A DNA stretch of 32,547 nt from Myxococcaceae bacterium. GTDB lineage: Bacteria > Myxococcota > Myxococcia > Myxococcales > Myxococcaceae. The stretch spans positions 1 to 32,547 of the forward strand of contig RPRB01000035.1 of the NCBI GenBank assembly GCA_003818285.1, given 5' to 3'. A model generated the notes under the pieces. The model was not told the DNA's origin. It searched no databases and was given only the letters and a program-made list of their open reading frames with translations. Below are positions 1 through 32,547 of this stretch, piece by piece. How positions within the stretch are numbered: the first letter of the stretch is position 1; each line of letters opens with the position of its first letter. The position numbers and the translations under genes are program-made.

Positions 1-2
1 GA

Positions 3-647
3 CACGGCGGCACGGTCGTCCCGTTCCTCAACGGCGTCGAGGCCGCGGAGCGGCTCGAGCAGCTCGGCGTACCCCGGCAGTCGCTCCTGGGTGGCCTGAC
101 CGCGATCAGCGCCGAGCGGACCGGCCCGGGTCAAATCGCCCGGCGGAGTCCATTCAACCGGATGGTCGTCGGCGAGCTCGCCGGCGGCACGTCGCCGCGC
201 GCGACCGAGATCGCCGCCCTGCTCGCCGCCGCGGGAATCGAGGCCCGGGCCAGCGCCGAGATGCCCCTCGAGCTGTGGCGGAAGTTCGTCTTCATCACCA
301 CCATGGGGAGCTGCTGCGGCCTGGCGCGAACCTCGATCGGACCGGTCCGGGCCGCGCCGCTCGGGAACGCGATGCTCGAGCGGGCGTCGGCGGAGTCGAT
401 CGCGGTGGGCAGGGCCATGGGCATCGGCTTCGCCCCGGACGAGGTGGGCCGGGTGATCGCGCAGATCGCTGCTCTTCCGGATTCGATGAAGCCGAGCTTC
501 ATGCTCGACCTCGAGCGCGGCGGCCCCACCGAGCTCGACGTTCTCTCGGGCGCGGTGAGCCGGCTCGGGCGTCAGGTCGGCGTCCCCACTCCGGTCCACG
601 ACAGCTCGGTCGCGGCCTTCGGCGCGGCCCTCGGCCTGAAGGCCTGA
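3..647 (+). CDS. panE: 2-dehydropantoate 2-reductase, C-terminal part (5' truncated by window edge)
   Basis: The frame is open from the first bases of the window to TGA at 645-647, so the N-terminal NADP-binding half lies outside. The visible protein starts with a VVPFLNGVEA segment, which matches the conserved 'NG' motif of the PanE/ApbA family. It continues into a helical C-terminal domain with an ELWRKFVF segment; the family's conserved substrate-binding Lys lies in such a segment (W-x-K). The family reduces 2-dehydropantoate to pantoate with NADPH in pantothenate and CoA synthesis. Many myxobacterial paralogues are annotated only as family members, so the substrate is not proven. The gene converges on a tRNA gene only 2 bases downstream. 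Confidence 0.85.
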   Translation, partial: HGGTVVPFLNGVEAAERLEQLGVPRQSLLGGLTAISAERTGPGQIARRSPFNRMVVGELAGGTSPRATEIAALLAAAGIEARASAEMPLELWRKFVFITTMGSCCGLARTSIGPVRAAPLGNAMLERASAESIAVGRAMGIGFAPDEVGRVIAQIAALPDSMKPSFMLDLERGGPTELDVLSGAVSRLGRQVGVPTPVHDSSVAAFGAALGLKA

Positions 648-649
648 AG

Positions 650-723
650 CGACTCCGGCAGGACTCGAACCTGCTACCCTCGGCTTCGAAGGCCGATGCT
701 CTATCCAGATGAGCTACGGAGCC
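650..723 (-). tRNA. tRNA-Arg (anticodon UCG)
   Basis: Read on the minus strand, this folds as a complete cloverleaf. The acceptor stem is GGCTCCG paired with CGGAGTC (one G-U pair), the D-arm is present, and the anticodon stem TCGGC/GCCGA encloses loop CTTCGAA, giving anticodon TCG. A T-arm with GGTTCGAGTCC follows, and the discriminator base is G at 650. CCA is not encoded. A partial copy of its 5' half sits at 4496-4540, so this gene borders an insertion or duplication. Confidence 0.96.
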
Positions 724-754
724 AGACTGCGGATTCACTAGCACGCTCCGGCAC

Positions 755-1177
755 TTGGAGCGAACGCCGTCTTGCGTGCCCGACACCGTAGGGACCAACC
801 CGAGCCAGCCCGAGGCGCGGTACTTCTTAGGGCCAAAAGACGCGCGGCTAGGCGTGCTCTTGGACGAACCAGTTGGGCCGGAACTCATTCGCTACGTCGA
901 AGACCACCTAGGCCCACTCCTCCTCTGGAAACAGGGCACCGAGCTAAAGGCTGCCCCGAAGACGGAGGTTGCTCTCGCGCTCGCATCTCTTACTCGGGAG
1001 ACACCAGGAGAGGGGCCGACAGGGCGCTGGAGACCCGGGTCCAGCCACTCGGACCGGGGGCAGTTCATCCGTCAGCGGGGAGATGCCGACGAAGAGCCGG
1101 CTCCAACTGTACGTGCTGCGGGCAGCGCGTCAATTCGAAGCGTCAGGGGGCCCGTCTGCCCTGCAAGAGGCGGATGA
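755..1177 (+). other. possible protein-coding remnant, function unknown
   Basis: The frame opens with TTG at 755. Between about 815 and 1015 it reads like real protein, with a segment containing RYFLGPKDARLG and then LIRYVEDHLGPLLLW. The codons there are unlike the neighbourhood (TTA, CTA, AAA, CCA, ATT), as expected for acquired DNA. After about 1015 the translation looks random and overlaps the membrane-protein gene on the other strand. I recognise no family. It may be the surviving piece of a larger gene, or a chance frame. Confidence 0.25.
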
Positions 1178-1298
1178 CGAGCACCACCACCGCGACGACC
1201 AAGAGCAGGTGAATGAGGCCGCCTGTGATGTGGAAGGCGAAATAGCCGCCCAGCCAGAGAACGACAAGGATGACGACGAGAATGGTCAACAAGTCCAT
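1143..1298 (-). CDS. 51-residue lmo0937-type membrane protein
   Basis: The 51-residue product is almost entirely two hydrophobic helices (about residues 3-22 and 26-44) with a short turn containing HITGG, ending in the basic tail RLLQGRRAP. This pattern of a short N-terminal helix, a Gly turn, 'IH-LLV' and a terminal R-L-x-Q-G-R-R matches the small 'lmo0937 family' membrane proteins of unknown function found in many bacteria. ATG at 1298 is preceded by AGGAGA at a good distance, which fixes the start. The gene lies 62 bases downstream of the response-regulator gene on the same strand, within the tRNA-flanked interval. The family is often near stress genes, but nothing here shows a specific role. 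Confidence 0.75.
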   Translation of the reverse strand: MDLLTILVVILVVLWLGGYFAFHITGGLIHLLLVVAVVVLVIRLLQGRRAP

Positions 1299-1360
1299 TG
1301 GGTCTCCTGTTCGGTGGTTCGATGATTAGGCAATGAGGGGCGCGGTGGGCGACACCCCAC

Positions 1361-1744
1361 TCAGCAAAACTTCTTGAGCACGGCCGTGAGTGCAGCGACG
1401 TCAAACGGCTTCGGGAGCAGCGCCACCACTCCGAGCGCGTTCCAGCAGGACTCAGGGATAGGGGCGGTCCCAGACGTAAGGACAACCGGAAAGTCGGCCG
1501 CGTCGGGGCGCGTTCGGAGCTTTTCAAGAAACTCTTGGCCGCTCATCGGCCGCATGCCGAGGTCGAGCAGCACGAGGCACGGGCGCGGCGCCTCATCGAG
1601 CGTCCGAAGCGCTTCGGCGCCGTCTTGGGCCATGAGAACCCGGCGACCAGCGTCCTCGATGACCACCGCCAGCACTTCCCGCAGGTCGCGGTCGTCATCC
1701 ACTACCAAGACGGCTTTTCCGCGCGGTTGCTGCGTTTCGCCCAC
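1361..1744 (-). CDS. single-domain response regulator (receiver only)
   Basis: The product has about 127 residues and consists of one receiver domain with no output domain. Visible marks are the acidic pair in VLVVDDDRDL, the phospho-acceptor Asp in LVLLDLGMRPMSG, the switch Ser/Thr in VVLTSGTAP and the conserved Lys in LLPKPFD. A longer frame opens at 1879, but GTG at 1744 is preferred because AAGAGGA precedes it at about 8 bases and the domain starts just after it. Such proteins act as phospho-relays or bind partners. The likely kinase is unknown; the histidine kinase at 5042-6898 has its own, broken, partner at 4584-4963. Confidence 0.85.
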   Translation of the reverse strand: MGETQQPRGKAVLVVDDDRDLREVLAVVIEDAGRRVLMAQDGAEALRTLDEAPRPCLVLLDLGMRPMSGQEFLEKLRTRPDAADFPVVLTSGTAPIPESCWNALGVVALLPKPFDVAALTAVLKKFC

Positions 1745-1814
1745 GGTCAGAGTCCTCTTAACCGGAAGAGAAAAGCCGGGAAGCGAATATTGCCTGCCCC
1801 TGCCGGCGCTGAGG

Positions 1815-2066
1815 TTACTCGCGGAGCCGGATCGGCCGCCCACTCTCGTCTGCTCGGAAGTGCGCGACCCGCGGCGCACCGGCCTGGCCGAACTCGACCA
1901 CGCGGAAACGCCACCGGCTCCAGTCAGTGACGCGGTACTTCTGCTGCGCCCGCTCCATGACCCGTGCGACGGATTCTTCGGCAGTGGCCATCAAGCACAC
2001 GACGTTCGCGTGCTCGAGCCCCCCGTCCACGCCGCCCCATACGTCCCAGTTCGCCAGGTCGTTCAC
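1815..2066 (-). CDS. 83-residue hypothetical protein
   Basis: The frame runs from GTG at 2066 to TAA. Its codons are strongly G/C-ending, as in true genes of this genome. The product is a small soluble protein: a segment VVCLMATAEESVARVMERAQ, then an aromatic and basic stretch DWSRWRFRVVEFG, then a short polar tail. It has no signal peptide or membrane segment. The gene ends 70 bases before the response-regulator start on the same strand, so the two may be co-transcribed. No good ribosome site is seen before 2066. I do not recognise a family. Confidence 0.55.
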   Translation of the reverse strand: MNDLANWDVWGGVDGGLEHANVVCLMATAEESVARVMERAQQKYRVTDWSRWRFRVVEFGQAGAPRVAHFRADESGRPIRLRE

Positions 2067-2242
2067 GTTGGCGGAGGATAGCGCCGCACGCCCACGTCGC
2101 GGGCGGTCAACTCAGCCCCACGTGCCGCGCTTCACAGTGCGCCCGGCCCACATTCTCCGGCGGTCTGTGCCGTCCGCACTCGATCCAGCAGCGCAAGGGG
2201 CAGCAGCTCAGACCCGTCCAAGCGCGCCAGCACGAGGTCCGA

Positions 2243-2551
2243 ATGGGATCACTCCGGCTGCCCGCGTCCGGCGCCCGGCGCTTGAGGGCGCGCGCCAAGC
2301 AAGACGGACTGACGTTCGCCGAGGCACTCCGACGAACTCTCGACGTGGCCCTGTCCAACCCGTCGCAGCTCGCCCGAAGTGAGGCCAGTAAGGGAGTGGC
2401 GACCGTCCGGCTTGGCGCTCTCCCCATGCCGGCTGAGCTCGGCGAGCGGCTGAATGCGGCGGCGCAGGCGTTGGGAGTGTCGGCGGCGGAGGTTGTGCGG
2501 AGGGCGGTCTACGTCAGCAGTGCTCGTCGACCACGGACAGGAGCCGGCTGA
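2243..2551 (+). CDS. small tandem ribbon-helix-helix-like protein
   Basis: The product has 102 residues. It appears to hold two copies of one pattern: a short beta-like strand followed by two helices, at about residues 3-38 (SLRLPASGARRLRARAKQ, then EALRRTL) and 54-92 (TVRLGALPMP, then ELGERLNAAAQALGVSAAE). The second copy has the look of CopG/Arc-type DNA-binding folds, where the strand pairs with another copy to enter the DNA groove. Two copies in one chain would allow an intramolecular dimer. ATG at 2243 has GAGG about 8 bases upstream; the open frame starts earlier, but that part is low-complexity Arg/Pro. Role as a repressor or antitoxin is inference; no toxin gene is adjacent. Confidence 0.5.
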   Translation: MGSLRLPASGARRLRARAKQDGLTFAEALRRTLDVALSNPSQLARSEASKGVATVRLGALPMPAELGERLNAAAQALGVSAAEVVRRAVYVSSARRPRTGAG

Positions 2552-2624
2552 CATCGAAGGGCTTGCGGAGCGCGCCAAGGACGCCGGGGAGGGGTGGCAA
2601 GAGCAAGCGCCCAGTGTGCACGCT
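2514..2624 (-). pseudogene. receiver-domain fragment (C-terminal end only)
   Basis: The minus strand encodes GVLGALRKPFDVSRLLSVVD and a stop, which is the last beta-strand, conserved Lys-Pro and final helix of a receiver domain. Upstream the frame loses all resemblance to the domain, so the phospho-acceptor part is missing. The DNA resembles the matching end of the regulator at 4584-4963, which also has 'GVLRKPF'. It overlaps the 3' end of the preceding gene. From here to 2837 I see no other gene. Confidence 0.6.
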
Positions 2625-2837
2625 TGGACAGGTGGTCGCCGGGGTCGAGCGTCCAGGGAACGATCTCTCAGGCTGGGTACCCTCCTGGCTACCACCACTC
2701 CGGAAAATGTCGACGGCGGTGTCGGCACTACTTTGCACACGCGTCTCGATCCGCCACCGAGACCACCGGCCCCGGGAAGCCTCCCCCCAACCCCATTCCC
2801 GGGGCCACTTTTCTCGCGTCTTAGGTAAGACGATGCC

Positions 2838-3481
2838 GTGGAACGCCTCACGCCCGGCGCCGTCCGCCTCCAGCTCGTCTCCCCGGTGAAGACACTCCCC
2901 GTGCGCCCGGGCTGGCTGTACGAGCCCAAGCTAGACGGCTGCCGAGTCCTGCTCGGGAAAGCCGAAGCCATCTGCCAAGTGCGCACTCGAGGTGGCGGCC
3001 TGGTCCAGCGAAACGTGCCCGAAGTCGTGGCCAGCTTGGAGCGAGTGCCAGCCGATCACTTGGTCTTGGATGGTGAGCTCGTTGTCCTGGACGAAGCTGG
3101 CCACACTGACTTCGATGCTGCCTGCGCCCGGCTCAAGTCTCAGCACGGGCCCCCCGTTCAAGTCTTCGTCTTCGCTGTCCTGGCGCTCGATGGCGAGGAT
3201 CTACGAGCGCGGCCCCTCCGAGAGCGGAAGAGGGCGTTGGCCGAGGTGCTGGGCCCAGGCGACCAGACACTCCGCCCGGTGTCCACTTCATCTCGGGCCC
3301 ACCGGACCCCCTGATTGCCAGCGTTGACGAGCTCGAGCTGGAGGGAGTCGTCGCAAAGTGGGAAGGGGCCCCATATCAGGGCGGGCGCACACCCCTCTGG
3401 CAGAAGCTCGTACTTCGCCGTCCGGACCGCGGGTGGCGGGTCGAAGGTCAGCGGGGGAGGGTGACAGCCAACGCAGAGTGA
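2838..3481 (+). pseudogene. ATP-dependent DNA ligase (LigD-type catalytic domain), frameshifted and short
   Basis: The first frame (GTG at 2838) carries the nucleotidyltransferase core: YEPKLDGCR with the adenylated Lys at about residue 31 (motif I, KxDG), LVLDGELVVLD near 76-85, and VFAVLALDGEDLRARPL (motif IV region). It stops soon after 3300. The sequence then continues one frame over from about 3281 with ISGPPDPLI, LELEGVVAKW (motif V) and a WQKL end, to TGA at 3479-3481. A single indel near 3272-3282 would join the two parts. No OB-fold domain with motif VI follows, so even repaired the protein (about 214 residues) is shorter than usual ligases. Intact relatives seal DNA breaks, in LigD as part of end joining. 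Confidence 0.75.
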
Positions 3482-3524
3482 GGCGGACAAGTCAGTCGTT
3501 GCCGCCCCAGCACCTCGCCAATGG

Positions 3525-3701
3525 CTAGCGATTAGGGTTGTTAGGGTTGTTGGGAGAAGGCGAGTGCTTCTTCATGTCGTCCTGGTCCGAGGCCTTGCGG
3601 TCCTTGTCGATTCCCTCGTTACCCTTGTCGGGCTGCGTAATCGGCTGGTTCTCCCCCGGGCCCTGCATCGGCTTGTTCTGCTCATTCTGCTGATCAGGCA
3701 T
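3525..3701 (-). CDS. 58-residue Asn/Pro/Gln-rich hydrophilic protein
   Basis: ATG at 3701 is preceded by GGGAGAAG at good spacing, which decides the start although the frame is open further up. The protein begins MPDQQNEQNKPMQGPGENQP, continues with many Asp and Lys residues, and ends with the repeat PNNPNNPNR. It has no hydrophobic stretch and is predicted to be disordered. The terminal repeats are encoded by GTTAGGGTT-type repeats on the plus strand at about 3532-3555. Similar tiny hydrophilic proteins are common and uncharacterised; function unknown. Confidence 0.6.
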   Translation of the reverse strand: MPDQQNEQNKPMQGPGENQPITQPDKGNEGIDKDRKASDQDDMKKHSPSPNNPNNPNR

Positions 3702-3940
3702 GGTTCTTCTCCCTCTGGTTTTTGAAGCCAGGGAAGAATGCGCATCGTTCTGCCGCTGTGCCTTGCGCCGCTTGAAGGCGATGGGCGAGCCGGCTCGCCC
3801 CACTTGCAGGCGGGGGCGGTCGCACGTTTCTCTATGCGCCCCACGAAGACCTGAAGGCCGGAGGCGCGGGATATGGGGCGCGTTAGCCGAGTGCGTCAGA
3901 GCACGTAGCTCACCGGGCACAGCCGAGATAGGCGCCTTCA

Positions 3941-4420
3941 TCAAGCCCGAGGGTGGCCCGCTCCCGTGGGTAGTACCAGGCACCATCCACTGTGCCCATC
4001 GCTGCTCGGGCCCAATTGAACGTGGCGGAGCTCGTGGGGGAGGGCGTCGAGCATGTGGCGCTCCATCTCAATGAGACGCTCGTCCCACCAAGTCGCCCCG
4101 GCGGCTCCGTCCACCAGCGTCGTGCTCCGGACCCTCGGCGTCCAGCCGGCCATATCGACCCGACCCCAGCGCTCTTCGTAGACCGCGCGGTACTGGTCTA
4201 GGGCCTGACCAACACTGGAGCAGACGCCGGCCGCATCGTTGCCCATGCCCGCTTCAATTCCACGCGAACGCCGCTCGGGGATACGCACGAGGCTCCGATC
4301 GCAATAGGCGCTTGAGACGGGCCCCCACACGCGACTAGGGCGACGAGAAGAGGGACCAACACGAGGGCCAACCCGTTGGTCCGCGCCGTCTGGATGCGAG
4401 CTGTGCATTCGGTGTGCCAT
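3941..4420 (-). pseudogene. lipoprotein with HELRH metal-site-like motif, frameshifted
   Basis: Two frames together make one recognisable protein. The upstream frame (about 4390-4240) gives a lipoprotein signal, LALVLVPLLVALVAC followed by GG, and then CVSPSGVRVELK. The downstream frame gives CSSVGQALDQYRAVYEERWG, a W-T-P-R-V-R strand and LPHELRHVQLG. The HELRH sequence fits the HExxH pattern of zinc peptidases, followed by a further His in DGHSGWC. The switch between frames falls near 4240-4260, and no good start codon is in frame with the signal. I read it as a decayed gene for a secreted, possibly metal-binding lipoprotein. Protease activity is not established. It lies just inside the tRNA-fragment boundary. 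Confidence 0.5.
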
Positions 4421-4495
4421 GGCCGAGGCCTTAGTAAAAGAACAGAATTATCTAGTGGTTCTGTTGGGGCACGCTCATTGCTGGGTGTATACGTC

Positions 4496-4540
4496 CCGGT
4501 TTCGAAGGCCGGTGCTCTATCCAGATGAGCTACGGAGCCA
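4496..4540 (-). pseudogene. truncated tRNA-Arg copy (5' half only)
   Basis: Bases 4501-4540 match 685-724 of the intact tRNA-Arg(UCG) at 39 of 40 positions (G for A at 4512). They cover the 5' acceptor strand, D-arm and anticodon loop. The match stops at the anticodon loop: 3' of it the anticodon stem is imperfect (a C-A mismatch at 31:39), and there is no T-arm or 3' acceptor strand. Both copies are also preceded, on their upstream side, by CTAGCACGC. A short hairpin GGAGCC-AGGA-GGCTCC follows at 4534-4549. It could be one end of an integration event or the stub of a duplication. Confidence 0.85.
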
Positions 4541-4583
4541 GGAGGCTCCCTAGCACGCGGACCTGCGAGGGAAAACGCCCGGC

Positions 4584-4963
4584 TCACCCGTGGCCGTCGA
4601 GCGTGCCGAGAAGGTCGTCGATGCCGAACGGCTTGCGGAGCACGCCCAGCACCTTCCCGGGAAGGTCCGGTGGAGGTGCGGTGCTGCTCGCCGACAGAAG
4701 GAAGACCCGGAACCCGGTGGCATCGGGGCGCAGCGCCAGATGCTCCAGGAACGCCCGTCCGCCCATCGGCGTCATGAACCAGTCGAGGAGCACGATGCAC
4801 GGGCGGGGGATCCGTCCGCGTCGATCTGTCGCAGGGCATCAGCGCCGGCGCTGGCGGTGAATACACGGCGCCCCGAACCCTCCAGGATGTCGGCAACGAG
4901 CTCCCGGAGGTCGCGGTCGTCGTCCACCACCAGGACCGCGCGGGCAGAGGTCGCGTCGGCCAT
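4584..4963 (-). pseudogene. single-domain response regulator, frameshifted at a G run
   Basis: ATG at 4963 begins a receiver domain with the acidic pair in VLVVDDDRDLREL and then reads out of frame after QIDADG. In another frame the domain resumes with the phospho-acceptor Asp in CIVLLDWFMTPMGG, the switch Ser in FLLSAS and the Lys in GVLRKPF, ending at 4584. The switch lies at the GGGGG run at 4805-4809, so one inserted or lost base explains it. It could be a real mutation or a sequencing error. The gene follows the histidine kinase by 78 bases on the same strand and would be its natural partner. No output domain is present. Confidence 0.75.
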
Positions 4964-5041
4964 GGCGGCCAAGAGCTAAGACGGCTCCAGCGGCTGTCAA
5001 GCGAGGGCCGCGAGCGGTCGGTCCCCGCAACCCGCGCCCGG

Positions 5042-6898
5042 TCAGCCCACGCCCCGCAGCCCGGACGAGGGGCGCGACGACGCCCGTTTCGGAAGGATGA
5101 GCCGGAACGTGGTGCCGGCCTGGGCCGAGGAGCGGACCTCGATGGTGCCCCCGTGCGCCCGGGCCACGTGCCAGGCGATGTAGAGCCCGAGCCCCACGCT
5201 CCCGTCGAGCGCCCCGTGCCGGACGCCGCGCCGGAACGGCTCGAAGAGGCCGTCCTGCTGCTCCGGAGGGATGGGCTCCCCTCCGTTGTTGATCGACACC
5301 CGGACCTGCTCCGTGCCCCCCTCCACCTCCACCCGCACCGGCGAGCCGGGGGGGCTGTGCTGGAGCGCGTTCCCGAGGAGGTTCCCCAGCGCCTGCCCGA
5401 CCCGGACGGTGTCCCACTCGCCCGTGCCGTCGCCGTGGCCGCTGACCGTGAACCGGCCCGGATCGGCGGCCGACACCTCCTCCACTGCTCCCTCGACGAG
5501 GAGGTGCATGTTGCTCGGCTCCCAGGTGATGGGCAGCTGCTGACCCGCTCGCAGCCGGGTGAGGTCGAGCAGTCCTGCAACCAGCTGGTGCATTCGGTCC
5601 GCGGAGCGGGCCATCCGGGTCACGGTGCGAAGCTGCTGCTCGGACAGCATCGAGCGCGCGAGGAGGTCCACGCCGAGACGGATGGAGGCGAGCGGGTTGC
5701 GGAGGTCATGGCTGACGATGCCGAGGAGCCGCTGCTCGAACTGGTGCGCCTCCTGGAGCGCGCGCTCGGCATCCTTCTGGGCGCTGATGTCGAGCACGAA
5801 GGACACCCCGCTGAACGTCTCGCGGTCGACCAGCGCCGAGCCGCCGAGGATCCAGATGCGGCGCCCGTCGGCGCGGATGAGCTGCTTCTCGAAGGGGCTG
5901 GTCCGTTCGGTGGCCTCGAGCTCGGCGATCCTCCGCGCGTCCGCCTCGGCGAACTCAGGTGGGGTCATCGCCTTCCAGTCGAGGCCGCCTTCGGGCACCC
6001 CGGCGTCTGGCGGAAGCCCCAGCATCTCCAGGAGGCGCGGGTTCCCTCCGACGATCCGGTCTCCCCTCCACTCCGCGATGCCAAGCAGCCCCGCGTCCGA
6101 GAGACGTCGGAGCTGCTGCTCGGTCCGCTCGAGCTGCCGCCGCGCCTGAACCCGGGCGGTCACGTCCACCGCGCAGGAGAGGACACCCTCCACCCGCCCC
6201 CGCTCGTCCCGGAGCGGGCTGTACGTCGCGTCGACGTAGCTCTCCTCCTCCCTGGCTCCCTCCCGGCGATAGCGAAGGCGCTGCTCCGTCACGACCAGCG
6301 GCTCACCGGTCCGGTAGACCCGCTCGACGCGATCGTGCAACCCCTGGCCCTCCAGATCGACGAAGACCTCTCGCATCGGCCGGCCGAGCATCGGCCGCTG
6401 AGCGAGCCGCTGCGCGCCGGGAGAGACGAAGTCGTAGACCAGATCCGGTCCGCGCTGCGTGACCACCGCGATGGGTGCATGGGCAAAGAGCGAGAGAAGA
6501 CGATCTCTCTCCGTCTGCAGCTGGTTCAGCAGCAGGTCCCGATCCTTGATCCGCCGGCGAAGCAGAACGAGGGACAAGGTGAAGGCACCCTGGATGAGCA
6601 TGAAGGCCAGCCCGGCCCCGACCGCTCCGGAAGTGAGCGTGAGTCTCCCCGACGGAGAGATCGAGATGAGGTTTCCGGTCAGCGCCGCGACGAGCACCGC
6701 CACCCAGGCCACCGTCAGAGAGCGGGAGAACCAGGCCACCACGGGGAGGACCAGGTGGAAGGCCATGTACGGCGTGACGCTCGCCACCGCCGGCACCAGC
6801 GCGTTGAACGCGGCGGCCAGTCCAATCCCCAGCGCCGCCGCGAGCCAGCTGGAGGCACGGGACGCGGGTCGATTCCCGGCGGGCAAGGCTTCGGTCAT
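5042..6898 (-). CDS. membrane PAS-domain sensor histidine kinase
   Basis: The 618-residue product has four N-terminal membrane helices (about 18-112), arranged as in the DUF4118/KdpD-type sensor region. Two PAS-like domains follow (about 130-250 and 262-380), then the phospho-acceptor H-box GIVSHDLRNPLAS with His at about 397. The ATPase domain has its N-box in NLLGNALQHS (about 507-516), a G1-like segment INNGGEP and a GLGLYIAWH segment near 570. It should autophosphorylate and pass phosphate to a response regulator. Its adjacent receiver gene at 4584-4963 is frameshifted. ATG at 6898 is used; GTG at 6919 is an alternative, and neither has a clear ribosome site. The signal sensed is unknown. 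Confidence 0.92.
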   Translation of the reverse strand: MTEALPAGNRPASRASSWLAAALGIGLAAAFNALVPAVASVTPYMAFHLVLPVVAWFSRSLTVAWVAVLVAALTGNLISISPSGRLTLTSGAVGAGLAFMLIQGAFTLSLVLLRRRIKDRDLLLNQLQTERDRLLSLFAHAPIAVVTQRGPDLVYDFVSPGAQRLAQRPMLGRPMREVFVDLEGQGLHDRVERVYRTGEPLVVTEQRLRYRREGAREEESYVDATYSPLRDERGRVEGVLSCAVDVTARVQARRQLERTEQQLRRLSDAGLLGIAEWRGDRIVGGNPRLLEMLGLPPDAGVPEGGLDWKAMTPPEFAEADARRIAELEATERTSPFEKQLIRADGRRIWILGGSALVDRETFSGVSFVLDISAQKDAERALQEAHQFEQRLLGIVSHDLRNPLASIRLGVDLLARSMLSEQQLRTVTRMARSADRMHQLVAGLLDLTRLRAGQQLPITWEPSNMHLLVEGAVEEVSAADPGRFTVSGHGDGTGEWDTVRVGQALGNLLGNALQHSPPGSPVRVEVEGGTEQVRVSINNGGEPIPPEQQDGLFEPFRRGVRHGALDGSVGLGLYIAWHVARAHGGTIEVRSSAQAGTTFRLILPKRASSRPSSGLRGVG

Positions 6899-6976
6899 CC
6901 GACAGCGCAACTTGGACACTGCCCGCGGTCGTGTGCAGCGTTCCGGCGAGGATTTCCCGGGGGACTGAACAGCGGG

Positions 6977-8194
6977 TCAGTTGGCCTCGAAGAGGTCGAA
7001 GATGGCCGGGCTTCGGCCTCGCCAGGCTGCTTCCTGGTGCGGGGCGCCGCTGCTGAAGGCGTAATCGACCCGGGTGCAGCCGAGTCCCGAGAGCGTGTCG
7101 CGGAACTGGACGTTCTCGCAGTAGCTGTCCGCGGCGTCCGGGGTGTCGTCCTGGATCCCGTCGCCATCGGAATCGGTGCAGCCGCTCCCCGGACCGCCAC
7201 CGGAGTCGACGTAGAACCGTCCCTCGGGGCAGCTCCCCAGCCCGGCCCAGGCCTCGATCTCCGTCAGGTTGTGAAAGCCGGACCCGATCGAGCCCCAGCC
7301 CATGGTGCCGGAGAGGCTGGCCACGAACTCGTAGGAGGCCGGGTAGCGACGCTTGATGACGTAGGAGATGACCCCGCCCAGTGAGCTTCCCATCACGCCC
7401 ACGTGCGTCGTGGCCCCGTAGCGCGCCTGGATGAAGGGCCGCACGGTTTTCTCGACGAAGTCCGCGTAGTCGATCCCCTTTCCTCCGAACGGCTGGCCGC
7501 CGACGGCGTCCGTCACCGCGGTGTACTCGGCGATCCGGTCGGGGGTGCTGTCGATGCCCACGACCAGGGTGGTCGGTCCGGCGGCGTCCTGGAGCCTCCA
7601 GCCGCCGAACGGGGACGGCCCGAAGAGGTTCTGCCCGTCCATCGCGTACATCGTGTGGGTCGGCGACGCCGCGGGGACGAGGACGCGGATGGTGCGTGGA
7701 GGAAGCTTCGCGTCGCCGATGCCAGGCCAGCGCTCCAGGTGGGGACCGCCGAGCAGGACGAAGGAGCGCGTCTGGTTCGCGATGCCCGAGTATGCGAAGT
7801 GGCGCGAGAGCGGGTCGCTGAAGCCCGTTCCCGCCGCGTCGAGGAAACGGTACTCCGCTCCCTCCGGCGAGGGAACCTGCACCAGCGCCCAGGCCAGGCC
7901 GGCCTGACTCTTCATCTCCGCCGTGGGAAAGGACCCGGTAGGGCTCTCGACGGTGTACGGACCCGCGCCCTGATCGCGGGTGGCGAACAGGTAGCCGCGA
8001 CTGGTGGAGATGGGCCAGCCCGAGGCATGCGCCACCTCCGCCAGGCCGGTGTCCGGATCCAGAGTCCCGTCGAGCACCCGGCCGACGATGAGCGCGTCCC
8101 CCTCGGGCGGAATCTGCGAGGACGCTGGTGGAGGCTCGGTGCCGCCACAGCCGGCGAGGAGCGCGAGCACGGAGGCGAGCGAGGAGTGGCGCAC
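6977..8194 (-). CDS. secreted esterase lipoprotein (esterase D / PF00756-like)
   Basis: GTG at 8194 gives a 405-residue protein with lipoprotein signal VLALLAGC (lipid-anchored Cys at about 16). The catalytic alpha/beta-hydrolase part starts near 165. HTMYAMDGQNLF is the typical strand and loop of this family, GVMGSSLGG carries the nucleophile Ser (about 271), an Asp lies in FYVDSGG (about 330), and a His in SGAPHQEAAW (about 386). Between the Asp and His is an insertion, DSDGDGIQDDTPDAADS, that resembles a calcium-binding thrombospondin-type-3 repeat. The family hydrolyses esters of many kinds, including sugar acetates and feruloyl groups. The substrate here is not shown. It lies 43 bases after the reductase gene on the same strand. 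Confidence 0.88.
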   Translation of the reverse strand: MRHSSLASVLALLAGCGGTEPPPASSQIPPEGDALIVGRVLDGTLDPDTGLAEVAHASGWPISTSRGYLFATRDQGAGPYTVESPTGSFPTAEMKSQAGLAWALVQVPSPEGAEYRFLDAAGTGFSDPLSRHFAYSGIANQTRSFVLLGGPHLERWPGIGDAKLPPRTIRVLVPAASPTHTMYAMDGQNLFGPSPFGGWRLQDAAGPTTLVVGIDSTPDRIAEYTAVTDAVGGQPFGGKGIDYADFVEKTVRPFIQARYGATTHVGVMGSSLGGVISYVIKRRYPASYEFVASLSGTMGWGSIGSGFHNLTEIEAWAGLGSCPEGRFYVDSGGGPGSGCTDSDGDGIQDDTPDAADSYCENVQFRDTLSGLGCTRVDYAFSSGAPHQEAAWRGRSPAIFDLFEAN

Positions 8195-8237
8195 GGGCGG
8201 CGATGAAAAGCACGAGGTGGTGCGTGGCGGCAATGGC

Positions 8238-9131
8238 TTAGATGCGTCCGGGCCAGCCGCGACCCACCCGTTCATGGGCCGCCCGGATGGAGCCCAGCAC
8301 GGCCGAGGCAAGCGGGCCCTCCGCGAGCGCGCTGGCGACGGCGACGAGATGCGCGGGGCTGGCGGTGCCGAGCAGGATGGAGGTGACCCCCGGGGCGAAC
8401 GCGGTGAAGCGAGCGGCGACGGCATCCCAGGGCTCACCCGCCGCGTCGAGGGAGAGCGCGCGGAAGCGTTCCCACGCCTCGGCCACGTCCTCGGCCTCCG
8501 GTCGCGTCTCGAACCGCCAGGGCGCGTTGCCGAGAGGCCGCTTGGCGAGCACGCCCAGCCCACGGCTCGTGGCCTCGGGCACCGCCCCGGAGAGGACCTC
8601 CTGGTCCACGAGGCTCACCGAGCACTGCACCGCGCCGAAGGCGCCCGAGCGCACCGCCCAGTCGAGCGCGTCGTTCTCGCCGGAGTACGCGGCCACGCGG
8701 ACCTTGCCGGCGCGGACGGCACGGTGGAGCGCCTCGACGACCTCACCCCGCTCGAGGACGTCGCGGGGACAGGAGTGCAGGTGCAGGAGGTCGATGACGT
8801 CGGTCCGGAGCAGGACGAGCGCGCCGTCGACGCCCGCTTCCACCGCGGGTCCGGTCCAGTCCGGGACGCCGGGCACGCCGTACCCGAGCTTGGTGGAAAG
8901 GAGGAAGGCGCCGCGCCGTCTCTCCAGGGCGCGGCCGAGCCGCTCCTCCGAGGCGCCGTAGCTGCGCGCCGTGTCGACGACGGTGACTCCGAGCTCGGCG
9001 GCGGTCGCGAGCAGGCGGTCGACGTCGGCCTCGGAGGTCTCCGGGCCACCGATGCGTCCTGCTCCGAGGCCGAGCACCGAGACGGTCAGGCCGGTGGTAC
9101 CGAGCGGACGCCGGGGGAGGGTGGGGATCAC
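8238..9131 (-). CDS. aldo/keto reductase
   Basis: The product is 297 residues from GTG at 9131, the start that places the first conserved strand (LPRRPLGTTGLTVSVLGLG) at the N-terminus as is usual; the open frame extends far upstream without homology. The catalytic tetrad is visible: Asp and Tyr in VVDTARSYGASEERLG, Lys in FLLSTKLGYG and His in IDLLHLHSC. The rest is the expected TIM barrel, with a C-terminal GVTSILLGTASP cofactor-binding segment. The family reduces aldehydes and ketones with NADPH in the cytoplasm. It starts a minus-strand run with the esterase and histidine kinase, but nothing links their functions. Divergent from the kinase remnant; the 195 bases between hold no clear site. 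Confidence 0.92.
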   Translation of the reverse strand: MIPTLPRRPLGTTGLTVSVLGLGAGRIGGPETSEADVDRLLATAAELGVTVVDTARSYGASEERLGRALERRRGAFLLSTKLGYGVPGVPDWTGPAVEAGVDGALVLLRTDVIDLLHLHSCPRDVLERGEVVEALHRAVRAGKVRVAAYSGENDALDWAVRSGAFGAVQCSVSLVDQEVLSGAVPEATSRGLGVLAKRPLGNAPWRFETRPEAEDVAEAWERFRALSLDAAGEPWDAVAARFTAFAPGVTSILLGTASPAHLVAVASALAEGPLASAVLGSIRAAHERVGRGWPGRI

Positions 9132-9326
9132 GGCGGAACAGGATGCCAGACAGTCCGCGGGGGCGCGCCCGGGAATCACGCTGAACGCTGCTGGCGAGGC
9201 TCCTCCCGATGAGCAGCCGCGACCCCGCTCAGCAGATGGCCTCCCCGCCCACCGATCCGTCCGACCAGGTTTGCGGCGCCGCCACGACGAGCGGCTCACC
9301 CGGGGATGAGGCACGCTGGACCAATC

Positions 9327-9804
9327 ATGTCGCCCCCGCTGCTCCTGCTCTGTGGCCCGGCGTTCTCCGGCAAGAGCACCGTCGCCGCCCACCTTTTCCG
9401 CCGATGGGACTTCCGGGTGGTCAGCCTCGACGAGATCAACGCCCGTCGTGGTCTGCACGGCGGGCAAGGCATTCCCGACGCCGAGGCACCTGCTCTCGAA
9501 CCGTGAAGCGCGGGTGGTGGTCGACGACACGCTGTGCTTCCGCTTCCTGCGGGCGGACTTCGCGCGGGTCGCCGCCGAGTCCGGCCGGCAGAGCGTGCTC
9601 CTCGTGCTCGGAACGCCGCTCGAGGAAGCTCGCTCCAGGATCGCCGAGAACGCCCGGCATCCGGCGCGCGGCGGCATCGTGCCAGCGGTGCTCGAGCGCC
9701 ATCTCGCGACGTTCGAGTGGCCCGGAGCGGACGAGGCTCACCGGGTGATCCCCGATCCCGCCGGACTCGACGCGTGGCTGGTCGAGGAGGTCGATCGGTG
9801 GTGA
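9327..9804 (+). pseudogene. P-loop (AAA-type) kinase, broken by deletion and frameshift
   Basis: From ATG at 9327 the product has a Walker A motif in LLCGPAFSGKSTVAAHL, then VVSLDEINARRGLHGGQGIP, and soon stops at 9506. The family continues in another frame with EARVVVDDTLCFRFLRADF (Walker B-like Asp pair), then LVLGTPLEEARSRI and a C-terminal tail ending at 9804. Intact small ATP-binding kinases of this kind usually have about 20 residues between the two parts, so a short deletion that also shifted the frame is likelier than a single indel. Intact members phosphorylate small molecules or antibiotics, or are of unknown function. It converges on the acetyltransferase with 9 bases between them. 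Confidence 0.7.
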
Positions 9805-9813
9805 AGCCCGCGC

Positions 9814-10347
9814 TCACTCGCTGATGAAGCGCTGCGTGGGACCGCCACGGACCTCGAGCTCCTCGAAGCGGCCTCTGGTGTGGCGACCCACGATCTTCCT
9901 CCAGAAGGCGATCGCGGGCACGTTGCCCGGAACCTCGGAGATCTCCCATCGCCCGCTCCAGCGACGGAGGATCCGCCGCGCCGCCGCCTCCCCGACCCCG
10001 CGGCGGCGGGCTGCGGGGACGACGTAGAACTCCGCAACGCAGGCGTCGATCCCCGGCGTCAGCCACGCAGCCGGTCGCACACCGACCATCGCGAAGCCGA
10101 CCACCCGGCGGCCGGTCCGGAAGAGAAGCACGCGGTGCTCGGTCCCGTCCGAGAGCCAGTAGGGGAGATGAGCCGGTCCCCAGCTCCCGCCGGGTGGGCG
10201 GTACTCCCAGGCGCCGTCCGGCCGGCGTCGGTAGGACGCGCCGAGGCCCGTGAGCTCCTCGAGGTAGGCGTCGTACAGGCGGCGGAGGAGATCGTGCTCG
10301 CTCGACCGGAGCCGCTCGACCCGGAGCCCATGCAGCGCGCGCGTCAT
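9814..10347 (-). CDS. GNAT family N-acetyltransferase
   Basis: This 177-residue cytoplasmic protein has the GNAT fold in order. The N-terminal helix region includes LLRRLYDAYLEEL; a strand VVGFAMVGVRP is followed by the core CVAEFYVVPAARRRGVGEAAA, with the acetyl-CoA pyrophosphate-binding R-x-x-G-x-G/A motif; and a late NVPAIAFWRKI segment is typical of motif B. It would transfer acetyl from acetyl-CoA to an amine; the acceptor is not predictable. Its ATG overlaps the stop codon of the upstream nucleotidyltransferase (ATGA), so the two are translationally coupled. With a nucleotidyltransferase partner, antibiotic modification is one possibility, but this is only inference. Confidence 0.88.
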   Translation of the reverse strand: MTRALHGLRVERLRSSEHDLLRRLYDAYLEELTGLGASYRRRPDGAWEYRPPGGSWGPAHLPYWLSDGTEHRVLLFRTGRRVVGFAMVGVRPAAWLTPGIDACVAEFYVVPAARRRGVGEAAARRILRRWSGRWEISEVPGNVPAIAFWRKIVGRHTRGRFEELEVRGGPTQRFISE

Positions 10348-11141
10348 TCCGCGGGGCGTGCTGCGTGCTCGGCGCGGGCGAACGCCTGTTCGAGAGCTTC
10401 GGGAACGCCGGTCGGGACGAGGTCCGGAGCCACGCGCCGGGCCACGGTGAGCAGGGCGCGCGCACAGGCCGGGACCGGCTGGAGGAGCGCCGCGTCGATG
10501 CTCCGCGCCACGTCCGGGAACAGCGCCTCCACCCGTCGTGAGACATCCAGATCATCGAGCCGGGCCCGATCCACGGCGGGGGCACGCAACCGGATCAGCC
10601 CCAGGAGATGCTGCACCGCGCCGACCCGGACCCGGAAGTGCGCGGAGAGCCGCTCGCCGCGCCCGTACCGAGCGGCGCCGACCAGGAGCTCGACCAGGAA
10701 CTGGCCGGCGAGCCACCGCGCATCGGGAGGCGTCGCCATCCGGGCCGCGGTCTCTTCCCGGACCCGTGCCATCCGCGCGCGCACGTCCGCCTTGTCGAGG
10801 GGCACCGAGTACCGGTTGACCCGCGCCAGCGACAGCTCGTCGAGGTCGAAGGCGGCAAATTCCACCAGGTGCCCGTCGCGGTCCAGCGCTCGCACGCCGT
10901 GCGCCGTCTCGCGGAAGGACAGGACCAGGTCCGCGGCGTTGGGGAGCCAGCTCAGGTCGGTCCGGAACCGCTCCTGCGCCCCGGGGCGGGTGACCACGAA
11001 GAGGTCGTGGTCGGAGAAGGCGTCTGGCCCGGGCGGATCGCCGGAGCTCGAGCCGAGAAGCACGAGCCCGAGCACGTCCGGGTCAGCGTCAAGCCGTTTC
11101 AGCAGGGCGGCGGTGAACGCTGCATGGGCCTTAGGAGTCAT
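10344..11141 (-). CDS. nucleotidyltransferase-fold protein
   Basis: The product is 265 residues from ATG at 11141; a longer frame runs through the malK promoter region and the start of malK and is not credible. The N-terminus has the polymerase-beta-type nucleotidyltransferase signature, GLVLLGSSSGD with the Gly-Ser and then FSDHDLFVV with the metal-binding Asp pair. The remaining two thirds are helical with many Arg and Leu residues, as in proteins that pair this domain with a helical bundle. Such enzymes transfer a nucleotide to a small molecule or protein. It is the first gene of a coupled pair with the acetyltransferase and is divergent from malK, 85 bases away. Confidence 0.8.
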   Translation of the reverse strand: MTPKAHAAFTAALLKRLDADPDVLGLVLLGSSSGDPPGPDAFSDHDLFVVTRPGAQERFRTDLSWLPNAADLVLSFRETAHGVRALDRDGHLVEFAAFDLDELSLARVNRYSVPLDKADVRARMARVREETAARMATPPDARWLAGQFLVELLVGAARYGRGERLSAHFRVRVGAVQHLLGLIRLRAPAVDRARLDDLDVSRRVEALFPDVARSIDAALLQPVPACARALLTVARRVAPDLVPTGVPEALEQAFARAEHAARPAE

Positions 11142-11173
11142 CGTGACGCGGCACGTCACCCTGTCTGGAGTCA

Positions 11174-11189
11174 GTGAGAATTTCCTCAC
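11174..11189. promoter_or_regulatory. inverted repeat between nucleotidyltransferase and malK (candidate operator)
   Basis: The sequence GTGAGAATTTCCTCAC has perfect 5-base arms GTGAG/CTCAC around an A/T-rich centre, in an otherwise very GC-rich 85-base divergent intergenic region. It lies 38 bases before the malK start, a place suited to a regulator of the transporter operon. Binding is inferred only from symmetry and position. Confidence 0.4.
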
Positions 11190-11226
11190 CGGGGGTTGGC
11201 CGAGCGTCCAGAATGCCACGCCCCCC

Positions 11227-12315
<1,089 letters not shown>

Positions 12316-12346
12316 GCCAGAGGCGCGGCAACGGAAGGAGTCGACG

Positions 12347-13558
12347 ATGCGCACACTGTTCGTTCTGCTCGCCGCGGTGGCCGGGATCCTGATGCCCGGC
12401 GCGGCCGCCGCCCAGGCGAAGCTGGTGGTCTGGCACTCCTACCGGGGCGGGGAGAAGTCCGCGTTCGAGAAGGTGGTGGGCGCGTTCAACGCCCGGCCCG
12501 ACACCAAGATCAAGGTCGACGCGCTGGCCGTCCCGTTCGACGCCTTCGCGGACAAGATCTCCGCCGCCGTCCCGCGCGGGAAGGGCCCGGACATCTTCAT
12601 CTACGCGCAGGACCGGATGGGCGGCTGGGTCGAGGCGGGCAACACGGTGGAGCCCATCGACTTCTACGTGGACGATGCGCTGAAGGGCCGCTTCATTCCC
12701 ACCACCGTCGAGGCGCTGACCTACCGCGGCAACCTCTACGGGCTGCCGCTCGACTACAAGGTCATCGCCCTCATCCACAACAGGAAGCTCTTGAAGACGC
12801 CGCCGAGGACCACCGGCGAGCTGGTGAAGGTGGCGCAGGGCCTGACCAACAGGCCCGCCGGCAAGTTCGGGCTGGCCTGGTCGTACGGTGACTTCTACTA
12901 CGTGGCCTCGCTTCTCAACGGGTTCGGGGGTGGCGTCTTCGACAAGGCCACCCGGCCGACGATGAACGCGCCGGAGAACGTGAAGGCGCTCGATCTGCTG
13001 GTGAAGTGGGAGAAGGCCGGGTTCATGCCCGCCGAGCCCTCCAGCGCCCTCATCACCTCGCTGTTCAACGAGGGCAAGGCGGCGATGGTGTTTAGCGGCC
13101 CGTGGTTCCTCGGCGAGGTGGCCAGCGACATCGACTACGGGGTCGCGCCGCTGCCCACCATCGACGAGGCGGGCGGCCAGCCGATGCGCCCGTGGATGAC
13201 CGTGGAGGGGGTGTTCGTCTCCGCGCAGTCGCAGCACAAGGACGCGGCCTTCGAGTTCGCGAAGTACGTGACCGGCGCCGAGGCCGGGAAGGTGATGGCG
13301 CTCGAGGGACGGCAGAGCCCGGCGGCGAAGGCGGTCTACGACGACCCCAAGGTTCAGGCCGACCCGGTGCTGAGCGCGTTCCGCAAGCAGGTCGAGGTGG
13401 CGGTCCCGATGCCCAACGTGGCGGAGATGACGATGATGTGGTCGCCAGCCACGACCGCCCTGAACAAGGTGAACGCCGGGAACTCGCCCAGGGAGGCGAT
13501 GGACGTCGCCCAGAAGGCGCTCCAGAAGGACGTCGACGCGCTGCGGAAGAAGAAGTGA
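12347..13558 (+). CDS. malE: maltose/maltodextrin-type substrate-binding protein
   Basis: The product is 403 residues with a classic signal peptide (LFVLLAAVAGILMPGAAAA, cleaved near 22) and AAGGAG just upstream of ATG at 12347. The mature part has the MalE-type fold marks: KLVVWHSYRGGEKSAFEKVV at the start, PDIFIYAQDRMGGW, YGLPLDYKVIALIHNR, KAAMVFSGPW and the YGVAPLPT strand. These closely follow enteric MalE, so maltodextrins are a sound guess for the ligand. It acts free in the periplasm, since it has no lipobox Cys. The next gene, malF, starts inside its stop codon. Its neighbours are all alpha-glucan genes, supporting that ligand. Confidence 0.93.
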   Translation: MRTLFVLLAAVAGILMPGAAAAQAKLVVWHSYRGGEKSAFEKVVGAFNARPDTKIKVDALAVPFDAFADKISAAVPRGKGPDIFIYAQDRMGGWVEAGNTVEPIDFYVDDALKGRFIPTTVEALTYRGNLYGLPLDYKVIALIHNRKLLKTPPRTTGELVKVAQGLTNRPAGKFGLAWSYGDFYYVASLLNGFGGGVFDKATRPTMNAPENVKALDLLVKWEKAGFMPAEPSSALITSLFNEGKAAMVFSGPWFLGEVASDIDYGVAPLPTIDEAGGQPMRPWMTVEGVFVSAQSQHKDAAFEFAKYVTGAEAGKVMALEGRQSPAAKAVYDDPKVQADPVLSAFRKQVEVAVPMPNVAEMTMMWSPATTALNKVNAGNSPREAMDVAQKALQKDVDALRKKK

Positions 13559-15477
13559 GCCCGGCCGGCCCTCCAGCCTCGCGGGTGCGATTCGGCATCG
13601 GCCTCCTGTTCGGGTTGCTGGTGGCTCTGGCCGGTGGCTGGGCCCTGCTCCTCGGCGCGCGCACGCAGCTGGAGGACGACTGGACCACCCGGCGGGCGAT
13701 CGTCGCCGTGAACGCGCTCGGCTCACTGGTGGGTCAGGCGACGGACGACGCGGGGGTACGGAAGCTGGTTTCGGCCTGGCAGGGGACGCATCCGCCTGGG
13801 ACCCGGGTGCGGGTCATCCGGGGCACCACGCTCGAGGCCTCGACCGATCCGGCCGACACCGGCGCGAAGGCGGCGCCGCGACGCCTGGCACGCGAGGAGA
13901 AGCCACTCTACGACCAGGCCCAGAGGCTCCGGGCGGGAGTGGACAGCAACCGCGAGGGAGGAGCTCCGAAGGCCGAGATCGAGGTGGAGCGCCAGGGTGG
14001 TGCGCGGCAGGTGGCGGCTCCCCTCGAGGCAGACGGGAAGGTCACCGGGATGGTGCGGTTGCTCGTTCCGGCGGAGCCGTCGACCGGCGGCCGGTCGCCG
14101 GTGCAGGCGGTGCTCCTCCTGGTGTTCGCGCTCGTCCTGTACGCGGTCGCGGCGTGGCTCCTGCCGCCGAGGACGGCGCTCCTGGCAACGGTGAGCACCG
14201 CGCTGTTCTGCCTCGCGGCGGCGTTCTTCGTCGGCGGCGAGCTACGGGCGCTGGGTCTCGCCGAGCGCGACGGCCAGCGGGCCCTGGCCTCGACGGTGGC
14301 CGCGGAGGTCGGGCGCGCGCGGGCGCTCACCGGAGCGAGCGCGATCGACGGCGGGGCGTGGGACACGGATCTCGCACGGAAGCCGCACGGTCTGGTGACC
14401 GGGGCGGGGGCGATCGATCGCGAGAAGGGGGAGGCCCAGGCGCAGCGGGTCCGCCGCGGCGCGCTCCGGAGCCTGCTGACCCTGGCCGCGCTCGGTCTGC
14501 TGGCTCTGGTGGTGGTGGGTTTCGGAGGCGCCCACCGGGTGGGGCGCGCGCTGGTCACCAACCGGCAGGCCTACGCGTACATCGCCCCGGCGATCATGGG
14601 AACGACGCTGCTGGTGTTCTTTCCCTTCCTCTACGGGATCGCGCTCAGCTTCACCGACTCGAACATCTACAACACCAACCTGCCGCTCACCGAGCTGTGG
14701 GTGGGGCTCCGGAACTACGCGACGATCCTCGGCGACTTCAGCTTCCTGCGCCGGGCGGCGGACGGGCACTGGGTCTTCAACTACCTGAACTTCTACTGGA
14801 CGTTCCTGTTCACGGTGATCTGGACGATCACCAACGTGGTCTGGGGCGTGTCGTTCGGGCTCCTCCTGGCGCTGGTGCTCAACACCAAGGGGCTCGCGCT
14901 CCGGCCGATCTACCGGGTGCTGCTGATCCTCCCCTGGGCGATGCCCAACTACATCACCGCGCTCATCTGGAAGGGGATGTTCCACCGGCAATTCGGCGTC
15001 GTGAACCAGGTCCTGGCGATCTTCGGGTTCGAGCCCCTGTCCTGGTTCGACACGCCATTCACCTCGTACCTGACGGCGCTGGCCACCAACGGCTGGCTGA
15101 GCTTCCCCTTCATGATGGTGGTCTCGCTGGGAGCGCTGCAGTCCATCCCCGCGGATCTCTACGAGGCGGCGCGGGTGGACGGCGCAAGCCGGTGGCAGCA
15201 GTTCCGGGCCATCACCCTGCCGTCGCTGAAGCCGGCGCTGGTGCCGGCAGTCATCCTCTCGGTGGTGTGGACCTTCAACATGTTCAACATCATCTACCTG
15301 GTGACCGCCGGTGAGCCGGGTGGCTCGACGGAGATCCTGATCACCCAGGCGTACAAGTACGCGTTCCAGCGGTACCAGTACGGCTACGCGGCGGCGTACG
15401 CGACGATCATCTTCGGCATCCTGCTGGTCTACGGCACCATCCAGAACCGCGTCACGCGCGCGACGGAGGCGCTCTGA
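13555..15477 (+). CDS. malF: maltodextrin ABC permease MalF with large N-terminal sensor-like extension
   Basis: GTG at 13555 overlaps the malE stop (GTGA) and gives 640 residues. The core permease is about 335-640, with six membrane helices (about 342-363, 412-441, 452-472, 512-530, 562-583, 609-630) and the EAA loop YEAARVDGASRWQQF (about 536-550) that docks on MalK. Before it lies a unit absent from typical permeases: a helix (about 13-34), a roughly 145-residue hydrophilic domain, two helices (about 183-203 and 206-227), a roughly 75-residue hydrophilic segment and one helix (about 306-325). With the N-terminus inside, both hydrophilic parts face the periplasm and the permease keeps its usual topology. 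The layout of a helix followed by an extracytoplasmic domain recalls sensor proteins. Enteric MalF instead has a periplasmic insertion within the permease. Confidence 0.9.
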   Translation: MSPAGPPASRVRFGIGLLFGLLVALAGGWALLLGARTQLEDDWTTRRAIVAVNALGSLVGQATDDAGVRKLVSAWQGTHPPGTRVRVIRGTTLEASTDPADTGAKAAPRRLAREEKPLYDQAQRLRAGVDSNREGGAPKAEIEVERQGGARQVAAPLEADGKVTGMVRLLVPAEPSTGGRSPVQAVLLLVFALVLYAVAAWLLPPRTALLATVSTALFCLAAAFFVGGELRALGLAERDGQRALASTVAAEVGRARALTGASAIDGGAWDTDLARKPHGLVTGAGAIDREKGEAQAQRVRRGALRSLLTLAALGLLALVVVGFGGAHRVGRALVTNRQAYAYIAPAIMGTTLLVFFPFLYGIALSFTDSNIYNTNLPLTELWVGLRNYATILGDFSFLRRAADGHWVFNYLNFYWTFLFTVIWTITNVVWGVSFGLLLALVLNTKGLALRPIYRVLLILPWAMPNYITALIWKGMFHRQFGVVNQVLAIFGFEPLSWFDTPFTSYLTALATNGWLSFPFMMVVSLGALQSIPADLYEAARVDGASRWQQFRAITLPSLKPALVPAVILSVVWTFNMFNIIYLVTAGEPGGSTEILITQAYKYAFQRYQYGYAAAYATIIFGILLVYGTIQNRVTRATEAL

Positions 15478-16361
15478 TGGCACCCTCCCGGCGCGAAGAA
15501 CGGACGCCGCACTGGATCCTGCACACGTTCCTGGCGGCGACGGTCATCTACACCGTGTACCCGGTGCTCTGGGTGCTCACCATCGCCTTCTCGGGGAAGC
15601 AGAGCCTGGCCATCGCCGACCTTCCGGCGGATCCGACGAAGCTGGACCGGTTCCGCGCGGTGCTGCCGTGGCCCACGCGTTTCGCCTTCGGCAACTTCAG
15701 CTCGGTGATGGCCGATCAGCCGTTCGCCCGGTGGATGCTCAACAGCGCCATCGTCGCCATCGGGGCGACCATCGTCGGGGTGGCGCTGTCCTGCACCGCG
15801 GCGTACGCCTTCAGCCGGTTCAAGTTCCCGGGCCGCCGGTTCGGGATGATGTCCTTCCTGGTCTCGCAGATGTTTCCCGGGACGCTGACCCTCATCCCGC
15901 TCTACATCATCATCGTCCAGTGGCTGGGCCTGGGCTCGACCCTGAGCGGGCTGGTCATCGTCTACGCCACGACCTCGATTCCCTTCTCGGTGTGGATGCT
16001 GAAGGGCTACTTCGACACCATCCCCAAGGAGCTGGAGGAGGCGGCGGTGATGGAGGGAGCGGGGCCGGGGAAGATCTTCTGGAGCATCGTGCTCCCCCTG
16101 GCCAAGCCGGCGATCGCCATCACCGCGCTGTTCTCCTTCATGACCGGCTGGAACGAGTTCATCCAGGCGGCGACCTTCATGGACAAGGAAGAGATGTACA
16201 CCGCGCCGGTGGGGCTGCGGTTCTTCGTCGGCGGGTTCCAGCAGCAGTGGGGCTACTTCGCCGCCGGTTCGATCATCGTCTCGATCCCGGTGGTGCTGCT
16301 GTTCCTCTACCTCCAGAAGTACCTGGTCTCGGGGCTCACCGCGGGCAGCGTGAAGGGCTGA
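15477..16361 (+). CDS. malG: maltodextrin ABC permease MalG
   Basis: The 294-residue inner-membrane protein has six helices, and its ATG overlaps the malF stop (TGATG), so it is made with malF. It has the EAA loop ELEEAAVMEGAGPGKIFW (about 182-199) that contacts MalK, and the typical MalG segments MMSFLVSQMFPGTLTLIPLY and FMTGWNEFIQAATF. It ends SGLTAGSVKG, very like the C-terminal tail that enteric MalG inserts toward the MalK dimer. With MalF it forms the translocation pore. It is the last gene of the operon; its stop codon forms part of a hairpin shared with the convergent gene. Confidence 0.95.
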   Translation: MAPSRREERTPHWILHTFLAATVIYTVYPVLWVLTIAFSGKQSLAIADLPADPTKLDRFRAVLPWPTRFAFGNFSSVMADQPFARWMLNSAIVAIGATIVGVALSCTAAYAFSRFKFPGRRFGMMSFLVSQMFPGTLTLIPLYIIIVQWLGLGSTLSGLVIVYATTSIPFSVWMLKGYFDTIPKELEEAAVMEGAGPGKIFWSIVLPLAKPAIAITALFSFMTGWNEFIQAATFMDKEEMYTAPVGLRFFVGGFQQQWGYFAAGSIIVSIPVVLLFLYLQKYLVSGLTAGSVKG

Positions 16362-16376
16362 GGTCCGCGGGCCTCA
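16359..16376. terminator. hairpin between convergent operons (candidate bidirectional terminator)
   Basis: TGAGGTC and GGCCTCA (one G-T pair) form a 7-pair stem around CGCG. The TGA stop codons of malG (plus) and of the convergent gene (minus) are the two feet of the stem. No T-run follows on either side, so termination by this hairpin alone is uncertain. Confidence 0.4.
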
Positions 16377-17525
16377 CTTCCCCTGTCCAGGCGGCGGTGT
16401 TCCGAACTCCACGCCCATCCCGGGACGGATCGCGTCGCCGCCCTCGACGGCGCGGCCCACGACCCCGCCCTCGATCACCTGCGTGACGATCACCCGGCCA
16501 ACGGCTGAGCCATCGGGGCCGAGGACCTTCCCGATCTGCATCACCCCCACGCCCTTGGTCGGACCCTTCATCGACACCACGCCGCCCGACACGTCGGCGA
16601 CCGAGAGCGCGGGGCCTGCCGGCTTCTCCACAATGGTGGTCACGGCGACCGGCGGCGGCGCCACGCCCGAGCCGTAGACGAAGGGCACCTGCGCGTAGGC
16701 GCCGGTCTTCTCGTCGAACGAGCCGAGCACCTTGGCCTGGCTCGCGCCCGCCGGGAGCAGCACGTCCACGACCCAGGGGTGCGCCTTCCCGCCCGCGGTC
16801 GGTGCCCCGCCGAACATCCACGCCTCGCGCACGCCGATGACCGGCATCGTGTACGCGTCCGCCTCGTGCCTGCTTGCGAGGCGGTCGACGACCGCGAAGG
16901 TCCGTTCCCAGCGCGCCCCGGAGACGTGCACCGAGTAGCCCCAGTCCTTCGTCGGCCGGGCGCCGAGGAAGCTCCAGGGAATCCGGGCGAAGATGGTCTT
17001 GCCCTGGGTCTGGAGGTTGGTGGGGAAGAGCACCCGGCGCGACGCCTCGTTCCCGAAGACGCCCTCGGTCACCGCGCGGGCCGCGCCCGGCTGCGGAGCC
17101 ATCACCACCGCGTACTCCCAGGTGTGCCCGTTGGCGAACGCCACCCGCCGCCCGGGGATGCACATGGACCAGCCCGAACCGGGCGTCTGGTCGGTGTCCA
17201 CGTAGATGTCGATGTTCTGGAAATAGATGTTGTTCTTCAGATCCAGCGGCGTCGAGTTGTAGCGCTGCGTGCTGGGAGGGACGCGGAAGTTCTCGCCGAG
17301 CGTCACCTCGAACACGACCTTGTCGCCCTCCTCGTAGACCGCGAAGCGTCGGAGGTCGAAGTCGCCGGGGAGGAAGTCAGTGTCGCCCGGTGGCTGGTAG
17401 GTGCCGGGCCCGTTCGCGTCCCCCGCCGGGTCGTCGAAGCTCGCGATCAGCGTTCGCTCGACCGCGCGCACCGGCGAGGCGAGCAGGAGCGCCGCGATGG
17501 CGGCGAGCGAGGAAACGAGGCGCAC
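16374..17525 (-). CDS. secreted protein with glucodextranase-C-like domain
   Basis: GTG at 17525, with GAGAAGG upstream, gives 383 residues with signal peptide VSSLAAIAALLLASPVRA. The mature protein opens with the pattern F-D-D-P-x-G-D-x-N-G-P-G-T-Y and then PGDFDLRRFAV, the hallmark of the beta-sandwich module found at the C-terminus of glucodextranase and some amylopullulanases (PF09985-like). Further family segments are IDIYVDTD, FARIPWSFLG and WGYSVHVSG. After about residue 300 a second small domain carries VGVMQIGKVLGPDGS and VEGGDAIRPGMGVEFG. It has no glycosidase motifs, so it probably binds alpha-glucan in the periplasm or at the surface. It is the last gene of the minus run and a paralogue of the product of 22126-22971. 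Confidence 0.8.
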   Translation of the reverse strand: MRLVSSLAAIAALLLASPVRAVERTLIASFDDPAGDANGPGTYQPPGDTDFLPGDFDLRRFAVYEEGDKVVFEVTLGENFRVPPSTQRYNSTPLDLKNNIYFQNIDIYVDTDQTPGSGWSMCIPGRRVAFANGHTWEYAVVMAPQPGAARAVTEGVFGNEASRRVLFPTNLQTQGKTIFARIPWSFLGARPTKDWGYSVHVSGARWERTFAVVDRLASRHEADAYTMPVIGVREAWMFGGAPTAGGKAHPWVVDVLLPAGASQAKVLGSFDEKTGAYAQVPFVYGSGVAPPPVAVTTIVEKPAGPALSVADVSGGVVSMKGPTKGVGVMQIGKVLGPDGSAVGRVIVTQVIEGGVVGRAVEGGDAIRPGMGVEFGTPPPGQGK

Positions 17526-17610
17526 GGGACGACCCTTCTCAGGAAAGGGAGGGGCCGGCAAGGCAGCGACGCCCAGCCGGCCCCCGGTGATGCCTTCAGC
17601 GGCCTGCCTT

Positions 17611-18678
17611 CTACGGAACCTCGATGAAGGTGTTGCCGCTGCCCAGACCCGTGCCACCGGTGATCTGCAGGGTCTGGTCGGTGAAGTCCGTGGCGCCCGT
17701 GGCCTTGGTGCCCGCGGTCACGCCGGTCTTCTCGGCCACCGCGTTGCTGTCCTTGTACTCCTTGCTGTTCGGAGCGGTCCCGAAGACGAAGATGAACTCG
17801 GGCCGGTCACCCGACTTGAGCAGGCCGGGGTAGGGCGGCGCGTTCTGGTTCAGGTTCTGGGACAGGACGTAGGTGTAGATGCCGTCAGCAGCCGTCGCGT
17901 CCCCGTGGGTACCGTCGTCGTGGAGGTCGACCTCGCTCCAGCCCCAGGCCGAGCCCTTCACCGCCACCCGGCTGGTGTCCCACGTGCCGGCGCCCAGGTC
18001 CCCGGTGTCGATGGTCAGCTTCAGGTCGATGGTGCCGTGCGCGGGGAAGGTCTGGCCCGCCGCGGTGATCGCCGCGGTCGCGCCGGCGTTCACCGTGAAC
18101 GAGCCGTTCGAGCCCAGCCACACCCAGCCGCCGTTCACGGTGTCGGGGTTGGTCGCGTCGCGCAGGCCGTACTCGTAGGTCTGCGAGGCGGTGGCCGGCG
18201 GCGTCACGAACACGGTCACGCCCAGCTTGTGGTCATTGGCCACGGCGTTCGCCGGCTCGTGCCCGCCCCTGTTCCAGGGCCCGTCGTCGTACAGCTTGGC
18301 CCAGGGGCCGGCCCAGGTGGAATCGAAGGTGACCTTCCGGGTGGTCGAGTCGAAGAGCATGGCTCCCTTCCACTCGAGCTCCTCGCTCCTCCACTGAGCG
18401 TTGACGCTGTCATCGACGGTGAAGTCGACCGCCACCGTGCCCGCCGGCTGCGCGAATCCGCAGACGTTGGCGACGCTGCCGCTGCTTCCGGTGCCGCAGG
18501 TCAGTCCGCTGGTGCAGGTGCCGCACGAGAGCTGGCCACCGCAGGCATCGCTGATGCTTCCGCAGGTCGCGTTCTGTGCGGCGCAGGTGGTCTTGGTGCA
18601 GTCGCCGCCGCCGTCGTCGCTGCTACATCCCGCCAGGAACGTGCCTGCCAGGATCAGGCTTCCGAGAATTCTCTTCAT
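17611..18678 (-). CDS. surface-type lipoprotein with Cys-rich linker (choice-of-anchor X-like)
   Basis: ATG at 18678 follows GGAGGAGA and gives 355 residues. The lipoprotein signal ends ILAGTFLAGC, followed by SSDDGGG. A Cys-rich linker comes next, with spacings such as TTCAAQNATCGSISDACGG, a pattern common in myxobacterial surface lipoproteins. The main part is beta-rich: KGAMLFDSTTRKVTF, then GTIDLKLTIDTGDLG, VDLHDDGTHGDATAADGIYT with an Asp-rich probably calcium-binding loop, and PEFIFVFG. This order resembles the 'choice-of-anchor X' proteins and starch-binding-like sandwiches. No catalytic residues are recognised. It lies 26 bases downstream of the next lipoprotein gene, so it is probably part of the glucan operon as a binding protein. 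Confidence 0.75.
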   Translation of the reverse strand: MKRILGSLILAGTFLAGCSSDDGGGDCTKTTCAAQNATCGSISDACGGQLSCGTCTSGLTCGTGSSGSVANVCGFAQPAGTVAVDFTVDDSVNAQWRSEELEWKGAMLFDSTTRKVTFDSTWAGPWAKLYDDGPWNRGGHEPANAVANDHKLGVTVFVTPPATASQTYEYGLRDATNPDTVNGGWVWLGSNGSFTVNAGATAAITAAGQTFPAHGTIDLKLTIDTGDLGAGTWDTSRVAVKGSAWGWSEVDLHDDGTHGDATAADGIYTYVLSQNLNQNAPPYPGLLKSGDRPEFIFVFGTAPNSKEYKDSNAVAEKTGVTAGTKATGATDFTDQTLQITGGTGLGSGNTFIEVP

Positions 18679-18704
18679 GCGTGCTCTCCTCCCTCGATTG
18701 TCGG

Positions 18705-20132
18705 TCACTGCGTACACGGAACGTTGATGGGCCCGATGCCCGTCGGCGTCGCGATTTCACTGTCACAGCTGCACGTATTGAAATTGTAAGTGTTCTCCCG
18801 GGCCTCCGGTCCGCAGCCGTGGAGATCGGTGGTCCAGGTGATCGTCCCGCCTCCGTTGAGGTTCAGGTTCGATGCGTCCTTGTTGGTCGCCTCGTCGGCC
18901 CAGCTCTCGTGGCGGTAGACGAAGCCGTCCCCGTTCACGTCCACCACCTCGAGGATTCGTGAGTTCCCTGGCCACTCCTCGCTGCCCGTCCAGAGCGCGC
19001 CCTTGGTGCCCCAGGTGAACTTGTAGCCGACCCGGAACACCCTTCCGGCGGAGGGATCGCCTTTGGGAATCACGAAGGATACGGTCCAGACGTTGTCTCC
19101 GGCCGTCTCGTCGCCATTGGATCCGTCGTCGTACATGGCGATCTGGTTGGGCGTGCTCGCCCCCAGCTGGCTGTTCACCGCGGGATCCTGGAGCGGAGAA
19201 TCCTTGTGCACCCAGCCGACGAAGAACATCGACTTGCCTGGCTTGTCGGTGGCCCACTTGAAGCGGTCCGAGGTCGAGCAGTTGCCGTTCTTGGCGCCGG
19301 GGTTGAAGTCGACGGTGAAGACCACTCGCAGGTTGTTCGGGTCGGGGCAACCGGCCGGCCGGAAGAGCTGCGCCACCTCGGCGAGCTTCTGGTCGAACGC
19401 CACCGAGTCGAGATCGACCCGGCCGTCTCCGGTGTAGTCGAACTGCTGGCGAGTGATCCAGCTGGGGCTCACCGCCCGCTGCTTCACGACGTAGTTCTCG
19501 TCGTACTGCGGGACGTTGAAGAAGTCGGCGGTCTGCTGACTCAGCGTGGGGTCGTACCGCTGGATGATGCGGGTCACGTAGCCCAGGAGCTCCTGCGTGG
19601 GCCCGGGTTGATCGAAGGCCTGGTAGATGAGGGTTCGCGTCCCGAGGTACGCCGTGGGCGTGACCTGCTTCAGTGACTGACCATCGGCGCTGAGCCGCGC
19701 CTCGACGATCATCGCCTCGGTGATGCTGCGCTCGTCCAGCTTCACGTCGGTGATCTTCGACTCCTCGCCGATCGACGGGACCAGCGCCCGGAGCGTGAGA
19801 TTGCCTCTGACTCCGGTCACCTCGATCATCGAGTACTTCGAGGACGGCAGCTGCACCTGGTACGAATCCCCGCCCGCGGACACCTCGATGCAGGACTTGC
19901 CCAGCTGCCACTCTCCCTGGAGGCAGGTCTGCATCGCGTTGCCCTCGGGGTCCATGGCGCCGAACTGGGAGGGCTGGGTGTCCTGCCAGTAAGCGGTCCC
20001 GCTGACCGCCGAGGCGGGCCGCGCGGTCTCGTTCCGGCCGAGGTTCCCGAAGCTCTCGATGCTGCATCCGGCGCAGAGGGCCGGAAGAACGAACAACAAG
20101 GTTCTCTTCGAGCGAAGCATACGCATCACCAT
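18705..20132 (-). CDS. lipoprotein of the glucan operon, probable binding role
   Basis: The product is 475 residues with lipoprotein signal LLFVLPALCAGC. ATG at 20132 (GAGG upstream) overlaps the beta-barrel stop; ATGs at 20126 and 20120 are alternatives. The N-terminal half holds strands such as SSKYSMIEVTGVRGNLTLRA, a segment common in outer-membrane carbohydrate-binding lipoproteins. The C-terminal half includes IAMYDDGSNGDETAGDNVWT, which matches the Asp-rich loop in the next gene's product (VDLHDDGTHGDATAADGIYT) and suggests related sandwich domains, followed by FRVGYKFTWG. No enzyme motif is seen. Its place right after the outer-membrane barrel gene suggests a partner of the barrel, a role like that of SusE/SusF, though no homology to those is claimed. 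Confidence 0.75.
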   Translation of the reverse strand: MVMRMLRSKRTLLFVLPALCAGCSIESFGNLGRNETARPASAVSGTAYWQDTQPSQFGAMDPEGNAMQTCLQGEWQLGKSCIEVSAGGDSYQVQLPSSKYSMIEVTGVRGNLTLRALVPSIGEESKITDVKLDERSITEAMIVEARLSADGQSLKQVTPTAYLGTRTLIYQAFDQPGPTQELLGYVTRIIQRYDPTLSQQTADFFNVPQYDENYVVKQRAVSPSWITRQQFDYTGDGRVDLDSVAFDQKLAEVAQLFRPAGCPDPNNLRVVFTVDFNPGAKNGNCSTSDRFKWATDKPGKSMFFVGWVHKDSPLQDPAVNSQLGASTPNQIAMYDDGSNGDETAGDNVWTVSFVIPKGDPSAGRVFRVGYKFTWGTKGALWTGSEEWPGNSRILEVVDVNGDGFVYRHESWADEATNKDASNLNLNGGGTITWTTDLHGCGPEARENTYNFNTCSCDSEIATPTGIGPINVPCTQ

Positions 20133-22111
20133 GCGACCTCGACGGTCCCCTTCGCGCGCCAGACGTTCCAGATCATGTTGTAGAAGCCGCCGGTGGGGTC
20201 ACGGAGGAGGTTCTTGTGGAAGTACTCCACCGTGTATCCGGCCAGAACTCCGCCGAAGGCATAGGTGAAGCCGGCTCGAGCGGTGTGCCGCTGCGTCCGG
20301 GCGGGGAAGTAGCCGGCGGCCTCCGAGCCGTTCCGGCCGTCCTCCGACCAGTGGCTGTACTCGTAGCCGGCAAATACCTTGAGCTCGTTGGTGGGCTGCA
20401 CCGTGACCTGACCGAAGAGCAGCCACGACCGGCCGATGTAGTCGTCCCTCGGGTTGCTGACGTTCCGGTTGTCCCGGTCGTAGATGTACTTGACCTTGAA
20501 GTTGAAGAGCGGGCTCCAGCCCACCGCGAGCGGCACCTGCGCGGTCAGCACGCCGATCTGCGTGTGCCGGTCCTGGTACTTGGTGTAGACGCTGCGCGGG
20601 TCCTTCCCCCGGTCGTAGACATTGGCGTAGTCCTGATCGGAGGTGTACGCCGTCGTGTCGGTGAAGCCGTGGGTGTACAGGAAGTCCGGGTACTGGTTCA
20701 CCGTGTCCCGGAGCTGCATGTTGGTGTTGTAGCCGACGTAGGTGTACTCGCCGGTCAGCTTCACCGAGCCCAGCACCTGCTCCAGCACCCCGGTGAAGCC
20801 GTGCCAGCCGATCACCGTCTCGTACCAGGGCTCGTCCCAGTCCTGGAACTCGTTGGCGACGTTGAGCGTGGGCAGCTGGCCGCCGCGGGTGAAGCCGCCG
20901 GTGATGATCCCGTCGGTGAGGAGCACGTCGGCCTCGCGCCGCGAGCCCATGATCGCGTTGTACTCGCTGCCGATGTTGAAGTACTCGAGCTTGGGCGACA
21001 GACCGATCTTGATGGGATCGTAGAACTCGAGGTCCACCTTCGCCGCCAGGCCGGTCGCGGAGATAGGGTTGCCGTTCGGGTCGGTCTTGAAGACGACCGG
21101 CGAGAAGCCCTGGCCGTTCCGGACCAGGTTCGTGGCGTAATTCGGGTTCACGTAATTGCTTGAGTACGCCCCCAGGGCCGAGATGGAAAAGAGGTCAGTC
21201 CAGGACGGGGTGTAGAACCCTTCCAGCGTGCCGTTCAGTCCGCGGAAGCGGGTCGCGAGCTTCGTCGAGTGATCTGGACACCCTACGGTATCGCAACGCG
21301 CCGCGTCGGGTGCCCCGGTGAGGAAAGGGCTGTAGCGGTCCGCTTCCCAGTCCTGCGTCCAGGTGCCGATCGCCCGGAGTCGCAGATCGTCGATGGGCCG
21401 GCTCTCCAGCTTGGCCGCGAACGCCCAGTCGGTCCCGTAGAGGTTGGCCAGCGGCTCGTTCGCGCTGAGGCCGGTGTTCCATCCCGGGCCGGCCCACAGC
21501 TTGGGCAGGGCCAGGGCGCCGACGGTGTAATCGAGCCGGCTCTGGGGAATGAACGAGCCCTCGATGAAGACCCCGTTCCCGTTGTCGCGATCGATGTAGC
21601 GCGCCTTCCCGATCGTCCACTCGTTCCACATCGAGTAGTCGGTCGAGCCGATGGTGATCCACCTCACGGTCGGGATCGGCGGCCCGAAACGGATCCACGC
21701 GGCGCGCAGCTTGATGTACTGCGCATGGTTCTGGCCCAGGCTCTCGCCGGAGGTGTCCCCGGTGTTCGGCGGATAGGCGATGTTGGGCTTGAGATCGCCG
21801 TTTTCCCACCAGTCCTGCCAGAGCATTCCCCAGCGGCTCTGCAGGCGGACCCCGGCGGTCACCTTCGGGCCCACGTTGGCCTTGATGTTGAGCTCGAACT
21901 CGCTGCACACGCCGTTGTGGCCGCCGATGTTGTCGCGCCAGAACGGGTTCGAGAGCGACAGACACCCTTGCGTGTTGTCGTTCTGGTACATGTACTTCAT
22001 GTAGATCTTCCCGCTCATCTCGAAGTTGGCGATGTCGGCGCGAGCGGCCGGACCCATCGTCAGCACACCGAGCGTGGCAATCGTCGCAAGTCCCCTCCCA
22101 GGTCTTGCCAT
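20126..22111 (-). CDS. outer-membrane beta-barrel protein (porin-like), glucan operon
   Basis: ATG at 22111, with GAGGGGG upstream, gives 661 residues with a signal peptide ending PAARA. The rest is dense in alternating hydrophobic and polar strands with many aromatic residues (GKIYMKYMYQND, WAFAAKLESRPIDDLRLRAIG, VKLTGEYTYVGYN, FNFKVKYIYDRDN, LKVFAGYEYSHWSEDG) and ends in a strand closing with Trp. This is typical of a large barrel, probably more than 16 strands. There is no plug domain or TonB box, so it is not a SusC-type receptor. It probably passes maltodextrins or anchors amylases at the outer membrane. The gene begins 14 bases after the upstream glucodextranase-C-like gene and overlaps the downstream lipoprotein start. 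Confidence 0.85.
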   Translation of the reverse strand: MARPGRGLATIATLGVLTMGPAARADIANFEMSGKIYMKYMYQNDNTQGCLSLSNPFWRDNIGGHNGVCSEFELNIKANVGPKVTAGVRLQSRWGMLWQDWWENGDLKPNIAYPPNTGDTSGESLGQNHAQYIKLRAAWIRFGPPIPTVRWITIGSTDYSMWNEWTIGKARYIDRDNGNGVFIEGSFIPQSRLDYTVGALALPKLWAGPGWNTGLSANEPLANLYGTDWAFAAKLESRPIDDLRLRAIGTWTQDWEADRYSPFLTGAPDAARCDTVGCPDHSTKLATRFRGLNGTLEGFYTPSWTDLFSISALGAYSSNYVNPNYATNLVRNGQGFSPVVFKTDPNGNPISATGLAAKVDLEFYDPIKIGLSPKLEYFNIGSEYNAIMGSRREADVLLTDGIITGGFTRGGQLPTLNVANEFQDWDEPWYETVIGWHGFTGVLEQVLGSVKLTGEYTYVGYNTNMQLRDTVNQYPDFLYTHGFTDTTAYTSDQDYANVYDRGKDPRSVYTKYQDRHTQIGVLTAQVPLAVGWSPLFNFKVKYIYDRDNRNVSNPRDDYIGRSWLLFGQVTVQPTNELKVFAGYEYSHWSEDGRNGSEAAGYFPARTQRHTARAGFTYAFGGVLAGYTVEYFHKNLLRDPTGGFYNMIWNVWRAKGTVEVAW

Positions 22112-22125
22112 GAGCGCGCTCCCCC

Positions 22126-22971
22126 TCACTTAGCCGGGTAGACCATCGGCACGACGGCGAGATCCTCGGGCTTCGGCTCCTTGGTGTCCTTCTTGAACTT
22201 GGAGAGGATCTCGTACTGCTTCTTGGCGGCATCGCCGTCCGGCGGGACCAGGATGTCCATCACGTGCGGGTCGTTGTCGTAGTCGCTCCCGCCGCCGAAG
22301 CGGTGCTGCCCCTCGAACTCGTTCACCTTCCGGGTGAGCAGATCCTTCTTGTCCGGGAAGCCCTCGTTGGACTGCATCAGCACCTGGTAGCCCCAGGTGG
22401 TCTGCGGCGGTCCGCCCAGCTGGGCGTTGTCCACCACCGCGATCAGCGTCTTGCCCTGGGCGCGGGTCACCTTGGGGACGATGATCTTCTCCTTCCACTG
22501 GGAGGCCTTGAGCCCGATCTCCGAGTTCACCCGCGTCGCGCCCTGGGGCGAGACGATGATCGCCCTGTCCCAGGCCTCATCCTCGGCGAAGCGCACGTTG
22601 GTCCCGGGCAGGCCGTCCTGGACCCCGCTGCCCTTCTTGTGGTCGGTGTCGATGTGGATGAAGGCCATCTGCACCGAGAAGCCGTTGCCGCCCCAGGCCG
22701 GGCTATCCCAGGGGTCCTCGATGCGGGTGCGTACCGTGATGCGGAACTCGGTCTGGTTCGCGCCGGGCACCACCTCGAAGTCGGTGATGTCGAACGAGCC
22801 CGGCTTGTACACCGCGTCGGTCGGGTAGGTGTAATTGCCCGGTCCCTTGTCGTCGCCACTCGGGTCGGAGAGCTTGAAGCCCTTCGAGTTCTCGGCGGCG
22901 GCGGGGGAGGAGAGCGCCAGGACCAGGAGCGGGGCGGCGGCGAGGAGGCGACGGAAGCTGGAGACGTTCAT
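22126..22971 (-). CDS. secreted protein with glucodextranase-C-like domain (paralogue)
   Basis: The 281-residue product starts at ATG 22971, which has an ideal AGGAGGA upstream and follows the amylase gene by 19 bases. The signal peptide ends LALSSPAAA. The mature part starts SDPSGDDKGPGNYTYPTD and then PGSFDITDFEVVPG, the same Asp-Pro/Gly-Asp/Gly-Pro-Gly pattern as in the product of 16374-17525. It goes on through FIHIDTDHKKGSG, WGYQVLMQSNEG and PHVMDILVPPDGD. It is one complete domain without the extra C-terminal module of its paralogue. The family occurs as a binding module of glucan enzymes, so soluble glucan binding in the periplasm, or delivery to the barrel made by the next gene, is inferred. 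Confidence 0.82.
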   Translation of the reverse strand: MNVSSFRRLLAAAPLLVLALSSPAAAENSKGFKLSDPSGDDKGPGNYTYPTDAVYKPGSFDITDFEVVPGANQTEFRITVRTRIEDPWDSPAWGGNGFSVQMAFIHIDTDHKKGSGVQDGLPGTNVRFAEDEAWDRAIIVSPQGATRVNSEIGLKASQWKEKIIVPKVTRAQGKTLIAVVDNAQLGGPPQTTWGYQVLMQSNEGFPDKKDLLTRKVNEFEGQHRFGGGSDYDNDPHVMDILVPPDGDAAKKQYEILSKFKKDTKEPKPEDLAVVPMVYPAK

Positions 22972-22990
22972 GCGATCCTCCTGGGAAGCA

Positions 22991-24646
22991 TCAGAGTGAG
23001 AGGAAGACGAAGCCCCGGGACCCGAGCCCCGGAACGGCAAGAGAGCCGGACCCGACGGTGGGCGTTCCGTCGAGCCCTTCCTGCAGGAGCACCGACGGCG
23101 CGCCCGAGACCTGCACGCTGAACGCCCCCGAGTCGGTGGTCCCCACGTTGGCGACGAAGAGGACCCGCTTGCCCGAGTCCTCGCGCAGCAGCGCCATGAC
23201 GCTCGCCGGAGCCCCGGAGAGCGCGGGCCGGGTCACGCTCCCCTTGGAGAGCGGCGTCTGCCCGTGGCGCAGCGCGATCAGCGTCCGGTAGAGGTGGAAC
23301 AGCGAGCCCGGATCGGCGCGCTCGGTTTCCAGATCGACGCCGGGGGCCTCGGGGACGTTCACCCACGGGACCCCGGTGGTGAAGCCGTGACCGGTTCCAC
23401 CGTCCCAGGGGTAAGGAGTCCGCTTGTTGCGGTCGTCCGCGCCGGCTCCGCCCTGCATCCCCAGCTCCTCGCCGTAGTAGACGAAGGGCGTCCCCGGGAC
23501 CGCGAACAGCACCGCCGCCGCCACCCGCGCCGCGGCGGCGTCATTGCCGAGCACCCGCATCACCCGCGGCTGGTCGTGGTTGGAGAGGAACGGTGCGTCG
23601 TAGCCGCGGTCCTTCCCGGCCAGCAGCTCGTCGGTCCGGGTGAGAGTGTTGACGATGTTGCTCGCATCGCCCGCAACCACCGCGGTCTTGATCGCGTCCG
23701 CCAGGTCGAAGGCGAAGCCCAGCTGGACCTCGTCGCCGTCGCCGTAATAGGTGAGGGCGATGTCCTGCACGGTCCACGCCTCGGCGACCAGCAGGGCGTC
23801 GGGATATTGCGCCTGGAGCTTGGCCCGGATCCGCTTGAGGAAAGCGTGGGTCTCGGGCTGGTCGGCCTGCCCGGCGTCGGCGGCGTTCTCGATGAAGTAG
23901 CGGACGGCGTCCAGCCTGAAGCCGTCGATGCCCCGGGCCAGCCAGAACTTCATCGTGTCCACCAGCTCGTCCTCGACTGCGGCGTTCGTGAGGTTGAGGT
24001 CCGGCATCCCGCTGGTGAAGACGCCGTAGTAGTACGCGCCGTTGAGATTCCACCAGGTGTGGCCGGATCCGAACGGCTGCAGCCACCCCGGGTCGTCGGG
24101 CCGCCACACGTACCAGTTCCGCTTCTCCGCGTCGGCGCCGCTCTGAGAGTTGATGAACCACGGGTGCTGCCGCGCCGAGTGGTTCAGCACCATGTCGATG
24201 ATGACCTTCACTCCCCGGCGGTGTGCGGCGGCCACGAACGCGTCGAGGTCCTGGACCGTGCCGTACTGGGAGTTGACGCCCCGGTAATCGAGCACGTCGT
24301 ATCCGTGGTAGCTCGGGGAAGGGTGGATGGGCATCAGCCAGACCGCGTCCACCTCGAGGTCGTCGCCCGTGCCTGCGTCGCCGTCGTTCAGCGCATCGAG
24401 GTGGGCGGTGAGGCCGGAGAGGTCCCCGATACCGTCGCCGTTCGAGTCGGCGAAGCTCCGGACGAAGATCTCGTAGAAGACCTTGTCCCGCCACCACCCC
24501 TGGGTGTTCGGGGTGATGCCCGCATCCGTCCCCGAGTCCGGCGTCCCCGAGTCAGGCTCCGTCGTGTTGCTCGAGCTGCACCCCGCCAGCAGCGCGAGCG
24601 CGGCGCACACGAGGAGGTGCTGACCCGTCTGTCGCGACCCAGCCAC
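22991..24646 (-). CDS. GH13 alpha-amylase-type lipoprotein
   Basis: GTG at 24646, with GGGGAGGGG upstream, gives 551 residues with lipobox ALALLAGC followed by SSSNTTEPDSG. The GH13 barrel begins WWRDKVFYEIFVRSF; SFADSNGDGIGDLSG is the usual calcium and loop motif. The catalytic residues are the nucleophile Asp in GFRLDAVRYF (about 246), the acid Glu in LLVAEAWT (about 289) and the third Asp in FLSNHDQPR (about 358). A beta-sandwich domain C closes the protein. It cuts alpha-1,4 glucosidic bonds, or transfers glucosyl units, outside the cytoplasm while anchored to a membrane. It is the first gene of the minus run of tightly spaced glucan genes and a paralogue of the upstream amylase. The exact subfamily is not assigned. 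Confidence 0.92.
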   Translation of the reverse strand: MAGSRQTGQHLLVCAALALLAGCSSSNTTEPDSGTPDSGTDAGITPNTQGWWRDKVFYEIFVRSFADSNGDGIGDLSGLTAHLDALNDGDAGTGDDLEVDAVWLMPIHPSPSYHGYDVLDYRGVNSQYGTVQDLDAFVAAAHRRGVKVIIDMVLNHSARQHPWFINSQSGADAEKRNWYVWRPDDPGWLQPFGSGHTWWNLNGAYYYGVFTSGMPDLNLTNAAVEDELVDTMKFWLARGIDGFRLDAVRYFIENAADAGQADQPETHAFLKRIRAKLQAQYPDALLVAEAWTVQDIALTYYGDGDEVQLGFAFDLADAIKTAVVAGDASNIVNTLTRTDELLAGKDRGYDAPFLSNHDQPRVMRVLGNDAAAARVAAAVLFAVPGTPFVYYGEELGMQGGAGADDRNKRTPYPWDGGTGHGFTTGVPWVNVPEAPGVDLETERADPGSLFHLYRTLIALRHGQTPLSKGSVTRPALSGAPASVMALLREDSGKRVLFVANVGTTDSGAFSVQVSGAPSVLLQEGLDGTPTVGSGSLAVPGLGSRGFVFLSL

Positions 24647-24745
24647 CCAGACATCCCCTCCCCGGGAAACCTTCTCCGGCCGTCGCGCGGACACGCCTGC
24701 ACGAGTGCTCGTACCGCTTCGCGACTCTGGAAACGGTCGCTTTTA

Positions 24746-24832
24746 TGACATGTGAGTCAACGCCCAGCAACGAGTGAAATGCTTGCGACGCGATGCGAAA
24801 AACCTGCGTGGCGCGCTGCGGCGTGAGTCACG
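24746..24832. promoter_or_regulatory. two GTGAGTCA palindromic sites upstream of the amylase operon
   Basis: The 233-base gap before the amylase at 22991-24646 holds the 8-mer GTGAGTCA twice (24752-24759 and 24823-24830). Each lies in an inverted repeat: TGAC-N6-GTCA at 24746-24759 and the perfect palindrome CGTGAGTCACG at 24822-24832. On the minus strand, TTGCTG and CATAAA are 17 bases apart over the first site and could be -35 and -10 boxes. Together these suggest a regulated promoter for the downstream operon. Confidence 0.4.
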
Positions 24833-24879
24833 AAAGAGCGCTCGCGCGTGCGTGCGAAGAAGCCTGGACGCGCTCGAGG

Positions 24880-26538
24880 TCAGAGCTTGAACGCAGCGCT
24901 CGAGAACGGCGGCAGCGACAGTCGCACGGCACTGCCCTCGCGGGTGGCGCTCACCCCATCGGCCGCGAGGAGGGGCTCGGCGCGCGTTCCCTCCAGTTCG
25001 AGCACCAGCGTCCGGGGCTCCTCGCCGAGATTGTGCGCCACCAGGACGCGCTCCGAAGCGTGGGTCCGGACGAAAGCGAGCACCGGCCCCTCGGCCTGGA
25101 GCAGCCGCAGCGTTCCGCGCGACAGGGCCGGCGAGGCATGCCGCGCCCGGATCCACCGGCGGTAGTGCGAGAGCAGCGAGCGGGGGTCCCCGGTCTGTGC
25201 CGCGACGTGGGTCGCGTCCTGGCCAGGCGCGAAGCGGTACCACGGGGTGCCGGGCGTGAAGCCGCCCCCGGCGCTCCCGTTCCACGGCATGGGCGTGCGC
25301 TTGGCCTCGTCGCCGTCGGCGGTGCCGTTCAGGAGTCCGATCTCCTCCCCGTAGTAGAGGAACGGCGTCCCAGGCAGGCTGAGGAGGATGGCCGCGGCGC
25401 TCCGGAGCTTCCCCGGGTCTCCCTTGAGCACCGTCGCCACCCGCCGCATGTCGTGGTTGGTCAGGAAGGGGACGTCGGTGGCACCCGGGGGATAGGTCTC
25501 GGCGATCTCCCGTAGCTTCGCGGCGATGCTCTTCGACTCTCCGACCTGCACGCCCTCGAGGATCTTGCTGGCCAGGGGGAAGTCGAAGTTGAGAGGGAGA
25601 TCGCCGTAGTAGGCGGCGATCGCCGGCGTCTCGGTCCAGGCCTCGCCCACCAGGACCGCATCCGGGCGAACGCTGCGGACGTGGGCGGCGAACTCCTTGA
25701 GGTAGGCGTGCGTCTCGGGCGTGTCGCTCTGGCCGGCGTCGGGACCGTCCTCGACCAGGTGGCGGATCGCGTCCAGCCGGAAGCCATCGACCCCGCGCGA
25801 GAGCCACAGCGCCGCGAGCCGCTTCGCCTCCGCCCGCACGGCAGGCGTGCGAAAGTTTAGGTCCGGCATCCCGGCCCAGAACAGGCCATAGTACCAGGCA
25901 CCGTTCTTCTTGTGCCACGTGCTCCCGGCGGCGTTCCACGGTTGAGGCCAGTGAAGCTCGGTGGGGCTCCACACGTACCAGTCGCGCTTCGGCGAGCTCG
26001 GTCCCGAGGCGGACTCGATGAACCAGGGGTGCTCCCGCGAGGTGTGGTTGAGGACCAGATCCACGATGACCCGCATTCCGCGCCGGTGCGCCTCGTCGCA
26101 GAGCCGGCGGAGATCCTCGTTGGTGCCGTAGTCCGGATTGACCCGCTCGTAATCGGTGGTGTCGTAGCCGTGGTAGCTGGGCGAGGCGAAGACCGGCATG
26201 AGCCAGAGCGCGTCCACCCCGAGGTCCTGGTCGGTCTCGGGCTTGCCGTCGTTCAGGTAGTCGAGCCGGGAGAGGAGCCCGGGCAGGTCGCCCTTCCCGT
26301 CGCCGTTCGAGTCCTGGAAGCTCCGGACGAAGACCTCGTAGAACACCGCGCCGTTCGCCCAGCTCTCGTCGGTCCGCGGCGGCGCCGAGCCCGGCGTGGT
26401 CGGCGCCGGCGGTCGTGACGCGGTGCAGCCGAGCACCGCGGCCAGCGCCAGCAGCGCGCTGAAGAGCACGCGGCGCGTCGAGCGTGCGCCGTGTTTGCGT
26501 TGCCGGCGAACTCCGTTCGGTTCAATCTGCGCCGCCAT
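24880..26538 (-). CDS. GH13 alpha-amylase-type lipoprotein (paralogue)
   Basis: The 552-residue product starts at ATG 26538, preceded by GGGGAG. The signal is unusually long: about 23 polar and basic residues, then VLFSALLALAAVLGC with Cys near 37. The barrel opens SWANGAVFYEVFVRSF and SFQDSNGDGKGDLPG. The catalytic residues are Asp in GFRLDAIRHL (about 256), Glu in LVGEAWT (about 299) and Asp in FLTNHDMRR (about 363). Domain C follows. It is clearly related to the amylase at 22991-24646 and probably arose by duplication. A gap of 233 bases with its own candidate promoter separates them. Its start codon overlaps that of the divergent pullulanase, so its promoter must lie within the pullulanase gene unless the real start is further downstream. 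Confidence 0.9.
   Translation of the reverse strand: MAAQIEPNGVRRQRKHGARSTRRVLFSALLALAAVLGCTASRPPAPTTPGSAPPRTDESWANGAVFYEVFVRSFQDSNGDGKGDLPGLLSRLDYLNDGKPETDQDLGVDALWLMPVFASPSYHGYDTTDYERVNPDYGTNEDLRRLCDEAHRRGMRVIVDLVLNHTSREHPWFIESASGPSSPKRDWYVWSPTELHWPQPWNAAGSTWHKKNGAWYYGLFWAGMPDLNFRTPAVRAEAKRLAALWLSRGVDGFRLDAIRHLVEDGPDAGQSDTPETHAYLKEFAAHVRSVRPDAVLVGEAWTETPAIAAYYGDLPLNFDFPLASKILEGVQVGESKSIAAKLREIAETYPPGATDVPFLTNHDMRRVATVLKGDPGKLRSAAAILLSLPGTPFLYYGEEIGLLNGTADGDEAKRTPMPWNGSAGGGFTPGTPWYRFAPGQDATHVAAQTGDPRSLLSHYRRWIRARHASPALSRGTLRLLQAEGPVLAFVRTHASERVLVAHNLGEEPRTLVLELEGTRAEPLLAADGVSATREGSAVRLSLPPFSSAAFKL
26507..26519. promoter_or_regulatory. inverted repeat next to the divergent amylase and pullulanase starts
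   Basis: CGAACTCCGTTCG has perfect 5-base arms around TCC. It lies 18 bases before the pullulanase ATG and inside the first codons of the divergent amylase. It could be an operator for the pullulanase operon; this rests on symmetry and position only. Confidence 0.25.
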
Positions 26539-29500
26539 GCGCGCTCCCCTTTCCCGGATGTGGACGCGGTGCTCCATCCTGGTCGTCGCAGCGGCCGTGG
26601 CCGGCTGCAGCAGCAACGACGACAACCAGGGAACGCCGGACAGCGGCTCGCCCACGTCGAGCAGCTTCACGCTCCATTACCATCGCGCGCTCGCCGACTA
26701 CAGCGGCTGGAACGTCGCGGTCAGCGCGGGGGCGGACGAGACCAGCGCCAGCGCTGCGGGCAACGACAATTTCGGCGCGGTGTACCAGCTGCACGTGAGG
26801 TCCGGCGCGGCGCAGCTCGCCTTCACCCTGGTGAACGGCTCGAGCACCGACGCCGCGGGCAACCTCACCGTGGACGTGTCGGGCACCATCCGCGAGGCCT
26901 GGGTCTTCTCCGGGTATGCAACCGCCATCACCCACCAACCGGTGGCCATCCCCGGGGACAACCAGGTCGCGGTCTACTACAAGCGGCCCGACTCCAATTA
27001 CAGCGGCTGGGGGCTCCACACCTGGGGCGACGTGGTCCAGGAGACGCAGTGGACCGCGCCGCTGCAGCCGGTGGGCGTCGACCCGGACCTGGGCCAGGGC
27101 TTCCTCATCAACGTGAAGCCCTCGGCCGCGCGGGTCAACATCATCGTCCACAAGGGGGACACCAAGGATCCCGGCCCGGACATGGGCTGGGACCTCGCGA
27201 CGCTGGGAGACATCGTCTTCGTCAGCAGCGGCTCGGCGAACATCACTGCGTTCCCCAAGCGGCCCGAGGACGCGAGCATCGACGGCGCGGCGGCGCACCT
27301 CGTGGAGCCGCTGCTCGTCGCCTGGGACGTGACCGATGCGGCGGCGACCAGCTTCGAGCTTCGCTACTCGAGCACCGCCTTTATCGCCGCCTCCGGGACC
27401 GACGTGACCGGAGGCGAGACCATCCCCCTCACCCCGAGCCCGAGCGGGCTCCCGCCGGCAGTCCTCACCAAGGCGCCCTACCTCAACACCGGCGGGACGC
27501 CGTGGCGCGCCTTCACCATCGCCGCCGCTGACGAGGGCAAGGTGAAGGACGCGCTGAAGGGCCAGGTGATCGCGGTGGCCCGGAAGGGGGACGGGAGCGT
27601 GCTGAAGGCGACCCAGGTGCAGACCGCCTGGGCGATCGACGCGCTGTACACCTATTCCGGGCCACTGGGCGTCGCCTTCGATCCGTCGAACGTGCCCACC
27701 GTCCGGCTCTGGGCGCCCACGGCGCAGGCGGTGAAGCTTCACGTGGCCGATCAGACCAAGCACGAGATCGCGGCGGTGGACATGACCGAGGACGCGAATG
27801 GGGTCTGGTCGGCGACGGGTGACGCGAGCTGGTACACGAACTACTACCGGTTCGAGGTCACGGTGTTCCATCCGGCCACCGGGCGCATCGAGACCACCAC
27901 CGTCACCGATCCCTACGCGGTGAACCTCGACACCAACGGGCTGTGGGGCCAGCTCATCGACCTGGACGACCCGTCGACCAAGCCCAGTGGATGGGACGGG
28001 CTCACCAAGCCCACGCTCAACGCCCCCGAGGACATCGTGGTCTACGAGGGCCACATCCGCGACTTCAGCGCGATGGACTCGACCGTATCGGCCGCCAATC
28101 GCGGGAAGTACCTCGCCTTCACCGAGACCGGCTCCGACGGGATGCAGCACCTCGCGATGCTGGCCGGCTCCGGCCTCACCCACTTCCATCTCCTGCCGGC
28201 GTTCGATTTCGCCACGGTGAACGAGGATCCGGCGCAGCGGGTGGACGTCGGCCAGCCCTTCTCCGACCTGTGCAGCAAGAACTCCGCGGTTCCCTCGGCG
28301 CTGTGCACTCAGTTCGAAAGCACGAGCGTGCTCGAGGCGATCAAGAGCTACCCCGGGGACTCCGAGCAGCAGCAGGCCATCGCCGGCTACTTAGCGGGGC
28401 TCGACAGCTTCAACTGGGGGTACGACCCGTTCCACTACGGCTCGCCCGAGGGCAGCTACGCCTCCACCGCCGAGGGAACGGCGAAGATCCTCGAGTTCCG
28501 GAAGATGGTTCAGGGGCTCGCCGGCGTCGAGCTCAGGACCGTGATGGACGTGGTCTACAACCACACCAACGCCGCAGGCCTCTCCGACAAGTCGGTCCTC
28601 GACAAGATCGTCCCCGGTTACTACCACCGGCTCGATCCCACCACGGGCTTCGTCCTCAACTCGTCGTGCTGCTCCAATACCGCCAGCGAGCACGCGATGA
28701 TGGAGAAGCTGATGATCGACACCCTGGTCCGCTGGGCGCGCGACTACAAGGTGGACGGCTTCCGCTTCGATCTGATGGGGCTCCACCTCAAGAGCAACAT
28801 GCTTCAAATCCGGGATGCGCTCGCGGCGGTGAACCCCACCATCTATCTCTACGGCGAGGGCTGGGACATGGGCGAGATGGTGCGCGGCGGAAGAGGCGTC
28901 GCCGCCAACCAAATCAACATGGCCGGCACGGGCATCGGCACGTTCAACGATCGGCTGCGCGACGGCGCCCGCGGGGGCGGCCCCTTCGACGGAGCTTCGG
29001 ATCTGCGGAGGAACCAGGGCTTCTCCAGCGGGCTGTACAACGATCCCAACGAGCTCTCCACGGCGGATCCGACGACCAAGAGCAGGCTCGCCAACGCGCT
29101 CGACCTCGTGAAGATCGGCATGGCCGGCGGCCTCACCAACTTCCCGATGGTGCTGGCCAGCGGGACCACCAGCGTCGCCGGGGCGGTCGGCTACAACGGG
29201 GTGAGCGCCGGCTACACCTCGGACCCTCAGGAGCTGATCAACTACGTCTCCTCGCACGACAACCAGATCCTCTGGGACATCGTGCAGTACAAGATGCCCA
29301 CCGGCCGGAGCATGGACGACCGGGTGCGTGCCGCCGCCCTGGCCATCGACGTGGTTCTGCTCGGACAGGGCATTCCCTTCATTCCGATGGGCGACGACCT
29401 GATCCGCAGCAAGTCGATGGAACGCGACAGCTACGACTCGGGCGACTGGTTCAATCGTATCGACTGGACTGGCGGCTCGAACGGCTGGAAGAGCGGGCTG

Positions 29501-30028
29501 CCCAGCGCGGGCAAGGACTCGGCGAACTGGCCGACCATCCAGCCGATCTTCGCCGACGCGAGCATCGCCCCCGGCGCGGCGGACATCGCGAAGATGTCCG
29601 CCCACGTCCAGGCGATGCTGAAGCTCCGGAAGGCGTCGCTTCTCTTCCGGCTCCGGACCGCGGCGGAAGTCTACAAGCGCGTCGACTTCACCAACGCCGG
29701 GCCCAACCAGCTGGAGGGGGTCGTGGTCATGACCCTCAGCGACCAGGTGGCCTGCACGGGTGGCGACCTCGATGCCGCCCGGAGCGGCATCGTGGTCATC
29801 ATCAACGGTGGGACCTCCGCCCGGGACGTCACCATCCCCGGCGTCACCAGCGGCGCGTTCACCATTCCCACCGCGCTCGACAACGGAGCGGACCCCCTGA
29901 TCACCGGGCGCGCAACCTGGAACGGCACCACCGGCGTGTTCCACGTCGAGGGCCGCACCACCGCCGTCTTCGAGCGGCCGCAGGCCGAGACCGACGGTGT
30001 GCCCTGCAACACCAAGCCCCACCCGTGA
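26537..30028 (+). CDS. pulA: pullulanase-type GH13 lipoprotein
   Basis: The product is 1163 residues with signal SILVVAAAVAGC (Cys at about 24) followed by SSNDDNQG. Two CBM41-like starch-binding modules come first (about 37-235): FTLHYHRALADYSGWNV and VAVYYKRPDSNYSGWGLHTW share the S-G-W pattern. An N-terminal GH13 sandwich (WAPTAQAVKLHV) leads to the barrel, with the FNWGYDP motif (about 625) that is diagnostic of pullulanases. The catalytic residues are Asp in GFRFDLMG (about 745), Glu in YLYGEGWD (about 774) and Asp in VSSHDN (about 908). It debranches alpha-1,6 bonds of pullulan and amylopectin outside the cell or in the periplasm. ATG at 26537 or 26558 is possible; neither has a clear ribosome site. 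It is the first gene of a plus-strand operon. Confidence 0.94.
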   Translation: MRAPLSRMWTRCSILVVAAAVAGCSSNDDNQGTPDSGSPTSSSFTLHYHRALADYSGWNVAVSAGADETSASAAGNDNFGAVYQLHVRSGAAQLAFTLVNGSSTDAAGNLTVDVSGTIREAWVFSGYATAITHQPVAIPGDNQVAVYYKRPDSNYSGWGLHTWGDVVQETQWTAPLQPVGVDPDLGQGFLINVKPSAARVNIIVHKGDTKDPGPDMGWDLATLGDIVFVSSGSANITAFPKRPEDASIDGAAAHLVEPLLVAWDVTDAAATSFELRYSSTAFIAASGTDVTGGETIPLTPSPSGLPPAVLTKAPYLNTGGTPWRAFTIAAADEGKVKDALKGQVIAVARKGDGSVLKATQVQTAWAIDALYTYSGPLGVAFDPSNVPTVRLWAPTAQAVKLHVADQTKHEIAAVDMTEDANGVWSATGDASWYTNYYRFEVTVFHPATGRIETTTVTDPYAVNLDTNGLWGQLIDLDDPSTKPSGWDGLTKPTLNAPEDIVVYEGHIRDFSAMDSTVSAANRGKYLAFTETGSDGMQHLAMLAGSGLTHFHLLPAFDFATVNEDPAQRVDVGQPFSDLCSKNSAVPSALCTQFESTSVLEAIKSYPGDSEQQQAIAGYLAGLDSFNWGYDPFHYGSPEGSYASTAEGTAKILEFRKMVQGLAGVELRTVMDVVYNHTNAAGLSDKSVLDKIVPGYYHRLDPTTGFVLNSSCCSNTASEHAMMEKLMIDTLVRWARDYKVDGFRFDLMGLHLKSNMLQIRDALAAVNPTIYLYGEGWDMGEMVRGGRGVAANQINMAGTGIGTFNDRLRDGARGGGPFDGASDLRRNQGFSSGLYNDPNELSTADPTTKSRLANALDLVKIGMAGGLTNFPMVLASGTTSVAGAVGYNGVSAGYTSDPQELINYVSSHDNQILWDIVQYKMPTGRSMDDRVRAAALAIDVVLLGQGIPFIPMGDDLIRSKSMERDSYDSGDWFNRIDWTGGSNGWKSGLPSAGKDSANWPTIQPIFADASIAPGAADIAKMSAHVQAMLKLRKASLLFRLRTAAEVYKRVDFTNAGPNQLEGVVVMTLSDQVACTGGDLDAARSGIVVIINGGTSARDVTIPGVTSGAFTIPTALDNGADPLITGRATWNGTTGVFHVEGRTTAVFERPQAETDGVPCNTKPHP

Positions 30029-30033
30029 GCCCG

Positions 30034-31851
30034 ATGATCGATCGCCGCCTTCGCCGTGCGCTGTCTCTCACCGCCGTCCTCCTCACGCTGGCGGCGTGCA
30101 GCTCGAGCGACGACGGCGGCAACAACAACAACCCGCCGGACGCCGGAAACGGCACCTGGAGCCCGGGCCAGCCGCTGACCCTGAACGTGAGCGGGGCCTT
30201 CCCCGCGGGCACGGTGGTACGCGACGTGTCCTCGGGCACCACCGCCACGGTGAGCGCCAGCGGAACGGTCGCCTTCACTCCCGACTCGAGCGGGCTCCTC
30301 CTCCTGGAGAAGGACGGGGCGGCATCCACCCCGTTCAGCTGGGCGAACGCCACCGTCTACTTCCTGCTCACCGACCGGTTCTTCAACGGCGACCCAGCGA
30401 ACGACAACGGCTACGGCACCCGCCCGAAGGACGGGGCGAACGAGATCGGCACCTGGCACGGCGGTGACTGGAAGGGCCTGGTCGACAAGCTGGACCACAT
30501 CGCCGGCCTGGGTGCGACGGCGATCTGGATCTCGCCCATCGTCGAGCAGGTGCACGGCTGGGTGGGCGGCGGGTCGGGGGACTTCAAGCACTACGCGTAC
30601 GCCGGGTACTGGGCGCTCGACTTCACCCGGCTGGACGCGAACTGGGGCGACGAGTCGGGCCTCCACGTGCTGATCGACCAGGCGCACGCCCGGGGCATCC
30701 GCGTCCTGGCCGACGTGGTGCTCAACCACCCCGGGTACGCGACGGGAGATGATCTGCTGGCGTATCTGCCCTCCGTCTTCATCGACGGGACCGGCGACGC
30801 GTTCAAGGCGTTCGTGCCTCCGGCCAGCGGGGGCTACCAGGCCTGGAACGACCTGGTGAACTACAACTCGGACGACTGGGTGAACTGGTGGAGCCCCGAC
30901 TGGATCCGCGCCGGGTTCCCCCACTTCTTCCCCTCGGGGACCACCGACGAGACGCGGCAGCTTGCCTCGCTCCCGGATTTCCGCACCGAGTCAGCCACGG
31001 TCACCGGCCGCCCGCCATTCTTCGACCAGAAGCCGGACACCGGCTTCCCGTCGAACGCCACCGGGACGGTGCGGGACTTCCTGGTCCAGTGGCACACCGA
31101 CTGGGTGGAGCAGTTCGGGTTCGACGGGTTCCGCTGTGACACCGCGAAGAACGTCGAGCTCGCCTCGTGGAAGGCGCTGAAGAACGCCGCGCTGCCGGCC
31201 CTCGCCGCCTGGAAGACCGCCAACCCCACCAAGAAGATCGACGACGCGCCGTTCTGGATGACCGGCGAGGTCTTCGGCCATGGCGTCCAGAAGGACGCGT
31301 ACTACACCGACGGCGGGTTCGACTCGCTCCTGAACTTCGAGTTCCAGAACCTCATGCTCTCCTACCTGAACTCGCAGGGCTCGCTCGTGGCGGCGAAGTC
31401 GGACGTCGAGGCTCTCTACTCCCGCTACGCCTCGCTGGTCTCCACCGACCCGAGCTTCAACATCCTCTCGTACCTCTCCTCGCACGACACCCAGCTCTTC
31501 TACGCGTCCCTGGCAGAGAGGCCGGCGCTCCAGAAGCAGGCCGGGACCGCGCTGCTCCTCGCGCCGGGCGGGGTACAGATCTTCTACGGCGACGAGAGCG
31601 GCCGGGTCCTCGGCCCCGCGGGTAGCGATCAGACGCAGGGCACCCGCTCGGACATGAACTGGGCCAGCCTCAACCCGGACATCCTGGCCCACTTCCAGAA
31701 GGTGGGCGGCTTCCGGAAGCGCCACGCCGCGGTGGGGGCCGGCGCGCACCAGAAGCTCGATGGGCCCTCGAACGTCTACGCCTTCTCCCGGACGCTGAAA
31801 TCGGGCAACGTGGACGACGCGGTGGTGGTCGCCATCACCCCCACGAACTGA
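30034..31851 (+). CDS. MalS-like GH13 alpha-amylase lipoprotein
   Basis: The product is 605 residues from ATG at 30034; GTG at 30025, which overlaps the pullulanase stop, is an alternative in the same frame. The lipobox is VLLTLAAC followed by SSSDDGGNNNN. A small N-terminal sandwich (about 40-100) precedes the barrel, which starts ATVYFLLTDRFFNGDP and has IGTWHGGDWKGL and WISPIVEQVHG, as in periplasmic MalS-type amylases (GH13_19). The catalytic residues are Asp in GFRCDTAKN (about 369), Glu in WMTGEVFGHG (about 412) and Asp in LSSHDTQL (about 485). It would act on linear alpha-1,4 chains freed by the pullulanase. It ends 22 bases before the next lipoprotein gene. Confidence 0.93.
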   Translation: MIDRRLRRALSLTAVLLTLAACSSSDDGGNNNNPPDAGNGTWSPGQPLTLNVSGAFPAGTVVRDVSSGTTATVSASGTVAFTPDSSGLLLLEKDGAASTPFSWANATVYFLLTDRFFNGDPANDNGYGTRPKDGANEIGTWHGGDWKGLVDKLDHIAGLGATAIWISPIVEQVHGWVGGGSGDFKHYAYAGYWALDFTRLDANWGDESGLHVLIDQAHARGIRVLADVVLNHPGYATGDDLLAYLPSVFIDGTGDAFKAFVPPASGGYQAWNDLVNYNSDDWVNWWSPDWIRAGFPHFFPSGTTDETRQLASLPDFRTESATVTGRPPFFDQKPDTGFPSNATGTVRDFLVQWHTDWVEQFGFDGFRCDTAKNVELASWKALKNAALPALAAWKTANPTKKIDDAPFWMTGEVFGHGVQKDAYYTDGGFDSLLNFEFQNLMLSYLNSQGSLVAAKSDVEALYSRYASLVSTDPSFNILSYLSSHDTQLFYASLAERPALQKQAGTALLLAPGGVQIFYGDESGRVLGPAGSDQTQGTRSDMNWASLNPDILAHFQKVGGFRKRHAAVGAGAHQKLDGPSNVYAFSRTLKSGNVDDAVVVAITPTN

Positions 31852-31873
31852 GAACCCAGCGCTCCGACCGCCG

Positions 31874-32389
31874 ATGACCGCCCGACTCACCGCCGCCGCG
31901 CTCACGGCGCTGCTCGCCGCCTGCAACGACGGCGGCCCCTTCAATCCCGACGCCGGCTTCCCCGCCTTCGACGTCACCATCGGAGGCGTGCGCCTGGTGG
32001 CCAACTCCAGCGCGGCGGTCGCCAACGGGAACGTCTTCACCGTCCTGCTCAGCGATCAGCCGAACGCCTGTCAACAGTACGGCCACTTCCCCACGCGCAC
32101 CTGGACCACCCTGACCCTGGTGCTCGCCACCGGCACCACCAGTCCCACGGTGGGCACGGTGGTCCCGCAGCAGGGAGTGCCCGGCCCCGGACAGGTGGTG
32201 GGCGAGCTGATCCAGGCCACCGCCGATCTGCCGCCCACCGCCAACCTCGACGCGAACGACGGAACGGTGACCTGGAAGTCCAACACCGACCTCAGCGTCA
32301 CGCTGCAGTCGATGGACGTCGGCTTCGAGGGCACTTCGGACCGGCTGACCGTCCAGTCCATCGGCGTACCGTCCTGCATCCCGCAGTAG
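31874..32389 (+). CDS. 171-residue lipoprotein of unknown function
   Basis: ATG at 31874 begins a short signal with lipobox TALLAAC followed by NDGG. The mature part is beta-rich and Thr/Val-rich (FDVTIGGVRLVANSSAAVAN, TWTTLTLVLATGTTS, GTVTWKSNTDLSVTLQSMDV) with a Cys pair, in NACQQYGHF and near the C-terminal PSCIPQ, that may form a disulfide. It has no catalytic motif. It is the third gene of the pullulanase operon, 22 bases after the amylase, so a role at the outer membrane in glucan use is likely. I do not recognise a family. Confidence 0.7.
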   Translation: MTARLTAAALTALLAACNDGGPFNPDAGFPAFDVTIGGVRLVANSSAAVANGNVFTVLLSDQPNACQQYGHFPTRTWTTLTLVLATGTTSPTVGTVVPQQGVPGPGQVVGELIQATADLPPTANLDANDGTVTWKSNTDLSVTLQSMDVGFEGTSDRLTVQSIGVPSCIPQ

Positions 32390-32405
32390 TTCCAGGACCC
32401 GCCCA

Positions 32406-32547
32406 CCGCACGTCCAGGCTCAGCCCCCCGCACCAGGGGGACGCCGGTGGAGCGGCGCAGGGGCGCCGCACGTCCAGGCTCAGCCCCCCGCACCAGGGGG
32501 ACGCCGGTGGAGCGGCGCAGGGGCGCCGCGCGTCCAGGCTCAGCCCC
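32406..32547. repeat. 60-bp tandem repeat, at least two units plus a partial third, cut by window end
   Basis: Units start at 32406, 32466 and 32526 (the last runs off the window). The first two are identical over 60 bases; the third differs by A to G at 32530. Each unit can form two hairpins: CCCCC/GGGGG (for example 32425-32440) and GCGGCGC-AGGG-GCGCCGC, which crosses the unit joint (32452-32469). The period is a multiple of three, and frames on both strands stay open, so a repeat-containing protein coded beyond the window (for example with a 20-residue unit read as PLRRSTGVPLVRGAEPGRAA on the minus strand) cannot be excluded. Confidence 0.9.

Follow-up and report, generated by a model that had tools for sequence, protein, structure and literature searches.

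Why should the MalF subunit of a bacterial sugar importer carry about 335 residues (1-335) ahead of an otherwise ordinary permease core (337-640), and what could such an extension do? The question arises from a malF-like gene in the window, as we call the whole 32,547-nucleotide stretch of DNA analyzed here, for which a reading of the sequence alone had suggested a permease joined to a sensor-like module. The source assembly has a size of 5.77 Mb and belongs to Myxococcota, and its closest named relative is a Myxococcaceae MAG.

The gene, its operon and the extra N-terminus

The gene is the third of an operon of the order K-E-F-G (Table 1), in which it is accompanied by a binding protein, a second permease and an ATPase, as is typical of CUT1 importers. 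Its GTG start codon has its last two bases within the TGA stop of the preceding binding-protein gene (12347-13558). From malK to malG, no gene for a regulator was found, in agreement with the sequence-only reading, which had described the operon as having none of its own. Within the 640-residue product, Pfam recognized PF00528 (BPD_transp_1) alone (residues 431-635, E 3.6e-24), and the best profile match to the core was PDB MalF (E 1e-67). The NCBIfam MalF equivalog was matched with 189.6 of 392 bits, its cut-off being missed because that model includes the P2 domain. Altogether, the BPD_transp_1 core, the MalF-type profile and the operon identify the product as the MalF subunit of a CUT1 importer.

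Family-averaged hydropathy placed the centers of transmembrane (TM) helices at about 17-28, 185-198, 214-222 and 309-324, followed by the first TM of the core at 345-362. The first helix is thus followed by a periplasmic domain of 147 residues, a pair of helices, a periplasmic segment of 78 residues and another helix; the extent and topology that had been read for these residues from the sequence were matched by both hydropathy and reading frame. The assignment to the periplasmic side relies on the MalF core and on the MalE fusions described below, whose MalE must be periplasmic. Moreover, the cytoplasmic link between TM2 and TM3 consists of only about 3 residues, which leaves the MalF chain without room for a cytoplasmic output domain.

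Table 1. Positions of the importer genes and of the parts of the MalF-like protein in the window.
Feature	Residues	Position	Strand	Remarks
malK-like ATPase		11227..12315	+	Domains ABC_tran, OB_MalK, TOBE_2
malE-like binding protein		12347..13558	+	SBP_bac_1
malF-like gene		13555..15477	+	640 aa; GTG start overlaps malE stop (GTGA)
TM1	13-34	13591..13656	+	First half of long helix continuing into Cache domain
Predicted single Cache (sCache-like) periplasmic domain	35-181	13657..14097	+	AlphaFold2 pLDDT about 95; PDB neighbors
Conserved motif PRRLxREEKPLYD	108-120	13876..13914	+	K116 and D120 invariant in all 62 aligned sequences
TM2	182-203	14098..14163	+	
TM3	207-228	14173..14238	+	
Second periplasmic segment	229-306	14239..14472	+	Helical hairpin, conserved W269-D270-x-D272
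TM4	307-328	14473..14538	+	Equivalent to E. coli MalF TM2
MalF permease core	337-640	14563..15474	+	Without P2 domain
malG-like permease		15477..16361	+	

A predicted Cache fold

When the whole protein was used in a fold search for the sensor, permeases alone were returned. As the permease core fills the list in such a search, residues 1-206 were modelled by themselves. The AlphaFold2 model, a single chain like the others used in this work, was obtained from a 61-sequence alignment and has a mean pLDDT of 92.7 and a pTM of 0.82. It contains helices at 8-61 (leaving the membrane), 65-76 and 113-133, a TM helix at 182-202, and strands at 84-89, 92-96, 143-147, 150-159 and 162-171 that form a five-stranded antiparallel PAS-like sheet. 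Comparison with the PDB (Foldseek, VIA-align) showed that nearly all of the 50 matches listed are Cache/PDC sensor domains of receptors (VIA Z 9.8-14.3), among them WalK/YycG, CitA, TlpQ, PctA/PctC, Tlp3, Mlp24, DctB, KinD, CqsR and TlpC. The top match, 9a5d (Z 14.3), is an integrative model of WalK-YycH and not a crystal structure; other matches include 6fu4 of TlpQ (Z 12.8, 121 residues, 2.6 Å), 5is1 of WalK (Z 11.9, 126 residues, 2.5 Å) and 1p0z of CitA (Z 11.4, 118 residues, 3.2 Å).

Single Cache domains are defined by a long N-terminal helix that directly extends the first TM, a feature that distinguishes them from the related PAS domains (Upadhyay et al., PMC4822843). In the model, helix 8-61, with its hydrophobic part at 17-28, extends TM1 in just this manner, and the domain is extracytoplasmic, between two TM helices (TM1 and TM2 by hydropathy). 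By this structural definition, and leaving assignment to a particular Pfam family aside, residues 1-206 are predicted to form a single Cache domain. The sequence-only reading had compared the layout to that of sensory receptors, and the model bears this out, as it contains an extracytoplasmic domain that is anchored in the membrane and folded like the sensor of a receptor. The predicted fold of residues 1-206 is ordered, and it is that of Cache, which the reading had named as a candidate along with PAS and CHASE.

Of the 145 genomes of the order, 52 have a match to the N-terminal part, and an alignment across it could be made for 62 relatives belonging to several phyla. The most conserved residues (S96, T97, D101, P108, R109, L111, R113, E115, K116 and D120) form a patch located where strand 2 ends and the following helix begins. 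In addition, dN/dS relative to a relative of the same genus was approximately 0.24 for the Cache region and 0.23 for the second segment, as compared to 0.064 for the core, indicating that both parts are translated and constrained, although more loosely than the core. Sequence searches of the domain against Pfam, NCBIfam and the PDB gave no sensor match: among the families shown, no Pfam PAS or CHASE model matched with E values of up to 1 or 10, and Pfam Cache models did not reach their cut-off, only one of the 62 members giving a weak match to sCache_3_2 (E 0.053 at full length, 0.0029 for the domain alone). Sequence models therefore miss the domain, and this explains why it has been left unannotated so far.

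The second periplasmic segment does not share this character. It had been counted as part of the sensor-like module, a claim that we abandon: residues 207-322 were modelled as two long helices with a short periplasmic hairpin, no sign of a second sensor fold was seen in residues 229-306, and the segment has shrunk to 15 residues in two Anaeromyxobacter proteins (L071 and L079). Regarding the placement of the module, structural alignment set residues 311-640 of the model onto residues 37-510 of E. coli MalF. One structural alignment paired TM1 with TM1 of E. coli MalF (model 7 to MalF 18), and TM4 was aligned with 9bcr_H (model 311 to MalF 37) and 3puy_F (model 325 to MalF 49). The Cache domain, TM2, TM3 and the hairpin are therefore located between the equivalents of MalF TM1 and TM2. 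Furthermore, at the position of P2, i.e., the TM3-TM4 loop in the numbering of the E. coli protein, the window MalF has 47 residues (30-50 in the family, median 46), and the P2 domain of approximately 180 residues is absent. The extension had been said to be unlike the P2 loop of enteric MalF, and indeed P2 sits elsewhere and is missing from the window protein.

Occurrence and relation to MalE-MalF fusions

A search of one genome per species returned 349 relatives. The best 80 of these 349 loci, on which occurrence outside Myxococcota is based, belong to Myxococcota, Acidobacteriota, Pseudomonadota (Burkholderiales, Gallionella, Chromatiales and others), Bdellovibrio (Bdellovibrionota) and Cloacimonadota; finished genomes are among them, as are strains in culture, for example Anaeromyxobacter oryzae, Archangium and Corallococcus. 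Nearly all intact relatives have the long N-terminus, the short ones being cut at contig ends or interrupted. Matches of 2500-2850 bp in tblastn, considered as longer proteins, turned out to be MalF joined with the neighboring malG. The K-E-F-G order with a separate malE was found in 57 of the loci scored. Moreover, when a profile of residues 1-206 was run against 195 genomes of the phylum, with up to 15 candidates scored in each, 58 of them had a match, at one site per genome and always in the MalF frame; with up to 150 candidates scored, the same single MalF-frame site was identified in all 16 of 16 further genomes. Kinases or chemoreceptors with this Cache subfamily were not seen in these searches (195 + 16 genomes), and the subfamily thus appears to be tied to MalF. 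The fusion noticed in the window is accordingly real, and it recurs in the genomes of the order counted above and in several phyla; nevertheless, it is not peculiar to the window genome, but the standard form of a broad MalF family.

In approximately 58 further genomes of the order, the MalF core shares 51-60% identity with that of the window, but the Cache profile has no match. When 20 proteins were fetched from such MalE-MalF-type genomes, 19 had a binding protein fused to MalF, and the twentieth (L147) carried a divergent Cache domain. In most of the 19, the fused MalE ends about 50-60 residues before the core, which is the site of the Cache module in the window family, and the 19 fusion operons have the order K-F-G, with no separate malE and no detectable Cache domain. 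A longer linker between MalE and the core (160-208 residues) is present in L140, L141 and L156, which fits a separate fusion event. The best core trees placed the fusions within the Cache-MalF family, in two places, and a single origin of the MalE fusion was not rejected (p-AU 0.127); the root of the core tree is uncertain, as E. coli MalF and five short myxobacterial permeases form very long branches. Overall, these data describe one permease tree in which one site is taken either by the Cache module, with MalE separate, or by MalE itself. The window protein is not itself a MalE-MalF fusion, as malE is a separate gene and the N-terminal region gave no SBP match. The tree thus offers natural comparisons (Cache with separate MalE, MalE fused instead, hairpin present or reduced) which, together with E. 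coli P2, may show what binding-protein-dependent importers need at their outer face.

Possible roles of the module and comparison with known systems

While the fold, its position, the loss of P2, the conservation and the operon are computed results, what the module does has to be inferred from them. The reading that we favor, tentatively and with slightly less than even confidence, draws on analogy with E. coli: the Cache module would substitute for P2, engaging loaded MalE and passing its state to the translocator through TM2-TM4. In this maltodextrin-type (CUT1) importer, the MalF module would be the input and docking domain in place of P2; it would meet periplasmic MalE when the latter is sugar-loaded, possibly together with a ligand in the Cache pocket, and helices TM2-TM4 would relay this state to both the translocator and the MalK dimer, such that ATP would be spent only when sugar is on offer. 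Given the short link between TM2 and TM3, the signal would act within the membrane on the transporter, with no separate cytoplasmic pathway via the MalF chain. This reading is favored because P2 is missing and MalE occupies the same site in relatives, and because Cache-type domains can bind binding proteins, as the Cache-type periplasmic domain of LuxQ does with the binding protein LuxP. It is also favored by what is reported for E. coli P2, which, according to titles cited in PMC3328499 and PMC7756565, is bound to MalE during the whole cycle and signals to MalK that substrate is available.

Some observations weigh against a P2 substitute. The MalE fusions could have lost the Cache domain merely through the deletion from which they arose, in which case the loss would not speak for a shared task, and the conserved residues, which seem to cluster at the usual ligand site of Cache domains, would fit a sensor of a free ligand equally well. 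Moreover, distance correlations (mirror-tree) did not single out MalE as the partner of the Cache domain, as the partial r was higher for Cache and MalK (0.47) than for Cache and MalE (0.24, p 0.01). In a wider formulation, which we hold as a tentative proposal falling short of an even chance, the Cache domain would be wired directly to the transporter, and either a periplasmic ligand or loaded MalE would allosterically set importer activity, in a one-protein sense-and-transport device that arose apart from P2. Overall, the arrangement suggests that it is the transporter itself which senses either an external signal or its binding protein.

It is a real possibility, if a rather uncertain one, that the Cache pocket binds a periplasmic small molecule (maltodextrin or another metabolite) and that transport is raised or lowered via TM2-TM4 independently of MalE; the transporter would then possess an outside-facing allosteric control site. 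The fold is indeed that of ligand-binding sensor domains, yet WalK, which is among the nearest folds, has to our knowledge no settled small-molecule ligand. The conserved patch lies roughly where dCache_1 receptors have the amino-acid motif YxxxRxWY (PMC9901441), and E-K116-P-L-Y119 appears to resemble RxWY. However, no extracellular sensor of prokaryotes is as abundant as the Cache domain, and those surveyed have signal-transduction proteins only, not transporters, as their outputs (PMC4822843).

Alternatively, the module may bind another periplasmic component of the same alpha-glucan locus, namely its Glucodextran_C protein, and hold the importer in a larger uptake assembly, which we consider unlikely. 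Glucodextran_C was found in 51/52 Cache-MalF genomes of the order, as compared to 4/93 others and 0/58 of those with the MalE-MalF-type core (Fisher p 3.6e-33 with no correction for kinship; as the genomes are related, the value overstates their independence), and a barrel-like protein (20126-22129 in the window) in 44/52, versus 3/93 and 0/58. Likewise, in loci over 12 kb, the Glucodextran_C neighbor was present in 48/53 and the barrel-like one in 44/53. Nevertheless, genes of the same pathway travel together without any contact between their products, and four Cache-form genomes of the Anaeromyxobacter type (G013, G014, G015 and G019) lack the barrel, which is thus not needed.

That the module is a structural leftover, stabilizing only the folding or insertion of MalF with no input role, would agree with the faster evolution of the Cache domain and hairpin relative to the core and with the reduction of the hairpin in Anaeromyxobacter, but it is improbable, as K116 and D120 are invariant across phyla, the polar patch is strongly conserved, and the module is under purifying selection and has been kept in several phyla. 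Finally, an annotation artefact, with translation beginning near residue 329 and the upstream part not being made, is scarcely credible: the window gene does contain a GTG at 14539 (residue 329) with GGAGG 10 nt upstream, but only 9/62 aligned proteins have a start codon in this column, and the residues upstream of it are conserved at the protein level and give a high-confidence fold in AlphaFold2. Since any start with an SD-like site at residues 324-340 is likewise present in few of the aligned proteins (11/62), the internal start is not a family feature, and the long product is the conserved form; an extra internal start used besides it could still exist in the window genome alone.

Returning to the proposed substitution of P2, the parts of this protein are known, and their combination is undescribed in the open-licence literature searched, where we found no ABC permease described as carrying a Cache domain. 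One of the nearest systems is E. coli MalF (MalFGK2; 2r6g, 3puy and 9bcr), the best core match within the MalF family by both profile and fold, with which the core shares 109 of 292 aligned residues. Once the Cache module and its two TMs are removed, the window protein has TM1 and TM2 before the core, as does the eight-helix E. coli MalF. In the E. coli protein, P2 lies between TM3 and TM4, and no large segment separates TM1 from TM2, whereas the window protein shows the reverse. As the maltose importer is the best studied ABC importer, regulation by an outer domain would be testable at once with known assays.

A large periplasmic N-terminal domain, attached to MalF via a TM before the core, is also found in MalE-MalF fusion transporters, the myxobacterial examples of which share the permease tree of the window family. 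One such transporter reportedly comes from Bdellovibrio bacteriovorus. It is known experimentally (Licht et al. 2019, Res Microbiol 170:1-12, as cited in PMC7756565), and its additional domain is the binding protein, while that of the window protein is a predicted Cache domain with three more TMs, MalE being separate. Similarly, in MalG1 and MalG2, a maltose permease subunit of Thermotogales, TM1 and TM2 are separated by a large hydrophilic insertion of unknown function (PMC2246101); the likeness is one of description, as that subunit is MalG, not MalF, and the insertion has about 500 residues without similarity to known proteins. A loose animal parallel is provided by the Cache domains of the alpha2delta proteins of calcium channels (gabapentin receptors), which also touch a transport protein (PMC9901441). 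Lastly, with the single Cache receptors (CitA, WalK and chemoreceptors), the window protein shares the predicted fold, the long helix continuous with TM1 and a TM2 following the last strand; their output, however, is a kinase, chemotaxis or cyclic-nucleotide module, whereas for a Cache domain built into an ABC permease, the output would be the transporter itself.

Genes accompanying Cache-MalF

Of the 52 genomes of the order that carry Cache-MalF, the MalF with a predicted N-terminal single Cache domain, 51 also contain the Glucodextran_C family, as do 48 of the 53 long loci (those scored over 12 kb). Both members encoded in the window are apparently secreted. Moreover, relatives of the 667-residue protein adjoin Cache-MalF in 44 of these 53 loci. 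This protein, for which no Pfam family was found, looks like an outer-membrane barrel and could possibly work as an alpha-glucan porin. Likewise, neither of the two secreted or lipoprotein-like proteins was assigned a Pfam family, and they were found in only seven related loci. The pullulanase-like gene is apparently broken into two frames that overlap, 26396-30028 and 27943-31851; this split points to a frameshift or to an error in the assembly.

Features of the window beside the mal operon
Feature	Coordinates	Strand	Remark
Glucodextran_C (PF09985) protein, first of two	16374-17657	-	Pfam family; adjoins mal operon
Secreted or lipoprotein-like protein	17611-18717	-	
Secreted or lipoprotein-like protein	18705-20132	-	
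667-residue protein	20126-22129	-	Signal peptide; aromatic C-terminal residue
Glucodextran_C (PF09985) protein, second of two	22126-23040	-	Pfam family; near mal operon
Alpha-amylase family protein	22991-24694	-	
Alpha-amylase family protein	24880-26670	-	
Pullulanase-like gene	26396-31851	+	

Variation among MalF relatives

MalE-MalF fusions are frequent within the order: approximately 58 genomes carry the respective core type (permease core 51-60% identical to that of the window, without a Cache profile match), of which 19 were checked (loci L139-L158 except L147). Between MalE and the core, an extra domain of 160-208 residues is present in L140, L141 and L156. In Anaeromyxobacter MalF (L071 and L079), the Cache domain is retained while the second periplasmic segment, a helical hairpin, is missing (15 residues versus approximately 80); these proteins represent a natural deletion of that segment.
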